Shown here one piece after another: positions 1-64,000 of a DNA stretch of 64,000 nt. Position 1 is the first letter of the stretch; each line of letters starts with the position of its first letter. The position numbers were made by a program, and so were the translations under genes. Below the pieces are notes generated by a model. The model ran no database searches, was not told the DNA's origin, and saw only the letters and a program-made list of their open reading frames with translations. Source of the stretch: Ruegeria sp. YS9 (GTDB lineage Bacteria > Pseudomonadota > Alphaproteobacteria > Rhodobacterales > Rhodobacteraceae); the NCBI RefSeq assembly GCF_024628725.1, contig NZ_CP102410.1, forward strand, positions 372,001-436,000. The letters run 5' to 3'.

Positions 1-44
1 CGCATCCGTGGCGCCCTCAACCCATGGTCCGGCCGGAAAGCCGC

Positions 45-1202
45 TCATGCCTCGGCACGGGCTTTTTCGATCTGAGTGGCCACCCAGTGGTGGAAACAAT
101 GCGTTGGGCCATCCATCGCGGGCGAAAAGCGACCACCGTCGAATTTGACGCCATGACGGCCTTTCTGCATGCCCTCGACCACGAATACATCCTCTTCGAA
201 AACGGTTTTCCAAAGCTGCGCGTTCTTTGCGCGCAACGCTTCGTGCTCGGGTGCGTCTTCCGGTTTTTTGGCGTAGTACAGCTCGATCCTTTCGTTCGAC
301 CGCTCATGGGTGATCGGATCGATGATGAAGGCAAAGCCATGGTCGCGTTGAACACCCAGCAAGGTGTTCGGGTACACGACGATGTATTCCGCCCCTTCAT
401 TCCACTGTTCGCTCAGGTTCTGGAAGTCATCCAGCTTCTCGCCGTTCTGACCTTCGAACTGACGATAGACGTAGGTGCCCTGACCCGAGTACTTGCCCAG
501 TTCATTGATGTTGTAGTGGTCTTCCAGACGCGAATAGCTGTTAAGGCCCGGGTGAACCCAAGGCAGGTGATAGCTTTCGCAGAAGTTTTCGACCGCCAGT
601 TTCCAGTTCGACTCCAGCTCGAGCCGGACAGACGCGCCCGCACCGCCATGATACATGGGCTGTTCAAAATCTTTCCAGCGTTCCATCAATTCGCGATGGA
701 CCTCTTCGAACTCCGGGGCGTTGCCATCCACATTTACGAAGACAACGTCGCGCCAGACATAGGAACGTATGCGGATCAGGCCCAGTTCAGCAAAGTCCAG
801 ATCTTCATGCGTGTTCTGTCCGGGGCCACCGACATGCGGCGCAGTGCGCAGCTCGCCATTCAGGCCGTAACACCAGCTGTGATAGGGGCAACGAATCGCG
901 CCGCGGATTTTCTGCGGCTTGTCGACCAAGATCATTCCGCGATGGCGGCAGGTGTTCTGGAAAACGCCGATCTGTCCGTCACGGTCGCGAACCATCAGAA
1001 GCGGCATGCCGAGAAAGTCGATCGGAAAGGCATCTCCCGCTTCGGGAATGTCCTTGCCAAAACCGATGCCCGACCAGTTCGCGAACAGGACCGCCTCCCG
1101 TTCCTCGGCAAAGACAGCGGGATCGACATAATGCTCGTTCGGCAGGCCCTTGGCGGTGTTTACCGGGGTCAGAACAGACGAAAGCGCTGAATGCTTGTTC
1201 AT
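45..1202 (-). CDS. Rieske non-heme iron oxygenase, quaternary-amine type (alpha subunit)
   Basis: 385 residues. Probable terminal oxygenase that hydroxylates an N-methyl or C-N position of a quaternary amine such as carnitine, glycine betaine or stachydrine. The Rieske 2Fe-2S ligands are C85-x-H87 and C105-x2-H108. The mononuclear iron site is N206-x2-E209-x-Y-H212-x4-H217, with D338 as the likely third ligand. E209 stands where most family members have the bridging Asp; Glu here is known from carnitine monooxygenase CntA. The start at 1202 is preceded by AGGAG six bases upstream; a longer in-frame start at 1247 has no such site. It lies downstream of a LysR gene, and the matching reductase and a BCCT carrier follow divergently. 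The family is secure; the substrate is inferred from context only. Confidence 0.85.
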   Translation of the reverse strand: MNKHSALSSVLTPVNTAKGLPNEHYVDPAVFAEEREAVLFANWSGIGFGKDIPEAGDAFPIDFLGMPLLMVRDRDGQIGVFQNTCRHRGMILVDKPQKIRGAIRCPYHSWCYGLNGELRTAPHVGGPGQNTHEDLDFAELGLIRIRSYVWRDVVFVNVDGNAPEFEEVHRELMERWKDFEQPMYHGGAGASVRLELESNWKLAVENFCESYHLPWVHPGLNSYSRLEDHYNINELGKYSGQGTYVYRQFEGQNGEKLDDFQNLSEQWNEGAEYIVVYPNTLLGVQRDHGFAFIIDPITHERSNERIELYYAKKPEDAPEHEALRAKNAQLWKTVFEEDVFVVEGMQKGRHGVKFDGGRFSPAMDGPTHCFHHWVATQIEKARAEA

Positions 1203-1305
1203 CGGTTGCTCCTGAGTAATTCGGAATGTGTTGAACGTTACTCCCATTGGCCGGTCGAGCCGGCTTCATTCAATACCAAAAAACCTCATGGCGGATTGAG
1301 GCAGA

Positions 1306-2211
1306 CTAAACCGAACCCCCGGACAATTCATCCAGCAACCAGTTTTTCAGCGCCAGGGCACCTTCTGTCAGCTGGTCGTCCGGGCGACCGACGAGGTAAA
1401 AATTGTTCGGGGCAGGGAGGCTGAATTCTTCCAGCGCCACAAGTTTTCCTGATGCCAGCATGGGCTGGATCAAGCGTTTCCACCCCAATGCAAGCCCGGC
1501 CCCTTTGCGGGCCAACTGCAACGCCAGGGCATAGCTGTTTACACGCGACTGCACCGGTACAACTCCGGTATATCCGAGGTCGTGAAACCAAGATGGCCAG
1601 GTGGTCCAGGTGTTGTCCTGCGTTTCAAGGTGGATCAGGCGACGTTCGACCAGGTCTTCCAGGCTTGCCCCCTTCAGTTCCATGGCCATCTCGGGGCTAC
1701 AGACCGGCGTCAGAGTATCACGGTACAGTTTAGTATGGTTCAGCTGCGAGTTCACGTCACGACCGTAGCGGATGAAAAAGTCGATATCCGGCCTGTCCGA
1801 GAATGGCTTGTCCTGTGCCATCTGGTTCACTTTCACGTGCGGGTAGTCCTGCCAGAACCGGATGACCGACGGGGAAAGCCACAACGCCGCCACAGCGGTA
1901 GTGGACCCGACCGTCACCGGATTTTCTGAATCGCCGCTGCGAATCTTTTCAAGCACCTTCGAAATCTGCCGGAACGACGAACCGAGCACCTCGAACAGGT
2001 CCTGGCCGTCTTCGGTCAGTTCCACGCCCCTGTGTTTTCTGACGAACAGCGCTGAACCCAGTTCACTTTCCAGCGCTTTTATCTGGTGGCTGACAGCACC
2101 CGGCGTAACCGACAGTTCGCCGGCCGCTTCTTTGAAACTGAGATGCCGCGCGGCGGCCTCGAAGGCCGACAAAGTCGTAAGGGGTGGAAGATTATAGTGG
2201 CGTCGTGACAT
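1306..2211 (-). CDS. LysR-family transcriptional regulator (GcvA-like)
   Basis: 301 residues. The N-terminal winged helix-turn-helix, roughly residues 8-66, contains FKEAAGELSVTPGAVSHQIK. A two-lobed effector-binding domain follows, with GcvA-like features such as the FFIRYG segment. The ATG at 2211 fits the usual start of the family a few residues before the helix-turn-helix. A longer open frame to 2478 would overlap the divergent reductase gene and adds nothing recognisable. The gene sits between the oxygenase, same strand 103 bp downstream, and the divergent reductase. It is therefore the likely regulator of the quaternary-amine genes, responding to substrate or product. The exact start is moderately certain because no strong ribosome site is visible. 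Confidence 0.85.
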   Translation of the reverse strand: MSRRHYNLPPLTTLSAFEAAARHLSFKEAAGELSVTPGAVSHQIKALESELGSALFVRKHRGVELTEDGQDLFEVLGSSFRQISKVLEKIRSGDSENPVTVGSTTAVAALWLSPSVIRFWQDYPHVKVNQMAQDKPFSDRPDIDFFIRYGRDVNSQLNHTKLYRDTLTPVCSPEMAMELKGASLEDLVERRLIHLETQDNTWTTWPSWFHDLGYTGVVPVQSRVNSYALALQLARKGAGLALGWKRLIQPMLASGKLVALEEFSLPAPNNFYLVGRPDDQLTEGALALKNWLLDELSGGSV

Positions 2212-2245
2212 GGCTGCTGCGTGGCTCAAGAGATAGAGGTGAGCT

Positions 2246-2261
2246 ACATTCATCCGAATGT
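2246..2261. promoter_or_regulatory. Candidate LysR operator dyad in the divergent promoter region
   Basis: Perfect 6-bp arms ACATTC / GAATGT separated by ATCC, in the 141-bp gap between the divergent LysR and reductase genes. The arrangement suits a LysR-type binding site. A partial look-alike, ATTCGGAATGTG, lies near 1218-1229 just ahead of the oxygenase. Function is inferred from position and symmetry only. Confidence 0.35.
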
Positions 2262-2352
2262 GAGAAATTTTGCAATTGAAATCTATGTTTTTTTCCTGCT
2301 GTTTGCGATCGGGTACAGGACCAAAGTCGACCGAGAACGAACAGGATGTGTG

Positions 2353-3297
2353 ATGGATACACAAGTTGCCCGCCTCGTGCGCAAAACACAGCTGAGCCCG
2401 GACACGTCCGATTTTTGCTTTGAAATCGAAAACGGCCGCTTCACAAGTCTTCAACCCGGCGCACATGTCGATATCCATCTGGCCGACGATCTGGTGCGGC
2501 AGTATTCACTGTGGAGCTGGAGTCAGGACGGTCGCGTAATCAATGTCGCCGTCAAACGCGAAGATGAAGGGCGTGGCGGCTCGGTGGCGATGCACGCGCT
2601 GCAAGATGGGTCGATGGTCGAAATCGGTGGGCCGCGTAATCACTTCAAACTCGAAAGTCACGATCGGCACGTCACGTTGATTGCAGGCGGTATTGGGGCG
2701 ACGCCGCTGGTGGCAATGGCGCGGGAACTGTTGAACCGAGGGCAGGATTTTCGGGTTTATTACCTGGTGCGGTCAAGGGAATATGCCGCGATGGATGCGC
2801 AGTTTCGTTCGCTTGGATTGGATGAATGGTATCATTTGCACTGCGATGATACTGACGGTCAGTTTGATTTTGCATCGGTCATGCAATCGACGCCGATGGG
2901 TGCGGATGTGTATACCTGCGGACCTGAACCGATGCTGAATGCTGTTCTCGAAGCAAGTGCATCCTTGCGCGGCGGTGCCATCCATTTTGAACGATTTGCA
3001 GCCGCATCTGATATCGAGCACGACACAAACGCCGAATTCCGGGTCGAAATTCAGTCAACCGGCGCGGTTTACCCGGTCGGAAAGGAGGAAACCATTCTCG
3101 AAGTATTGCAAAACAACGGCGTGCAGGTCGATTTCGGCTGCTCTGAAGGGTTGTGCGGGTCATGCATTGTTGACGTAGTGTCAGGTCAGGTCGACCACCG
3201 CGACGGAATACTGACACCGCAAGAGCGGGAAAGCCACGAATTCCTGTGCACCTGCGTTTCGCGGGCCAAGTCCGAGAAACTGGTCCTGAAGCTATAG
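2353..3297 (+). CDS. PDR/VanB-type NADH oxidoreductase with C-terminal 2Fe-2S domain
   Basis: 314 residues. Reductase expected to pass electrons from NAD(P)H through flavin and a plant-type 2Fe-2S cluster to the Rieske oxygenase at 45-1202. Domains in order: flavin-binding barrel with RQYSL near residue 49, nucleotide-binding domain with GGIGATPL near 112 and CGPEPML near 193, then a ferredoxin domain whose cluster cysteines are in GCSEGLCGSC and the later FLCTC. This order matches CntB/VanB-type reductases. The ATG at 2353 has AGGAT about six bases upstream; the upstream in-frame start at 2221 would overlap the promoter region and adds no domain. The pairing with the oxygenase is inferred from neighbourhood and is typical of two-component systems. 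Confidence 0.87.
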   Translation: MDTQVARLVRKTQLSPDTSDFCFEIENGRFTSLQPGAHVDIHLADDLVRQYSLWSWSQDGRVINVAVKREDEGRGGSVAMHALQDGSMVEIGGPRNHFKLESHDRHVTLIAGGIGATPLVAMARELLNRGQDFRVYYLVRSREYAAMDAQFRSLGLDEWYHLHCDDTDGQFDFASVMQSTPMGADVYTCGPEPMLNAVLEASASLRGGAIHFERFAAASDIEHDTNAEFRVEIQSTGAVYPVGKEETILEVLQNNGVQVDFGCSEGLCGSCIVDVVSGQVDHRDGILTPQERESHEFLCTCVSRAKSEKLVLKL

Positions 3298-3722
3298 ACA
3301 GTATGATGGCTACCGCAATTCATAGCATTGCACTGTTCTCGCTAACATGGAAAACGAGTGAGTTTTATAGTCGTTTCATGTAATCGAAGTGTCGGATTCT
3401 CAAATTAGAACACTTAACCCATGCTATAGGTGTTTCGAAACTGGAAGCCCAATAACAACTTACGACGCTGCGATTATGTTTAAAGACATGCTGACTTATC
3501 ACTAGGACCAGGGATGTCGGCTGGCAGCGAATAATCGGGAGGAGATCTGCAGTAAGAAACGTAATGGGAGCACGCGTTGTTACTGCAAGCCCAAGTTTGG
3601 GCTGAACACAACTCACCATCGGTTTGCGCATCGTGCATGATTGTCCGCGTCGTGCAACGCGATGGTTTCCAGCACTTTTTCCAGAAGAACAAAAACGACA
3701 CACTCGAGGAGGAACGCGCGAT
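3298..3722. other. 425-bp gap without a supported gene
   Basis: The stretch between the reductase and the BCCT carrier is AT-richer than its surroundings. It holds no frame with recognisable content and no clear terminator. It probably carries the promoter of the BCCT gene. A GAGGAGG ribosome site lies at its end. Confidence 0.4.
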
Positions 3723-5549
3723 ATGTCGATACCCGAACCTTTCACGGACGTTGAAATAGAAACGGCTGATTCCGGATTCTATGAAAACTACAGCGTCCCA
3801 ATTGCCCTGATCAGCAAGGCCATCATGGTCGGGCTGGTCCTGTGGGCCCTGGTTTTCCCTGCGAATGCAAACAGCACGTTGGGCAGCCTGAACAGCCAGT
3901 TGCTGGAAGTCTTCAACAGCTTCTACATCGTCATTGTCGGTTTTTTCTTCTTTTTCCTGGCCGTTGTTGCGATCATTCCGTCCACGGGTCGCCGGATCAT
4001 GGGAACGCCGGGGGAAAAGCCCGAGTTTTCGAACTTCTCATGGTTTTCCATGATGTTCGGTGCCGGTCTTGGTGTCGGTCTCATGGTCTTTGCGACAGCA
4101 GAACCGCTGGGTCTCTGGGGATCTAACCCGGTTGTCGTTTCCGGCGCGGTCGAAGGTAACACGCCTGAGGCACTGCAATCGGCCTACCGTTTCACTTTCC
4201 TGCACTATGGTTTCCACGCCTGGGCGATCTACGTGGTGACCGGTCTGTCGTTGGCGTATTACGCTTATACACGCGACATGCCTCTGACGATCCGCTCGGC
4301 GCTGACTCCGCTGTTTGGCCGTTTCGTCAATGGTTTTTTCGGCCACGTGGTCGACGTTTTGGGCGTTGTCGCAACGATCCTCGGCGTGTCCGTAACTATC
4401 GGTTTTGGCGTCAGCCAGTTCATCGACGGCCTCTATGCCATCACCGGCATGCAGTGGATCATGGATCTGGGTGGCGAGGTGCCGACCCCCAGCAAGGTTG
4501 GTCTGATTGCAGGCTTGGTCGTCATCATGGGTCTGTCGATCATTTCGGCGGTTTCCGGTGTTGGCCGAGGTGTCAAGTACCTGTCCAACCTGAACCTGGT
4601 GCTGTCGATCATCCTGCTGGGCACTTTCGTGGTCTTCGGTTCGTTTGTCTTTGCCATGACCACTTATGGCACTGCGATGATCGACTACATTTTGCACTTC
4701 GTGTCGCTCAGCTTTAACGCCTATGGCCCGCTGTCGGCCGAAGCATTCGCAGCGGCCCTGCCGGCCGAGGCGCAAGCACATGCCGCAGACCTGATGGCAG
4801 GCGCGACCAATGCCTGGGGCAGCTTCGACGGCTTCAAAAGCGGTCTGGAAGGTGCAGCAGCCGAGTTGGACGAAGCAACCTTGGCCGCGGCCTATGCTGC
4901 GGGTGAGCAAGGTCGTCAGTTCGGCTGGCAATCAGGCTGGACTACCTTCTACTGGGCATGGTGGATCGCATTCTCGCCCTTCGTGGGTCTGTTCCTGGCG
5001 CGCATCTCCAAGGGGCGCAGCGTTCGTGAGTTCATTCTGGGCTGCGTGTTCGCACCTGCGCTGGTATGCTTTGCCTGGATGACCGTTCTGGGCGGCACAG
5101 CGATCGATCTGGAACTGGCAGGCGCGGCGGAAGGTGCGATCATTGGCGCATCGAACACCAACAAGCTGTTCGTAACCCTGTCCTACATGATCGACAGTGG
5201 GCTTCTGTCCATGCTGAACATCATGTGCGTGATCCTGATCATGACCTTCCTGGTGACCTCGGCTGACTCGGGTATTCTGGTGATGAACACCATCATGTCG
5301 GGTGGTAGCCAGGAAACCGGTATCAAGCACCGCATCATCTGGGGTGTGATCCTGACGGCGGTGATCGGCGCGCTGATCCTGGCGGCCGGTGAAAACAACC
5401 CGATGGACGCACTGCGCAACGCCATGATCATCGGTGCGCTTCCGTTCACCGTGGTGATGGGTCTGATGTGCGTATCGCTGGCCAAGGCGCTGTTCCGCGA
5501 CAGTCAGCGTGACAAGCACTCTGCCAGCAGCACGCAGGCTGCTGAATAA
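3723..5549 (+). CDS. BCCT-family betaine/carnitine/choline transporter
   Basis: 608 residues, an inner-membrane secondary carrier of the betaine/carnitine/choline type with about 12 hydrophobic segments. The family signature is plain near residues 410-440, with WTTFYWAWWIAFSPFVG followed by ISKGRSVREF. The ATG at 3723 is preceded by GAGGAGG; an upstream in-frame start adds an unlikely Arg-rich leader. The gene follows the reductase in the same direction and ends at a strong terminator. Its place beside a quaternary-amine oxygenase suggests that it feeds that enzyme rather than serving only osmoprotection. There is a periplasmic or loop insertion rich in Ala around residues 340-400. The substrate is not determinable from sequence. 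Confidence 0.92.
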   Translation: MSIPEPFTDVEIETADSGFYENYSVPIALISKAIMVGLVLWALVFPANANSTLGSLNSQLLEVFNSFYIVIVGFFFFFLAVVAIIPSTGRRIMGTPGEKPEFSNFSWFSMMFGAGLGVGLMVFATAEPLGLWGSNPVVVSGAVEGNTPEALQSAYRFTFLHYGFHAWAIYVVTGLSLAYYAYTRDMPLTIRSALTPLFGRFVNGFFGHVVDVLGVVATILGVSVTIGFGVSQFIDGLYAITGMQWIMDLGGEVPTPSKVGLIAGLVVIMGLSIISAVSGVGRGVKYLSNLNLVLSIILLGTFVVFGSFVFAMTTYGTAMIDYILHFVSLSFNAYGPLSAEAFAAALPAEAQAHAADLMAGATNAWGSFDGFKSGLEGAAAELDEATLAAAYAAGEQGRQFGWQSGWTTFYWAWWIAFSPFVGLFLARISKGRSVREFILGCVFAPALVCFAWMTVLGGTAIDLELAGAAEGAIIGASNTNKLFVTLSYMIDSGLLSMLNIMCVILIMTFLVTSADSGILVMNTIMSGGSQETGIKHRIIWGVILTAVIGALILAAGENNPMDALRNAMIIGALPFTVVMGLMCVSLAKALFRDSQRDKHSASSTQAAE

Positions 5550-5573
5550 GGCATAGGCTCAAAAAAAACAGGT

Positions 5574-5607
5574 CAGGCCGCCCCAACTGGGCGGCCTGTT
5601 CTTTTTT
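5574..5607 (+). terminator. Rho-independent terminator after the BCCT gene
   Basis: Perfect 10-bp stem CAGGCCGCCC / GGGCGGCCTG with a 5-base loop, followed by TTCTTTTTT. It lies 24 bp after the BCCT stop codon. Confidence 0.9.
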
Positions 5608-5899
5608 GGCAGATCGTAGCCTTTGAAATGAAAAACCCCAAAATTACCCCGGGGTCGATGCCGTACTGAACGGAGAACCAAGTCTGCCCCCTATCGACTG
5701 CCCGCATACCCCGTACTTCCGCCACCTCTGGCTGTTGTGGTGACAGTTTGCTCACCGGACCGGCGAGGGCCGCATCACCCGCCAGGGTCAATTTCCTTGC
5801 TGTTGCAACTTTGGATAAAAGGCTGTCACAGGGCCGCGGCAGGAACTTAGGACTTTCATCGAATGTTCCAGCGAAGGGCGGAAAGCTGGTCTTTCGAAC

Positions 5900-6460
5900 A
5901 TGCGCGTACTCGCAGGCATTCAGATGCTGCTTTTCAGTGGCCTGGCGGCTTTGGCCGAACCTTTGTCGCGCGAAGATATCGAATCCCATATCCGCGCGCC
6001 GTTCTCTTTGGGGCCGGCGTTGAACGAGAACGGCGTCGACAGTCTGCTGAACTCCGGCGGGGCCGATGCAGGCTATGTCTTTGAATCGGAGCCCCTGGCG
6101 CCATTGCCCGGTTTTTCCGGCGCACCGATCAACATGTTGATCGTGCTGGATCTTGAAGGGCGTTTTCTTGACGTGCAGTTGATTGAACATAACGAACCTT
6201 TTTTTGTTTCAGGGCTGGGAAAGGCCCCTTTCCACAAATTCTTCGAGCAATACAGGGGCCTTTCGTTCTCGGATTCCATCGTTGTCGGAACCCCGTACGG
6301 CGATGCAGCAAGCGGGTCGTCATTGGTGTATTTGGACGGGGTTACAAAGGCGACGGCAATGGTGCGGATCGCGCATGAATCTGTCATGGGTGCTGCTTTG
6401 GCAGTCGCGCGTGAGAAAATGCAGGGATTGGAACCGCACCGCTCAGGGTTTTGCTACTGA
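5900..6460 (+). pseudogene. nosR: nosR 5' fragment (N2O-reductase maturation flavoprotein)
   Basis: The frame encodes a signal peptide (MRVLAGIQMLLFSGLAALA) and about 170 residues of the periplasmic FMN-binding domain of NosR. Recognisable stretches are PGFSGAPINM, the FVSGLG segment, the QYRGLS segment and the VTKATAMVRIAHES region, where the flavin is normally attached. Homology stops near base 6425 and the frame ends at 6460. The membrane helices and ferredoxin-like C-terminal half of a full NosR (about 700 residues) are absent. The next bases continue, in another frame, as the end of a nosX-like gene. I read this as the 5' stump of nosR left by a large deletion. The family call comes from remembered NosR sequences, not a search. 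Confidence 0.75.
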
Positions 6461-6902
6461 TCTGGTCGATCGCGCCTTGCGCAAGGCCGGGTGGGAAAAG
6501 GTTCTGGTCAATATCGGAGAGTATTATGCAAGTGGCCGTCAGTGGCTGCTGGGTGTCTCGGATCCATTGCACGGGCTTGAGGAAGCCACGCATTTGAAAG
6601 ACCGCGCCATCGCTACGTCCAGCCCCGGCGTCATGCGCCTGCGGTCCGGCGGTGCTTACATCATCGACCCGATGGGCGAAAACGCACCGCTTTGGTCAAC
6701 GGTCAGTGTCCAGGCCCTGGATGCTGCGACAGCAGGCGCGCTTTCAACGGCATTCTGTCATGCTTCCGAGACTGAAATAGCAGCGGCCCTTGCGCGGGCA
6801 GCCGGCGATTGCATCGCAATCTGTGTTCGCCCCAATGGGAAAGTGGTCGTGCTTCAGAGTCAAAAAGCCCCGGATCACACCGAGGCTTTTCGAGTTCTTT
6901 GA
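6432..6902 (+). pseudogene. nosX: nosX (apbE-family) 3' fragment
   Basis: About 155 codons matching the C-terminal half of ApbE/NosX, the FAD:protein FMN transferase that flavinylates NosR. Visible stretches are NRTAQGFATDLVDRAL, VLVNIGEYYASG, the AIATSSPGVM segment, YIIDPMGE and LWSTVSVQ. The signal peptide and N-terminal half are missing. The frame differs from the adjoining nosR stump, so no fused protein would be made. An out-of-frame ATG at 6183 lies inside the nosR part and is not a credible start. In Paracoccus-type clusters nosX is the last gene after nosRZDFYL, so one deletion from within nosR to within nosX would leave exactly this pair. Confidence 0.75.
6863..6890 (-). terminator. 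Terminator hairpin at the end of the cox operon
   Basis: Arms AAAAGCCCCGG and CCGAGGCTTTT (one mismatch) around a 6-base loop, with A/T tails on both sides, so it could act in both directions. It lies 20 bp beyond the coxM stop on the minus strand and overlaps the tail of the nosX remnant on the plus strand. Confidence 0.65.
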
Positions 6903-6909
6903 GAGTGGC

Positions 6910-7701
6910 TTATATGCAGTCTGCAACCGCGCGTTTGGTCATGACCGAAACGAGATGTGCTCGATACTCCTTGCTGCCATGTAGATCAGCGATCATGTTC
7001 ACCGGGTTCACGCGCAGGTCCATGAGGGCATCAGGGCGAAATTCTTTGTTCAGCGCCTGTTCAGCCTCTGACCACCGGAAAACGCCGTCCTCGCTCGCGC
7101 CGGTTACCGCGACACGTACTCCGTCTGCGAAGCGGGCCAGATAGACCCCGACAAGCGCAAATCGCGACGCTGGCTGAAGGAACTTTTGGTAGCTCGCCGC
7201 TTGCGGTACCGGGAAACGGACCGATGTGATGATTTCACCCTCATCCAGCGCCGTCGTGAACATTCCCTGGAAAAAGTCATCGGCGGCAATCCGGCGGGTA
7301 TTGGTCACCACTGTCGCCCCTGATCCCGATACCCCTGCCGGATAACAGGCCGCAGGGTCATTGTTGGCAACCGAACCGCCAATCGTCCCGCGGTTGCGGA
7401 CTGCCGGATCGCCGATCTGACCGGCCAGCGCTGCAAGCGCTGGATATGATCCCGCGGCCTCGCGGGCGACGACAGCGTGGGGCGTCGCGCCACCGATCGA
7501 CACCGATCCGTCATCCTCGACGCAAACGCCTTGCATCTCGGGAATTCCGCTGACCGACACCAACTTGGACGGGGCCGCCAACCGTTGCTTCAATGTTGGG
7601 ATCAGCGTCTGTCCGCCCCCCAACGCCTGCGCATCCTCAGCCGTCAGTGCGGCAACCGCATCAGCTATAGTCGAGGGTTTCTCAAACTCGAAACTGTACA
7701 T
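6910..7701 (-). CDS. coxM: Molybdenum hydroxylase FAD-binding subunit (CoxM-like)
   Basis: 263 residues. Medium subunit of a CO-dehydrogenase/xanthine-dehydrogenase-type enzyme; it carries FAD and passes electrons from the 2Fe-2S subunit. The two FAD-binding motifs of the family are present: LGGGQT near residues 27-32 and GTIGGSVANNDP near 110. The C-terminal CO-dehydrogenase flavoprotein domain follows. It is the last gene of the minus-strand cox operon, 95 bp after coxL, with GGAAGGAA-type spacing before the ATG and a terminator just beyond the stop. Length is somewhat short for the family but complete. The substrate follows that of coxL and is not known. Confidence 0.88.
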   Translation of the reverse strand: MYSFEFEKPSTIADAVAALTAEDAQALGGGQTLIPTLKQRLAAPSKLVSVSGIPEMQGVCVEDDGSVSIGGATPHAVVAREAAGSYPALAALAGQIGDPAVRNRGTIGGSVANNDPAACYPAGVSGSGATVVTNTRRIAADDFFQGMFTTALDEGEIITSVRFPVPQAASYQKFLQPASRFALVGVYLARFADGVRVAVTGASEDGVFRWSEAEQALNKEFRPDALMDLRVNPVNMIADLHGSKEYRAHLVSVMTKRAVADCI

Positions 7702-7796
7702 TTCGTTCTTCCTTTCCGAAAGGCGCTGATCCGCCCTTCATCTGGCTATAAATATCCCGGGGAGCGCGAGGGGCTGGCCCCTCGCACTCTAACCTC

Positions 7797-10157
7797 TCAA
7801 CCTTGCATCGCCGTCCAAACGCGTGACGGGCTCATCGGCATGTCGATATGATCAATAGCCCTTCCACCCGAGTTCAACGCATCCAGCACCGCGTTGACCA
7901 CCGCAGGCGGTGAGCCGATCGCGCCGGCTTCGCCGCAGCCTTTCACGCCCAAGGGGTTGTGGGTACACGGCGTCTGGCTGGAATGGTCGACACCGTAGAA
8001 TGGCACGTCATCCGCACGCGGCATCGCGTAGTCCATGAAGGACGCGCTCAGCAGCTGGCCGTTTTCGTCATAGGCACAGTTCTCAAGCAGCGCCTGCCCG
8101 ATGCCCTGACCGATACCACCGTGCACCTGACCATCCACGATCATCGGGTTAACGATGTTGCCGAAGTCATCCGCCGCAGTGAATTTCTCGATGCTGACCT
8201 GACCGGTTTCCGGATCAACCTCGACTTCGCAGGCATAGGCGCCTGCCGGGAAGGTAAAGTTGGCCGGATCATAGAACGCGGTTTCCTCCAACCCGGGCTC
8301 CACTTCCAGTGGATAGTTGTGCGGGACATAGGCCGTCAGGGTCACATCGCCCCAGGCCACTGACTTATCAGTACCCGCAACGCTGAACTGACCGTCCTTC
8401 AGCTCGATATCGGCCTCGGACGCCTCCAGCAGGTGGGCCGCGATCTTCTTGGCCTTGTCGATCACCTTCTCGGTCGCCCTGACCATGGCAGACCCGCAAA
8501 CGGCCAGCGAACGCGAGCCATAGGTGCCCATGCCAAACGGGATCTTCGACGTATCGCCATGCACGATCTCGACCATCGACTCGTCGATGCCGATCATGTC
8601 GGCCACAACCTGCGGGAAGGCGGTTTCATGCCCCTGCCCGTGGCTATGCGCACCAACCATGACGCTGATCGAGCCGGTGGCGTTCACCCGCACGGTCGCC
8701 GCATCGTAAAGACCCGCTCGGGCCCCCAACATGCCAACGATGTTCGAGGGCGCAATCCCGCAGGCCTCGATATAGCAGTTGATGCCCAGGCCCCGCAGCT
8801 TGCCATTAGCCTCACTGGCCGAACGACGCGCCGCAAAACCCGCCAGATCGGCAGCGGCCTCCAGCTTGTCCATGGTCCCGTTGTAATCCCCGGTGTCATA
8901 GGTCAGCGCCACCGGCGTGTCATAGGGAAACTGGGTGACGAAGTTCTGACGACGCAGCGCAATCGGATCAACGCCCAGCTCGCGCGCGGCCTTGTCGATC
9001 ACGCGCTCCAGCTGGTACGTCGCTTCGGGGCGGCCTGCGCCGCGATAGGCGTCCACCGGCACTGTATTGGTGAACATCGCCTTCACGTTCACCTGAATGA
9101 CCGGCGTCTTGTAGTTGCCTGCCATCAGCGTACCGTGCAGCCAGGTCGGGACCGAGCTGGAGAAGGTGGACAGATAGGCACCCAGATTGGCGTATGTGTT
9201 GGTGCGCAGCCCGACGAAATTGTTGTCGGCATCCAGCGCCAGCTCGATCTTGCTGACATGGTCGCGGCCCTGTGCATCCGACATGAACGCCTCGGAGCGG
9301 CTGGCCGTCCACTTGACCGGACGGTTGCAGGCCTTGGCGGCGAAAGTACAAAACGCTTCCTCGGCGTAGTGGAAAATCTTGGTGCCGAAACCGCCGCCCA
9401 CATCCGGCGCCACGACGCGGACCTTGTGCTCAGGCAGGCCCAGCACGAAGGCACACATCAGCAGTCGGATCACATGCGGGTTCTGCGAGGTGGTATAGAG
9501 CGTGTATTCATCCGTGCCCCGGCTGTATTCCGCCACGGCCACGCGCGGTTCCATCGGGTTGGCAACCAGACGGTTGTTCACCAGTTCCAGCGTGGTGACA
9601 TGCGCCGCGTTGGCAAACACCTCGTTCACCTTGGCGTCGTCCGCCTCGCCCAGCTGCCAGTCATAGCAGATGTTGTTCTTCAGATCGTCATGGACCAGGG
9701 TCGCGCCATCCTGCGCGGCGGCTTTCATGTCGATCACCGCGGGCAGTTCCTCGATATCCACCTCGATGGCCTCGGCCGCGTCGCGGGCCTGCTCAAGGCT
9801 GTCGGCCACAACGGCGGCGATCGGGTCTCCCACATGGCGCACTTTGCCCTGCGCCAGAATGGGGTGCGGCGGCTCTTGCATCGGCGCGCCGTGCTTGTCG
9901 GTGACTTCCCAGCCGCAGGGCATCCCGCCCACGCCTTCAAAGTCTTTACCGGTGAAAACCTTGACCACGCCGGGCATGCTTTCAGCCGTCGAAGTGTCCA
10001 CGGATTTGATCCGGCCATGCGCGATGTCAGACCGCAGAAAATGCACATAGGCCTGACCATGTACGTTGATATCGTCGGTGTAATTGCCTGCTCCGGTCAG
10101 AAAGCGCACGTCCTCGCGTCGCTTGGAACTGGCTCCGATGCCACTGTCTTTGGGCAT
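7797..10157 (-). CDS. coxL: Form II CoxL-like molybdenum-binding large subunit
   Basis: 786 residues, catalytic subunit holding the molybdopterin cytosine dinucleotide cofactor. The active-site loop reads AYRGAGR at 370-376. This is the form II signature; form I CO dehydrogenases carry AYxCSFR. The catalytic Glu is E743 in GVKGCGEAGAIG. Other cofactor stretches are GGGFG near 254-258 and GQGHET further on. Start at 10157 has GGAGG upstream. Form I is the type firmly tied to CO oxidation in roseobacters; the physiological role of form II is unsettled. I would therefore call this an aldehyde/purine/CO-type hydroxylase of unknown substrate rather than a proven CO dehydrogenase. Confidence 0.9.
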   Translation of the reverse strand: MPKDSGIGASSKRREDVRFLTGAGNYTDDINVHGQAYVHFLRSDIAHGRIKSVDTSTAESMPGVVKVFTGKDFEGVGGMPCGWEVTDKHGAPMQEPPHPILAQGKVRHVGDPIAAVVADSLEQARDAAEAIEVDIEELPAVIDMKAAAQDGATLVHDDLKNNICYDWQLGEADDAKVNEVFANAAHVTTLELVNNRLVANPMEPRVAVAEYSRGTDEYTLYTTSQNPHVIRLLMCAFVLGLPEHKVRVVAPDVGGGFGTKIFHYAEEAFCTFAAKACNRPVKWTASRSEAFMSDAQGRDHVSKIELALDADNNFVGLRTNTYANLGAYLSTFSSSVPTWLHGTLMAGNYKTPVIQVNVKAMFTNTVPVDAYRGAGRPEATYQLERVIDKAARELGVDPIALRRQNFVTQFPYDTPVALTYDTGDYNGTMDKLEAAADLAGFAARRSASEANGKLRGLGINCYIEACGIAPSNIVGMLGARAGLYDAATVRVNATGSISVMVGAHSHGQGHETAFPQVVADMIGIDESMVEIVHGDTSKIPFGMGTYGSRSLAVCGSAMVRATEKVIDKAKKIAAHLLEASEADIELKDGQFSVAGTDKSVAWGDVTLTAYVPHNYPLEVEPGLEETAFYDPANFTFPAGAYACEVEVDPETGQVSIEKFTAADDFGNIVNPMIVDGQVHGGIGQGIGQALLENCAYDENGQLLSASFMDYAMPRADDVPFYGVDHSSQTPCTHNPLGVKGCGEAGAIGSPPAVVNAVLDALNSGGRAIDHIDMPMSPSRVWTAMQG

Positions 10158-10195
10158 TGCTTGTTCTCCTCCCTAAATCTTGAATAATGGAACCG

Positions 10196-10411
10196 TCAGT
10201 CTCTCCCGACAGTTCTGGCCTTGCCTTTCCAAGCCAACAACCCGGTCAAGGTAGCAAAGGCCAATACGATCAACTTTCCCAAAAGTATCCACATCTGCAG
10301 ATTATGTGGTTGCGGGCTTACCCACTCCACAAACACATTCCATCCCTGTAAAAAAACCACACAAACGAGTGCGATAGCGATGAAAGGAAAGATGTTCTTT
10401 GCTCGCTTCAT
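10196..10411 (-). CDS. Small two-helix membrane protein inside the cox operon
   Basis: 71 residues, not recognised. Two hydrophobic segments, about residues 8-28 and 39-62, separated by a short polar loop; the tail is basic (KGKARTVGRD). Its ATG lies one base after the coxS stop codon, so translation is probably coupled to coxS. Its stop lies 38 bp before coxL. Placement between two subunits of a soluble molybdenum enzyme suggests a role in membrane docking or electron delivery to the quinone pool, but that is a guess. It is short and could be dismissed by gene finders; the tight spacing on both sides and clean hydrophobicity pattern support it. Confidence 0.6.
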   Translation of the reverse strand: MKRAKNIFPFIAIALVCVVFLQGWNVFVEWVSPQPHNLQMWILLGKLIVLAFATLTGLLAWKGKARTVGRD

Positions 10412-10412
10412 G

Positions 10413-10895
10413 CTATTCTGCAGCTATGCTGCCGACGTCCTGACCAGATGCGGCCATGATCGCTTTGACAATGTTGTGGTATCCAGTGCAGCGGCACAGG
10501 TTGCCTTCCAGATATTTCCTGATTTCGGCCTCGGTCGGGCGCGGGTTCTCTTTCAGCAGAGCAGCGGTACTCATCACCATTCCCGGAGTGCAGAACCCAC
10601 ACTGAAGCCCGTGGTGATCCTGAAAGGCCTGCTGGATTACGTTCAGCGAACCATCCGGCGATGCCTGACCTTCAATAGTTCCGACATCAGCGCCGTCTGC
10701 TTCGGCAGCCAGCATGTTGCACGATTTCACGGCTTCGCCGTTCACATGTACCACGCAAGCACCACATTGTGCGGTATCGCACCCCACATGCGTCCCCGTC
10801 AAAGACAGGTTATCGCGCAGAAAACCGGACAACAATGTCCGGCCCTCGACGTCTCCGCTTACGGCTTTGCCATTCACGGTCATGGAAATCTTCAT
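10413..10895 (-). CDS. coxS: Molybdenum hydroxylase 2Fe-2S subunit (CoxS-like)
   Basis: 160 residues. Small subunit carrying two 2Fe-2S clusters. The plant-type ferredoxin cluster is C39, C44, C47 and C59; the helical-domain cluster is C99, C102, C134 and C136 (CGFCTPG and CRCTGYH). All eight cysteines are in place, so the electron path to FAD should be intact. The ATG at 10895 is preceded by GGGAGGAG; a longer start at 10919 lacks a ribosome site. It is the second gene of the operon after coxG and is followed one base later by the small membrane protein. Confidence 0.92.
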
Positions 10896-10923
10896 GACTT
10901 TCTCCTCCCTGAATTCCAAAGGA

Positions 10924-11448
10924 TCAACCGCCTAACACGCGCTTGATCCAACCTTTCTTTTCTTCCCCGGTCTCGCCTTCTTCCGAGGTTTCGGGTTCGG
11001 GCGCATCCTGAGGTTCGACCGCATTCTGGAAGTTCTCAAAGAACTGGTCGGCCATTTTTCTGGCAACCCCATCAATCACGCGCCCCCCCAACTGAGCCAG
11101 CTTGCCACCGACGCGCGCATCAACCTTGTAGGTCAGCAGCGTACCTTCGGGGGCGTCCGACAAGGTGACATCGGCCGCACCCTTGGCAAATCCGGCGGCT
11201 CCTCCCTTACCTTCACCCGATAACTTCACGCTTTCAAGCTCCACGAGATCAGAAAGGGTCACAGAGCCTTTGAAAGTCGCTTTGACCGGGCCTACTTTCT
11301 GCACGACGGTGGCCTCGAACCCGTCTTCGATCGAACCTGTCATCTCCTGACATCCCGGCACGCATTCTTTCAGAACCTCTGCCGACAAGAGCGCGGCCCA
11401 GACTTTGGATCGCGGCGCGGCGATGACGCGGCTGTCATTGAGTTCCAT
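10924..11448 (-). CDS. coxG: CoxG-family SRPBCC protein
   Basis: 174 residues. The first 140 or so match the CoxG/SRPBCC ligand-binding fold seen beside CO-dehydrogenase-type enzymes; typical stretches are SKVWAAL near residue 14 and the [14 protein letters not shown] region. CoxG has been linked to membrane attachment or quinone coupling of the enzyme. The last 30 residues are an acidic linker ending in a short basic tail, [11 protein letters not shown], that could form an amphipathic anchor. First gene of the minus-strand cox operon, with GGAG eight bases before the ATG. No operator is evident in the 73-bp gap upstream. Confidence 0.85.
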
Positions 11449-11521
11449 TTCACTTCTCCAAGTATATTTTTTGTTACGCTACGCGGTGTTCGCCGCCTTG
11501 CCTATAAGACCTTGGGTGTAG

Positions 11522-12418
11522 TCACCGCAGCGCGGGCGGCGAAAGTGTAAGGCCGTGACGATTGAAGATTTCGGTGATGCGCCCGTCCCGCAACGCCGCA
11601 TAAATGGCATCGTCCACAGCATAGCCGAGGCCGCGATAGGCGAAATGAACGGCCACGCCAGTGGTCCATGAACTGACGGCAAAACCGGGCAGGGGTGGGG
11701 TATGGATGTCCAGCTCTGGCGCCAGCCTGGCCTCAAGTTGGGCACGTGGTCCCATGGCCGCCATCGTCGCACCACCGGCAAGCGCCTGCATTGCCTTGGC
11801 GACAGTGGGATATCTGCGCATGTTTTGGGCCAATTGACCGCCGGGAAATGCCGACAAATAGAAATCGGCAATCGAATCGTTCTCGACGGCGACAGTGTCG
11901 ATCCGGAAATACGCAGGAACTGGCGGGTCATCGGGATAGGTATCGCGGCCATACGCGATGGCGATTTCCTCGACATGGTATTGCCCGGTGAAGACCACCT
12001 GTTCGACCCGGCAGGCGAATTCGCTGTCATAGGGGACGTGCAACATCACATTTGCGACCCGCCCATTGATCAGGGGTCCCTTCCAGATCCAGTTGCGCAG
12101 GTCGGCCTCAAGGTTTTCTCCGGCAGCCACCAGATTGAAACGCGCTTCAACATCCAGCTCCTCGGCAATCAACCTGCCTATGTCGATGTCCACGCCAAGT
12201 ATCTTGCCGTCCCTCTCATAGGACCACGGTGGGAAATCGTCATAGGCGGCGAATTCGATATAGCCACGCTCGACAATGGTATCGAGATCGGCGCCAACGA
12301 TATCCCGACCGGCGTTTTGTGGTTTGGGTTGAGGCACATGATCCTCGCATCGGGCCATCGCCATTCCGGTGGAAAGGGTGGCAGCCAACAGGAGGAGAAA
12401 AAGTGAGCGTCCGATCAT
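11522..12418 (-). CDS. xoxJ: MxaJ/XoxJ-type periplasmic solute-binding protein
   Basis: 298 residues with a signal peptide (MIGRSLFLLLLAATLSTGMA). Family 3 solute-binding fold of the sort linked to quinoprotein dehydrogenases. The stretch FAAYDDFPPWSY near residue 57 and VMLHVPYDSEFA near 124 are typical. MxaJ/XoxJ are needed for methanol-dehydrogenase maturation or activation. The reading frame is uninterrupted, unlike most of its neighbours. It starts 19 bp after the stop of the broken cytochrome gene, with GAGG upstream of the ATG, and would have formed one operon with it. With the dehydrogenase broken (15456-16769), its role here is doubtful unless a second XoxF is encoded elsewhere. Confidence 0.8.
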   Translation of the reverse strand: MIGRSLFLLLLAATLSTGMAMARCEDHVPQPKPQNAGRDIVGADLDTIVERGYIEFAAYDDFPPWSYERDGKILGVDIDIGRLIAEELDVEARFNLVAAGENLEADLRNWIWKGPLINGRVANVMLHVPYDSEFACRVEQVVFTGQYHVEEIAIAYGRDTYPDDPPVPAYFRIDTVAVENDSIADFYLSAFPGGQLAQNMRRYPTVAKAMQALAGGATMAAMGPRAQLEARLAPELDIHTPPLPGFAVSSWTTGVAVHFAYRGLGYAVDDAIYAALRDGRITEIFNRHGLTLSPPALR

Positions 12419-12436
12419 GTGCCTCAGTCTGCCGTC

Positions 12437-13119
12437 CTATTGCGCGGCAGACAATCCAATTGTCAGTTGTTCTGCGGCTTCCGCGAAATCAGGACTGTCG
12501 CCCGAGATCAGAACAGCGGCGCGGAAGGCCACGCTGTCAGCCACTGGGGCGCCCGATCCTGTTTCCACGGTGCTTGCAATCTCGCTGAGTTCCGACCGAA
12601 GCGCCGCGGCATCGCCTTCCCCACCGTCGGCCATCGAGGCCAGAAGGTCACGGATTTCTTTCAGCCGATCCGTATGATCGTCCAGCGCTCCATCGTCGCG
12701 GCGCGTTTCGATATAGGTGCGAATGGCCCAGGCGGCCTTTTGGCCCAACAGCTCTCCGAAGGCCGGCATCTTGGTGATCCCGTTCTGGGTATAGCCTTCG
12801 CGGAACCGTTCCACGTAGCATTCGTCGCCATATTCTTCAGCCTCGAGTTAGCGCAGGTCAGGCGCCAAACCGCCGGAAACCACGCCCAACCCATGGCAGC
12901 GCGCACAGTTTTGATTGTAACCGGAATCGCCAATTTCGATGGCGGCTTGCCAAACCTCATCACCCTGATCGCGATAGGGGTTTTCGATCAACCATTCCTC
13001 ACCCACATCCGGCAGGGCATCTGTATTCACCGGCTGCGGGGCGACATCTCCGTGCGCAAACGCCATGCCGCCTGCGGTCAGGCCAGCCAGCGCTGTGTGA
13101 AAAAAAATACAAGACGCAT
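12437..13119 (-). pseudogene. PedF/XoxG-like cytochrome c, frameshifted and interrupted by a stop
   Basis: Monohaem cytochrome c paired with PQQ alcohol dehydrogenases, with haem motif CARCH and APDLR typical of cytochrome c-550 PedF. Two lesions are visible. First, an ATG at 13119 with a good AAGGAGG site reads MRLVFFF and then leaves frame at an eight-base T run (A run at 13100-13107). One more T would join it to HTALAGLTAGG and the mature part, restoring a normal signal peptide. Second, codon 12848-12850 is TAA between DLR and LEAEEYGDE, where relatives have Tyr. The rest of the frame is open to 12437. Either the gene is dead or two assembly errors coincide; both lesions within one gene favour decay. 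Confidence 0.75.
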
Positions 13120-13248
13120 CGTTTCCTCCTTCTGATGCTTGCCCCGGTCATAGCTCAGGGAAAACCATCGTGAAATTCGACCTTGGTTGCAGATGATCCG
13201 CCGCGTGCGACAAAGGTCGAATGGCATGCCACCCAAGGACTCATTTTA

Positions 13249-14445
13249 GTGGAGGCGCATCGGAGGAGGAGCAAACACGGCCATGTTTTTCGCGTCTTAG
13301 CAACCCTTGTTCTGTTGCCAATGGTTGCTGCGGCTGAGGTCTCTGTATCTGTTGTCTACCTTCAGCATCAGGTCAGGCGACCACCGGTTTTGTCGAACCT
13401 TGACCCATTGCCCGAAGACCTTGGTGCGGCGGGTGCGAAACTGGCACAGACAGACAATCTGACAACGGCCAAGTTTCTGGGTCACAAGTGCGAACTGACA
13501 GTTGCGACAGCCCCGCAAGACTGGGATTGGCTTCAAACGGCGCGCCGGGCCCTGTCCCAGACAAGCTTCCTGATATTGGACGCACCTGCGCAGGCGCAAC
13601 TGGCGGTCGCTGATCTTCCCGAGGCCGCCGACGCCATCTTGTTCAACGCGTCTGCACCCGAACGCGACATAAGAGATACCACCGGCCGCGCCAACCTGCT
13701 GCACACTATGCCATCAGACGCGATGCGCACGGACGTATTGGCACAGTTTCTGGTCAAAAGACGCTGGGACGATCTGGTTCTGATCACCGGAGAGCACGTG
13801 TCGGACGTGGCCTTTGCAGACGCCTTGAGACAGCCGCTGACCAAGTTCGGACTGGAGTTTCGTGCAGAAAAGATCTGGCGTTTTGATGCTGACCTGAGAC
13901 GTAATGCGGCCCAGGAAGTTCCAGTTTTCACTCAGGATTTCGGAGATTACGATGTCTTGCTGGTTGCTGATGAACTGAACGACTTTGCCCGGTCCATACC
14001 GTTCAACACATGGGAACCCAGACCGGTTGCAGGTTCGGAAGGGTTGCGACCGGTGGCGTGGTCGCCCGTGGTCGAGCAATGGGGGGCGGTTCAGTTGCAG
14101 AGCCGGTTCGCCGATCAAGCAGGACGGTCGATGAGGTCAATCGACTATGCGGCATGGGCTGCGTTTCGGTCATTGGGCGAGGCTGTGACCCGAACGCAAT
14201 CTGGCGATCCTTCTGTTCTGCCGGACTACATTCTGTCGGACAGATTTGAACTGGCAGGCTTCAAGGGCCGGGCGATGAGTTTCCGCGCCTGGAACGGCCA
14301 GTTGCGCCAACCAATCCCTTTGGTGACGGGACGGGCTGTCGTGGCCCTCGCACCGCTTCAGGGTTTCCTGCACCAACGAACGGAACTGGATACGCTTGGC
14401 ATTGATGAGCCCGAAAGCCAGTGCACGGCCTTCAAGGAGGAATGA
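13249..14445 (+). CDS. PQQ-pathway ABC-type substrate-binding protein, start probably damaged
   Basis: About 398 residues, branched-chain-type periplasmic binding fold of the family found beside PQQ alcohol dehydrogenases. The hydrophobic export segment is VLATLVLLPMVAAA. The natural start appears to be the ATG at 13283, about ten bases after GGAGGAGG. That frame reaches TAG after five codons; one extra T in the five-base run at 13286-13290 would join it to the export segment. As it stands only GTG at 13249 or an upstream ATG opens the frame, giving an Arg-rich leader. The stop overlaps the next gene region (AATGA). No partner ATPase or permease lies nearby. The family call is fairly sure, expression is not. 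Confidence 0.65.
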   Translation: MEAHRRRSKHGHVFRVLATLVLLPMVAAAEVSVSVVYLQHQVRRPPVLSNLDPLPEDLGAAGAKLAQTDNLTTAKFLGHKCELTVATAPQDWDWLQTARRALSQTSFLILDAPAQAQLAVADLPEAADAILFNASAPERDIRDTTGRANLLHTMPSDAMRTDVLAQFLVKRRWDDLVLITGEHVSDVAFADALRQPLTKFGLEFRAEKIWRFDADLRRNAAQEVPVFTQDFGDYDVLLVADELNDFARSIPFNTWEPRPVAGSEGLRPVAWSPVVEQWGAVQLQSRFADQAGRSMRSIDYAAWAAFRSLGEAVTRTQSGDPSVLPDYILSDRFELAGFKGRAMSFRAWNGQLRQPIPLVTGRAVVALAPLQGFLHQRTELDTLGIDEPESQCTAFKEE

Positions 14446-14447
14446 AG

Positions 14448-15047
14448 ATGAAGGTAGCCACCCTTTTGGCTGCGACGGCACTTTGCGCCCCGGCGGCCGC
14501 AGATGAAATCTGGGTAAGCAACGAAAAAGACGACACGCTCAGTGTGATCGACATCGAAACGTTTGAAGTGATCCGCACCCTTGAAACCGGTGAACGACCA
14601 CGCGGGATTACTTTTACCAAGGACTTCTCGGTTCTCTACATCTGCGCGTCAGACAATGACTCGGTGCAGGTCATGGATCCCGAAACCGGAGAAATCCTTT
14701 ATGATCTGCCGTCCGGCGAAGACCCCGAACAGTTCGTTTTGCACCCGAATGATCGGCATCTCTACATCGCCAACGAAGATGACGCGATCACAACTGTCGT
14801 CGATACGGTGTCGCGGAGGGTGATTGCCCAGATTGACGTGGGTATCGAACCGGAAGGAATGGCGGTTTCACCCGATGGAAAGATCGCTGTCACCACATCC
14901 GAGACCACCAACATGGCTCATTGGATCGATACTGAAACACAGGAGTTGTTCGCCAACACCCTGGTGGATTCGCGCCCGCGCCACGCGGAATTCATGAAGG
15001 GCGGAACCGAACTTTGGGTCAGCTCTGAAATCGACGCCGAAAACTGA
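14448..15047 (+). CDS. YVTN-type beta-propeller protein, C-terminally truncated
   Basis: 199 residues starting MKVATLLAATALCAPAAA, a clear signal peptide, with AAGGAGG six bases before this ATG. Repeated blades follow, with WVSNEKDDTLSVID, LYICASDNDSVQVMD and LYIANEDDAITTVVD. It belongs to the PQQ-catabolism beta-propeller proteins, which normally run to roughly 320 residues. Here the frame stops right after ELWVSSEI, so the last third is missing and the propeller cannot close. The following 400 bp hold no recognisable continuation. Probably a non-functional remnant in the decaying quinoprotein locus, though the open part could still be translated and exported. Confidence 0.7.
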   Translation: MKVATLLAATALCAPAAADEIWVSNEKDDTLSVIDIETFEVIRTLETGERPRGITFTKDFSVLYICASDNDSVQVMDPETGEILYDLPSGEDPEQFVLHPNDRHLYIANEDDAITTVVDTVSRRVIAQIDVGIEPEGMAVSPDGKIAVTTSETTNMAHWIDTETQELFANTLVDSRPRHAEFMKGGTELWVSSEIDAEN

Positions 15048-15455
15048 AACAAGCTCCTGAATTTCAGCGGCAATGGTGGTCGGCAGATTTTTGGGCGGCC
15101 TGAAAGGTCAAGGAAACATATCCCGGCATTCTGGGCGGGACGTCGCGGGACAGACCCGTTCCGAACGACGCGCGCAGGGCCAAATGGCGCAACCGTATCA
15201 AGATCATGTTCGTCCGGGAGAAGGATCGGCGCCGCGTCGCAATCCGTTGCGACAGATGCCCGAAAGTGGTCCGATAAGTCACCGCTGGTGCCGCCGAAAC
15301 CATGAGTGTGGAGCCCGGATGAAATGCGCGAATTGCCCCCACGACCATTGTGCAATTTCGCCGACAGACCCGCCTGCGAATAGTTGCCATGCCAACAGCT
15401 CCGACCTGTCGGGGATTCGGCGTGGAGGGAAGACTCAAGTCTAGGGAGGAAACCG
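15048..15455. other. 408-bp decayed spacer between propeller stump and dehydrogenase remnant
   Basis: No frame gives a recognisable product. Short frames on both strands exist but lack ribosome sites and family features. In related loci this interval holds the rest of the propeller gene and sometimes transporter genes, so I take it as residue of a deletion. A GGGAGG site at 15444-15449 precedes the damaged dehydrogenase start. Confidence 0.5.
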
Positions 15456-16769
15456 AAGAACCGGTTCACAATGACGGTGGTCGCAAGCGTGATTGCAGTG
15501 GGCACGGCCCATGCAGAAGTTACCGAGGACGATCTGGCCAACGACCAGTCAATTACGACCTAGGTCGTGACAAACGGGATGGGACGCCACTTGCAGCGCT
15601 ACAGCCCGTTGGACATGCTGAACAAGGACAACGTCAAGAACCTGTTGCCGGCCTGGGCGTTCAGCCTTGGTGGCGAAAAACAGCGCGGGCAGGAAACCCA
15701 GGCACTGATCTATGACGGCATGATGTACATCACCGGATCGTATTCGCGCCTGTATGCGATTGATCTGGAGACCGGCAAAGAGGTCTGGCAATACGATGCG
15801 CGCCTGCCCGAGGGCATCCTGCCTTGCTGTGACGTGTTGAATCGGGGTGCCGCCATCTACGGTGACAAGGTGATTTTCGGGACACTTGATGCCCGGATCG
15901 TGGCCCTGAACAAAGACACCGGTGACGTTGTGTGGCGTGACAAGATCGCGGATTACAAGGCGGGGTGCTCTTACACCGCGGCTCCGCTGATCGTCGACGG
16001 GCTGGTGATCACCGGAAATCCCGGCGGGTATTTCTATGTTCTGAACCGCGAAGACGGCGCCTTTGTGCCGGCCAATCCGTTTGTCAAAGACATAACATGG
16101 GCGTCCGGCGTGGATGGGACCGGCCGTCCGGTCTTTGCCGAAGACAACCGCCCTGGCGATCCGGCGTCAGCGGCTGATGGCAAGAAGGGTGAAGTGATCT
16201 TTGCATCGCCTTCTTTCCTTGGCGGCAAGAACCGGATGCCGATGGCCTTCTCGCAGCGTACCGGTAACTTCTATGTGCCATCGAACGAATGGGGCATGGA
16301 TATCTGGAACGAGCCGATCTCGTACAAAAAGGGTGCTGCCTATCTGGGCGCAGGCTTTACGATCAAACCAAACTGCGAAGATCACATCGGCTCGCTCAAG
16401 GCCATCGACCCGGATACCGGCGAATGGAAATGGGAATACAAGAACGACGCGCCGCTGTGGTCAGGCGTGATGACGACGGCTGGCGGGCTGGTGTTCTTTG
16501 GCACGCCCGAAGGTGAGTTTATCGCGCTGGATGACGAAACCGGCGAGAAACTGTGGTCGTTCCAGACCGGCTCGGGCATCGTCGGGCAGCCTGTGACCTG
16601 GGAACAGTACGGCGAACAATATGTCTCGATCATTTCGGGCTGGGGCGGCGCGGTTCCTCTGTGGGGTGATGAGGTGGCCAAGAAGGTCAACTACCTGAAC
16701 CAGGGCGGCACCTTGTGGACTTTCCGCCTGCCGAAGGAACTGGCTTCGGCTAACTGCCCTAGGACGTAA
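15456..16769 (+). pseudogene. xoxF: XoxF-type PQQ methanol/alcohol dehydrogenase, deleted and disrupted
   Basis: Quinoprotein closely resembling Xox[44 protein letters not shown] (the vicinal cysteines), WGMDIWNEP, and [16 protein letters not shown] text near the end. Three lesions are visible. The expected start after GGGAGGAAACCG is AAG (15456-15458) instead of ATG, although the text after it, NRFTMTVVASVIAVGTAHA, is a good signal peptide. Codon 15561-15563 is TAG. About 130-150 residues are missing in frame between VITGNPGG and [10 protein letters not shown], near base 16026. That segment normally carries the catalytic Asp and the Glu, Asn and Asp ligands of the lanthanide. Even if translated from 15567 the product could not work. 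Confidence 0.85.
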
Positions 16770-16779
16770 CAAAATCCTG

Positions 16780-16807
16780 ACGCGTGCCCCTGATCCGGGG
16801 TGCGCGT
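16780..16807 (+). terminator. Hairpin after the dehydrogenase remnant
   Basis: An 11-bp stem (two G-T pairs) from ACGCGTGCCCC and GGGGTGCGCGT around the loop TGATCC, 10 bp after the xoxF stop. No strong T run follows, so termination may be weak or Rho-assisted. Confidence 0.45.
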
Positions 16808-16899
16808 TGCTATACGACTTTCCGCCAGTATGCGTGGATTTCATTCGTTGCTAGGATTGGTTAGGCTGGAGACCATTTGAATGCAAAAGGCTATACCAG

Positions 16900-17583
16900 A
16901 TGCTTGCTGAATCCGCCGCACGCAATGATTTCGAAAACGTGCTGATCGTTGATGACCATCCATTGTTTTGCGACGCCTTGTCGATGACCCTGCAAAGTGT
17001 GGCTCAGATTCGGGAAATCCATACGGCAGACCGGCTGGAAGACGCATTGGATCTGCTGGCAAGTGGGCTGAAACCTGATGCTGTCATGCTGGATCTCAAT
17101 TTACCGGATGTGGACGGGTTGGATGGCCTTGTCCGCTTGAAGGCTGCCGCAAACGCACCGGTAATCGTGGTGTCGTCGCTGACCGACAACCGCGTCGTCA
17201 GCCAGGTGATACGGGCCGGCGCATCGGGCTATGTCCCCAAGCACAGTCAGCGCGACGTGTTCCGTACTGCATTCGAGACCGTGCATGCCGGTGACGTCTT
17301 CGTGCCGGAAGGCTGCGTTTTGATCGACACAGAGGAAGACGACGAACACGGCGAAGCGGTCAAACGACTGGCGACACTGACAAACCAGCAGGCGCGTATC
17401 CTGCAACTGATCTGCGAAGGTAAACTGAACAAGCAAATCGCCTATGACCTGTCGATTGCGGAAACGACCGTCAAAGCGCATGTGACCGCAATAATGCGAA
17501 AACTGGGTGTCCAAAGCCGCACGCAGGCGGTTCTGATCGCCAAGAAAGCGTCTTTTGCCAGTGTCTTGCAAGATCAAGGCTAG
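16900..17583 (+). CDS. LuxR/NarL-family response regulator
   Basis: 227 residues. Receiver domain at about 13-130 with acidic pair VDDH (18-19) and phospho-acceptor D65 in VMLDLNLPD, then a LuxR helix-turn-helix at about 163-220 (LTNQQARILQ, NKQIAYDLSIAETTVKAHV). It begins 130 bp after the dead xoxF and precedes, in the same direction, a FIST protein and a hybrid histidine kinase. Such sets control PQQ alcohol-dehydrogenase genes in pseudomonads and relatives, which makes this the likely regulator of the neighbouring locus. The frame is complete with all key residues, so it may still control genes elsewhere. Confidence 0.88.
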   Translation: MLAESAARNDFENVLIVDDHPLFCDALSMTLQSVAQIREIHTADRLEDALDLLASGLKPDAVMLDLNLPDVDGLDGLVRLKAAANAPVIVVSSLTDNRVVSQVIRAGASGYVPKHSQRDVFRTAFETVHAGDVFVPEGCVLIDTEEDDEHGEAVKRLATLTNQQARILQLICEGKLNKQIAYDLSIAETTVKAHVTAIMRKLGVQSRTQAVLIAKKASFASVLQDQG

Positions 17584-17629
17584 GCGTCATACTCTCACGT
17601 TATCGTCGCGCTTTTAGGGAGGAGGCACG

Positions 17630-18799
17630 ATGGACCAAGCAGTCGGGCGGGCAACAGCCCGGGCCCGTACGCCAGGCATCGTCAAAACGGCTTTTGCACG
17701 CCACGACACCGGGCAGTCGATCGAGACACTCAGACGCCAGTTGGGTGATGACCCACTTGCGCTTGTCATTCTTTTTGTCAGCCCGAACGCTGATGCACCC
17801 GTGGTGATCGCGGATGCCGCGCGCGCCTTTGCGCCGACCCCGATTGTTGGATGCACCACCGCCGGAGAGCTGGCGGATAGTGGGTATTGCGAAGATCAGA
17901 TCGTCGCGATCGGCCTGCCGCAATCCCATTTCGAAACACGCACGGTTCTTGTTCCGGACCTGAACGAATTCGATTCCGACAGCATCATCAAAGAGATGAT
18001 CCACAACAGGAACGCGATGATGGCAAGCGCGCCCGAATGGAGCCACGAATTCACGTTCCTGATGATTGACGGGCTGTCGACAAAAGAAGATGAACTGACG
18101 TCGGAATTGGCTGTGGGGCTTGGGCCGGTACCATTGTTCGGTGGATCGGCGGGGGATGGAACCAAATTCGGGCGCACATATGTTCTGTATCAGGGACAGG
18201 CAAGAAGCAATGCCGCCATACTGACCCAGGTTCGCACGCGGTGTCCGATCAAGGTGTTCAAGACCGATCACCTTCTGCCCACCGCCCGCCGCATGGTGGT
18301 GACCAAGGCGGACCCGGCCAAACGCATCGTTCAGGAAATCAATGCCGAACCCGCGGCCCGCGAATACGCCCGCATTCTCGGCAAAGACCCGGAACAGCTC
18401 ACTACATTCACATTCGCAGCCCATCCGGTCGTTGTGCAAATAGGCGGGCAACACCATGTCCGTGCGATCCAGCAGGTGGCGGGAAACGGCGATCTTGTCT
18501 TTTTTTCGGCGATTGACGAAGGCTTGGTCCTGACGCTGGCCGAACCTCGGGACATGGTTGAACACCTACAGGAAGAAATCAGCCTGTTGACCGAGAAGCA
18601 GCAACCCGACACCATTTTGGGTTGTGACTGCATTCTTCGCCGGCTGGAGGCCCAGCAAAAGCAGAGGACGCGCGCGATCTCGAACATTCTGTCTCGCAAT
18701 CACGTGGTCGGTTTCTCGACCTATGGAGAGCAATTCAATTCGATCCATGTGAACCAGACCCTGACCGGTGTGGCGATATACCCGCCCGAGAAAGAGTAA
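17630..18799 (+). CDS. FIST N/C-domain sensory protein
   Basis: 389 residues, no signal peptide or membrane segment, so cytoplasmic. The FIST N domain (about 30-230) includes the typical GCTTAGELADSGY and LFGGSAGDG; the FIST C domain (about 235-370) includes LGCDCILRRLEA and GFSTYGEQF. FIST domains are thought to bind small ligands, possibly amino acids, and often precede signalling genes. A strong GGGAGGAGG site lies before the ATG at 17630. The gene stands 46 bp after the response regulator and 3 bp before the histidine kinase, so the three are probably one operon and this protein may feed a signal to the kinase. Confidence 0.9.
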   Translation: MDQAVGRATARARTPGIVKTAFARHDTGQSIETLRRQLGDDPLALVILFVSPNADAPVVIADAARAFAPTPIVGCTTAGELADSGYCEDQIVAIGLPQSHFETRTVLVPDLNEFDSDSIIKEMIHNRNAMMASAPEWSHEFTFLMIDGLSTKEDELTSELAVGLGPVPLFGGSAGDGTKFGRTYVLYQGQARSNAAILTQVRTRCPIKVFKTDHLLPTARRMVVTKADPAKRIVQEINAEPAAREYARILGKDPEQLTTFTFAAHPVVVQIGGQHHVRAIQQVAGNGDLVFFSAIDEGLVLTLAEPRDMVEHLQEEISLLTEKQQPDTILGCDCILRRLEAQQKQRTRAISNILSRNHVVGFSTYGEQFNSIHVNQTLTGVAIYPPEKE

Positions 18800-18802
18800 G
18801 GC

Positions 18803-21016
18803 ATGATCGAGCATCTCACAGATCCCTCGGACTCACTTGATCGTCAGAACGAGAAGCTCAGGAAAATCGTCGAAGCCCTGATGCGGCGCGTGGAAGAATC
18901 CACCAATGCCTCTGGCGCGGCTTATGCTCAGTTCCAACGGGCGGCGGTGCTTGAACAAGAGGTCCGCGCCCGAACGGATGATCTTGAGCGCGCGCTTGAG
19001 CTTCTGAATGACTCCAACGCCAGGTTGGCGCAGGCCAACAAGGAAACCGAAGCAGCGCGCGCAGATTTGGCAAATGCGATCGAAACGGTGCAGGAAGGAT
19101 TCGCCCTGTTCAATCGTGACGAAGAACTGGTGCTGTGCAACAGCCGGTTCGGGATGCATATGCCCGACATTCAGGAACAGCTGAACCCCGGCTTGCGCTT
19201 TGCCGACTACGTGGAACTGGTCAGCCAATCCGGGTTCCTGTCCCTGCCAGAGACAATGACCCCGGGGGACTGGGCCAAAAGCCGCCTGGATCGTCACGCA
19301 GATGACCACGTGGTGTTCAATGTTCGTCTTTCTGGCAATCGGTGGTCGCAAGTTTCCGAACACCGCACGCCAGACGGGGGCACCGTGATCTTGCAAACCG
19401 ACGTGACAGACATCATGCGGATCGAACGGCAAGAAAGGGATCGCATTCTGGATGACAAGGCGCGGTTGATCCGCGCCACGCTTGAACATATCGATCAGGG
19501 CGTCTGCATCTTTGACAACAAGCACCGCATGATCGGGTGGAACACCCGCGCAAGCGAGCTTTTGGCCATTCCGATCACGCAGTTTCAGATGGGCACGCGG
19601 TTTGAAACCCTGTCCAATCGCCTGGGCGACAATATCAGCTTTCAGAAAGGCATAACCGAGGCGGATCTGCTGGATTGGGTCAGCCGACCAACCTATCGCC
19701 GCCCCCTTCAGTTCCAGATGCATCGGGGGCGATCGAAAATCCTGTCGGTCTTTGCCCAGGAAATGCCTGACCGGGGCTTTGTGATTTCCTTTACCGATGT
19801 AACTGCGGAGCGGAAGTCTGCTGAGGCTTTGTACGAAGCCAAGGAAATGCTGGAACAACGTGTGGCTTCACGCACAATGGAGCTTGCGGATGCGCTGAAC
19901 GAGGCTGAACGGGCGAATGCGTCAAAATCGCGTTTTGTGGCTGCCGCCAGCCATGACCTGTTGCAACCTCTGTCTGCGGCAAAACTCTATGTTGCGTCAC
20001 TGGGCAGCGGTTTGGACAAAGACACAGCGCAGACCGTCGCAGCAAAAGCAGAAAGCGCCCTGAACAGTGTCGAACACATTCTCGAAGCCCTGCTGGACAT
20101 CTCAAAGCTAGATTCCGGGCGGGCCAAGGCGCATCTGTCCACGGTGTCGGTGGGCGAACTTTTCTTGCAGATGGAAGACGCATTCAAGCCCGTCGCCCAG
20201 GCCAAAGGTCTGAAATTGCGTTTTGTCGACACAAAGGCTCTGGTCACAAGCGATGCCAGTTACCTGCGGCGGATATTGCAGAATCTGCTGTCAAACGCGA
20301 TCCGGTACACCGAGACCGGGAAAGTTCTTGTTGGTGTCAGGCATCGCAAGAACGCAATTGCCTTGGAGGTCTGGGACACGGGCATCGGTATAGCATCAGA
20401 CCAAAGAGATATCGTGTTTCAGGAATTTCAGCGCCTGCATTCGGATGCCAGCGCTGCCGAAGGCATGGGGTTGGGTCTTGCGATTGTCGAGCGGGCCTGC
20501 GGGTTGCTTCAACATCCCATCCAGCTGTTTTCCGAAGTTGGAAAGGGAACGGGGTTTTCGGTCGAAATACCTTTGGCCCGGGCAAAACCAGAGGTTTCTC
20601 TCTGCTCTTCAGTGGTACAAAAACCGAACTCGAATGTGCTGGGCAACACCGTCGCCCTGTTGATCGAAAACGATGAAAACCTGCGCGGCGCCTTGACCAT
20701 GACCATCGAATCCTGGGGCGTCGAAGTTCTTGAATGCGAAAGCGAAAGCGAAGCGATTGGCCTTCTGCGCGAAATAGGTATCCTGCCAGATTTTGTTGTC
20801 GCAGACTATCAATTGAATAACGGGAAAACAGGGACGGACGCCATGCGTGCCCTGACGGATGAATTCGGGTATTTGCCCGGCTGCATTATTTCAGCCAATC
20901 GATCACAAGAGCTTGTCCAGCAGTGCAAACAAGCAAAGCTGCCGCTGTTCTACAAACCGATAGATGCGCAACAGCTCAAATCGACGCTGGAGGCCTCTGT
21001 TGCGCGCGGCATCTGA
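18803..21016 (+). CDS. Hybrid histidine kinase (PAS-PAS-HisKA-HATPase-REC)
   Basis: 737 residues, apparently cytoplasmic. A coiled coil at about 15-95 leads into two PAS-like domains (about 90-205 and 222-335). A second coil and the dimerisation domain follow, with H384 in ASHDLLQPL. The ATPase domain has an N-box (LLSNAIRYT), DTGIGI and GMGLGLAIVE. A C-terminal receiver has D668 in VVADYQLN. The HDLLQPL form of the H-box is shared with the ErcS'/NahK-type kinases that govern PQQ ethanol oxidation in Pseudomonas. It lies 3 bp after the FIST gene. All catalytic residues are present, so the sensory set is intact beside a broken enzyme locus. Confidence 0.9.
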   Translation: MIEHLTDPSDSLDRQNEKLRKIVEALMRRVEESTNASGAAYAQFQRAAVLEQEVRARTDDLERALELLNDSNARLAQANKETEAARADLANAIETVQEGFALFNRDEELVLCNSRFGMHMPDIQEQLNPGLRFADYVELVSQSGFLSLPETMTPGDWAKSRLDRHADDHVVFNVRLSGNRWSQVSEHRTPDGGTVILQTDVTDIMRIERQERDRILDDKARLIRATLEHIDQGVCIFDNKHRMIGWNTRASELLAIPITQFQMGTRFETLSNRLGDNISFQKGITEADLLDWVSRPTYRRPLQFQMHRGRSKILSVFAQEMPDRGFVISFTDVTAERKSAEALYEAKEMLEQRVASRTMELADALNEAERANASKSRFVAAASHDLLQPLSAAKLYVASLGSGLDKDTAQTVAAKAESALNSVEHILEALLDISKLDSGRAKAHLSTVSVGELFLQMEDAFKPVAQAKGLKLRFVDTKALVTSDASYLRRILQNLLSNAIRYTETGKVLVGVRHRKNAIALEVWDTGIGIASDQRDIVFQEFQRLHSDASAAEGMGLGLAIVERACGLLQHPIQLFSEVGKGTGFSVEIPLARAKPEVSLCSSVVQKPNSNVLGNTVALLIENDENLRGALTMTIESWGVEVLECESESEAIGLLREIGILPDFVVADYQLNNGKTGTDAMRALTDEFGYLPGCIISANRSQELVQQCKQAKLPLFYKPIDAQQLKSTLEASVARGI

Positions 21017-21060
21017 GTTCTTCCGGTTGTCGCCTGCGTCACAGTGCCGTCCTGTGTCTT

Positions 21061-22005
21061 TCAGAAATCTTCCGTCCGCGGGTTCGCGTTGGTCTGATCC
21101 AGCATCGATACAACTTCCGCCTTCCACCCCGCTTTTATTTTCAGCGCCAATTGCGACGGGGGGCGGTGATCCGGCGACAGGATGGCGTATTCGTATCTGA
21201 GGGGGTCCTTGAAAGGCAGGAATACCACACGGCCATGCGAGATATTCAGCTTTCGTTCCGTCGCAACGGTCAACGGATCGACAATCGAGCAGCACTGCCC
21301 CGATCCAACAAACGGAATGAGCGGAAGAAAATACTGGCACGTCACACTTGGTTTGTAAGTGGCTGAAACCATCTGAAAAGCGCGCTGAACTTTTTTCTGG
21401 AAAGGGTGGGTGTCGTACAGTCCACCCATTGGCACATCATCGAGATCCGAAATCTTCAAAGCCTTTTCTTGCGCCAACGGATTGTCCCGATCCATTGCGC
21501 AAAAGCAATCTCCGCTGATGATCTCTGCCGTGAATTGCGGCTTCTTTCCGACCGGGTGTTCGAAATCAGCAAACCCGAAATCAATGTTCTGAGTGCCAGC
21601 AAGTTCCATTATCTGGGGCGAGCTGCGGGTTGACAGCGTAACCCGAATGTCCGGATTTCCGCCAACCGAGCGGCTGATGAAATTCGGAAAGGCAAAAATG
21701 GACGGTCCCGGCATGGCGGCAATGTTCAGGTTGCCTGAACTTCCTTTAAGAAGCCCGTGCATCGTGCTGGAAACCGTTGATAATCTGTCCAGTATCCCAG
21801 TGGTTTCCGCCAACAGGTAATGCGCCTCGGGCACCGGGATCAAACGCCGGCCTTTTCGTTCGAACAGGGTCAGTCCAAGACTTCTTTCCAGGTTCTTGAT
21901 TGCCAGGCTGATCGCCGGTTGTGTCCGGTTCAGCTTCTTTGCGGTCTGAGAGATGGACCCGGTTTCCATCACCTCACGAAAAACAGTCAATTGAGCAAGG
22001 TTCAT
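21061..22005 (-). CDS. LysR-family transcriptional regulator
   Basis: 314 residues. Helix-turn-helix at about residues 2-60 (SISQTAKKLNRTQPAISLAI), followed by an effector domain. The ATG at 22005 places the first helix as usual; a TTG two codons upstream is possible. It is divergent from the TAXI receptor gene across a 129-bp AT-rich gap that holds a good dyad. It therefore very likely regulates the TRAP transporter, oxidoreductase and racemase operon, with its imported substrate or a breakdown product as co-inducer. The gene ends 44 bp from the convergent hybrid kinase stop. Confidence 0.88.
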   Translation of the reverse strand: MNLAQLTVFREVMETGSISQTAKKLNRTQPAISLAIKNLERSLGLTLFERKGRRLIPVPEAHYLLAETTGILDRLSTVSSTMHGLLKGSSGNLNIAAMPGPSIFAFPNFISRSVGGNPDIRVTLSTRSSPQIMELAGTQNIDFGFADFEHPVGKKPQFTAEIISGDCFCAMDRDNPLAQEKALKISDLDDVPMGGLYDTHPFQKKVQRAFQMVSATYKPSVTCQYFLPLIPFVGSGQCCSIVDPLTVATERKLNISHGRVVFLPFKDPLRYEYAILSPDHRPPSQLALKIKAGWKAEVVSMLDQTNANPRTEDF

Positions 22006-22031
22006 GTCCAAAGCATAAGCTAAACTTTCGT

Positions 22032-22049
22032 TTTGTTAAATATAACAAA
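22032..22049. promoter_or_regulatory. Candidate LysR operator upstream of the TRAP operon
   Basis: Perfect 7-bp arms TTTGTTA / TAACAAA around AATA in the divergent gap between the LysR gene and the TAXI receptor gene. The surrounding sequence is strikingly AT-rich for this window, consistent with overlapping divergent promoters. Binding is inferred. Confidence 0.45.
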
Positions 22050-22134
22050 TTTGTATTTATGTTAAAATTGCATAGGCTGAACGGATCAGAATTCGGACAA
22101 ACCGAATCCAATGATCCACAACTGGGAGCTTACG

Positions 22135-23142
22135 ATGAGATTGATGAAATGCCTGACGGGTTTGGCTTTGGCGGGTGCATTGGCTGCACCGGCGCTTGCA
22201 CAGGACCCAACCTTTTTCCGCATCGGCACCGGCGGTGCAGGCGGCACTTATTTCCCGATCGGAGGGACCATCGCCAACGGAATTTCGGCCCCTCCGGGCT
22301 CACGCCCCTGCGAAGAGGGCGGCCAATGCGGTGTGCCCGGGCTGATCGCTATCGCACAGTCAACAACTGCGTCAGTCTTCAACAATGCCGCCGTGCAAAA
22401 CGGCGAGCTTGAGGCCGGCCTGGCCGCGGCTGATGTAACCCGTTCGATGTATCTGGGTGAGGGCAAGTTTGAAGGCAAACCCCACCCGAAGCTGCGCATC
22501 GTCGCAAACCTGTTCCCGGAAGACCTGCACCTGGTTCTTCCCGCAGGCCAGACGATCAACGATCTGAGTGACCTCAAAGGCAAGCGCGTTGGTATCGCGC
22601 AGGCCGGTTCGGGCACGCAGGTGGCCGTGTTGCAAATGCTGGAAGCATGGGACGTCAACCGTGACAATATGGATGAGGCCGAGTTGAACAACAGTCAGAG
22701 CGCCGAACGTCTGGCCGATGGCCAACTTGACGCCTATTTCTACGCAGCAGGATGGCCGGTTGCCGCAATGGTGCAGCTGTCTTCGACCAAGGGCATGAAC
22801 CTGCATTCCTTCAGCGATGAAGATTTGGCAAAGATCAACGAGATCATTCCTGCCTATATCCCGTCCGCTATCCCGGGGGGTGTATATGAAGGCATCGATT
22901 CCGAAACCAAGACCCCTGCGGTAAGCGCGATGCTGGTCGTGTCATCGGATCTGTCCGAAGACCTAGTCTATCAGCTGACCAAGGCCCTGTGGAACGACAA
23001 CACGCGCAAGCTGCTGGACAACGGCCACGCAAAGGGCAAGCAGATCACGCCTGATACCGCCCTCGACGGCGTCGAGGCGCTGGGTGTTCCGCTGCATCCG
23101 GGTGCCGAGAAGTTCTATAAAGAAGCCGGTCTTCTTCAATAA
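22135..23142 (+). CDS. TAXI-family TRAP transporter solute receptor
   Basis: 335 residues with signal peptide MRLMKCLTGLALAGALAAPALA. The mature protein begins with the family pattern FFRIGTGGAGGTYFPIGG, and the TAXI fold continues with QSTTASVFN and VGIAQAGSGTQV. It captures a solute in the periplasm for the fused permease that follows. The ATG at 22135 is preceded by GGGAG; an ATG at 22111 would put a polar leader before the signal peptide. TAXI receptors of known specificity bind glutamate or related compounds, but the ligand cannot be read here. Downstream oxidoreductase and racemase genes suggest an amino acid. Confidence 0.93.
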   Translation: MRLMKCLTGLALAGALAAPALAQDPTFFRIGTGGAGGTYFPIGGTIANGISAPPGSRPCEEGGQCGVPGLIAIAQSTTASVFNNAAVQNGELEAGLAAADVTRSMYLGEGKFEGKPHPKLRIVANLFPEDLHLVLPAGQTINDLSDLKGKRVGIAQAGSGTQVAVLQMLEAWDVNRDNMDEAELNNSQSAERLADGQLDAYFYAAGWPVAAMVQLSSTKGMNLHSFSDEDLAKINEIIPAYIPSAIPGGVYEGIDSETKTPAVSAMLVVSSDLSEDLVYQLTKALWNDNTRKLLDNGHAKGKQITPDTALDGVEALGVPLHPGAEKFYKEAGLLQ

Positions 23143-23166
23143 CCAGACCTGACTGAAACCTGTTGT

Positions 23167-23188
23167 CGGTGCCCCGGTCGGGGCACCG
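23167..23188 (+). promoter_or_regulatory. Intercistronic hairpin between receptor and permease genes
   Basis: Perfect 9-bp stem CGGTGCCCC / GGGGCACCG with a 4-base loop and no T run. It lies 24 bp after the receptor stop and 33 bp before the permease start. Such hairpins commonly protect the 3' end of the receptor mRNA so that more receptor than permease is made. Confidence 0.6.
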
Positions 23189-23221
23189 CACTCTGGAATC
23201 ATGCGAAATCGGGGGGCCATC

Positions 23222-25435
23222 ATGTCCGAGACCCAGAAACTTGATGACCACGAACTGACGGCCGAGGAACTTGCGGCCATCGAAGAACAGTTCGACGAAG
23301 GCGCCGCTGTCCGGCAGGTCACGCCCACGGCAGGCAAGGTGTTGCGTGTCGTCGCCCTGATCTTTGCATTCTACGAATTCTTCACGGCTGGTTTCGGCCT
23401 GCCTGCCGACCACTGGCATATGGGCATCTATCTGGCTCTGCTGTTCATTCTGGTCTACGCCACGATCCCGATTGTCGGAGCCAAAAGCCTCTATGCTCTC
23501 AAAGTCAGTCGTTTCCGCATCGGCAACGTCCCTCTCTATGATCTAGTCTTCATGGCGCTTGGCATCATCGCCGCGCTTTACGTGGGTTTCGCCTGGCGCG
23601 GCATACCGTTCCTGGGGATCGAGGAACAAACCTTCCGAATGGGCAACCCAAACAGCTATGATGTAATCCTCGGCGTCATCATCATCCTTCTGGTACTGGA
23701 CATCGCGCGCCGCACGCTGGGTTGGGTGCTGCCGCTGATTATCTGCGTATTCATTTCATACGCGCTGCTGGGCCCCTATTTTCCCGGGTTGCTTCAACAT
23801 CCGGGCGTGAACTTCAAAACCTTCGTATCGTCAATGTACTTCCCGCAGGAAGGAATCTATGGCGTGACGCTTTGGGTCGTTTCGACCATCGTGTTCCATT
23901 TTGTCCTGTTCGGCGTGATCGCTCAGCGAACGGGGCTTGGGCAACTGTTCATTGACAACGCAACCATTTTGGCGGGCCGCTATACGGGCGGCCCGGCCAA
24001 AGTGTCGGTGGTATCCTCGGCCTTCTTCGGCACGATCTCGGGCTCTTCGGTGGCCAACACCGTTTCGACCGGCGCGCTGACAATTCCCAACATGAAGCGC
24101 CTTGGATACCCCGGTCACTTTGCGGGCGGGGTCGAGGCCGCGTCTTCGGCTGGCGGCCAGATCACACCGCCCATCATGGGCGCTGCGGCCTTCATCATGG
24201 CCGAGTTCCTCGAGGTGCCTTATACCACCATCGTGATCGCTGCGATCTTCCCGGCGCTCTTGCATTATGTCGGCGTCTTTGCCGTGGTGCATCTGATGGC
24301 GCGCAAGCTGAACCTGCAAGGTCTGGCGAAAGAGCAATTGCCGCAGCTCAAGGCCGTCTGGGCCGAAGGCTGGGCCAATATCGTGCCGCTGATCGGCCTG
24401 CTGGTGGTTTTGTTCACTGGATACACACCCTTCATGTCGGCCTTCTGTGGCATATCGCTGGCGGTGATCGCGGGCATGTCGCGGATCAAGCAGCCGCCAA
24501 CTCTGATCTACGCAGCGGCGTTTCTTGCGTTCGTGCTTTGGAAGTTCTCCGACGGTGGGTTCGACCTGTCCATGACCGCGATCCTGTGCGGATTGTCGGT
24601 TATCGCCACGCTGAACCCGCAGAAACGGATCGAAGTGCCCGAGATGCTGGCCGCGGTCGAACTTGGGGTAAAGTACTCGCTGGCCGTGGGGGCCGCTGCC
24701 GCCGCGGTGGGTATCGTGGTGGGTGTGATCAACACCACCGGTATCGGTTTCCGCATCGGATTCATGGTGACACAGGGTGCGGGCAATCTGGCATCCGATC
24801 TCTACAACATGATCTCGTTCGGCAGCTTCCAACTGTTTGCGATGGAAGACCTGCAACTGTTTATCTCGCTGGTTTTCATTGCCATCGTCTGCATTCTGAT
24901 GGGGGCCGGCATTCCGACCACCGCACTGTACATCATGCTCGTTTCGGTCGCGCAGCCTGCGCTGGCGCAGTTGGGGGTTCCACCCATCGCCAGCCATCTG
25001 TTCGTGCTGTATTACGGCGTGGTCTCCGAGATCACACCTCCGGTCTGCACGTCGGCCTATGCCGCCGCAGCGATTGCGAATTCCAACCCGTTCCGCACCG
25101 GTCTGTCCGCCTTTACGCTGGGACTGGGCAAGGTGATCGCGCCGATGGCCTTCGTCTATGCGCCGGTTTTGCTGTTCGTGTCTTCCACAGGGTTCGATCT
25201 TTGGGAATTCACCTATACCGCCGCCAGCTGTATTGCCGGTGTCATCGCGCTTTCGGCGGCGGTCGTGGGGTATTGGTTGCGGCCACTCAACCGCGTGTCG
25301 CGCATCCTGATGGTCGTTGCCGGGATTATCTTCGTTGCGCCCACGCTGACGGCTGACCTGATCGCTCTGGCGGTGGCGTCTCCTGTCATCGTCACACAGT
25401 TGATCGCCCGCAGCCGAATTCAAGCAACGATCTGA
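23222..25435 (+). CDS. TRAP transporter fused permease (DctQ-DctM type)
   Basis: 737 residues, inner membrane. Four N-terminal hydrophobic segments represent the small DctQ part. They are followed by the large DctM part with more than a dozen segments and typical text such as GTISGSSVANTVSTGA and GAGIPTTALYIMLVS. The ATG at 23222 (MSETQKLDD) is chosen over 23201 because GGGGGG lies just before it and the extra residues are unlike the family. Works with the TAXI receptor, driven by a sodium or proton gradient. The next gene begins 1 bp after the stop, showing an operon. Confidence 0.93.
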   Translation: MSETQKLDDHELTAEELAAIEEQFDEGAAVRQVTPTAGKVLRVVALIFAFYEFFTAGFGLPADHWHMGIYLALLFILVYATIPIVGAKSLYALKVSRFRIGNVPLYDLVFMALGIIAALYVGFAWRGIPFLGIEEQTFRMGNPNSYDVILGVIIILLVLDIARRTLGWVLPLIICVFISYALLGPYFPGLLQHPGVNFKTFVSSMYFPQEGIYGVTLWVVSTIVFHFVLFGVIAQRTGLGQLFIDNATILAGRYTGGPAKVSVVSSAFFGTISGSSVANTVSTGALTIPNMKRLGYPGHFAGGVEAASSAGGQITPPIMGAAAFIMAEFLEVPYTTIVIAAIFPALLHYVGVFAVVHLMARKLNLQGLAKEQLPQLKAVWAEGWANIVPLIGLLVVLFTGYTPFMSAFCGISLAVIAGMSRIKQPPTLIYAAAFLAFVLWKFSDGGFDLSMTAILCGLSVIATLNPQKRIEVPEMLAAVELGVKYSLAVGAAAAAVGIVVGVINTTGIGFRIGFMVTQGAGNLASDLYNMISFGSFQLFAMEDLQLFISLVFIAIVCILMGAGIPTTALYIMLVSVAQPALAQLGVPPIASHLFVLYYGVVSEITPPVCTSAYAAAAIANSNPFRTGLSAFTLGLGKVIAPMAFVYAPVLLFVSSTGFDLWEFTYTAASCIAGVIALSAAVVGYWLRPLNRVSRILMVVAGIIFVAPTLTADLIALAVASPVIVTQLIARSRIQATI

Positions 25436-25436
25436 C

Positions 25437-26675
25437 ATGCCTGAACAAGTGACCATCATCGGCGCCGGGATCGTCGGCCTGTGTTGTGCGCTCTCGTTGC
25501 AGGAGCGCGGTATTGCCGTGCGTCTGATCGACCGTGGAGATCCGGGGCAGGAGACTTCGTTCGGCAATGCCGGTGTCGTCTCGCCCTGGTCGGTCATTCC
25601 ACAGGCCACGCCGGGTATCTGGAAAACGATTCCTCGGATGCTGCTGGATCCGAAAAGCGCGTTGACCGTCAGGCCTGCGTTCTGGCCCAGGATGATACCC
25701 TGGGGCCTGAGGTTCCTGAAGACTTCGAGCGAGAAATCCGTACGCAATATCTCGGACGCAATGGAGTTATTGTGCCGCCCATCGGTAGATCTGTACCGAA
25801 GGCATCTGCAAAATACCGGGCACGAAGACCTTATTGTTGATTCCAATTATATCCACGCGTTTCGCAACCCGGATCAGGCTGACCTGAAAGAACTGGGATA
25901 CCTGATCCGGCAGGAAAAAGGCGGACGGCTTGAGCGGATCGGCGGGCCAGAGCTGCGCCGGATCGAACCCGCTTTATCCAGGGATTTCAAAGCAGCGATC
26001 CTGATCAAAGGGCAGGCGCGGGTTACTTCACCCGGCCGGGTTGGCGAGGTTTTGGCCGACAAGGCCCGTCGACAAGGCGCCGAGTTCGTGCGGACAGAAG
26101 TCAATGAAATAAAGCGCACCGAAGACGGCCAATGGCATTTGACCTCGCCGGCCGGTGCGCTTCACGCCGATACTGTCGTGTTGGCCGCCGGGGTTTGGTC
26201 TGCCGCGTTGCTGAAACCTTTGGGTTTGCCCGTGCCACTGGTGGCCGAGCGTGGATACCATGTCCAATTCCCGACCCCCTCTGCCAGCCTGGAAAACTCG
26301 GTGATGGATGTGGACGCCAAGGTGGTGGCCAGTTCGATGCAGGACGGTTTGCGTGTGGCGGGCACGGCCGAATTCGGCAGCATCGACGCGCCGCCAGATC
26401 CACGCAAACAGTCGCTTCTGACCGCACAGGCCCGCGCAATGATGCCGGATCTGAACACCTCGGATACGCAGTTCTGGATGGGTCGACGCCCGTCTTTTCC
26501 CGACAGTTTGCCGGCGATTGGTCCGGTTGAGGGGCACAAGGGCCTGTTCACCGCCTTTGGTCATTCCCATTACGGTTTGATGATGGCCCCCAAAACAGGT
26601 GAGCTGGTGGCTGATTTGGTGTCAGGGCAACGCCTCAACATCTCATTGGATTCATTCGCCTTGTCGCGATTTTGA
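25437..26675 (+). CDS. DadA-like FAD-dependent amino-acid oxidoreductase
   Basis: 412 residues. N-terminal dinucleotide fold with IIGAGIVGLCCALSL at 6-20, then the DAO/DadA substrate domain; conserved pieces include SFGNAGVVSPW near 41 and the C-terminal GPVEGHKGLFTAFGHSHYG. It probably oxidises a D-amino acid or an N-alkyl amino acid, passing electrons to the quinone pool. The start follows the permease stop by one base, so expression is coupled. The adjoining racemase and TRAP importer support use of an imported amino acid. Related sarcosine or hydroxyproline oxidases cannot be ruled out. Confidence 0.87.
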   Translation: MPEQVTIIGAGIVGLCCALSLQERGIAVRLIDRGDPGQETSFGNAGVVSPWSVIPQATPGIWKTIPRMLLDPKSALTVRPAFWPRMIPWGLRFLKTSSEKSVRNISDAMELLCRPSVDLYRRHLQNTGHEDLIVDSNYIHAFRNPDQADLKELGYLIRQEKGGRLERIGGPELRRIEPALSRDFKAAILIKGQARVTSPGRVGEVLADKARRQGAEFVRTEVNEIKRTEDGQWHLTSPAGALHADTVVLAAGVWSAALLKPLGLPVPLVAERGYHVQFPTPSASLENSVMDVDAKVVASSMQDGLRVAGTAEFGSIDAPPDPRKQSLLTAQARAMMPDLNTSDTQFWMGRRPSFPDSLPAIGPVEGHKGLFTAFGHSHYGLMMAPKTGELVADLVSGQRLNISLDSFALSRF

Positions 26676-26714
26676 CGCGCAACAACCACCGTTTCGAAGA
26701 AGGATAGCCCCATT

Positions 26715-27455
26715 ATGCCGATCTACCAGGGTGGACAGAATACCTGCGGAGCCTCTATCGGCGTTTTGTGTCTGGAAAGCTATTTCCCCAAACCGCCCGG
26801 GCATATCAAGAACCCATCCAGCCTGCCGTTCCCGGTGCTGTACGAGATGATAGATGGCGTCACGGTGCCAACGCTGCTGAACAACCCGACACCTGATCTG
26901 CTGAACCCATTCATACAAGGCGCGCAACGGCTTGAGGCTGAAGGCGTTCGCGCCATTACCGGAAGTTGCGGGTTTCTCGCCCTGTTCCAAAAAGAGTTGG
27001 CCGCGGCCGTATCGGTGCCAGTCTTCGCTTCGAGCCTGATACAGGTGCCATTGGCCTTTCACATGACCGGGGCCAGCGCACCGGTCGGGGTGATTACAGC
27101 GGATTCATCAGCGCTGACACAACGTCATTTCGAAGGCGTTGGGGCGGGGGGCGTTCCGGTGGCCGTGCAGGGTCTGGAACACACCAGCGAGTTTGCCGAA
27201 GTCATCCTGCGCAACACGCGCACCCGTATGGATACTGATCTTATCGAGGCCGAAGTGCTGGACGCTGCGCGCAGGCTGAAGCGCGATACGCCTGAAATAC
27301 GCTCGGTGGTATTGGAATGCACGGATCTTCCGCCTTATGCAAACCGCATTCAGGAAGACCTGAAACTGCCGGTCTTTGACCTGACGACGCTGGCGCAAAT
27401 GGCGCATAACGCAAGCGCGCGCACCGGGTATTGCGGGCTGATGCCGTGGGGTTGA
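26715..27455 (+). CDS. Aspartate/glutamate racemase-family protein
   Basis: 246 residues. Two cysteines sit in the places used for two-base racemisation: C85 in ITGSCGFLAL and C202 in VVLECTDLPPY. This supports a working cofactor-independent racemase or related enzyme of the Asp/Glu/hydantoin superfamily. It starts 39 bp after the oxidoreductase with GAAGGA upstream and is the last gene of the TRAP operon. It may turn the imported L-isomer into the D-isomer that the oxidoreductase accepts, or act on a hydantoin-like compound. The substrate is unknown. Confidence 0.82.
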   Translation: MPIYQGGQNTCGASIGVLCLESYFPKPPGHIKNPSSLPFPVLYEMIDGVTVPTLLNNPTPDLLNPFIQGAQRLEAEGVRAITGSCGFLALFQKELAAAVSVPVFASSLIQVPLAFHMTGASAPVGVITADSSALTQRHFEGVGAGGVPVAVQGLEHTSEFAEVILRNTRTRMDTDLIEAEVLDAARRLKRDTPEIRSVVLECTDLPPYANRIQEDLKLPVFDLTTLAQMAHNASARTGYCGLMPWG

Positions 27456-27558
27456 GGCCGTTGCACGCTGGTAGTGTCCAAGAAATGCCAAATAGCCGCA
27501 AAAACAGTGGCTACCTGCTGATGCCTTTCGACGGACCGGTACAAGGGACTTCCCCTTG

Positions 27559-27603
27559 CTGAAACGGCTCGTTAAGAAGCCCTTCCACTGCCGTTTCAGG
27601 AGG
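27559..27603 (+). promoter_or_regulatory. Leader hairpin abutting the tex ribosome-binding site
   Basis: Perfect 10-bp arms CTGAAACGGC (27559-27568) and GCCGTTTCAG (27590-27599) with a 21-base loop. The second arm runs directly into the Shine-Dalgarno GGAGG at 27599-27603, five bases before the TTG start of tex. It could be a terminator-like element of the preceding operon without a T run, or a structure limiting tex translation. Confidence 0.45.
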
Positions 27604-27608
27604 CCCCC

Positions 27609-29786
27609 TTGGACCGTATCGCCCGCACCATAGCCACCGAGATCAACGCACGTTCCGATCAGGTCGGTGCTGCGATCAATCTATTGGATGACGGAGCGAC
27701 AGTTCCCTTCGTCGCCCGCTATCGGAAGGAAGCAACCGGTGGGTTGGACGACACCCAGTTGCGCCTTCTGTCCGAGCGATTGACCTATCTGCGTGAGCTT
27801 GAGGCACGGCGGGAAACCATCCTGAAGTCGATAAAAGAACAGGGAAAGCTGACCGAAGTTCTTAGCAATTCGATCGCTCGGGCCGAAACCAAGGCACAGC
27901 TGGAAGACATCTATCTGCCTTACAAGCCCAAGCGGCGCACCAAGGCGATGATCGCGCGTGAAAACGGGCTGGAACCCCTGATCGAAGCCATTCTGGCCGA
28001 TCGCGATGCGGACCCGGAAACACTGGCCGGGGCATATCTGAGCGAAACCGTTGCCACCCCTCGTGACGCGCTGAACGGCGCGCGCGACATTCTGACCGAA
28101 CGATTGACGGAAAACGCGACATTGCTGGGTGAATTGCGGGCCTTCATGCAGCGCGAGGCGCTGCTCAGCGCCAGGGTTATCGACGGGAAGGAAAAGGAAG
28201 GCGCCAAGTTCAGCGATTACTTTGACCATTCCGAGCGTTGGGCGGATGTTCCATCGCACAGGGCATTGGCAATGCTGCGGGCGTCAAAAGAGGGCATTGT
28301 TTCACTTGATATCGCGCCGGAACCGGAGTTCGGGGCAGCCCGGGCCGAGACCATCGTGGCCGCACATTTGCAGACACGCGGCAATGGGCCGGGTGATGCC
28401 TGGCTGCGCAAAGTTGCCGGGTGGACATGGCGGGTCAAGCTTTCGCTGTCCATGATGGTCGAATTGATGGCCGATCTGCGCAGCCGTGCGCAGGACGAGG
28501 CAATTCAGGTCTTTTCACGGAACCTCAAGGACTTGCTGTTTGCTGCTCCGGCAGGTGCCAAGGCCACTTTGGGCCTTGATCCCGGCATCCGCACCGGCGT
28601 GAAAGCGGCGGTGGTTGACGCAACGGGCAAGGTCGTGGCCACTGACACGCTCTATCCCTTTCAACCCAAAAACGATTTGCGCGGGGCGCAGGCGACCATC
28701 CTCAATCTGATCTCGGCCCACCAGATCGAGCTGATCGCCATCGGAAACGGAACTGCGAGCCGAGAAACCGAACGGTTGGTTGCAGATACGCTGGCTCTGC
28801 TGCCCAAGACGGTAAAAGCGCCAACCAAGGTGGTTGTGTCCGAAGCCGGTGCCTCGGTCTATTCCGCGTCTGAACTGGCAGCGCGAGAGTTTCCCGATCT
28901 GGATGTCTCGCTGCGCGGGGCGGTGTCCATCGCCCGGCGATTGCAGGACCCATTGGCGGAACTGGTCAAAATCGAACCGAAATCCATTGGCGTCGGTCAA
29001 TACCAGCATGACGTTGACCAGCACCGCCTGTCGCAATCCCTGGATTCCGCGATCGAGGATGTCGTGAACGCGGTCGGGGTTGACCTGAACACAGCCTCTG
29101 CACCTTTGCTTGCCCGTGTGTCGGGGCTGGGCCCGGCGCAAGCCGAAGCCATCGTCGCCCATCGCGATCTGAACGGACCGTTCCAATCGCGCAAGGACTT
29201 GTTGTCCGTCGCAGGTTTGGGTCCGCGTGCCTTCGAACAATGCGCCGGGTTTCTTCGCATAAGGGACGGCGCCGAACCGCTTGATGCGTCGTCGGTGCAC
29301 CCCGAAGCCTATGAAGTCGCCCGCCGCGTCGTGTCCGCCTGCGGGCGGGATATCAGGCACATCATGGGCCATGAAGGGTCCTTGAAAGGGTTGCGGGCAC
29401 AACAATTCGTAACCGAAGATTTCGGCCTGCCCACGGTTCTGGATATCTTTGCCGAGCTCGAGAAACCCGGACGGGATCCGCGACCCAGTTTTGTCACGGC
29501 CAGTTTCGCGGATGGCATCGAAGAGATAACCGATCTGAAGCCCGGAATGGTTCTTGAGGGCACCGTGACAAACGTGGCGGCCTTTGGGGCATTTGTGGAT
29601 GTGGGCGTTCATCAGGACGGGCTGGTTCATGTCAGCCAGCTGGCGGACCGCTTCGTCAAGGATCCGCATGAGGTCGTCAAGGCCGGGCAAGTCGTGAAAG
29701 TGCGCGTGGTCGAGGTGGATGTGCCCAGAAAGCGGATCGGTCTTTCGATGCGCAAACAGGGCGGCGGCGGAAAGCGGCGCGCCTGA
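27609..29786 (+). CDS. tex: Tex-family RNA-binding transcription accessory protein
   Basis: 725 residues. Tex N domain ([15 protein letters not shown] near 32), YqgF/RNase H-like domain ([17 protein letters not shown] near 323), helix-hairpin-helix DNA-binding repeats (about 500-560, [16 protein letters not shown]) and a C-terminal S1 RNA-binding domain (about 645-715, [21 protein letters not shown]). The start is TTG at 27609, five bases after AGGAGG; its N-terminus aligns with other Tex proteins, so no ATG is needed. Slightly shorter than enterobacterial Tex at the C-terminus. Cytoplasmic; linked to transcription and RNA quality control. It appears monocistronic and is a core chromosomal gene. 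Confidence 0.95.
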
Positions 29787-29958
29787 TCTGCAATCTGCAC
29801 ATTATCCGGGCGTCACGACATGAAGGCGTTACCCACCGGAAATAGCGTGCAGACCGATACCGGCAGCCAGCATGCGTTGTTTTCATTGTGCGCTGAACTC
29901 GGTATCAGCAAGAGAGTTCACAGCGTCGCCAAACCGATCGAAACAGAAACGAAAGCTC

Positions 29959-31356
29959 ATGCAGTACCACAACAAGCCATACAACAAGCTTCAGGTCGGT
30001 GATACCGCCGAGTTGGTCCGCACGTGCTCGGTCGATGATTTCTATGTGTTCGCCAACAACTCGGGCAATCACAATCCTCTCCATCTGGCCAGCGAAGACG
30101 GCGACGGCGACCACATCAACGAAGCGGTTGCCCCTGCCATGTTCGTGGGGGCCCTGATCTCAGCCGTTTTGGGGAACGTTCTGCCGGGGGCAGGGACGCT
30201 TTACAAATCGCAATGCTTTGACTTTGTGGAAAGGGCGCATGCCGGTGATGAACTGGTCTCCAAAGTCACCGTTCTGGAAAAGCGACCAAATCGGGAGGTT
30301 GTCTTTGACACGGTCGTTACGCGCCCATCGGACGGTGCCGTGATCGTCAGCGGGAAGGCCGTCGTGATCGCGCCGGAGAAAGAGATGGTGTTTGCCGAGT
30401 TGGATTTGCCTGGTTTGGTGGTGAAACGTCATCGTCACTTTGATGCCATGCTGGAAAAGGTACGCCCGCTGCCGCCTATGCCGACTGCTGTTGTGGCTCC
30501 GGAAGAGCCCAATGCCCTGGGTGGGGCGCTGTTGGCCGCGCATGAGACGATCATCACACCCATTCTGATCGGTGACCCGGACAAGATCGCGAACGCTGCC
30601 GCCGAAATCGGAGCATCGTTGGATGGGATCGAAATCATACCGCAGAGCGATCATTTCAGCGCGGCCAACACGGCGGTCGATCTTGTTGCGGAAGGTCGAG
30701 CAAAGGCGCTGATGAAAGGGCATCTGCATACCGACGAACTGTTAAAAGCCGCGCTCAGGCGCGAGAAAGGCCTGCGCACCGGTCGCCGCTTTACCCATGT
30801 CTTTGTCATGGACGTGCCCGGACAACCCAGACCACTCTTGGTGACGGATGCTGCGATCAATATCGAACCCGATCTGGAAACCAAGATTGATATTGTCCAG
30901 AACGCAATCGACCTGGCCCTGTCGCTGGGGATCGAAAACCCCAGGGCGGGTATTCTTTCTGCAATCGAAACCGTCAATCCGGCGATCCGATCCTCGGTTG
31001 ATGCGGCTTTGCTGTCGAAAATGGCTGAGCGCGGTCAGATCACGGGCGGGCTTGTTGACGGCCCTCTGGCCATGGACAATGCCGTCAGCCTTGCGGCTGC
31101 ACGTTCCAAAGGGATTGTGTCGGATGTCGCGGGCAAAACCGATATTCTGGTGGTGCCCAATCTGGATGCCGGGAACATGATGGCCAAGCAACTGACCTAC
31201 ATCGCCAATGCAGAAGGGGCCGGTGTGGTCATGGGGGCCAAAGCGCCCATCATTTTGACCAGCCGTGCCGATGACGACAAAGCCCGGCTGGCTTCCTGCG
31301 CCGTGGCAGCCCTGCACGACGCCTTCTCACTTTCACGCACCGGAGCACCCGCATGA
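29959..31356 (+). CDS. MaoC-like hydratase / phosphate acetyltransferase fusion
   Basis: 465 residues. Residues 1 to about 140 form a MaoC-type hot-dog domain (VFANNSGNHNPLH). Residues from about 165 form a phosphate acetyl/butyryltransferase (ALMKGHLHTDELLKAALR, FVMDVPG, GLVDGPLAMDNAVS, VPNLDAGNMMAKQL). The second domain exchanges acyl-CoA and acyl phosphate. The gene overlaps acetate kinase by ATGA, giving a Pta-AckA pair that makes ATP from acetyl-CoA or another short acyl-CoA. The ATG at 29959 begins the MaoC fold; upstream codons are not family-like. The purpose of the hydratase domain in this fusion is uncertain. Confidence 0.9.
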   Translation: MQYHNKPYNKLQVGDTAELVRTCSVDDFYVFANNSGNHNPLHLASEDGDGDHINEAVAPAMFVGALISAVLGNVLPGAGTLYKSQCFDFVERAHAGDELVSKVTVLEKRPNREVVFDTVVTRPSDGAVIVSGKAVVIAPEKEMVFAELDLPGLVVKRHRHFDAMLEKVRPLPPMPTAVVAPEEPNALGGALLAAHETIITPILIGDPDKIANAAAEIGASLDGIEIIPQSDHFSAANTAVDLVAEGRAKALMKGHLHTDELLKAALRREKGLRTGRRFTHVFVMDVPGQPRPLLVTDAAINIEPDLETKIDIVQNAIDLALSLGIENPRAGILSAIETVNPAIRSSVDAALLSKMAERGQITGGLVDGPLAMDNAVSLAAARSKGIVSDVAGKTDILVVPNLDAGNMMAKQLTYIANAEGAGVVMGAKAPIILTSRADDDKARLASCAVAALHDAFSLSRTGAPA

Positions 31357-32549
31357 CACATGTCGTGACACTGAACGCTGGATCGTCTTCGATGAAATTT
31401 GGCCTGTTTGAACTAACCGATGACGATCCGATCATGGTGTGCACCGGGGCGGTCGAGCGGATTGGAGAACAGGAACCGCTTGTCAAAGCAAAGTCTTCCG
31501 ACGGAAGTGTCCTTGCCAGCGGCACTGCCGGAGAAATCAGTGATCACGCCGCAGCCCTGGACTGGGTATTGAACCTGCTTGCGCGCTCATTTCCTAACAG
31601 CGACGTGACTGCGGTCGGGCATCGTGTTGTCCATGGTGGACCTGACATTGACGCTCCTGTGCCATTGACCAAGGCTTCCATTCAAGAACTGGACAAGCTG
31701 TCCCCGTTCGCGCCTTTGCATCAGCCGCACAATCTGGCCGGGGCCAGGGCGGCGATGGAACGTTTTCCGAACGCGGTTCAGATTGCCTGTTTCGATACGG
31801 CCTTTCACCGCAACCACCCCTGGGAGAACGACGTTTTCGCCTTGCCGCGCGAGTATTACGACAAAGGTGTTCGGCGTTATGGCTTTCACGGGCTCAGCTA
31901 TGAATACATATCGGATCACATGGCAAAAACAGCGCCGCTTCTGCACGAAGGGCGCGTGGTCGTGGCCCATCTGGGCAATGGTGCATCGATGTGTGCGATG
32001 ATCGGAGGGCGATCAGTGGGCTCGACCATGGGGTTTTCGGCCCTGGACGGGCTGCCGATGGGTTCGCGCTGTGGTCAACTGGATCCCGGCGTGGTCCTGT
32101 ATCTGATGGACCAGGAAGGGCTGAGCGCTGACGAAATCTCAGACCTGTTGTTCCGGAAGTCAGGGTTGTTGGGCCTGTCCGGGCTGTCCAACGACATGCG
32201 TACCCTGGAAAAGGCGGACACACGCGAAAGCCGTCAGGCGATCAGCTATTTCACTTTCCGTATTCGGCGCGAGCTTGGCGCGATGGCGGCCATTCTCGGG
32301 GGAATCGATGCCTTGGTGTTCACCGGTGGGATCGGGGAAAACTCGCGTCTGGTGCGTGACCGGGTTTGCTCCGGGATGGGATGGCTGGGCATCGAGCTGA
32401 ATCCCGACGCAAATGCGGACAATGACCGGATCATTTCAACCGATCTGTCCCGCGTCGTGGTCATGGCAATCCCGACCAATGAAGAACTGGTCATTGCCCG
32501 TGCAGCGGCTGACCTGTTGGCCAAACGCCCACGGCTCAGAACTGCCTAG
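31353..32549 (+). CDS. ackA: Acetate kinase
   Basis: 398 residues, full family length. N-terminal signature LNAGSSSMKFGLFE, then GHRVVHGG, GFHGLSYEYIS, HLGNGASMCA and FTGGIGENS, all of the acetokinase family. It converts acyl phosphate plus ADP to the acid plus ATP. Its ATG overlaps the stop of the MaoC-Pta gene (ATGA), so the two are made together. It converges with the citryl-CoA-lyase-like gene, with only 4 bp between the stop codons and no room for a separate terminator. Cytoplasmic. Confidence 0.95.
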   Translation: MTHVVTLNAGSSSMKFGLFELTDDDPIMVCTGAVERIGEQEPLVKAKSSDGSVLASGTAGEISDHAAALDWVLNLLARSFPNSDVTAVGHRVVHGGPDIDAPVPLTKASIQELDKLSPFAPLHQPHNLAGARAAMERFPNAVQIACFDTAFHRNHPWENDVFALPREYYDKGVRRYGFHGLSYEYISDHMAKTAPLLHEGRVVVAHLGNGASMCAMIGGRSVGSTMGFSALDGLPMGSRCGQLDPGVVLYLMDQEGLSADEISDLLFRKSGLLGLSGLSNDMRTLEKADTRESRQAISYFTFRIRRELGAMAAILGGIDALVFTGGIGENSRLVRDRVCSGMGWLGIELNPDANADNDRIISTDLSRVVVMAIPTNEELVIARAAADLLAKRPRLRTA

Positions 32550-32553
32550 CGAC

Positions 32554-33321
32554 CTACGTCTCGACATAGGTCCAGCGGTAGGCCGGCGGAGTCGGTCCCT
32601 TGTTCCGGCCGCCTTGCTGCATCTGTTCCCACGCATGGGCCAGAATGCCAACAGATCTGGATAGGCAGAAGAGACCGCGTGCCAATGGGGGCGCAAAGCC
32701 CAACTCGGCATAGATCACCGCCGTGGCACCATCAATGTTCATAGGAACGGGCTTCCCCTTGCGCCGGGCCAGTTCTGCCTCGATCGCCTGCCCGATCCGC
32801 ATAAACTGACCATCACAAGCCCCGTCCTTCACAGCATCACGGACCAACGCCATCAGACGTGGTGCGCGCGGATCCGTTGGCGTGTGGAAACGATGGCCAA
32901 AACCCGGCAAGATCTTTCCTTCGCTCTTGATCCACTCGTCCAGCGTTTGATCCAACCGGCCAGGATGTTGCGTCACGAAATGGTACAGCGTAACTGCTTG
33001 CTCACCAGCCCCGCCGTGAATATCCCCCAACATGTTCACGGCACTCGCCATCGCATTGTTCAGCGGCAGCCCACAAGTCACGGCCATGCGCGCCGTTGCG
33101 ATGGAGGGCGCCTGAGGTCCATGGTCCACGGCGGCGACCAACGCGGCCTCGAACAACCGGGCCTGCGCGCCAGATGGTCGGTCGCCACGAACCATGAACC
33201 AGATCATTTCGCTGAAACTGAGATGTCCGATCAGATTCTGGATCGGCTCTCCGCGCAGGTCGATCCGTCCAGGTTCCATATCGATGATGGAAGTCGTCCA
33301 CCAATCGGATACATCGCTCAT
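32554..33321 (-). CDS. Citryl-CoA-lyase-like short citrate-synthase-fold protein
   Basis: 255 residues, far shorter than citrate synthase (about 430) but with its catalytic triad: H102 in GDIHGGAG, H143 in PGFGHRFH and D197 in MNIDGATAV. Such short proteins are often annotated citryl-CoA lyase and would split a citryl-CoA-like thioester into acetyl-CoA and an oxoacid. The start overlaps the stop of the CoA-transferase gene (ATGA), and tctA-B-C precede in the same direction. The context suggests cleavage of an imported, CoA-activated tricarboxylate or hydroxy-dicarboxylate. Actual substrate unknown; the reverse, synthase-like direction is possible. Confidence 0.8.
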   Translation of the reverse strand: MSDVSDWWTTSIIDMEPGRIDLRGEPIQNLIGHLSFSEMIWFMVRGDRPSGAQARLFEAALVAAVDHGPQAPSIATARMAVTCGLPLNNAMASAVNMLGDIHGGAGEQAVTLYHFVTQHPGRLDQTLDEWIKSEGKILPGFGHRFHTPTDPRAPRLMALVRDAVKDGACDGQFMRIGQAIEAELARRKGKPVPMNIDGATAVIYAELGFAPPLARGLFCLSRSVGILAHAWEQMQQGGRNKGPTPPAYRWTYVET

Positions 33322-34502
33322 ATGATGCCTTCCTTGCTCAAGGCGTCAATTTCCGCGCCGGATAGACCAATTTCAGACCAGATCGCACTGTTGTCCGCCC
33401 CGAGCTGTGGTGGAGCGGTGCGCGGCATGTGCCGTTCGCCGTCCATGACAATGGGGCTGCCTGCAAGTTTCATGTCTTCGCCCTGCACCTTCAAAGACCC
33501 GATCAGGCCGCGACCAGCTAGCTGTTCGTCATCAAGCGCCTCGGGCACGGTCAATACCTGCCCGGTTGGCACTCCGATTGCGTTGAGTTCGCGTACCCAG
33601 TCTGAGGCCGCTCTGGTCCGCAGACTTTCCTCCAGCGCCTCACGCAGGGCGTGGCGATTGCGCTTGCGGTCTTCGCGTGTTTCGTAGTCCGAGTGGGCCA
33701 GCAGGTCTTGTCGTCCCAGATGCCGGGCCAGTGCCTGCCATTGTTCGTCGCGGTTTGCGGCAATGTTGATGGGCGCGTCAGCAGTTGCAAATGTTCCTGA
33801 CGGCGCTGACGTCGTGTTTTCGTTGCCATGGGCCCCGGGAATGGCGCCGGCGATCAGATAGTTCGACACGACCCAACCCATTGTCGAGATCACGGCTTCG
33901 GACATTGCCACATCCAGATAGGCCCCGCGAGGATCCGCGTTCAGGGCGGCGGACACTGCAAAAGCAGCTGTCATTCCACCGATCGTGTCCGCCAAAGGAT
34001 AGCCAACGCGATAGGGTGCGGTGTCTGGACCGCCGGTGACAGACATCACGCCACTGATACCCTGCACGATCTGGTCATAGGCCGGATCGCCCTGGCGGGG
34101 GCCGTTCTGACCGAACCCGCTTATGGCACAGTAAATCAGGCTGGGGTTCACATCGCGCAAGACGCCATACCCAAGTCCAAGCCGATCCATCACACCGGGG
34201 CGAAAGTTCTCTACCAGTACGTCGGCCGTCTGTACAAGGCGTTTCAGAAGCGCCTTGCCCCGTTCTGATTTCATGTTGAGCGTGATGGACTTTTTTTCAG
34301 CATTCTGCGCCAGAAAGCTGACGCCCATACCGGCCTTGTTTCTGGCAGGATCAGCACCCAGAACGCGGGCAAGGTCGCCACCGTCAGGGCGTTCGACCTT
34401 GATCACTTCGGCACCCATGAGCGCCAGTTGATAGCAGCAATACGGACCCGCGAGGACATTCGTCAGATCGAGAACCCGTATTCCTGCCAGTGGCTCAGTC
34501 AC
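33318..34502 (-). CDS. CaiB/BaiF class III CoA-transferase
   Basis: 394 residues starting GTG at 34502, which overlaps the tctA stop by 8 bases. Features: RVLDLTNVLAGPY at 9-21, VIKVERPDGGD near 34, the catalytic-Asp segment GDPAYDQIVQGISG (D143) and GYPLADTIGG. It should move CoA from a donor such as acetyl-CoA or succinyl-CoA to a carboxylic acid. Lodged between the tripartite tricarboxylate transporter genes and the citryl-CoA-lyase-like gene, it is the obvious activating enzyme for the imported acid. A longer frame to 34583 would read through tctA and has a Cys-rich nonsense leader. Confidence 0.9.
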   Translation of the reverse strand: MTEPLAGIRVLDLTNVLAGPYCCYQLALMGAEVIKVERPDGGDLARVLGADPARNKAGMGVSFLAQNAEKKSITLNMKSERGKALLKRLVQTADVLVENFRPGVMDRLGLGYGVLRDVNPSLIYCAISGFGQNGPRQGDPAYDQIVQGISGVMSVTGGPDTAPYRVGYPLADTIGGMTAAFAVSAALNADPRGAYLDVAMSEAVISTMGWVVSNYLIAGAIPGAHGNENTTSAPSGTFATADAPINIAANRDEQWQALARHLGRQDLLAHSDYETREDRKRNRHALREALEESLRTRAASDWVRELNAIGVPTGQVLTVPEALDDEQLAGRGLIGSLKVQGEDMKLAGSPIVMDGERHMPRTAPPQLGADNSAIWSEIGLSGAEIDALSKEGII

Positions 34503-36006
34503 CGTCGGCAACCCCTGCAGCCCGGGCACGCGCGCGGCGTGCGCGATAGCTGGGCAACAGCACCAGCAGCACCGCGACAACAAGCAGACCCAGCGTCATC
34601 GGACGTTCCCAGATGAAAGCAATACCGTCATAGAGCTGCATCGAGCGGGCAAAGTTGTCCTCCATCATCCCCCCGAGGATGAAACCGATCAGCAGCGGCG
34701 CAAGCGGGTAGTCGGCAAATTTCAACGCGGTGGCGCAAACACCGAAGCCAACAAGAATCAAAAGCTCGGTCGCATTGTTCTGCCCGATATAGGCCCCCAT
34801 CAGGGTGAAGAACAAAATGAAGGGGATCAGGTAATTGCGCGGAACCGAGAGAACCTTGGCGATATATGGGATCAGCGGCAGGTTCAGGATCAGCAGGACA
34901 AGGTTGCCAATGAACATTGACATGATCACGGCCCAGAAAATCTGTGGCTCGTCCAGCATCAGGCGTGGGCCAGGTGTCACGTTCAGGGCGATCAAAGCGC
35001 CAAGCAGGATCGCGGTGGTGCCGGACCCGGGAATGCCCAGTGTCAGCAGCGGCACGAAAGAACCGGTACATGCCGCATTGTTCGCCGTTTCGGGCGCAGC
35101 CAGACCTTTTATTGATCCTTTGCCGAATTCTTCCTGTTCCTCTTTCGGGGCAATGTTGCGCTCGACCGCGTAGCCGAGGAAGCTGGCAATCGTTGCCCCC
35201 GCACCGGGAAGAACCCCGATGAAGAAGCCCTGTACAGATTGGCGGCCGATCACCGGCGCGATGGCCTTGGCTTCACGGCCTGTGATGCGCAGGTCCTTGA
35301 TCTCACCGTCATCCCCCTGAAGGTTCTTTGGTTTGAGCACCAGAAACAGCGCTTCGGGCAAGGCGAACATGGCCATGGCAAGCGTGATGAAGCCAAAGCC
35401 CGATTGCAGATCCATGATACCCATGGTGAAACGCGGCAGGTTGAACAATGCACCTTCACCGACCGTTGCCATGATCAATCCAAGAAGCGTCATGATGACG
35501 GCTTTGGCCACTTGGCCGGTGCCTGCGAAGGCTGCGATTGCGGACAGGCCCACGACCATAAGCGCGAAATACTCGGCCGAGTGGAACAGCAGTGCCACCG
35601 AAGACAGAGCAGGGGCAAATACCATCAACAAAATGGCCCCGATCGTACCGCCGGCAAAACTTGCAATAGCTGCAACAGTCAATGCTTTACCTGCTTTGCC
35701 CTGGCGAGCCATCGGATAGCCGTCGAAACTGGACGCAACAGTGCCCGCGACCCCCGGCGCATTAAGAAGGATCGAAGAGGTCGAACCGCCAAAGATGGCG
35801 CCGTAATACACACCGGCCAGCAGGATCAGCGCTGCGGACGGGTCGCCCATGGAAATCGCGACCGGGATCATGATGGCAATGATCGACATCGGCCCAAGAC
35901 CCGGAAGCATGCCGATGAACGTGCCGATCAGGCACCCTGCGATTACCATCAGCAGGTTTTGAATTGAGAAGGCCGTTTGCAGGCCGATCAGAAGTCCTTC
36001 GAGCAT
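34495..36006 (-). CDS. tctA: Tripartite tricarboxylate transporter large permease TctA
   Basis: 503 residues with about 12 membrane segments and the family stretch GMLPGLGPMSIIAIMIPVA near residue 30, plus GGSTSSILLNAPG. The ATG at 36006 lies just after the tctB stop with GGAGG inside the end of tctB. It forms the channel-like carrier with TctB, supplied by TctC in the periplasm. The stop overlaps the GTG start of the CoA-transferase gene, so uptake and activation are translationally linked. The transported acid may be citrate, tartrate, glutarate or similar. Confidence 0.94.
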   Translation of the reverse strand: MLEGLLIGLQTAFSIQNLLMVIAGCLIGTFIGMLPGLGPMSIIAIMIPVAISMGDPSAALILLAGVYYGAIFGGSTSSILLNAPGVAGTVASSFDGYPMARQGKAGKALTVAAIASFAGGTIGAILLMVFAPALSSVALLFHSAEYFALMVVGLSAIAAFAGTGQVAKAVIMTLLGLIMATVGEGALFNLPRFTMGIMDLQSGFGFITLAMAMFALPEALFLVLKPKNLQGDDGEIKDLRITGREAKAIAPVIGRQSVQGFFIGVLPGAGATIASFLGYAVERNIAPKEEQEEFGKGSIKGLAAPETANNAACTGSFVPLLTLGIPGSGTTAILLGALIALNVTPGPRLMLDEPQIFWAVIMSMFIGNLVLLILNLPLIPYIAKVLSVPRNYLIPFILFFTLMGAYIGQNNATELLILVGFGVCATALKFADYPLAPLLIGFILGGMMEDNFARSMQLYDGIAFIWERPMTLGLLVVAVLLVLLPSYRARRARARAAGVADGD

Positions 36007-36007
36007 G

Positions 36008-36490
36008 TCAGCCTCCGAAAAAGCCCGGCAATGGGCGCATGTAGATGCCAAGAACTTCCTGAACCAGATACCAGACCGCGCCGGTGGCGATCAGCGCGAC
36101 GAGCAGCATGACGTGCCATTTGCGCTCACCCAGAATGAAAGACCCGAGGATCAGAAAGGCCGAGGTCGAGATCAGAAACCCGACGGGGCGCAGGCAAAGC
36201 GCGTAGACGACCATCAAGGCCAGTAGCATAAGCGCCTGATCAAGATGGTATTCTCCCAACCGCCGATAATCGATATCGGATTCCTTTGGTTCCGTCTTTT
36301 CAAAGCCCAGCAAAATGATCGTGGTGGTGATGATACCCAGAACCGACAGCACTTTGGGGAAGGTACTGGGCCAAATTGGGTTTCTCTGCATGAAAGGGGG
36401 CAGGCTGCCGTCCATCGTGAACCAAGCCGCATAGCCATATGTCAAACACACACCCAGAAGAATGAGTGCGATCCAGCGATCCAGCGCCAT
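36008..36490 (-). CDS. tctB: Tripartite tricarboxylate transporter small permease TctB
   Basis: 160 residues with four hydrophobic segments (about 7-24, 45-62, 84-102, 108-150), the usual plan for TctB. Segment text such as ALMLLALMVVYALCLRPVGFL matches the DUF1468 family in character. It lies 1 bp upstream of tctA and 66 bp after tctC. The small subunit is needed for transport together with TctA; its own role is not well defined. Confidence 0.88.
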   Translation of the reverse strand: MALDRWIALILLGVCLTYGYAAWFTMDGSLPPFMQRNPIWPSTFPKVLSVLGIITTTIILLGFEKTEPKESDIDYRRLGEYHLDQALMLLALMVVYALCLRPVGFLISTSAFLILGSFILGERKWHVMLLVALIATGAVWYLVQEVLGIYMRPLPGFFGG

Positions 36491-36556
36491 GAGACCCCCT
36501 CCTTGTTCTTGTTCGTGGGAAGGCAGAGCGGCGGACCCGCTCTGCCGAAAACGGAC

Positions 36557-37540
36557 TTAGAGGAAGCCCAGCTTTTTCATCAGGTCGCCGATCTGCTGTT
36601 CCTGCTGCTCCAGGAACGTCTGGAAGTCAGCGCCCGAGTTGTGGATGTTGACCCAACCATTGCGTGCCCGAACCTCTTCCCATTCCGGGGTGTCATACAT
36701 CTTGGCAATCGCTTCCTGGTAGGCGGCCAGCTTGTCTTCGGGCAGACCGGGAGCCGCGAAAAAGCCGCGCCAGTTCACGAAGGTGGTATCAATACCCTGT
36801 TCCTTCATCGTCATCGCGTCAGGAGCCGCGTCAACGCGCTCTTCGGATGTCACGCCGATAATCTTGACTTCACCCGCGTTTGCCAGATCGACCGCTTCCG
36901 AGAAACCGGTGGATAGGGCGGCGATCTCACCCGACAGCAGGGCCGCCATGGCTTTACCGCCAGCATCATAGGGGATGTACTTCACGCCAAGCGCATCCTT
37001 GCCCGCTGCTTCCATCACCATCGCGGCGACCAGATGGTCCATGCCGCCGGGAACCGAGCCGCCACCGATCGCAGTACCGCTTGGGTCGGCATCAAAAGCG
37101 GCAAGCAGATCCGCCATCGAGTTGATCGGGCTGTCTTTGCCCACAACGATCGCGGCATAGTCGCCGATAGTGCCCGAAACCAGCGTCAGATCGCGGAAGT
37201 TGTGAGGGAATACACCGGTCAAAGAGCGGATCACGATCGGCGTCGAATTCACCATCAGCGTACCATGGTTACTGTCGGCATTTTCGATCAGATATCCAAT
37301 GGCTTTGCCGCCACCGCCGCCCGACATGTTCTCGTATGACGCCGTGCCGACCAGACCAGCTTTTGTCAGCGCTTCGCCCGTGCCGCGCGCGGTTCCGTCC
37401 CAACCGCCACCGGCACCACCGGGGATCAGAAAGTGAATGCTGTCCACGACCTGATGGCCATCAGCCAAGGCCGGCCCTGTCAGGCCAATTGCGGCCACAG
37501 CTGCGATCAGGGCGCGACGGCCCAGTGTGAATGTCGTCAT
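36557..37540 (-). CDS. tctC: TctC-family periplasmic solute receptor
   Basis: 327 residues. Export signal with an Arg pair (FTLGRRALIAAVAAIGLTG), then the Bug/TctC fold with IHFLIPGGAGGGWDGTARG and YENMSGGGGGKAIGYLI. The ATG at 37540 follows GGGAGG; the upstream in-frame start at 37570 lacks a site and spoils the signal. First gene of the minus-strand tctCBA-CoA-transferase-lyase operon and divergent from tctD. TctC-type receptors can also present ligand to TctE sensor kinases. Confidence 0.93.
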   Translation of the reverse strand: MTTFTLGRRALIAAVAAIGLTGPALADGHQVVDSIHFLIPGGAGGGWDGTARGTGEALTKAGLVGTASYENMSGGGGGKAIGYLIENADSNHGTLMVNSTPIVIRSLTGVFPHNFRDLTLVSGTIGDYAAIVVGKDSPINSMADLLAAFDADPSGTAIGGGSVPGGMDHLVAAMVMEAAGKDALGVKYIPYDAGGKAMAALLSGEIAALSTGFSEAVDLANAGEVKIIGVTSEERVDAAPDAMTMKEQGIDTTFVNWRGFFAAPGLPEDKLAAYQEAIAKMYDTPEWEEVRARNGWVNIHNSGADFQTFLEQQEQQIGDLMKKLGFL

Positions 37541-37598
37541 GATGTCCTCCCATTTGACAACCAGCCGCATGGCGGCTCAGATTGGGTGGAACAAAAAC

Positions 37599-37620
37599 AC
37601 ATCAACCTGACATCAACCTG
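37599..37620. promoter_or_regulatory. 11-bp tandem direct repeat, candidate TctD box
   Basis: ACATCAACCTG occurs twice with no gap in the divergent space between tctC and tctD. OmpR-family regulators such as TctD usually bind two direct repeats one helical turn (about 11 bp) apart. A binding site controlling tctC and perhaps tctD itself is inferred. Confidence 0.5.
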
Positions 37621-37647
37621 TCACGCACGAAAAACAGCAAAAATCCC

Positions 37648-38316
37648 ATGAAATTCCTTCTTGTGGAAGACAATCTTGATCTGGCGAACGCCATCTGCTC
37701 GCGCATGAGGTTAGACGGCCATGTGGTTGATCATGCGTCTAAATTGGATGATGCAACGGCCTTTGCCGAAACTCAGGAATACGACCTTATTCTGTTGGAT
37801 ATCATGTTGCCGGATGGGGACGGGCGCGACTTTCTCAAACGGCATCGCGCTGGTCATCTGGACACCCCCGTGATCGTTTTGACAGCACGCAGCCAGGTCT
37901 CGGATCGAATCGGCTCGTTGGATCTGGGGGCCGATGATTACGTCACCAAGCCTTTCGATCATGCTGAACTTGAGGCCCGCTGCCGTGCCGTTCTGCGCCG
38001 CAAATCCGGGAATGCAAGGACAACGATCGAAGTGGGCGGAATAATCTTTGACCCTTTGGCAGGTCATCTGACCGTTGGGGATGAGACTGTTTCCTTGCGC
38101 AACCGGGAACTGCGCCTTCTGGAACTGTTCATCAGTGCGCCGGGACAGGTGTTTTCGAAACAAAAGCTCACGGACCGGCTTTTTTCTTATGATGACGATG
38201 TCTCGGACAATGCCATCGAGGTTTACGTTGGTCGCCTTCGTAAACATCTTGAACCGTCGGACCTGAAGATCACCACGCTTCGCGGTCTTGGATACAGGCT
38301 GGATCATGCCTCCTGA
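37648..38316 (+). CDS. tctD: OmpR-family response regulator TctD
   Basis: 222 residues. Receiver domain with E7-D8, phospho-acceptor D51 in LILLDIML and K near 101 in VTKPFDH; winged-helix DNA-binding domain from about 128 (LRNRELRLLELFI, YVGRLRKHLEP, LRGLGYRL). The ATG at 37648 begins the usual KFLLVEDN strand. The end overlaps tctE (ATG inside CATGCC). Divergent from tctC across a gap with a tandem 11-bp repeat. It probably turns on the tricarboxylate genes when TctE senses substrate. Confidence 0.92.
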   Translation: MKFLLVEDNLDLANAICSRMRLDGHVVDHASKLDDATAFAETQEYDLILLDIMLPDGDGRDFLKRHRAGHLDTPVIVLTARSQVSDRIGSLDLGADDYVTKPFDHAELEARCRAVLRRKSGNARTTIEVGGIIFDPLAGHLTVGDETVSLRNRELRLLELFISAPGQVFSKQKLTDRLFSYDDDVSDNAIEVYVGRLRKHLEPSDLKITTLRGLGYRLDHAS

Positions 38317-39673
38317 CCCCTATGTTTCAGGGTCTCTTCGGAACAGGCTGGTCCTGACTTTGATCGGTGGTGCCGCGATATTGGCGTTTCTTCTGTTTAT
38401 CGCGGTTCGCAACTATGCCGCACAGGTCGCGCAACAAGGGCAGGACAACATCCTGGGGGCGGCAGCCACCTCGATTCTGGACGCGGCCGCCTTGCGCGAC
38501 GGGCAGTTGGAGGTTGATATTCCCTATGCAGCCTTCGCCATGCTCAGCACACCGTCCGACGACCGGGTTTTTTACGCGATTTTTCAGGATGGCGCGTTTC
38601 TGTCAGGATATGAAGATCTGCCGCCGGCCAAAGGGCAATTCGACGGCAAGTGGAGCTTTCAAACCCGTCGGATACGGGGTGAAACCATACGTCAGGTCAG
38701 TGCGCGGCGAACCCTGGTGGGCCTGAACAAACAAACCGTCATCGAGGTCGCGTTGGGCCAAACGCAGGACGCCCTTGCGGAAACTCTGGACCAGATTTCA
38801 CGCAACGCGGCGATCTTGGGCATCGGGTTCTTTGCTCTTGCCGCTGCGCTGTCGTTCTGGGCCACCTCGTCGACGATTGGCCAATTGAACAGGCTTACCA
38901 CCTCTGTCACCCGGCGCGGCCCGCAGGACCTGAGCCCGTTCAAAAAGCCCGTACCCCGCGAAATGGCTCCTTTGGTGGCCTCGTTGAACTCTTTGATGGG
39001 GCGGCTGGATCAATCACTGAGCCAATCGGAAGATTTCATCGCCGAGGCGGCCCACCGGGTGCGCACCCCTTTGGCAACCGTTCGATCTTATGCCGATGCC
39101 ACATTGCAGAGGGTCGAAAAGGAAGAAAACCGTGAAGCGTTACGCTCAATGGTGCGGGCCATTGATGAAAGCTCGCGCGCGGCGGGGCAATTGCTGGATC
39201 ATGCGATGATCACGTTCCGCGCCGATCATCTGGAGCGCGAAGACATTGATCTCAATGCTTTGGTCCGTGATCTGGTGCAGCGTTTGACACCAATCGCCGA
39301 AATGAAGGACTTGTCGCTTTCCCTGAGCGGCGATCCAAAGGTTTCCTACTCGGGTGACCCCATTCTTATTCAGAACGCTGTGCGCAACATGATCGACAAC
39401 GCACTGAAATATGCGCCTGCCGACAGTTTCGTACGCATCGAGGTTGTTTCGGAACCACGCATTCAGATAATTGTCAAAGACCGTGGGCCGGGGTTTCCTC
39501 CAAACGAGATCGACACTTTGACGCGCCGTTTCGAGCGCGGGAAGAATGCAAGCGGAACCATCGGATCCGGACTGGGCCTTACAATCGTTCAGGACGTTGC
39601 TTCTGCGCATGGTGGCACACTGGAATTGACCAACCGGCAGGGGGGCGGCGCGTGCGTTATCTTATCGCTTTGA
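38306..39673 (+). CDS. tctE: Sensor histidine kinase TctE
   Basis: 455 residues. Membrane segments at about 16-35 and 168-187 bracket a periplasmic sensing domain of about 130 residues. A HAMP-like linker follows, with H250 in EAAHRVRTPLA, an N-box (RNMIDNALKYAP), DRGPGFP and GSGLGLTIV. The ATG at 38306 overlaps the tctD stop. The 3' end overlaps by 22 bases a gene for a periplasmic binding protein, an unusual third partner. Inner membrane; phosphorylates TctD. Confidence 0.92.
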   Translation: MPPDPYVSGSLRNRLVLTLIGGAAILAFLLFIAVRNYAAQVAQQGQDNILGAAATSILDAAALRDGQLEVDIPYAAFAMLSTPSDDRVFYAIFQDGAFLSGYEDLPPAKGQFDGKWSFQTRRIRGETIRQVSARRTLVGLNKQTVIEVALGQTQDALAETLDQISRNAAILGIGFFALAAALSFWATSSTIGQLNRLTTSVTRRGPQDLSPFKKPVPREMAPLVASLNSLMGRLDQSLSQSEDFIAEAAHRVRTPLATVRSYADATLQRVEKEENREALRSMVRAIDESSRAAGQLLDHAMITFRADHLEREDIDLNALVRDLVQRLTPIAEMKDLSLSLSGDPKVSYSGDPILIQNAVRNMIDNALKYAPADSFVRIEVVSEPRIQIIVKDRGPGFPPNEIDTLTRRFERGKNASGTIGSGLGLTIVQDVASAHGGTLELTNRQGGGACVILSL

Positions 39674-40659
39674 TTTTCTTCAGCCTTCCTGTCGTTGCTG
39701 CCACCCAAACCTGGGAGGACAGGCAGGTTTTCAACGCCTCGGCGGATGAGGCGCATCTACGCGTGATCTCAAGCACGGACACCTTTCTGTTCGAACCCTT
39801 GATTGCGGGTTTCATCGAAGAAAACCCCGGTATCTCTGTCGAATACCTGGTGACAGGCACCGCAGATATTGACCGAATAGTCCGTGCCGCGCCGGACGAT
39901 TTTGATGTCGTCATATCCAGCGCGATGGACCTGCAACTGAAGCTGGCAAACGACGGTTTCGGGCGCATCATCGACGACATACCGCTGCCATCCTGGGCGC
40001 AATGGCATCAAAGCCTTTTTGCTTTCACCTCGGAACCGGCGACAATCGTGATTAACCGCGCGGCCTTTGCCGGTGGCCCCATCCCCGAGACCCGGCAACA
40101 ACTGATCGAAATCCTTCGTTTGCGTCCCGATGATTTCAGGGGCCGTGTGGGCACCTATGACATCCGTCAATCCGGTCTGGGGTATCTGTTCGCAACGCAG
40201 GATGCCCGCGCGTCCGAGACGTATTGGCGGCTCATGGAGGTGATGGGTGGATTGGACGTACGCCTGTACTGTTGTTCGGCGGATATGATCGATGACCTCG
40301 TCAAAGGTGAGATTGCTGTGGCTTACAACGTTCTGGGCAGCTATGCCGAAGCCCGCGCCGGAAGCAAGGACACTGTGGAAATCATTCTGCCGTCGGATTT
40401 TCAGACGACCATGATGCGCACGGCCATGGTGCTGAACGGCACCTCGCAACCGGACGCGGCCACGTCTTTTCTAAAACATCTGATTTCCAACCAAACCAAG
40501 CGGGTAGGCGACCCCGTTACCTTGCCGCCCTTGGCAACACACGAAACCGGCACCGATCGCGAAACGATTGGGCTGGACCCGGCCCTCATGACATTTCTGG
40601 ACAGGCTGAAACGCCGCCGTTTTCTGGCTGAATGGGAAAACGCGGTCATCCAGCGATAA
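39652..40659 (+). CDS. Periplasmic binding protein co-encoded with TctDE
   Basis: 335 residues starting GTG at 39652, inside the end of tctE. Short signal peptide (RYLIALIFFSLPVVAAT) followed by an iron/sulfate-type extracellular solute-binding fold (STDTFLFEPLIAGF, YLVTGTADIDRIV, AYNVLGSYAEA). No ATPase or permease for it lies nearby. The overlap with tctE means it is made together with the kinase. This suggests it serves as a sensory accessory that presents ligand to TctE rather than as a transporter subunit. Cys-Cys at about residues 204-205 (YCCSAD) could form a vicinal pair. It converges with the secretion-adaptor gene 11 bp later. Confidence 0.8.
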   Translation: MRYLIALIFFSLPVVAATQTWEDRQVFNASADEAHLRVISSTDTFLFEPLIAGFIEENPGISVEYLVTGTADIDRIVRAAPDDFDVVISSAMDLQLKLANDGFGRIIDDIPLPSWAQWHQSLFAFTSEPATIVINRAAFAGGPIPETRQQLIEILRLRPDDFRGRVGTYDIRQSGLGYLFATQDARASETYWRLMEVMGGLDVRLYCCSADMIDDLVKGEIAVAYNVLGSYAEARAGSKDTVEIILPSDFQTTMMRTAMVLNGTSQPDAATSFLKHLISNQTKRVGDPVTLPPLATHETGTDRETIGLDPALMTFLDRLKRRRFLAEWENAVIQR

Positions 40660-40670
40660 CCGCGCCCGCA

Positions 40671-41987
40671 TCATTCGCGAAACGCGCGGTTGAAGTAGTC
40701 CGCCATTGGTTTCACGAGATAGGACAACGGCGTGCGTTCATCGGTCTTGATCAGTGTTTCAACCGGCATACCCGGCAAAAGTTCCTGGCCGTTGAGCCGG
40801 TCGATCTCGCCGTCATTCAGCACCACTTCGGCACGGTAAAAGGTGAAACCGGACTGTTCATCCGTGAACGTGTCCGCCGAGACGTTGTTGACCTGTCCTT
40901 CGAGTTCGGGCGTTTCGCGTTGATTGAACGCCGGGAACCGCAGGGCAACGGGTTGCCCGACATGCAACTGATCCACATGGATCGCATCCACCCGAGTTGC
41001 CACCAACAGCGGCGTGTCCTGCGGAACCACGTACATCATGGGTTCGCCCGGCTGAATGACCGATTGCAGGGCAAAGACCTGACTGCCGTAAACCGTTCCG
41101 CTGACAGGTGCGCGAATTTCAAGCCTGGCGAGTCGTTCCGCCAGGGACAGGCGCCGTTCCCACAGTTCTGCCACCTGCGCCTGAACGTCCCGCAAAGTGG
41201 TGATCGCTTCTTCCCGCCGGGTCGCGGTCAGTTCGACAATCTTGATCTCGGTTGATGCAATCTGTCCCTTCAGGCGCGCGACGGCCGCTTCCAACTTGCC
41301 GATTTCACCTGTCAGGCTGGCTTCTTCGCGTTGCAGCGCCAGCACGCGGCTGTTTTGTGTCAGACCCCTGCTCAACAGGCTTTGCTGATCCTTCAACTCC
41401 GCCTCGATCAACTCGGTCTGGCGGCGCAACGAGACCAACTGAGCCTGCGTGCCTGCGATCTCGCTTTCTATCTGAACCAACTGTTTGCGCAGTTGTTCGT
41501 CCTGCTTGGACAGCGTTTCCAGCCGGGCATCAAACAGATTCTGCTGTCCCTCAATCAGGTCGGGATCAATATTGTACTCTTTTTGAACCTCGGCCAGGCG
41601 TTCCGCCAAGTCTTCGGATGTCAAACCATCCCGTTCGGCCTCAAGCCGGGCACGGCGGGCCAGCAGATCAAAGAGTTGAGATTCTACAATCGTCTGTTCC
41701 GACGACAGAAACGTGTCATCCAACCGCAAAAGCAAATCGCCCGAGGCAACCGTATCACCGTCGCGCACGAAAATCTCGCCAACTACGCCGCCGTCAGGAT
41801 GTTCAACGACCTGACGGTTGCTTTGAACTTCGATAACACCCGAAGATACAATCGCCCCGGCCAGCCGCGTTTTCACGGCCCAAAGACCCAATCCGCCGAC
41901 CAGAATGCCAAGGGCAAGAAATCCCACCAGCGCAGGTATTTTGATGCCCCAGACGGGCACGGGTTTCTTGGTTGATTTTTTCGCCAT
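40671..41987 (-). CDS. Type I secretion membrane-fusion protein (HlyD/PrtE family)
   Basis: 438 residues. A basic cytoplasmic start (MAKKSTKK), one membrane segment at about 17-37, a lipoyl half-motif (VVEHPDGGVVGEIFVRDGD), a long coiled-coil hairpin (about 95-275) and a C-terminal beta domain. This is the periplasmic adaptor that joins the inner-membrane ATPase to a TolC-like outer-membrane channel, which is not in the window. The start overlaps the ATPase stop (TAATG). The likely cargo is the RTX metalloprotease at 46125-49073. Confidence 0.92.
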   Translation of the reverse strand: MAKKSTKKPVPVWGIKIPALVGFLALGILVGGLGLWAVKTRLAGAIVSSGVIEVQSNRQVVEHPDGGVVGEIFVRDGDTVASGDLLLRLDDTFLSSEQTIVESQLFDLLARRARLEAERDGLTSEDLAERLAEVQKEYNIDPDLIEGQQNLFDARLETLSKQDEQLRKQLVQIESEIAGTQAQLVSLRRQTELIEAELKDQQSLLSRGLTQNSRVLALQREEASLTGEIGKLEAAVARLKGQIASTEIKIVELTATRREEAITTLRDVQAQVAELWERRLSLAERLARLEIRAPVSGTVYGSQVFALQSVIQPGEPMMYVVPQDTPLLVATRVDAIHVDQLHVGQPVALRFPAFNQRETPELEGQVNNVSADTFTDEQSGFTFYRAEVVLNDGEIDRLNGQELLPGMPVETLIKTDERTPLSYLVKPMADYFNRAFRE

Positions 41988-43726
41988 TATTCACCTACGG
42001 GGCTAAGCTTGCGCTTAATCGCGCCCGCATTCTGGACCATTGCGTTCAGAACCTCGTCGCGGCTGCCGAACCTTACGACCTGGCCTTTTTCCACAACAGC
42101 AAGATCGTCACATTCCGAAATGGCCTGCGGGCGGTGCGTCATGATGATGGCGGCCTTTCCCGCTTCCTTGAGGCCGCGCACGGCTGCGTTCAAAGCTTCG
42201 GTGCCATCTGCGTCGAGGGCCGAGTTCGGCTCGTCCAAAATGAGAAGGACCGGGTCGCCATACAGCGCACGGGCCAACGCAATGCGCTGTTTCTGACCGC
42301 CCGACAACTGACTGTCATTGCCTTCCAGGAACGTGCCATAACCTTTTTCCAATGACAGGATCAGTTCATGTGCCTTGGCCTTCTTGGCCGCCGCAACCAC
42401 CGCTTCTGAATCCGGGTTTTCCGACATCCGTGCAATATTCTCAGCAACGGTTCCGTTGAACAGAGTGACCTGCTGTGGCAAGTACCCGATATGGCTGCCC
42501 AAGTCGTTTGGATTGTATTGGTCCAACGTGGCGCCGCCCAACCGGATCTCGCCCGCCGCCGGTCTCCAAAGCCCAAGCAGAGCCTTGGCCAGGGTCGTCT
42601 TGCCCGACCCACTTTTCCCGATCACACCAAGCGCCTTTCCCGGTTCCAGTTTCAGGTTAACGTTCCGCAACGTTGGCGCAGTGGCACCCGGAGGGATTAC
42701 CGTCAGGGATTTGGCTTCCAATTGGGACTTGGGGATCGGCAAACGAATCCGCTGTTCCTCTGGCGGTGTCTGGTCCAGAAACCGGTTCAGCGAATTCCAG
42801 GCCGTGCGTGCCCGTTCGACCAAACTCCATTGGCCGACAGCCTGTTCCACCGGGGCCAAAGCCCGCCCCAAGAGAATCGAGCCCGCAATCATCGCCCCTG
42901 GCGTCATTTCGTTTTGCAGTACCAGCCACGCGCCCAAAGCCAGCATGGCCGATTGCAGAAAAAGCCGAAGCGATTTCGTCAGCGACGTGAAGCTACCAGT
43001 CCAGTCACTGGCGGAAATGCTTTGACGCAAAGCTTCCGTACGCTGGTTCAACCACCGCTTGGTCACGTCCGCCTGCATTCCCTGAGACCGTACAACCTCT
43101 GCTGCCTGCCTCGCGTGTTCGGAAAAGGCATTCGCCCGCGCCGCCGCGGATTGTGCTTCGGCCACCTTACGGCTGGTCAGGGCCTGGTTGAGCAAAGCAA
43201 TCACCACAAGCAGTACGCCACTTGCAACGGCCAACCAGCCAAGCAGAGGATGAAAAATGAAAATTGCCCCCAGGAAGACGGGCGTCCACGGAATATCCAT
43301 TACTGCAAGCAACACGGGCGAAGAGCACAAGGTGCGAATGGCCTCGAGATCCCGCAGTGCAGTTGCCGGAGCCGATCGCACCTGGGGCACCAGAGACCGA
43401 CGCATTGTCGCTTCGAAAACGCGTTCATCCAGCTGTGACTGGAACCGTGCACCAAAGCGGGCAACGATGCGACCGCGTGCATAGTCCAGCATGGCCATCA
43501 GCGCATAAAGCAACGCAACAAGCAAAAACAGTGCTGTCAGAGTTTCAACTGCCCGTGAACCAAGAACCCGATCATATACTTGCAGCATGAACAGCGGACC
43601 TGTCAGCATGAGCAGGTTGACGAAGATGCTGAACAAAAACGCCAAGGCCAGAAAGGCAATGCCCTGATTACGCACGTTGCGCAATTCATGGCGAGGGGCC
43701 GCTGATAGGCGGTGTTGAGGTTTCAC
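41987..43726 (-). CDS. Type I secretion ABC permease/ATPase (PrtD family)
   Basis: 579 residues. Membrane domain of about six helices (residues 20-310), then the nucleotide-binding domain: Walker A GKSGSGKTTLAKA near 371, signature LSGGQKQRIALA near 470 and Walker B LLILDEPNSALD near 495, H-loop in MTHRPQ. There is no N-terminal peptidase-like domain, which fits the PrtD/AprD class that exports RTX proteases with C-terminal signals. First gene of a two-gene unit with the adaptor. Inner membrane. Confidence 0.93.
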   Translation of the reverse strand: MKPQHRLSAAPRHELRNVRNQGIAFLALAFLFSIFVNLLMLTGPLFMLQVYDRVLGSRAVETLTALFLLVALLYALMAMLDYARGRIVARFGARFQSQLDERVFEATMRRSLVPQVRSAPATALRDLEAIRTLCSSPVLLAVMDIPWTPVFLGAIFIFHPLLGWLAVASGVLLVVIALLNQALTSRKVAEAQSAAARANAFSEHARQAAEVVRSQGMQADVTKRWLNQRTEALRQSISASDWTGSFTSLTKSLRLFLQSAMLALGAWLVLQNEMTPGAMIAGSILLGRALAPVEQAVGQWSLVERARTAWNSLNRFLDQTPPEEQRIRLPIPKSQLEAKSLTVIPPGATAPTLRNVNLKLEPGKALGVIGKSGSGKTTLAKALLGLWRPAAGEIRLGGATLDQYNPNDLGSHIGYLPQQVTLFNGTVAENIARMSENPDSEAVVAAAKKAKAHELILSLEKGYGTFLEGNDSQLSGGQKQRIALARALYGDPVLLILDEPNSALDADGTEALNAAVRGLKEAGKAAIIMTHRPQAISECDDLAVVEKGQVVRFGSRDEVLNAMVQNAGAIKRKLSPVGE

Positions 43727-43937
43727 AGTTTACAATCCACATCATTCGGACAGGCATCGCCGCATTTAGAAAGTTAGTTCAGCATTGCCAAGTTTGCACA
43801 TGTTTTTTTGAGCAAGAAACCGCAGACAGCGGGCTGGAAGAAGCACTTTTCGGCCAACGCCACAAAGAATGTCTTAACCTTTGAACTCGGTGGTTCCGGC
43901 GCATGGAAACTATGCGGCCGCGGCCAGAAGCATTTGG

Positions 43938-45011
43938 CTAACTCCGAGGTCCGGACCAACGCAAGATCAGGTTGGCTGCGACGGGTGCACCGATGATGAC
44001 AAGCACGATCCGCGTCAGGTGATGACTGATTACAAAGCCCAGATCAGCGCCCGAGACGATGGCCAGAACCGTCATCTCGGCCTGCCCTCCGGGTGCGAAA
44101 GCCAGAAAGGCTTCGACGGGCCGCCCCAAACCAACAGAGGTGACAAGGGCAGTGAAACCCGCCGCCAGAACTGCAAGTACGACAACATATGCAACGCCCG
44201 CAGCTACAACCCGGCGCAGCTCCCCCCAGGTTACGCCAACAAATTTTTCTCCAATCGCGCAACCGATGAAAAACTGCGCGACCAGCACGGCTTCGCGCGG
44301 CGGGCGAGAATGGATGAAATCCCCCAGCGACAAGGCGGCTGTTAGAATCATCGGACCAAGGATGGATGCGCCGAAAAGCCCTATTCTCTCTCCTCCCTTC
44401 CAGCCGATGAAAGCCGCCAGAACCATCAGCAGCAGTTCATGAACAGGTAGCTCACGCGCCGGCTGTCCTATGGGATTGGTGAGTTCCGCATCGTAGAAAA
44501 GCGTCAGAAACAATGGCGCCAAAGTGACGATGATCAACACGCGCGTACCGTGGATCAGGGAAAGGGTTCTTGGGTCGGCTCCGGCCTCGGTGCCGAAAAT
44601 GATCATGTCCTGCAAACCGCCCGGCATCGCTGCGTAAAAGGCAGTTTTTTCGTCAAACCCCCAGATTTTTCGAAAAAACGGCACACCAACAAAAGCAATC
44701 AGGATTATGAAGACGGGAACCAGCAGGATCGATGCGGCCATCTTGGGCAGTTCGACGAAAAGTGCCGGCGTGATCGAGGCACCAACTGCTACGCCCAGAA
44801 TCGTTCTGGCGGCGACGGAAACTTGCCCAAACCCTTGCATTGGCGCCTGAGCAAGCGCAGCGATCAGGCAAGCTGCCATGGGGCCGAACAAGAACGGCAA
44901 CGGCAGGTCCAATACCCCGAAGACCGCTGTGCCAAGCGCTGCAATCCCAAACGTCACCGACCTTTTCACAAGGGGGGAAGGGTGGTCCTTCAAGATGGGC
45001 AAAACCTGCAT
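43938..45011 (-). CDS. AbrB-family membrane protein (putative transporter)
   Basis: 357 residues with about ten hydrophobic segments and the duplicated AbrB/Gcp architecture: FLFGPMAACLIAALA near 49, GVAVGASITP near 83, AAMPGGLQDMIIFG in the first half and FAPGGQAEMTVLA in the second. Despite the name the family is membrane-bound, not a DNA-binding AbrB; function is unclear, with transport or regulator roles suggested. Start at ATG 45011; a TTG at 45041 is possible. It is divergent from a GntR/FCD regulator with an operator-like palindrome in between, so its expression is probably switched by that regulator. Confidence 0.82.
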   Translation of the reverse strand: MQVLPILKDHPSPLVKRSVTFGIAALGTAVFGVLDLPLPFLFGPMAACLIAALAQAPMQGFGQVSVAARTILGVAVGASITPALFVELPKMAASILLVPVFIILIAFVGVPFFRKIWGFDEKTAFYAAMPGGLQDMIIFGTEAGADPRTLSLIHGTRVLIIVTLAPLFLTLFYDAELTNPIGQPARELPVHELLLMVLAAFIGWKGGERIGLFGASILGPMILTAALSLGDFIHSRPPREAVLVAQFFIGCAIGEKFVGVTWGELRRVVAAGVAYVVVLAVLAAGFTALVTSVGLGRPVEAFLAFAPGGQAEMTVLAIVSGADLGFVISHHLTRIVLVIIGAPVAANLILRWSGPRS

Positions 45012-45041
45012 TCCATTGCCATTGACCCGCAATGTGTTCAA

Positions 45042-45061
45042 TTGTATTCACTTGGATACAA
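45042..45061. promoter_or_regulatory. GntR/FCD operator-like palindrome
   Basis: Arms TTGTAT and ATACAA separated by eight bases lie in the 65-bp gap between the AbrB-family gene and the GntR gene. TTGTAT...ATACAA is a common core for FCD-type GntR regulators. It would cover the promoters of both genes. Confidence 0.55.
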
Positions 45062-45076
45062 AGTGCAAGCAAGAAC

Positions 45077-45760
45077 ATGATGACCTTTCAGGACGACCCA
45101 ATTCAGCCAGGCCCCCAAGGCAATTCCGTGTATCAACGGTTGCTGGACGAGATTCGCGAAGGGGCGCTTTTGCCCGGCGATCGCTTGAGAGAGATTGACC
45201 TGTCCAATCGGTTGGGCGTCAGCCGGACTCCTGTGCGCGAAGCGATCCGGCAGCTTGAGGCGGATGGGCTTGTCACGCATGTGCCAAGGCAGGGCGCAAC
45301 GGTCCGAAGCCTGAGTTATGCCGAGGTGATGGAGCTTTATGAGATGCGTGCCGTGCTTGAAGGCACTGCGGCCCGCCTGGCGGCCCGAGCCGCGTCAGAT
45401 ATCGAATTGGACGAACTGGAGGTGCTGAACGACCAACTTGCCCAGGCAGGTACGGGGCCGGAGGCCGCCCGGATCAACAGGGTGTTTCACGCCACCCTGC
45501 TGGATGTAGCCAAGAACCGGTTTCTGGCGAAATCCATGCTTTCATTGCAAAAGGCGCTGCTGATACTCGGGCCGTCGCAACTGTTGGACAATGAACGGGC
45601 GGATGCCGCAGTCGCGGAACACAGGCGCATTATGGCAGCCCTCAAATCGCGAGACAGCGCTGCGGCCGAGATGGAAATGCGAACACATATTCAAGCCGGC
45701 CAGAGGATGCGCATTCGCGCACTTCAGGAGCGCGACCGCACAACCGATCAGGGCCAATAG
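45077..45760 (+). CDS. GntR-family regulator with FCD domain
   Basis: 227 residues. N-terminal GntR winged helix at about 14-80 (DEIREGALLPGDRLREIDLS, SRTPVREAIRQLEADGLV), then a helical FCD ligand domain (about 90-215) with the metal/ligand-binding pattern NRVFHATLLDVAKN and an AEHRRIMAALK histidine segment. The ATG at 45077 is chosen because translation further upstream would run through the operator. Divergent from the AbrB-family gene, its probable target. FCD regulators respond to carboxylic acids. Confidence 0.88.
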   Translation: MMTFQDDPIQPGPQGNSVYQRLLDEIREGALLPGDRLREIDLSNRLGVSRTPVREAIRQLEADGLVTHVPRQGATVRSLSYAEVMELYEMRAVLEGTAARLAARAASDIELDELEVLNDQLAQAGTGPEAARINRVFHATLLDVAKNRFLAKSMLSLQKALLILGPSQLLDNERADAAVAEHRRIMAALKSRDSAAAEMEMRTHIQAGQRMRIRALQERDRTTDQGQ

Positions 45761-46124
45761 GACAAACAGATTGTTTCTCCTCGTAACGTTGCTTGGAAAA
45801 ACACCGTGATCGATGGCGGCAATTCGCGCAGCACCCTATGGGTTTTGGACGTTGCCGGACTTGCCCGGAAACTCCGGTGGTGCTTTGACGGTGGCAGCTT
45901 GTGTTGCCGCGGCTCCGCTCTGGCAAAAGCCCAACCCAAATCCTGGCGAACCGCCTGCTTGGGGTGGCGTTTTTGCTTTCACCCTGCTGTTTCGTTTCCA
46001 GGGCTGGCAACGCGGCCCCGGAAGGCCGGGGGGCTGATCGAAATCGCAAGCCTATTCAGCGCACTGAGCCAGAAACGGCACCGTCAGTTTGACAGAACGG
46101 GCCGCCGCCAGCGCCAAAGCACAT
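45761..46124. other. 364-bp gap without a supported gene
   Basis: Between the convergent ends of the GntR and metalloprotease genes. Frames on both strands give only low-complexity or Arg/Trp-rich text with no family features. No clear terminator hairpin with a T run was found. Confidence 0.4.
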
Positions 46125-49073
46125 CTATATCCAAAAGCTGTCTTCGTCCAAAAGGGGCATATGCGTCAGACTTTGCTCGTCGCCCTCGATGTCCGTGTTT
46201 CCACTCAACAAGGCGGCCAATGGGTCTTCGGAAACAGAGAGCACCGCGTCCTGAGCCTGATGCAAGCTTACCAGCGTGTAGTCGTCTTCTGCGTCTTCGT
46301 GACCGTCAAGATCAGGGGCGAACTTCAGATAATCGACCGTTTCATCCCAATCAGACATTCCCAGGTTTTCTGCGCCTGTCGGTGTGTTCTGATCATCTGT
46401 CGCAACTCGAGCGAGTTTGGGCAGTCCGTTTCCTACTGTCCCACTGCCGTCGATATCAAAGCCATAGAAGGTTTCGACTGCCGCAACGTCAGGGATGGTG
46501 TTGGAACCGACATATACACCATTGGAATCCGTGACCCATTCCCCGTAGGACCCATCCGTATTCTTCCACAGCACCCGGTAGCCGCCGCCCGAAGCCTCGG
46601 CCTGGATGGCCTGCCAGCCGGGGAAACTGTTCGGGCCGACAGTGGCGTTGTTGAATGTCAAAGTCGTGGTGCCGTCAATCAGATACTCACCCCGGGTTGA
46701 CGCCCCCAGCATTGTCCCGCCGTTGGATTCAACGTTGATCGTTCCATGACCCGTCAACCCGTCATTGTTCAGATCAACGCCATAGAAGACCTCTACATCC
46801 GCAACATTGTCGATCGTTGCACTGCTCTGGAATTCACCAGCCGCATTCGTGGTCCATTCACCATAGGACCCATCCGAATTCTTCCACAACACCCGATAAC
46901 CGCCGCCCGAAGCCTCGGCCTGAATGGCCTGCCAGCCGGGGAAACTGTTCGGGCCGGCAATAACCTGGTTGAGCTTCAAGTCGATGCTGCCGCCGATTAC
47001 ATATGCGCCATTGGTTGACCATCCCAGCGCCGTGGAACCGTTGGACTCGATGCTTGTCGTGATATGACCGATTTGTGCATCATTGTTCAGGTTGGCGCCA
47101 TAGAAGACCTCGACATCCCGAACGTCGTCTATGGTGCTGCTGCTGACAAAACGACCACTGGCATCGGTCACCCATTCCCCAAACGTGCCGTCCGTATTCT
47201 TCCACAGCACCCTGTAACCGCCGCCCGAAGCCTCGGCCTGAATGGCCTGCCAGCCGGGAAAACTGCCCGGGCCGGCTTTGGCACCGTTGAGGGTCAGTTC
47301 AATGGTGCCATTGATCAAATACGAACCCAGACTTGACGAAACGAGCGTCGTGGAGCCATTGGTTTCAACCGTGACCGTACCATGCCCCGTCAGCCCGTCA
47401 TTGTTCAAATCAACGCCATAGAAGGCCTCAACATCAGCCACGTTGCCGATGCTGCTGCTGCTGAGGAACTGACCATTGGCATTGACGGTCCATTCCCCAT
47501 ATGTCCCATCCACGTTTTTCCACAGCACTTTGTAACCGCCGCCCGAAGCCTCGGCCTGAATGGCCTGCCAGCCGGCGATCGTGTTTTGACCAACAGCCTG
47601 ACCATTAAATACCAGCGTCACGTTCGAGCTGCCTGCATCCAGAACGTAAATGCCCTGACTTGCATGTTTCAGCGTGGTGCCGGTCGTCTCGATATCCGAA
47701 AGCTGCATGGCCGCTTCGATATTCGAACGAGTATATGTCTGTGACCCATTCAGGAACTGAATGGCCTCGACATCATCTTCCACCGTGAAGGTGATGCGCG
47801 ACACGGCATCGATAAATTCGTATTTCGTGCCGTTTTTGATGAACAGATAGCTGCTGATGGCGCTGACAAATCGGACTGTGTCAGCACCGCTTCCTCCGGA
47901 AAACGAGCCGGCATTGTTGGTCACAATGGCCCAATCGTCGCCCCGGCCGCCGAATACCTGGTCGGCGCCGGAACCGTTCGCCAGATAAATGGTGTCGTTC
48001 CCCCGGCCGCCATAAATGGTGTTGTTGTTGGTTCCGTCGGACACCGAGTATATTCGGTCGTTCCCATACTCTCCCTTTAATACATTCTGGGCTGTGTTCC
48101 CCACCAGTACGTCGTCGAACACTCCGCCAATTGCGTTTTCAATTACAACGCCATGCGCGATTGTGAAGCCACCCTTAATAAGCGAGGAAGCATGTGATAC
48201 TACACCGCCGCCAGTCTCACTGTAGTCTAGTGTCGCTGGCCTCAGGTCGATCCAGGCATCGCGCCCGCTATTATTCCAAATGGTGTCATTTCCGCCGGCG
48301 TCCCATATAGCCTGATAGCCTGTGCCTGGAGCATTTGACGGAGGTAGAATGTATGTAGTGTCGCCCGTGTTGTAAGTGGTATTCGCGCCATACATTGCCT
48401 GCAACGCGGCAATGTCCAAAGCGCCAAGCCCAGTTGAACCTCCATAAATCGCGGTGGATGAGAGAAGTCCGTTCTGTTCGGTCCAGCCATCATTATACGA
48501 CATCACCGTGTAGACACCCTGATTCAGGTCGCCGGCCCCGAATGAATTAAATGGCGATGTGACACCATCCATAACGGTTGTTCCCAGGAAGGTATCGTGC
48601 GGGTGAGCAAGCCCCAGAGCGTGCCCCAGTTCGTGAACCAACGTAGTAAAGAAGTACCCGCCCGGATCGCCGTTGCCATTAAGACCAGAATTAGCGGTCC
48701 AGTAATCGGTGTTGTAAGCGCCATAAAAAGGACCAGTATAACTGGTGTTTATCGGCGCATAGTGGTAGCCGAGCGTATAGGGGTCGTCAAAAAACGAGCT
48801 GGGCGCGATGACTTCAATAAGGTCAGCATTGGCAACACTGGTTTCGACAAAACTTATGTTGGCCACCGCTTCTATTGCTGCTAGCGCCGCGCGGAACTCG
48901 TTTTTGTACTCATTTGTCCATGCTTGCCCCAGTTGGCCTCCGAATTGTGTGCCAAACGCGTAGTTTATAACAGTGGGAGTAGACGGATCCCCATCACCGA
49001 AAGCAATATTGCCTTGTATCGAGTTGAGCGGCGAAGAAGCGGAAGGTCTTGGAATTATAGTCGTAGTAGCCAT
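46125..49073 (-). CDS. Serralysin-type M10 metalloprotease with RTX motifs and four Trp-rich modules
   Basis: 982 residues, secreted, no N-terminal signal peptide, as expected for type I secretion. Zinc site H147-E148-x2-H151-x5-H157 (VHELGHALGLAH) and Met-turn with M191 and Y193 (VMSYND). RTX calcium repeats at about 355-400 (GGRGNDTIY, GGRGDDW). Four modules of exactly 106 residues follow at about 460-885, each with WQAIQAEASGGGY, VLWKN and a calcium-loop-like DLNNDG; they resemble the Trp-rich C-terminal domain family (W_rich_C). An acidic tail ends in EDSFWI, a plausible type I signal. Serralysins are usually near 480 residues, so the modules double its size. The secretion genes at 40671-43726 are on the same strand. 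Confidence 0.92.
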   Translation of the reverse strand: MATTTIIPRPSASSPLNSIQGNIAFGDGDPSTPTVINYAFGTQFGGQLGQAWTNEYKNEFRAALAAIEAVANISFVETSVANADLIEVIAPSSFFDDPYTLGYHYAPINTSYTGPFYGAYNTDYWTANSGLNGNGDPGGYFFTTLVHELGHALGLAHPHDTFLGTTVMDGVTSPFNSFGAGDLNQGVYTVMSYNDGWTEQNGLLSSTAIYGGSTGLGALDIAALQAMYGANTTYNTGDTTYILPPSNAPGTGYQAIWDAGGNDTIWNNSGRDAWIDLRPATLDYSETGGGVVSHASSLIKGGFTIAHGVVIENAIGGVFDDVLVGNTAQNVLKGEYGNDRIYSVSDGTNNNTIYGGRGNDTIYLANGSGADQVFGGRGDDWAIVTNNAGSFSGGSGADTVRFVSAISSYLFIKNGTKYEFIDAVSRITFTVEDDVEAIQFLNGSQTYTRSNIEAAMQLSDIETTGTTLKHASQGIYVLDAGSSNVTLVFNGQAVGQNTIAGWQAIQAEASGGGYKVLWKNVDGTYGEWTVNANGQFLSSSSIGNVADVEAFYGVDLNNDGLTGHGTVTVETNGSTTLVSSSLGSYLINGTIELTLNGAKAGPGSFPGWQAIQAEASGGGYRVLWKNTDGTFGEWVTDASGRFVSSSTIDDVRDVEVFYGANLNNDAQIGHITTSIESNGSTALGWSTNGAYVIGGSIDLKLNQVIAGPNSFPGWQAIQAEASGGGYRVLWKNSDGSYGEWTTNAAGEFQSSATIDNVADVEVFYGVDLNNDGLTGHGTINVESNGGTMLGASTRGEYLIDGTTTLTFNNATVGPNSFPGWQAIQAEASGGGYRVLWKNTDGSYGEWVTDSNGVYVGSNTIPDVAAVETFYGFDIDGSGTVGNGLPKLARVATDDQNTPTGAENLGMSDWDETVDYLKFAPDLDGHEDAEDDYTLVSLHQAQDAVLSVSEDPLAALLSGNTDIEGDEQSLTHMPLLDEDSFWI
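46418..47702 (-). repeat. Four tandem 318-bp coding repeats in the metalloprotease gene
   Basis: The core CCGCCGCCCGAAGCCTCGG (plus strand) recurs at 46582, 46900, 47218 and 47536, spaced exactly 318 bp apart. About 40 bp around each core are nearly identical even at silent sites, while the rest of each unit has drifted. Boundaries are approximate. Confidence 0.9.
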
Positions 49074-49563
49074 TGCTCAGCCCTGTACCTCGGAAGATTA
49101 GATTGCACTCGGATGCACGCTCAAATTGTTCTTTTTATGACAAACTACGATGCACCGATCCTTTTGAAACAGTAGGTGACACCATGTTTCAAATGACACT
49201 TTCTTTCAACGGCAGAACCGTCTCATAAGTGCAACAGAAGCCCCCGATCCTTGGCTGAACCGGGCATCTGCGACCGAATATGGTTTGGGCGTTCTGCCCA
49301 GTTTTGTTCCACTTTTTTAGACCCGTTTTCGAAGCTTTTCATCCCGCCGCAAGCTTTTGCTAATTCCTGCCCGGGCTTGTTCGATGGGCTCTGCTGTGTG
49401 GATATGCCCAAAGTGATGAACCGGTCAGCGTCGCCGAGGATGACATCCACGCCACTTTCGCCAGATTGCAGGCCCCGATTTGCGCCAATGTCAGACAAAG
49501 TTCCAAAAGCCCAATAACCGCGCCGCATGGACACCGATCGAACGGAGCGCCGAGAGCGATTTG
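49074..49563. other. 490-bp gap without a supported gene
   Basis: Lies upstream of the metalloprotease and downstream of mtlK. The half next to the protease is AT-richer and probably holds its promoter. Frames at about 49223-49534 and 49251-49517 overlap on opposite strands, have no ribosome site and no recognisable motif; one could be a gene remnant but nothing supports it. Confidence 0.4.
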
Positions 49564-51069
49564 CTACGTTGAACCGTTGGCGGCATACTCAGCGATGGCC
49601 GCCCGGCTGCCACGTTGCCATATCAGCGTCAGCCAGCGGGCAAAGGCGTTGGAAAACTGTGTACTGATTCCAAAGTCACCGCTGTAGAAACCCTGCTCCA
49701 GCCAAAGCTCAGGTTCGGTTTTGGACGCCCGCGCAGTGCTGTTCAGGCTTTCCCACTGGGGGTCATTAGGAGCGATCTCGGAGCCATCTTCACGAACACC
49801 CGCACACATCCGGCACCAGAACGCTTCGGCAAGCGCGAGCCCACTTACAGAAGAACCTGATGCAAGTGCATCGCGCAGCGACGGCAGCAAAAATCCCGGA
49901 TGTCGTGCCGATCCGTCGAACGCGACCCTGCGTGTGGTATCGTGAATCGCAGTGTTTGAAAATCGCCTCTCAACCAACTCAAGGTATTCTTGCGCTGTTG
50001 CTTCGGGAACGGCTTCGACATGAGGCAGGATTTCTTCAGCTTGCACTTTGCCAAGGAATGCCACGATGTCCGGGTCCTTCATGCAGTCGGCAATCGTCGG
50101 AACATTCAGTATTTCTCCGACATTTGCCAGCAGTTGATGACCTCCGTTCAAAATGCGCAACTTCATTTTCTCGTAACCATGAACGTTGTGGGTCAGTGTT
50201 ACGCCGACCTTTTCGAGAGCCGGGCGCCCGGCACAGAAGGCATCCTCGATGACCCATTGGCGAAAGTTTTCATGCGAGACGGGCGCTCTGTCATCGACGC
50301 CAAGGGCGTGGCATTGCGATACCAGTTGGTCGGTCGTCGCAGGCACGATGCAATCCACCATCGAGTTCGGAAACGCGCCATGCCTGTCGATCCAGCTGGC
50401 CAGTTCCGGGTCGGACATGCGCGCCAATCCCACAACACAGTTCCGCAAAATCGTTCCGTTGCCTTGAAGATTGTCGCAGCTGAGCGCCGTAAACGGCTTC
50501 GAACCCTCGGCTCGCCGCCGTCTGAGCGCCGCAACCATCGCGCCGAAGGCCGTACGTGGCTGATTGGGATTTTCTGCATCATGACGGATATCTGCGTGAT
50601 CGGAATCGAATGCACCGCTGTTGGCATCCAGAAAATACCCACCTTCGGTAACGGTCAGCGAAACGATCCGGGTGGCCGGGTCGGCCATCGCCTGGATGAG
50701 GGCGGTGTTGTTTTCCTCGATCGGCAGGTAATCGATCATTGGACCAATCACCTCGGCAGACATTCCGTTTGGTCCCAGCTCGATCAGGGTTGTAAGGCAG
50801 TCCTGTGCAAGCAGTCGCTCTCGCATAGCAGCGTCATAGCTTCGCACACCCGCCCCGACGATTGCCCAGTCATGGGCCAGCCCCTGCTGCATGAGCTGGT
50901 GAACATACCAGGCCTGATGCGCGCGATGGAAATTACCCAATCCAATATGAACGATGCCCGGAGTCAGATCCGAACGTTTGTACAACGGGGTCTTCACGGT
51001 GGATGGCAGCTCAGAGAGGCTCTCTTGCCGCAGCTGTGTCGGGGATTTTGCGTTCGCCACAGGGTCCAT
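49564..51069 (-). CDS. mtlK: Mannitol 2-dehydrogenase (polyol-specific long-chain dehydrogenase)
   Basis: 501 residues. N-terminal nucleotide-binding fold (IVHIGLGNFHRAHQAWY near 39), the family stretch TEGGY near 141, and catalytic Lys in YEKMKLRILNGGH near 290. It oxidises D-mannitol or D-arabinitol to the ketose with NAD. The ATG overlaps the smoS stop (TGATG), and it is the last gene of the smo operon, as in Rhodobacter sphaeroides. Length fits the family. Related fructuronate reductases cannot be ruled out by sequence alone, but context favours polyol use. Confidence 0.92.
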   Translation of the reverse strand: MDPVANAKSPTQLRQESLSELPSTVKTPLYKRSDLTPGIVHIGLGNFHRAHQAWYVHQLMQQGLAHDWAIVGAGVRSYDAAMRERLLAQDCLTTLIELGPNGMSAEVIGPMIDYLPIEENNTALIQAMADPATRIVSLTVTEGGYFLDANSGAFDSDHADIRHDAENPNQPRTAFGAMVAALRRRRAEGSKPFTALSCDNLQGNGTILRNCVVGLARMSDPELASWIDRHGAFPNSMVDCIVPATTDQLVSQCHALGVDDRAPVSHENFRQWVIEDAFCAGRPALEKVGVTLTHNVHGYEKMKLRILNGGHQLLANVGEILNVPTIADCMKDPDIVAFLGKVQAEEILPHVEAVPEATAQEYLELVERRFSNTAIHDTTRRVAFDGSARHPGFLLPSLRDALASGSSVSGLALAEAFWCRMCAGVREDGSEIAPNDPQWESLNSTARASKTEPELWLEQGFYSGDFGISTQFSNAFARWLTLIWQRGSRAAIAEYAANGST

Positions 51070-51842
51070 CAGCTCATCCAGTTTCCACCGTCGACGTTGT
51101 AAGTCTGCGCGACGATATACCTGGCCTCTTCAGAGGCCAGAAAAACCGCCATGCCTGTCAGGTCTTCCGCGCGTCCCATGCGGCCATATGGAACAGCTGC
51201 CGCCACTTCACGCTTTTTCTGGCCAAGGAGTTTGCCTTCATGCTTTGCAAAAAAGGCGTCCACGCCATCCCAATGTTCGCCATCGACGACACCGGGGGCA
51301 ATCGCGTTTACATTGATCCCATGAGAAATCAGGTTCAGCCCCGCCGATTGGGTCAGGGATATGATCGCCGCCTTGCTGGCGCAGTAGACAGCGACCAAAG
51401 GTTCACCCCTTCGCCCGGCCTGCGAGGCCATATTGATTATTCGGCCTTTGGTTCCGTGCTCGATCATATGTTTGGCAACGGCCTGCATCGTAAACAGCGC
51501 ACCCGCGACGTTGATGTCAAAAACGCGATTGTAGTCGGCGCGTTCAATCTCGACGATTGGTGCGGCGGTGAAGATGGCTGCGTTGTTGATCAGAATATCG
51601 ATCGGGCCGAAATGGGTCGCGGTTATTGCTATGGCCTGATCGATGCTCTGCTGGTCGGTCACGTCCATCTCGACAGCGAAAGCCGTCGCGCCGATCCCGG
51701 CGACCGCGTCCTGCGCGCGCTGGAAGTCGATGTCGGCGACGGCGACTCGCGCGCCCTCTGCCACATAGGCCTTGGCAAATGCCAATCCAATGCCCCGCGC
51801 AGCCCCGGTAATCAGGGCGGTTTTGCCCGTCAGACGTTTCAT
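51069..51842 (-). CDS. smoS: Sorbitol dehydrogenase, short-chain dehydrogenase family
   Basis: 257 residues. Classical SDR: cofactor motif TGAARGIG near 12-19, NNAA near 88, catalytic S near 139, Y152-x3-K156 in VYCASKAAI, and VDGGNWMS at the C-terminus. It should oxidise D-glucitol to fructose. Its start overlaps the smoK stop (ATGA) and its stop overlaps the mtlK start, so the enzymes are translated with the transporter ATPase. Cytoplasmic. Confidence 0.92.
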
Positions 51843-52843
51843 TCGATCCGCAGACCGTCTGCGTCAAATCTGTGGATCACATCGGCGCGTGGGGTCAGAT
51901 GAATGCGATCCCCATGGCGGAAACCAACCTCGCCGTCTGCACGTACGGTAATCGTTTCAGCCAATCCGGTTTCGTGGATATGGAAAAATGTGTCCGAACC
52001 AAGGTGTTCCGAGACGCTGACGACCCCGGACCATTCTCCTTCGGTTTCCGAAACTGCAATGTGTTCCGGTCGAATGCCGATCGTTTGGGCGCCGCGCTTT
52101 GCTGCTTCTGGCCCTTCGATGAAGTTCATCTTGGGCGAACCAATGAAACCTGCAACAAACAGGTTGCGTGGCGTTCGGTACAGTTCCAGCGGGCTGCCAA
52201 CCTGTTCGATCACGCCCGCCTGAAGCACAACGATCTTGTCCGCCATCGTCATGGCTTCGACCTGATCGTGGGTGACGTAGATCATCGTTGTCGCGAGGCG
52301 TTCGTGCAGCTCGCTGATCTCCAACCGCATGCCGACCCGCAACGCTGCGTCGAGGTTTGAAAGCGGCTCATCGAACAGGAACGCGGCCGGTTCACGAACG
52401 ATGGCCCGACCAATGGCGACGCGCTGACGCTGACCGCCGGACAACTGGCCCGGGCGGCGATCCAGGTAGTCGGTCAGGTTCAAAACGCTTGCCGCGCCCT
52501 CAACACGCTTGTCGATTTCAGCCTGATCCAGTTTCGCCATGCGCAGCGGAAATGCGATGTTCTTGCGCACGGTCATATGCGGGTAAAGCGCGTAAGACTG
52601 GAACACCATTGCCAGCCCTCGTTTGGCGGGCGGCACATCTGTTGCATCTGCGCCATCGATTTCTATGTGGCCGCTGGTGATATCCTCCAGCCCCGCGATC
52701 AGGCGCAGCAGCGTGGATTTACCGCAGCCCGAAGGGCCGACGAAAACGGTGAACTCGCCATCTTCAATGGTCAGGTCCAAGGGTGGAATAACCTCAACAT
52801 CGCCAAATTTCTTGGTCACAGACTTGAGTTGTATACGTCCCAT
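51839..52843 (-). CDS. smoK: Polyol ABC transporter ATP-binding protein
   Basis: 334 residues, MalK/UgpC type. Walker [14 protein letters not shown] near 37, signature [14 protein letters not shown] near 134, Walker [14 protein letters not shown] near 154, then a C-terminal OB-type regulatory domain (RPEHIAVSE near 275). Energises the SmoFG permease. It lies 12 bp after smoG and overlaps smoS by ATGA. Shared MalK-like ATPases can serve several importers, but the operon position makes polyols the likely cargo. Confidence 0.93.
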
Positions 52844-52855
52844 GAGTCGTGTTCC

Positions 52856-53686
52856 TTATTTCACAGCGCCGAAGGTCAGGCCGCGGACAAGTTGTTTCTG
52901 GCTGAACCAGCCAAGGATCAGGATGGGTGCAATCGCCATGGTCGAGGCCGCGCTGAGCTTGGCAAAGAACAAACCTTCCGGGCTGGAATAACTGGCGATG
53001 AAGGCCGTGAGCGGTGCAGCATCAACGGCAGTCAGATTGAGCGTCCAGAAAGCCTCGTTCCAGGCCAGAATGAAGTTCAACAGCACGGTCGAAGCGATGC
53101 CGGGAATGGCCATTGGGGTCAGGACATAGAGGATTTCCTCTTTCAAAGTCGCGCCGTCCATGCGCGCCGCTTCCAAGATCTCTCCGGGAATTTCGCGGAA
53201 ATACGTGTAGAGCATCCAGACAATGATCGGCAGGTTGATCAGCATCAGAACCACGACCAGCCCGCCCCGGCTGTCCAACAGGCCGAGTTGAATGAACAGC
53301 AGATAAATCGGATACAGGACACCAACCGCGGGCAGCATCTTTGTGGACAGCATCCAGAGCAGAATATCCTTTGTGCGTTTGGAAGGGACAAAGGCCATCG
53401 CCCATGCGGCCGGTACGGCGATGATGACGCCCAGAAGAGTCGAGCCTCCGGCAAGAATGACCGAGTTCCACAGGAACCGCATGTAATCCGAGCGCTCTTG
53501 CACGATGGCGTAATTCTCAAGCGTCCAGTCGAAGTTCAGAAACAGCGGAGGGCTGGCAATGGCCTGCGCCTCGGTTTTGAAGCTGGTCAGGATCGTCCAG
53601 AGGATCGGGAAAAAGATCAGCAGACCAACGGCCCATGCAAGGACAGTGTTCAGCGATTTACGGCGGGATGTGACGGAGCGGGCCAT
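52856..53686 (-). CDS. smoG: Polyol ABC transporter permease SmoG
   Basis: 276 residues with six hydrophobic segments and the cytoplasmic EAA loop typical of MalG-type permeases (EAARMDGATLKEEILYVLTPMA near 190). A basic N-terminus precedes the first membrane span. Partner of SmoF, 12 bp downstream of it. Inner membrane. Confidence 0.92.
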   Translation of the reverse strand: MARSVTSRRKSLNTVLAWAVGLLIFFPILWTILTSFKTEAQAIASPPLFLNFDWTLENYAIVQERSDYMRFLWNSVILAGGSTLLGVIIAVPAAWAMAFVPSKRTKDILLWMLSTKMLPAVGVLYPIYLLFIQLGLLDSRGGLVVVLMLINLPIIVWMLYTYFREIPGEILEAARMDGATLKEEILYVLTPMAIPGIASTVLLNFILAWNEAFWTLNLTAVDAAPLTAFIASYSSPEGLFFAKLSAASTMAIAPILILGWFSQKQLVRGLTFGAVK

Positions 53687-53698
53687 GAACTTATCTCC

Positions 53699-54565
53699 TC
53701 ACGCGTCCAGGTTCTTGCCGACGATGCGCATCAGGAAGATCGCAACGATATTGGCAAGGATGATGGCGTAGACACCTCCGGCTGATCCAAGGCCGACATT
53801 CTGGCTTTCCAGCACGCGCTGGAAGATCAGGTAGGTGAGTGTACGGGTGCCGAAGGCGCCGCCGGTGGTCACGAAGATCTCGGCGAAGATCGACAAAAGA
53901 AAGATAGTCTGGATCAGGATCACAATGGTGATCGCACGGCCCAGATGCGGCAGGATGATGTGGTAAAAGCGCTTCAACGGCGGCGCGCCATCCATCTCGG
54001 CGGCTTCCAGTTGTTCACTGTCCAGCGACTGAATCGCGGTCAGCAGGATCAGCGTCGCAAAGGGCAGCCATTGCCACGAAACGATCATGATGATCGAAGT
54101 CATCGACGCCTCGGACAACCACGAGATCGGCTCGGCGCCGAAAAAGCGCCACAGATGCGCGAGCAACCCGTTCACGGGATCCATGAACATGTTCTTCCAG
54201 ACCAGCGCAGATACGGTCGGCATGACAAAGAAAGGTGCGATGACAAGGATACGAACAACGCCTTGCCCCCACATCGGCTGATCCAGCAGCATCGCAAGCA
54301 GAATGCCAAGAACGACTGTGATGATCAGAACACCGCCAACAATGACCAGCGTTGCCTGCACCGCGGGCCAGAACGTGCTGGACGAGACAAAGCGGACATA
54401 GTTGTCGAACCCGACCCAGCCCAGATCACCCCCCCGCAGAGGCAGATATTTTTTGAAAGAAAAGTACAGCGTCATCGTCAGCGGCACGAGCATCCAGCCA
54501 AGCAGCAGGACCACCGCGGGTGCCATCATCAGGCGAGCAACGGATCGGGAATGTTGAGTAGCCAT
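53699..54565 (-). CDS. smoF: Polyol ABC transporter permease SmoF
   Basis: 288 residues, MalF-like without the large periplasmic loop. Six membrane segments and the EAA loop (LEAAEMDGAPPLKRFYHIILP near 185). Begins 107 bp after smoE; the gap has no strong hairpin that I could see. Inner membrane. Confidence 0.92.
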   Translation of the reverse strand: MATQHSRSVARLMMAPAVVLLLGWMLVPLTMTLYFSFKKYLPLRGGDLGWVGFDNYVRFVSSSTFWPAVQATLVIVGGVLIITVVLGILLAMLLDQPMWGQGVVRILVIAPFFVMPTVSALVWKNMFMDPVNGLLAHLWRFFGAEPISWLSEASMTSIIMIVSWQWLPFATLILLTAIQSLDSEQLEAAEMDGAPPLKRFYHIILPHLGRAITIVILIQTIFLLSIFAEIFVTTGGAFGTRTLTYLIFQRVLESQNVGLGSAGGVYAIILANIVAIFLMRIVGKNLDA

Positions 54566-54672
54566 AACGCAAACCCTCTCTGTTCAGGCGCAACTCAGCC
54601 TGCGGGAAAAACGCGAATTGTGGAAGTGGTGAGCGGGGGACAGATCACCTGTCCCCCACCGGGAGGGAAGCC

Positions 54673-55977
54673 TCAGTATCCTGCGGCTTCCATTTCTTCA
54701 GCCGTAAAGGCCTGCGCCTTTTCAAGCGCTTCTTCTACGGTCTGCTGTCCGGCATAAACCGCCGAGAATTCCTGGCTGACCTGCGTGGCAATACCAGCGA
54801 ACTCGGGGATCGCAACAAACTGGATGCCGGTATAGGGCGTCGGTTTGACACAACAGTTCTGCGGGTCGGCCGCAAGGATCGACTTCAGCGTCATTTGCGC
54901 GAAAGGAATGTCCTTGTAGTTGGCGTTCTCATAGAGCGAGCTGCGCGCACCCGGAGGGACATTGGCCCAACCTTCGTTTTCCGCCACCAGTTCGATGTAG
55001 TCCTTCGAGGTTGCCCATTCGATGAACTGCTTGGCCGCATCCTCTTTTTGGGTGCCCGCCGGAATGGCCAGTGCCCAGGCCCACAACCAGTTGGCGCGTT
55101 TGTCGATACCTTCCGAATTTGGCGCCAGTGCAAACCCGACCTTGTCTGCGACGGTTGAATCATCCGGGTTTGTCACGAAGGACGCCGCAACGGTGGCGTC
55201 GATCCACATACCGCACTTGCCTTGCTGGAACAGAGACAGGTTTTCGTTGAAACCGTTGGTCGCGTAGCCGGCAGGGCCTGATTCATTCATCATGTCGACA
55301 AAGAAGGTCAGCGCCTCTTTCCACTCAGGCTGGTCGAACTGAGGCTTCCAGTCCTCATCAAACCATCGTGCGCCGAAGGAATTCGCGGTCACGGTGATAA
55401 AGGCACCGCCTTCACCCCAACCCGCCTTGCCACGCAGGCAGATGCCGTTGATATCGTTGTCACGGTCCGTCATCGCAGCCGCCGCCTCGCGGATGAACTG
55501 CCATGTTGGCGCCTCAGGCATCTCCATCCCGGCCTTTTCCATCAGGTCGGTGCGATACATGATCATCGAGCTTTCGCCATAGAACGGTGCCGCATACAGC
55601 GTACCCTCATGGCTCAGGCCACCCGCCATCGCAGGAAGCAGATCGCCGACATCATATTCCTCTGACAGTCCATCCAAAGGAACCAACCAGCCATTCGCGC
55701 CCCAAATCGGCGTTTCGTACATGCCGATGGTCATGATATCGAACTGACCACCCTTGGTGGTGATGTCGGTAGTAACACGCTGACGCAGGACGTTTTCCTC
55801 CAGCGTCACCCATTCCACGTCAATACCGGTCGCCTCGGTGAAGTTGTCGGTATAGCCCTGCATCCGGATCATGTCGCCATTATTGACGGTTGCGATCGTG
55901 ATCGTTTCTGCATGGGCCGCGGCCGTTGCGACTAAGGTCAGTGCCGTCGCCGCACGAAGTGCGTTCTTCAAATACAT
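54673..55977 (-). CDS. smoE: Polyol ABC transporter substrate-binding protein
   Basis: 434 residues. Signal peptide MYLKNALRAATALTLVATAAAHA, then a family 1 extracellular sugar-binding fold (ATGIDVEWVTLEENVLRQRV near 49, GMYETPIWGANGWL, GKAGWGEGGAFI). GGGAGG lies about seven bases before the ATG. First gene of the smo operon; a LacI-type operator candidate lies 72 bp upstream. Ligands are probably sorbitol, mannitol or related hexitols. Confidence 0.93.
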   Translation of the reverse strand: MYLKNALRAATALTLVATAAAHAETITIATVNNGDMIRMQGYTDNFTEATGIDVEWVTLEENVLRQRVTTDITTKGGQFDIMTIGMYETPIWGANGWLVPLDGLSEEYDVGDLLPAMAGGLSHEGTLYAAPFYGESSMIMYRTDLMEKAGMEMPEAPTWQFIREAAAAMTDRDNDINGICLRGKAGWGEGGAFITVTANSFGARWFDEDWKPQFDQPEWKEALTFFVDMMNESGPAGYATNGFNENLSLFQQGKCGMWIDATVAASFVTNPDDSTVADKVGFALAPNSEGIDKRANWLWAWALAIPAGTQKEDAAKQFIEWATSKDYIELVAENEGWANVPPGARSSLYENANYKDIPFAQMTLKSILAADPQNCCVKPTPYTGIQFVAIPEFAGIATQVSQEFSAVYAGQQTVEEALEKAQAFTAEEMEAAGY

Positions 55978-56048
55978 CCTTGTCCTCCCTGAGCTTGGAT
56001 GCCGTACTCGGAAAGTAGTGCGTAATTTGTCGCGGCGTCAATAAAAAC

Positions 56049-56063
56049 TTTACGCGCGTTAAA
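56049..56063. promoter_or_regulatory. Operator-like site upstream of smoE
   Basis: TTTACGCGCGTTAAA, a near-palindrome centred on CGCG as is usual for LacI-family sites. It lies in the 94-bp gap between lacI-type gene and smoE. It matches 12 of 15 positions with the site at 57154-57168. Confidence 0.55.
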
Positions 56064-56071
56064 AAATGAAG

Positions 56072-57097
56072 CTACGCAGAATCCCTCAAAACCAGTCGTG
56101 CGGGGAATAACGTTTCCGATCGCGCCTGAAGTTTCCCGCCACTTTCAATGAGTTGGAACAGGGTTTCAACACTGCGCGCCGCTACATTATCATAGTCATG
56201 CGCTGCCGTTGTCAGGGATGGACATGTAAATTTTGCGAACGGGTGCCCATCATTCGAAGCTACACGCAACGTGCAATCCTCTTTCCGACCGACCCGAATC
56301 CCCTGTTCGTAGCAAGCGGCAAGAAAGCCGATGGCGAGCCGGTCATTGCTACACAGAACCGAGTTCGTCCTCAATTGACCTTCCTCCAAGATCTTCATCG
56401 TGCCTCTGTGTCCAATTTCTTCAAACGCCCAACCTTTGCCATCAACCTTGAGAATATGCGGCTCATGTCCGAGGCGCTCCATGATTTCGACATACGCCTT
56501 GCGCCGTTTGTTGGCATTGGGGTTTGCGGGTGTTCGCATTTCGAAGAAGGACGGGGGTTCACCAGTGCGGGTCATGTATTCGACGGTTTGCGACACAAAG
56601 CTAAAGTTATCCGATCCGACAAAGGCTGCTCCCAGACCATCAAGATTGCTGTCGAACAGAACGGTCGGCACATTGGCACAGAATTTCTCGATCGCAGATC
56701 TGTCCGAAATTCGGCCCAAAGGGGCCAAAAGAACACCGGCGGGTTTCATCGATTGCAAGCCGTCCAGAATTTCGTTCTCCAGCTTCTGCTCGCCATGAGA
56801 GCTGAACAGGGACGGCCGATAACCTGCCGCAATGCAACTTTGTTCCAGATAGCGTGCAATCTCGACAAAGAACGGGTCCGCCAGATAGGGCACGACGATT
56901 CCGATATTCTTGGTAAGCTTCCGGTTCTGGTTCACCGCGTAAATGTTGGGGCGATAGTCGAACCGTTCCAGCGCCTCTTCAATTCGGGCCCGCGTCGTGG
57001 GGCGAACGCTGTCGGGATCGTGAAAGTATTTGGAAACCGTAGGGCGCGAGATGCCGCTGAGCGCTGCAAACTCTTCCATGTTCTTTATCTTGGTCAT
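56072..57097 (-). CDS. LacI-family regulator of the polyol operon
   Basis: 341 residues. N-terminal LacI helix-turn-helix (EEFAALSGISRPTVSKYFHD, about 8-28) with the hinge helix near 45-60, then a periplasmic-binding-like sensor domain (IGIVVPYLADPFFVEIARYL near 67). Located just upstream of smoE in the same direction. LacI family members usually repress nearby uptake genes and release when the sugar or polyol binds. Start at ATG 57097 is consistent with the family. Confidence 0.9.
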   Translation of the reverse strand: MTKIKNMEEFAALSGISRPTVSKYFHDPDSVRPTTRARIEEALERFDYRPNIYAVNQNRKLTKNIGIVVPYLADPFFVEIARYLEQSCIAAGYRPSLFSSHGEQKLENEILDGLQSMKPAGVLLAPLGRISDRSAIEKFCANVPTVLFDSNLDGLGAAFVGSDNFSFVSQTVEYMTRTGEPPSFFEMRTPANPNANKRRKAYVEIMERLGHEPHILKVDGKGWAFEEIGHRGTMKILEEGQLRTNSVLCSNDRLAIGFLAACYEQGIRVGRKEDCTLRVASNDGHPFAKFTCPSLTTAAHDYDNVAARSVETLFQLIESGGKLQARSETLFPARLVLRDSA

Positions 57098-57153
57098 GCC
57101 AGTCTGCCTGCTGGTATTGTTCGTCGTGAACTTATCATAGATTTACATATTCT

Positions 57154-57168
57154 TTGCGCGCGCTAATA
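57154..57168. promoter_or_regulatory. Operator-like site upstream of the LacI-family gene
   Basis: TTTGCGCGCGCTAAT, matching 12 of 15 positions with the site before smoE, located 57 bp upstream of the regulator start. Suggests autoregulation. Confidence 0.45.
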
Positions 57169-57445
57169 AATCAATAGCCAGAGCGGCCTCGTGCTACCAG
57201 CGTGCGACAAGGCGTTCAAAGGGTTTCGAGAGCGACGCCAGTCTTTTGGCAAGATTCATTCAAATTGATGACAAGGCTGGCGAAACGTACCCAGGAAGGT
57301 CTGTGTGTAGCTTGGCCGGCGCTTACGGCCGAGAACTGTGGACTGAACAGCAGGCTTGGACGGGGTAAGAAAAAGGCTAGAATATTATGATCGAACACTA
57401 AACCCAAATTCTTGACGATCTTATCTAAGCGATTGGTTTTAAACT
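57169..57445. other. Spacer before the cyclase gene, no supported gene
   Basis: Together with the upstream promoter region this makes about 350 bp without a gene. A 62-codon frame at 57202-57390 on the plus strand has no ribosome site or family feature. The last 60 bp are AT-rich and may hold the cyclase promoter. Confidence 0.4.
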
Positions 57446-58666
57446 ATGGATGCTATTGCCCAACTGACCAATTGGATGATTGCCGAGGGGCGTCGTTCGG
57501 ATGACCCGGAAAAAGTTGTGTCATATTTCTGTTCGTCTCTGATCGAGGCGGGTGTGCCGCTCTGGCGGGTCAATATCGGTCAGCGTTTCGCCAATCCGCT
57601 GCTCATCGCATGGGGGATCGTCTGGACACCGGATGGCACCGAAAGCTATGACGTGACACATGAGACCATGCTGACGGATGGGTATGTCGGCAGCTCATTC
57701 GAGTACATTCTTGAACATCGGAAGCCACTTCACAAAAGTCTGCGGCAATTGAACCCCAGGACTGAGCACTCATCATATCTTGATTTCGCTGAGCTGGGTG
57801 GCACCGATTACTATGCTACGTTGCTTTATTACGGAGACGGATCGCTGCACGGCTGTACTTTTGTCACCCGGTCGCCAGACGGGTTCTCGCCCCAGAATCT
57901 GAAAATGATAGAGGATGCACTGCCCGCTCTGTCCTCTGCTCTTGAACCTGTCACGATGCGCAAGTCGTCCAAAGGCCTTCTGAGAACCTATCTTGGCGAT
58001 GGGCCTTCTGATGCTGTGTGGAACGGGCGGATCAAGCGAGGGGAACGCACGACCCTTGATGCAGTTGTCATGTTTTCTGACCTTCGTGGTTTCACCGCTC
58101 TTTCGGACAGGACATCCGAAGAAGACGTTTTCGACATGTTGAGTGGATACTTCGATCTGGTTGTACAGTCTGTCGAAGAGAATGGCGGCGACATTCTCAA
58201 GTTCATGGGAGACGGCATTCTGTCGATATTCACTGTCGCGACACAGGAAGATTTGAACGACCAATGCAAAAGGGCAGCACGGGCTGCTCAAAGCGTATTG
58301 ACCGGTTTGGCCGCACTGAACCATCGCCGCGATGAGGCTCAGAAGCCGCCGTTGGACATAGGCATCGGGATCAATGTCGGGCAGGTCAGCTATGGCAATA
58401 TCGGCAGTCCCGGCAGGCTGGATTTCACTGTTCTGGGTAGAGCGGTCAACCTTGCAAGCCGTATCGAGGGGTTGACGAAATCCCTGGGTCACAGAGTTCT
58501 GGCGACGTCAGCGGTTGCCGCTGCTTCGCCCGACCTGTTCACGGCTTGTGGGTTTCACGAAGTGCGAGGGCTTGCCGGATCCATCGAGTTGTATTCGCTC
58601 GTCGACAAGGAGCATCAAGGCAGCCCCATGCCAGATCGCCGCATTGACCCGGACAACACGGATTGA
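57446..58666 (+). CDS. Class III adenylate/guanylate cyclase with N-terminal sensor region
   Basis: 406 residues, no membrane segment. Residues 1-175 form an unrecognised, possibly GAF-like, sensor region. The cyclase domain (about 200-390) has both metal-binding Asp, D212 in FSDLRGFT and D256 in FMGDGILS. Adenine-selecting K252 and T328 take the usual Lys and Asp places, and transition-state residues N335 and R339 are in VNLASR. Lys plus Thr is the class IIIb pattern, so ATP is the expected substrate and bicarbonate response is possible. It stands alone between the smo regulator and a PhzF-like gene. All catalytic residues are present. Confidence 0.9.
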   Translation: MDAIAQLTNWMIAEGRRSDDPEKVVSYFCSSLIEAGVPLWRVNIGQRFANPLLIAWGIVWTPDGTESYDVTHETMLTDGYVGSSFEYILEHRKPLHKSLRQLNPRTEHSSYLDFAELGGTDYYATLLYYGDGSLHGCTFVTRSPDGFSPQNLKMIEDALPALSSALEPVTMRKSSKGLLRTYLGDGPSDAVWNGRIKRGERTTLDAVVMFSDLRGFTALSDRTSEEDVFDMLSGYFDLVVQSVEENGGDILKFMGDGILSIFTVATQEDLNDQCKRAARAAQSVLTGLAALNHRRDEAQKPPLDIGIGINVGQVSYGNIGSPGRLDFTVLGRAVNLASRIEGLTKSLGHRVLATSAVAAASPDLFTACGFHEVRGLAGSIELYSLVDKEHQGSPMPDRRIDPDNTD

Positions 58667-58893
58667 GAGCGGTAAGCTTCTACCTTGTCCGCAAAGGCCG
58701 GCTTCGATTTGGGCTGAGGGCGGCCAGGCATGCGCACTGCAAAGATCGGCAGCGCGCAGTCCGGTCCATGGAATCGGGCCTCGCCCTGCGCTGAGTATGG
58801 TGCCGTCGCTGGACCCTTGGACGAGACGTATTCGAGTTCAAGGATCTGGGTGCAACCGAGACCGGTGCTGCGGACACACCTGGCATTTTCGCG

Positions 58894-59805
58894 TCACAAG
58901 GCAATCCGGGCCGAGGTCATGGCTTTTCCGTAACCACCGGCCATGAGGCCCGTGATTGCACCGTTCTCGATGTCCAGATCGACCTTTATCAGGCTCGGGC
59001 TCGCCGGCTTCATAAACACCCCTTGTTCAATTTCAAATGATCGCTGAGACGTGCCGCCAAAATCATGCAACACGCATGCAAGTGGCCCGGCCGCCATCCC
59101 CGTGGCGGCTTCTTCATCTATCGCGTATCTGGGTGCGAACATACGGGTTGTGGCGTCTCGGCTTGTTGCTGAGGGGTCCTTTGTGAACACATAGTAACCA
59201 ATCAGATCCAGTTGCTCGCTGATTTGCTTGATTTTGGCGAAATCCGGTCTGACCTTGGCAAGGCCTGCCGCATCAGAAAGACCGACAACGATGAAGCTGT
59301 TGCCGGTGTTGACTAAAACCGGCGCAAACCTCTGATCCAGATCAGCATTGTCGATCCCGAGAGAGCACAGTACATCGTCGAGTTTCACGCCCTTTTCGAT
59401 CCATTCCTGAGCCCCCCAATAGCGTGGGGCCAATTGTTCCATATAGGCGGCGCCGTCTTTCACGAGTATGCGCCTGGGGCCATCAACAGTTTCCTTGGAC
59501 GTATCGGGTTTGGGAATCCGGCCTAGCGCATCGAGGTGAGAGAAGGCGGCGATTGTTGCATGACCGCAATGAGCGATGCGCCGGTTCGGTGTGAAGAAAT
59601 CCAGCTTGAAGCCTTCCGTTTCGGAGCGAGAGACAAACGCCGTCTCGGACAATCCAACCCTTGCCGCCACGGTTTGCATATCTCGTTCGCTCAGATCATC
59701 AGCGTCCAGGACGACACCTGCGGGATTTCCTCCGGTGCCACCGTCGACAAACCCGTGCACGATTTCAACCGTGACTTCCTTGGCAGTGTTTGCTTGCGTG
59801 TTCAT
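58894..59805 (-). CDS. PhzF-family isomerase/epimerase-like protein
   Basis: 303 residues. N-terminal VDGGTGGNPAGVVLDADDL followed by SETAFV with the catalytic Glu (about residue 54), then FFTPNRRIAHCGHATIA; the second half has EEAATGMAAGPLA and ends in the usual glycine-rich GYGKAM. PhzF folds catalyse isomerisations; most members lack a phenazine pathway and have unknown substrates, as here. Neighbours are convergent with the cyclase and, in the same direction upstream, an exported hydrolase 55 bp away. Confidence 0.9.
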   Translation of the reverse strand: MNTQANTAKEVTVEIVHGFVDGGTGGNPAGVVLDADDLSERDMQTVAARVGLSETAFVSRSETEGFKLDFFTPNRRIAHCGHATIAAFSHLDALGRIPKPDTSKETVDGPRRILVKDGAAYMEQLAPRYWGAQEWIEKGVKLDDVLCSLGIDNADLDQRFAPVLVNTGNSFIVVGLSDAAGLAKVRPDFAKIKQISEQLDLIGYYVFTKDPSATSRDATTRMFAPRYAIDEEAATGMAAGPLACVLHDFGGTSQRSFEIEQGVFMKPASPSLIKVDLDIENGAITGLMAGGYGKAMTSARIAL

Positions 59806-59860
59806 TGATCGTCTCCAAACATGAGGCCGCGCCCTTGATCGAGGCGCGGCCAGTTGCGCA

Positions 59861-60841
59861 TCAGTTGCCGGCGGCGGTTATACGGTTCAGGAATGCAGTC
59901 ATCTGTTCCGCAATCTCGGGCCCGTATTCTTCCAGCGCGAAGTGTCCGGTATCAAGCAGATGAAACTCAAGGTCTTTCAGGTCGCGCTGATAGGGCAGGG
60001 CGCCTTCGGCCGGAAAGATGTGATCGTTCTTACCCCACATCAGCAGCGCCGGGGGTTGATGCTCGCGAAACAACGCCTGCCATTTCGGGTACTCGGCAAC
60101 GTTGGTGCCGTAATCCAGGAAAAGTTCAAGCTGAACCTCCTGATTGCCATCGCGATCAAGCAGGTATTGGACGTGCCAATAGTTGTCCGGGCTGATCCGT
60201 TCCGGCCTTTGTACACCGTGGGTGAACTGCCACTTGGTCGCATCCAGAGTAAGAAATCCACGAAGCTGGTCGCCATTCTCTTTCGAGGGGTCGGCCCAAT
60301 AGGCTTTGATCGGGTCCCAGAATTCTCGCAGCCCTTCCTCATACGCATTGCCGTTCTGAATGACGAAGCCGGTAACCCGTTCGGGCTGTTCCGCAAACAT
60401 CCGGAATCCAACCGGGGCACCATAGTCCATCAGATAGACCGCGTATTGATCGACACCCTTTCGATCCAGCAGGGACGTCATGATTTCGGCGATATTCGCA
60501 AAGGAATACTCGAAGTCTTCGGCTTGCGGCATGTCCGACGCCCCAAATCCGGGAAAGTCGGGCGCGATCACGTGATAATGCCTGGCCAGCTCGGGGATAA
60601 GGTTGCGGAACATATGTGACGAGGTCGGAAAACCATGAAGCAACAGGACGGTTGGCCTGTTCGGGTCTCCGGCCTCACGATAGGCGATATTGACCTCGCC
60701 GATTTTTTCTGCGCGGAAATTGACCGCTTGGGTGGCTTCAATGCCGATCTCATTGGCGATTGCAGGGGCCGGAGCGAATGGCACCGCGATGGTAAGCGCG
60801 AGCAGACTGGCGCTCAGGGTGGATTTCAGATTGCGCGACAT
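59861..60841 (-). CDS. Exported alpha/beta hydrolase with Asp nucleophile (haloalkane-dehalogenase-like)
   Basis: 326 residues. Signal peptide (basic start, then [19 protein letters not shown]). Oxyanion-hole motif [12 protein letters not shown] near 68, nucleophile D139 in [11 protein letters not shown], acid D273 in WGKNDHIFP and H300 in DTGHFALEE. Asp as nucleophile groups it with haloalkane dehalogenases and epoxide hydrolases rather than esterases. Export is unusual for that group. AAGGAAA lies before the ATG; the leader carries three 9-bp repeats. Upstream in the same direction is a PNPOx-family gene. Substrate unknown. Confidence 0.88.
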
Positions 60842-60852
60842 GGGTGTTTCCT

Positions 60853-60879
60853 TTCTTGGGGTTCTTGGGGTTCTTGGGG
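60853..60879. repeat. Three tandem 9-bp repeats in the hydrolase leader
   Basis: TTCTTGGGG repeated three times without interruption, 12 bp upstream of the hydrolase start (read on the minus strand as CCCCAAGAA). Such tracts can slip during replication and alter leader spacing. Confidence 0.85.
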
Positions 60880-60909
60880 CGCGTCTGAACGCGCGGGGTT
60901 CAGCATCGA

Positions 60910-61536
60910 TCAGCGTTGCTGGCCGGGCTTTTCTTTTTGATCTGCGTTTCGAGCTTTCAGTTCCGCCAATTCATCGCGAAGCGGTGCCAGATACTCTTCA
61001 AACTCTTCTAGGGTCAGGCGTTGGGGGATGTGCTGCGGGCAGTTCCAGTCCATCGCTTCAAGCTTGATCACAATGGCCCGCTCTGGGTGGCCCCTGTAAT
61101 TCGGGTCATGCAAACGTTGCATCAGGGCCGGATCATCTGCGCCATCAACAAGTTTCGCCCGGCCCCAGATCTTGAGGCGTCTCCGGTTGGGATAGTCCAT
61201 CAGGATCAGAGAAACGCGGTCGTTGTTCAGCAGGTTACCTGCGCTCAGATATTGCCGGTTGCCGCGAAAATCCGCGTAGGCCAGCGTCCGTTCATCCAGC
61301 ACTTTCAGAAAGCCTGCCGGTCCGCCGCGAAATTGAACATAAGGCCAGCCGGTTTCAGAGACGGTCGCCTGATAGAAGCCGTCCCTTTGTGCGATGAAGC
61401 TGGCCTCGACCGGGCTGATGAGGTCTTCCTGTTCGGCGCCGGCCAGAAACTTTGCATAGCCTTCAGCCGATCCGTTCCTGGCCTGTGTTGCACGTACGGA
61501 AGGCGTAAAACTGATTTCTGCAAAAGGACGTGACAT
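60910..61536 (-). CDS. Pyridoxamine 5'-phosphate oxidase-family flavin/haem-type protein
   Basis: 208 residues. Split-barrel fold of the PNPOx-like family: [26 protein letters not shown] near 50 and [28 protein letters not shown] near 105. The C-terminal helix is Glu/Leu-rich ([20 protein letters not shown]). Probably binds FMN or F420-like cofactor and reduces or protects small molecules; the exact reaction is unknown. The ATG at 61536 has GGAG seven bases upstream. Divergent from a LysR gene, and 68 bp before the exported hydrolase, so the two may form an operon under that regulator. Confidence 0.85.
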
Positions 61537-61629
61537 TGAATTCTCCATCTCAGCCGGGCAGAGCCCTGGGGTTGAGGTGAAGCTAGTCAAAGCTTTGGTG
61601 TTGCAGAATATCCCTATTTGGCAATATAT

Positions 61630-61648
61630 TATTCCGAAATATGGAATA
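61630..61648. promoter_or_regulatory. Candidate LysR operator
   Basis: Arms TATTCC and GGAATA around seven bases in the 117-bp divergent gap, ending only six bases before the LysR start codon. Placement suits autorepression and control of the PNPOx-hydrolase unit. Confidence 0.5.
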
Positions 61649-61653
61649 GTCGT

Positions 61654-62577
61654 TTGGATAGATTTCACGCTCTGAGCGTTTTTGTGAAGGTGGCCGAGTT
61701 GAAAGGCTTCGCTGCCGCAGCGCGCCACCTCAATATGTCGCCACCAACGGTAACCCGACTGGTCTCCATGCTGGAGGACAGCCTGGGGCTTCGCCTTTTT
61801 GTGCGCACCACGCGATCAGTCATGCTGACAGACAGCGGGCGAAGATTCCTTGAAGATGCCAGACGCATTCTGATGGATCTCGAGGAGGCAGAGCGTGCCG
61901 CCATCGGATCCTATGCCGAACCGACCGGGGAACTCAGTGTGACCGCATCGGTGTTGTTCGGCCGAATGTTCGTCAATCCGATTCTGGGAGAATTTCTGGA
62001 ACTGCATCCAAAGCTCTCCGCGCGCACTCTTTATGTGGACCGTGTGGTCAATCTGATTGATGAGGGCCTCGACGTCGGCATCAGGATTGGAAACCTTGCA
62101 GATTCAAGCCTGATGGCCGTGAGATGCGGTGCGGTGAGGCAGGTCGTGTTTGCCGCTCCGGCATATCTCGATACGCGCGGCGAACCTGACACACCCGACG
62201 ACCTGGCCAATCACGCCATCATTAATTCAACTGCCCTGCACCCCTCGGCCCAATGGCATTTTCAAAAGAGTGAGACGGTCGTGACAAAACGTGTAAGTCC
62301 GCGCATCAGCATGAACACCAATGATGCGGTGATCGAGCTGGCCCTGCAAGGGCATGGCATCGGGCGGCTCTTGTCCTATCAGGTGGCACCCTACCTTGGG
62401 GACGGGCGGCTCAGGACCGTTCTGAATTCGTATGAACCACCCGAGATCCCCATCCATCTTGTGCATCAAGAGGGCCGTACCGTGTCTGCAAAAGTGCGTG
62501 CATTTGTCGATTTTGCGGCCAAGCGTCTCAAATCAGATCCCTATTTGGACGGATTCCAACACAGGCCTGAGAGCTAG
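61654..62577 (+). CDS. LysR-family regulator with TTG start
   Basis: 307 residues from TTG at 61654, giving (M)DRFHALSVFVKVAELKGF, the usual LysR N-terminus. The helix-turn-helix is at about 16-40 (GFAAAARHLNMSPPTVTRLV) and the effector domain follows. An alternative upstream start at 61618 would add twelve residues unlike the family and run through the operator-like dyad. Divergent from the PNPOx gene. It belongs to the CrgA/YafC-like group judging by the SVLFGRMFVNP region. Confidence 0.87.
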   Translation: MDRFHALSVFVKVAELKGFAAAARHLNMSPPTVTRLVSMLEDSLGLRLFVRTTRSVMLTDSGRRFLEDARRILMDLEEAERAAIGSYAEPTGELSVTASVLFGRMFVNPILGEFLELHPKLSARTLYVDRVVNLIDEGLDVGIRIGNLADSSLMAVRCGAVRQVVFAAPAYLDTRGEPDTPDDLANHAIINSTALHPSAQWHFQKSETVVTKRVSPRISMNTNDAVIELALQGHGIGRLLSYQVAPYLGDGRLRTVLNSYEPPEIPIHLVHQEGRTVSAKVRAFVDFAAKRLKSDPYLDGFQHRPES

Positions 62578-62817
62578 GCATTAGATCCGCCGAACCCCGC
62601 CAGCCGGTCGCTGCCAGAGCCGGATCACGGCCTGACCGGCAGATCACTCTGGGCATGCCCTGTGAGGTGAGTCCGCGCGAAACCTGCGAACATGCGCAAC
62701 ACAGCTTGCCACCGGACGGATTTGCGAGCACGAAACTGAAATTTCAGGTCCCGGGTACACACGCCTTTCGAAGCGATGGAGCCAGCATTGAGCATGCCAT
62801 CACGTTTGACTGACGGC
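62578..62817. other. 240-bp gap without a supported gene
   Basis: Convergent spacer between the LysR gene and the response-regulator gene. Small opposing frames lack ribosome sites and motifs; no hairpin with a T run was seen. Confidence 0.4.
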
Positions 62818-63465
62818 TTAGTCCGTCTTGCCCCAAGCATCGTGCGCGATCAGAGCGGCCTCGACCCGGTTTCGGGCGTGGAGCTTGGACAGGATTGCCG
62901 TCATGTAGTGTTTCACGGTTTTTTCCTGAAGATCCAGTTGATCTGCGATCTCCCGATTGCTCATCCCCTTCGCCACACGTCGAAGTATTTCTTCCTCGCG
63001 ATGCGTAAGATCATCCAGGACATCACTATCCTTGGAATTCTCCGCCTCTCTGTTGATCTGAAGCAGCACGCGCGAGGCCAGCCCGGGCGACACGAATCCT
63101 TCGCCCGCGGCGATGCTGCGCAGTGAGGCGGTCAATTCGCTGGCTGTCACACCTTTGACGATGTAGCCGATTGCCCCGGCTTCCAAAGCATCCGCAACGT
63201 CACTGTTGTTTTCCGAGACCGTCAATATCGCGATGAATGGCGGGTTTGCCATAGCCGCGATTTTTCGCGTCGCATTTATGCCGCCCCCGGGCATCGAAAG
63301 ATCGAGGATGGCGATGTCAGGTTGATGAATGCCGACAAGTGAAACTGCCTCATCCGCGCTCGAGCCGGCAGCGAGAACTTCGAAACCATCGGCTTCGTCC
63401 AATGTCCGGTGCAAACCGTCCCTGAAAATCGGGTGATCATCCGCTATTACGACAGATGTTGTCAT
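62818..63465 (-). CDS. NarL/LuxR-family response regulator
   Basis: 215 residues. Receiver domain with D9-D10, phospho-acceptor D55 in IAILDLSMPGG and K104 in YIVKGVTASEL; LuxR helix-turn-helix at about 150-205 (LTHREEEILRRVAKGMSNREIADQL). The start overlaps the stop of the sensor-kinase gene (ATGA), so the two form a cognate pair. Targets cannot be told from the window. Confidence 0.93.
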   Translation of the reverse strand: MTTSVVIADDHPIFRDGLHRTLDEADGFEVLAAGSSADEAVSLVGIHQPDIAILDLSMPGGGINATRKIAAMANPPFIAILTVSENNSDVADALEAGAIGYIVKGVTASELTASLRSIAAGEGFVSPGLASRVLLQINREAENSKDSDVLDDLTHREEEILRRVAKGMSNREIADQLDLQEKTVKHYMTAILSKLHARNRVEAALIAHDAWGKTD

Positions 63466-64000
63466 GACGTACTCATCTTTCTGGGAAATAATGTCATTGT
63501 GACAGAGGTGCCTTTGCCAGGGCTTGACCAGACTTCGAACCTGCCACCGATACTCTCAACCCGATCTCGCAAACCCAGAAGCCCCTGGCCTCCATCGTCG
63601 CGCAGTACTTTTCCGTCCGAGGGGTCAAATCCGGGCCCGTCATCGTCGACATGAATGACGACCCGATCGTCATGCGCCTTGCAAATGACGGTGCATCGAG
63701 AATTCGGAGCATACCTGGCGGCATTGGAAAGCGTTTCCTGAAGGAACCGAAAAACACACAACTTGTCGGAGACGGACAACTCGATCGTCTGGCTTCCCTG
63801 AAGTGAAACTTCTGGCCGCAGCGGGCTGTGTTCCGAGTGATCTTCTATGGCTCTTTTCACCACATCAATCAGCGCCAGATTGTCGATGTCCGGAGCGGAC
63901 AAGCCCCGCGACAACGCACGAATTTCGGCCAGGGACTTCTGCAAAGACTGTTGTATTTCCTCAGCTTCCGCAGGCTTTTCTGGCCTGTCCGAGAACGCCG
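63462..64000 (-). CDS. NarL-type sensor histidine kinase, 5' end beyond the window
   Basis: C-terminal 178 codons or so. The frame is open to the right edge, so the true start lies outside. Visible are the end of a HisKA_3-like dimerisation region (SLAEIRALSRGLSAPDI) and the ATPase domain with N-box (ETLSNAARYA), HVDDDGPGFDP and GQGLLGLRDRVESIGG. Sensor domains and the phospho-acceptor His, if present, lie beyond the edge. It overlaps the response-regulator gene by four bases and is its probable partner. Confidence 0.9.
   Translation of the reverse strand, partial: AFSDRPEKPAEAEEIQQSLQKSLAEIRALSRGLSAPDIDNLALIDVVKRAIEDHSEHSPLRPEVSLQGSQTIELSVSDKLCVFRFLQETLSNAARYAPNSRCTVICKAHDDRVVIHVDDDGPGFDPSDGKVLRDDGGQGLLGLRDRVESIGGRFEVWSSPGKGTSVTMTLFPRKMSTS

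Follow-up and report, generated by a model that had tools for sequence, protein, structure and literature searches.

Organization of the locus

The DNA analyzed here, which we call the window, is a 64,000-nucleotide stretch of Ruegeria sp. YS9 (contig NZ_CP102410.1, positions 372,001 to 436,000; C2:372001-436000 in our numbering of this genome, G000). Near its left end, a remnant of a NosR-like gene runs directly into a remnant of an apbE gene. Three relatives recur below: G027; G044, which we infer to be Ruegeria sp. AD91A (plasmid NZ_CP031947.1); and G042, which appears to be Ruegeria sp. THAF33 (pTHAF33_a). The features at the junction are as follows, in window coordinates.

5900..6430, + strand, remnant of the NosR-like gene, residues 1-177 of 687, periplasmic FMN domain (NCBIfam NosR profile, tblastn)
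6335..6355, + strand, putative flavin-attachment motif DGVTKAT, threonine codon 6353-6355, retained in the stump (alignment, rule of PMC12052999)
6440..6442, + strand, deletion joint with the 3-bp repeat CGC on both sides, 1,983 bp gone relative to G044 (alignments)
6441..6902, + strand, remnant of the apbE gene, about residues 153-294 of 295 (Pfam ApbE, alignment, tblastn)

The open reading frame at 5900-6460, whose start resembles a signal peptide by eye, matched the NCBIfam NosR profile over residues 24-173 with 83.9 bits (E = 7.8e-24), below the model cut-off of 1000 bits, and the segment 6432-6899 matched positions 131-260 of 266 of the Pfam ApbE model (53.8 bits, E = 2.6e-14). With the intact G027 proteins as tblastn queries, residues 1-177 of the NosR-like protein were placed at 5900-6430 with 86% identity and ApbE residues 153-294 at 6432-6857 with 72% identity. 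The ApbE frame extends to 6902 because the stop codon found in G044, G027, and G042 is altered in the window. The NosR-like and ApbE pieces are in different reading frames. An earlier note on this DNA, made from the letters alone, had described a NosR-type N terminus running out of frame into the C-terminal half of an ApbE-type protein, and profiles, tblastn, and alignment confirm this description; the protein search of both fragments that the note proposed identified NosR-like N-terminal and ApbE C-terminal parts.

A single deletion within two adjoining genes

A DNA search of 101 genomes (our own and 100 relatives) gave matches to the locus in 17, our own included. G044 aligns to window positions 36-6442 and then again from 6440 on, at 89 to 91% identity, with 1,983 bp between these two alignments that are absent from the window; just before the joint, the left flank in the window lacks one base relative to G044 and G027. 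At the same site in both of these relatives, an intact gene for a 687-amino-acid NosR-like protein overlaps a 295-amino-acid apbE, with no gene between, and on the AD91A plasmid (743,267 bp, circular) the pair is annotated as "4Fe-4S binding protein" and "FAD:protein FMN transferase." The window stumps are the two ends of this one two-gene unit, with DNA identities of 86 and 89% in G044 and of 81 and 77% in G027, and this correspondence to a single unit means that the junction is not a product of chance. Thus, the junction is the scar of a single 1,983-bp deletion within two adjoining genes, a case of ordinary gene loss. The single deletion postulated in the earlier note, with one end in a NosR-type gene and the other in an ApbE-type gene, matches the intact pair in G044 and G027, and its suggestion that the loss was recent enough to leave both stumps readable likewise holds.

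At the G042 site (G042:C2:452082-452735, L027), only apbE pieces remain, with other breakpoints, and most of the dehydrogenase block described below is lost; a second island with an intact pair is present on G042 contig C3. An ancestral scar common to the window and G042 was rejected because the G042 ApbE remnant extends further left than the window joint and because its left breakpoint precedes the NosR-like start. The decaying copies in the window and G042, with their different breakpoints, suggest that the island has been lost repeatedly.

The earlier note had held that an intact family with the NosR-like N terminus fused in frame to an ApbE C terminus would speak against a deletion. Among 84 distinct NosR-like open reading frames, some of which are overlong at the N terminus because the earliest start was taken, one (L123; Rhodobacterales bacterium HKCCE2091, WVSL01000032.1, around 10001-11980) continues in frame into a nearly whole ApbE as one open frame of 980 codons, and a same-frame ApbE match is absent from the other 83. 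A fusion in one frame is therefore found for the whole NosR-like protein with ApbE, and none was found that joins a short N terminus to half of ApbE. The L123 frame either represents a natural fusion in which flavoprotein and flavin transferase are joined, or reads through the intergenic gap; as a single frame, it ties the NosR-like protein and ApbE together.

The NosR-like gene is distinct from the nosR of the same genome

The earlier note had taken the gene to be nosR of a nos operon, the deletion to have removed that operon, and the lineage to have lost N2O reduction, and had predicted a nos cluster beside the same neighbors in relatives. None of these four points survived. Replicon C2 holds nosR, nosZ, nosD, nosF, nosY, and nosX at about C2:318600-327100, about 50 kb away from the junction, with intact nosZ and nosD whose products score 1,140.7 bits (cut-off 625) and 489.8 bits (cut-off 300), respectively; for nosF, nosY, and nosX, the names come from the order of the genes and their sequence rather than from a family cut-off. 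In G044, nosR and nosZ lie at a similar distance from the pair site. The 1,983 bp fall in two adjoining genes, with no nosZ, nosD, nosF, or nosY between these genes in G044 and G027, and no nosZ or nosD was found at the pair site of either relative. Among the best 80 of 137 loci, the flanking DNA examined contained nosZ or nosD in none.

The NosR-like orthologues form a distinct group, 54 to 100% identical to the G027 protein; the next full-length matches, among them the strain's own NosR, are 29 to 35% identical to it. The intact G027 orthologue scores 471.7 bits against the NCBIfam NosR equivalog cut-off of 1000, and the strain's true NosR, at 808.1 bits, is also under this cut-off. A second NosR-like gene of the same orthologue group was not found in the strain's own genome, and its remaining NosX is only 41% identical to the island ApbE.

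The surrounding island is a decaying ped-type cluster

In G027 and G032, the pair lies in an island that has pqqB, pqqC, pqqD, and pqqE on one side and cox-like genes on the other; past the cox-like genes come a PedG-like gene, PedF, a PQQ_ABC binding protein, a beta-propeller protein, a CXXCW-like protein, an ABC ATPase, a PedC permease, a cytochrome c, and a PQQ alcohol dehydrogenase. We classed this as a ped-type cluster, with matches over the cut-off in G027 for PedF, PedC, PQQ_ABC_ATP, and the dehydrogenase. The corresponding features in the window are listed below, with N:S denoting amino-acid-changing to silent codon changes.

3723..5549, + strand, BCCT transporter, intact left neighbor, N:S of 3:34 on the window branch (Pfam BCCT)
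5563..5606, + strand, outer end of the segment that carries pqqEDCB in G027 (blastn, 80%)
5846..5897, + strand, inner end of the G027 pqqEDCB stretch, upstream of the NosR-like start (blastn, 85%)
6910..11448, - strand, intact cox-like genes
11522..12418, - strand, PedG-like periplasmic binding protein gene, open frame, named by position
12437..13105, - strand, pedF (cytochrome c550), frame broken by a 2-bp insertion (TIGR04494 in two pieces)
13183..14445, + strand, PQQ-system ABC binding protein gene, open frame, one extra base near the start relative to relatives (TIGR03863)
14421..15047, + strand, beta-propeller gene, cut off at about position 188 of the 310-position profile (TIGR03866)
15037..15319, + strand, second deletion, 283 bp compared to 3,228 bp in G044
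15457..16769, + strand, pseudogene of the PQQ alcohol dehydrogenase (type A)
16900..21016, + strand, response regulator, NosP-like sensor, and histidine kinase, intact, downstream of the island

The pqq genes are absent at the window site, where blastn detects only the ends of the G027 pqq stretch. With the reduction from 3,228 to 283 bp, the rest of the beta-propeller gene, the CXXCW-like gene, the cytochrome c gene, and other genes are missing. The type A pseudogene carries an in-frame stop and a 1-bp deletion and lacks 465 bp at 16025-16027. Thus, the island is decaying in this Ruegeria through several separate lesions. G044 also lacks pqq genes at the site except for a pqqE remnant, and its ABC ATPase and permease are remnants only, so that G044 is partly eroded too and the erosion is graded. 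In G027, the frame of the PedC-type permease is 191 amino acids long (stitched 20243-20818, L024 plus L042) compared to 263 in G032, which may mean that loss of the island is beginning even in the most complete of the close relatives.

Codon changes give a similar picture. On the window branch, eight island pieces together had an N:S of 63:128, compared to 68:390 in ten flanking genes (Fisher P = 5.5e-7); the corresponding values on the G044 branch were 19:110 and 36:369 (P = 0.067). The flanks taken jointly also differed between the window and G044 branches (68:390 versus 36:369, P = 0.0086; coxL alone, P = 0.031), so part of the rise on the window branch is shared or genome-wide. For the PedG-like gene, which retains an open frame, 19 amino-acid-changing and 14 silent changes fall on the window branch compared to 5:23 in G044.

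Two further observations concern the neighbors. The AD91A annotation gives the cox-like genes as xanthine dehydrogenase family M and molybdopterin subunits, a 2Fe-2S protein, and CODH subunit G, and the gap between the coxL-like and coxS-like genes (10178-10414) is 237 bp in the window compared to 61 bp in G044 and G042; in the window it contains a minus-strand open reading frame of 71 amino acids (10196-10411) whose product, judged by eye, resembles a small membrane protein. Downstream, the NosP-like nitric-oxide sensor (17630-18799; 398.5 bits, cut-off 450) and a histidine kinase stand intact beside the broken island, as they do in relatives.

The NosR-like gene co-occurs with a PedH-like dehydrogenase

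A full-length NosR-like gene (65 to 100% identity, over 1,000 bits) was present in 16 of the 101 genomes; all 16 also had a PQQ dehydrogenase over the cut-off, and 5 lacked nosZ. In a broader set of 292 Rhodobacterales genomes, 62 carried the NosR-like gene (40 of 112 genera), 102 a PQQ dehydrogenase, and 96 nosZ. A PQQ dehydrogenase of any type was found in 61 of the 62 carriers and in 41 of the 230 non-carriers. When dehydrogenases were divided into types A and B (see below), the NosR-like gene and type A coincided in 61 of 62 genomes in both directions, with related genomes counted as independent. Type B was found in 9 of 62 carriers versus 36 of 230 non-carriers (P = 1), and nosZ in 14 versus 82 (P = 0.067), related genomes again being counted as independent; by the nos_propeller model, 48 of the 62 carriers are without nosZ. 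Because type A tracks the NosR-like gene while the XoxF-like type B and nosZ do not, we assign the pair to the type A system. The single exceptions are G246, which has the NosR-like gene without type A, on a 4.7-kb contig, and G222, which has type A without the NosR-like gene, on a contig that begins inside coxS.

The tie is also visible in gene order. In 47 of the 62 carriers, the NosR-like gene and a dehydrogenase share a contig with less than 20 kb between their starts; in 5 they are farther apart on the same contig, in 9 the dehydrogenase is on a different contig, and 1 has none. Among the best 80 of 137 loci, apbE was named beside the NosR-like gene in 75; 62 loci had PQQ accessory or dehydrogenase genes in the flanks, 17 had pqq genes, and 69 had at least one of the two kinds, leaving 11, some on short contigs, with no PQQ genes in the flanking DNA examined.

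Types A and B were split by match length, with a tree check on 15 of the sampled genes; G373 (1,611 bp) was excluded from the typing as ambiguous, as were dehydrogenase matches scoring below 700 bits. In a tree of 30 distinct dehydrogenases, from which three further type B stretches without a complete open reading frame were dropped, type A (21 sequences) and type B (9 sequences) separate. The solved chains closest to type A are 6zcv and 6zcw (814 and 806 bits), which we take to be PedH of Pseudomonas putida. Lanthanide-dependent PQQ alcohol dehydrogenases (PedH/ExaF) carry an additional aspartate at the second position past the catalytic aspartate, and the motif GWDYDGVN (D-Y-D) is present in the G027 type A enzyme. 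By these sequence features, type A is probably a PedH-like, lanthanide-dependent dehydrogenase.

The strain also has an intact second PQQ dehydrogenase of the XoxF-like type B at C2:21817-23439, 37% identical to the island type A enzyme (34 to 37% for type B overall), with pqqC at C2:34765-35475 and pqqB and pqqE beside pqqC. The island in the window looks redundant, since this second intact dehydrogenase and PQQ genes are on the same replicon. The type B island (G000:C2:14000-42000; L126, L127) is itself intact and has pqq genes and no NosR-like gene.

Architecture and predicted role of the intact pair

In an alignment of 43 members (42 NosR-like proteins and the strain's own NosR), Fer4_5 was detected in all 43 and FMN_bind in 21. 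At each of 12 cysteine positions, at least 83 of 84 distinct NosR-like proteins retain the residue, and the strain's own NosR has all 12 as well. The motif DGVTKAT occurs in 72 of the 84 distinct proteins (82 of 96 loci, with some genomes represented twice). An excerpt of PMC12052999 gives the flavin-attachment rule as D-x-x-[S/T]-G-A-[S/T], which DGVTKAT fits everywhere but at the glycine, where lysine stands. A search by sequence found no solved structure of the whole NosR-like protein, and a structure model was weak, with a mean pLDDT of 70.6. In a fold search with this model, chains of RnfG, a covalent-FMN subunit, ranked 1, 4, 5, and 12 (rank 1, probability of 1.00, E = 2.3e-3); no match reached an E value of 0.001, and the other leading matches were mostly immunoglobulin-like.

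These features suggest a role for the intact pair. ApbE would attach FMN to the periplasmic domain of the NosR-like membrane protein, and the pair could then carry electrons between the quinone pool and the periplasm via iron-sulfur clusters and the covalent FMN. This route is drawn by analogy with NosR serving N2O reductase, of which NosR is thought to be the electron donor (PMC12052999, in excerpt). We tentatively propose, as somewhat short of an even bet, that the pair mediates a quinol-fed reduction of a periplasmic factor needed by the type A system, for example in its maturation or protection. We favor the quinol-fed direction since electrons from PQQ are unlikely to be accepted by a low-potential flavin. 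The usual electron exit of the alcohol system is PedF, and the terminal acceptor of P. putida PedF is unknown according to part of a 2026 review (PMC12997753). None of this can take place with the genes of the window, because the membrane half of the NosR-like protein and half of ApbE are gone.

Taken together, we consider it very probable that the junction is a deletion scar in the NosR-like/ApbE unit of an apparently redundant, decaying ped-type island whose intact pair forms a putative transmembrane electron carrier. It is about as likely as not that, more generally, a NosR-type flavo-iron-sulfur protein with ApbE is a near-constant part of the PedH-like, probably lanthanide-dependent system of Rhodobacterales, a dedicated line between quinone and periplasm that the PedH-like enzyme needs and XoxF does not.

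Alternative explanations

The domain types at the junction are those of NosR and NosX, as they would be if a nos operon that gave an ancestor N2O reduction had been deleted here. However, G044 and G027 have two genes only at the site, intact nos genes lie about 50 kb away in the strain itself, G044 has nosR and nosZ at a similar distance, 48 of the 62 carriers have no nosZ, and nosZ and nosD appear in the flanks of 0 of the best 80 of 137 loci. That reading is very improbable, and we ruled out nos-operon loss on the relatives' gene order and the strain's own intact nos genes. An assembly artefact that collapsed two kilobases is just as improbable: in the assembled sequence the joint carries a 3-bp repeat only, with no long collapsible repeat, and neighboring island genes are broken independently.

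Two other possibilities take the genes of the locus to act differently than in the ped-type reading. Quite unlikely is that the cell retains the 186-residue stump as a small secreted protein to which the remaining NosX, or some other ApbE, attaches flavin. Its start, signal-peptide-like segment, and flavin motif are intact, and constraint on the stump is not clearly lost: N:S was 9:19 on the window branch versus 3:13 on the G044 branch (P = 0.49), and no excess of departures at conserved residues was found (6 versus 6 in intact G027). Such a protein would, however, have no evident electron source without the membrane and iron-sulfur parts, its own ApbE is halved and the rest of the island broken, and the identity of the remaining NosX to the island ApbE, given above, is low. 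Slightly less unlikely, although still improbable, is that the pair serves the adjacent cox-like enzyme of the xanthine-dehydrogenase family rather than the alcohol dehydrogenase, since a coxM-like gene is found in 39 of the best 80 of 137 loci, often adjoining the pair. Against this partner, many loci have no coxM-like gene and pass from the pair directly to PQQ accessory genes, the cox-like genes remain intact in the window and in G042 after loss of the pair, and the type A dehydrogenase coincides with the pair in 61 of 62 genomes.

Relation to known systems

We return to the preferred reading, in which the pair belongs to a PedH-like system. The intact pair resembles NosR plus NosX/ApbE in the domain order of the NosR-like protein (FMN, helices, 4Fe-4S cysteine motifs) and in the separate, adjoining ApbE, but it differs from NosR in its identity of about 30%, in having DGVTKAT instead of DIISGAT, in having no nosZ nearby, and in tracking a PQQ alcohol dehydrogenase. 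The island shares with the Pseudomonas ped/exa cluster (PedE, PedH) its PedF, PedC-type permease, PQQ_ABC ATPase, TIGR03863 and TIGR03866 proteins, pqq genes, and PedH-like dehydrogenase, whereas the near-constant NosR-like/ApbE pair sets the Rhodobacterales island apart; a term search of the main text of the 2026 review of the Pseudomonas cluster (PMC12997753) returned no NosR, ApbE, FMN, or 4Fe-4S. Roseobacter XoxF methanol dehydrogenase clusters, as described in part of PMC5934484, likewise combine a PQQ dehydrogenase with a cytochrome and a periplasmic binding protein, but the XoxF-like type B enzyme, with the low identity to type A given above, does not follow the NosR-like gene in its distribution. 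A further parallel comes from PceC of reductive dehalogenases and from RnfG/NqrC, electron carriers in or at the membrane that have a domain with covalently bound FMN (PMC12052999, in excerpt). Covalent FMN is putative here, and these carriers differ from the NosR-like protein in partners and sequence.

In methanotrophs, NosR is treated within nosRZDFYLX clusters, and methanol-dehydrogenase cytochromes may feed NosZ, according to part of PMC11102522; that link from cytochrome to NosZ is different from the tie between the NosR-like protein and a PQQ alcohol dehydrogenase seen here. In our literature search, the scope of which left preprints and most subscription papers outside, no title or abstract opening among the papers listed linked a NosR-like protein or ApbE with a PQQ alcohol dehydrogenase. 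The near-constant NosR-like/ApbE companion of the PedH-like dehydrogenase thus appears to be so far unrecognized within that literature, and it matters more than the scar itself: by the near one-to-one tie, the type A enzyme is accompanied by a predicted membrane flavin line, and XoxF is not. It follows that NosR-like and ApbE genes together do not imply N2O respiration. Annotation by name would mislead denitrifier surveys, and the database names we found for the NosR-like protein are regulatory protein NosR, regulator of nitric oxide reductase, and 4Fe-4S binding protein.
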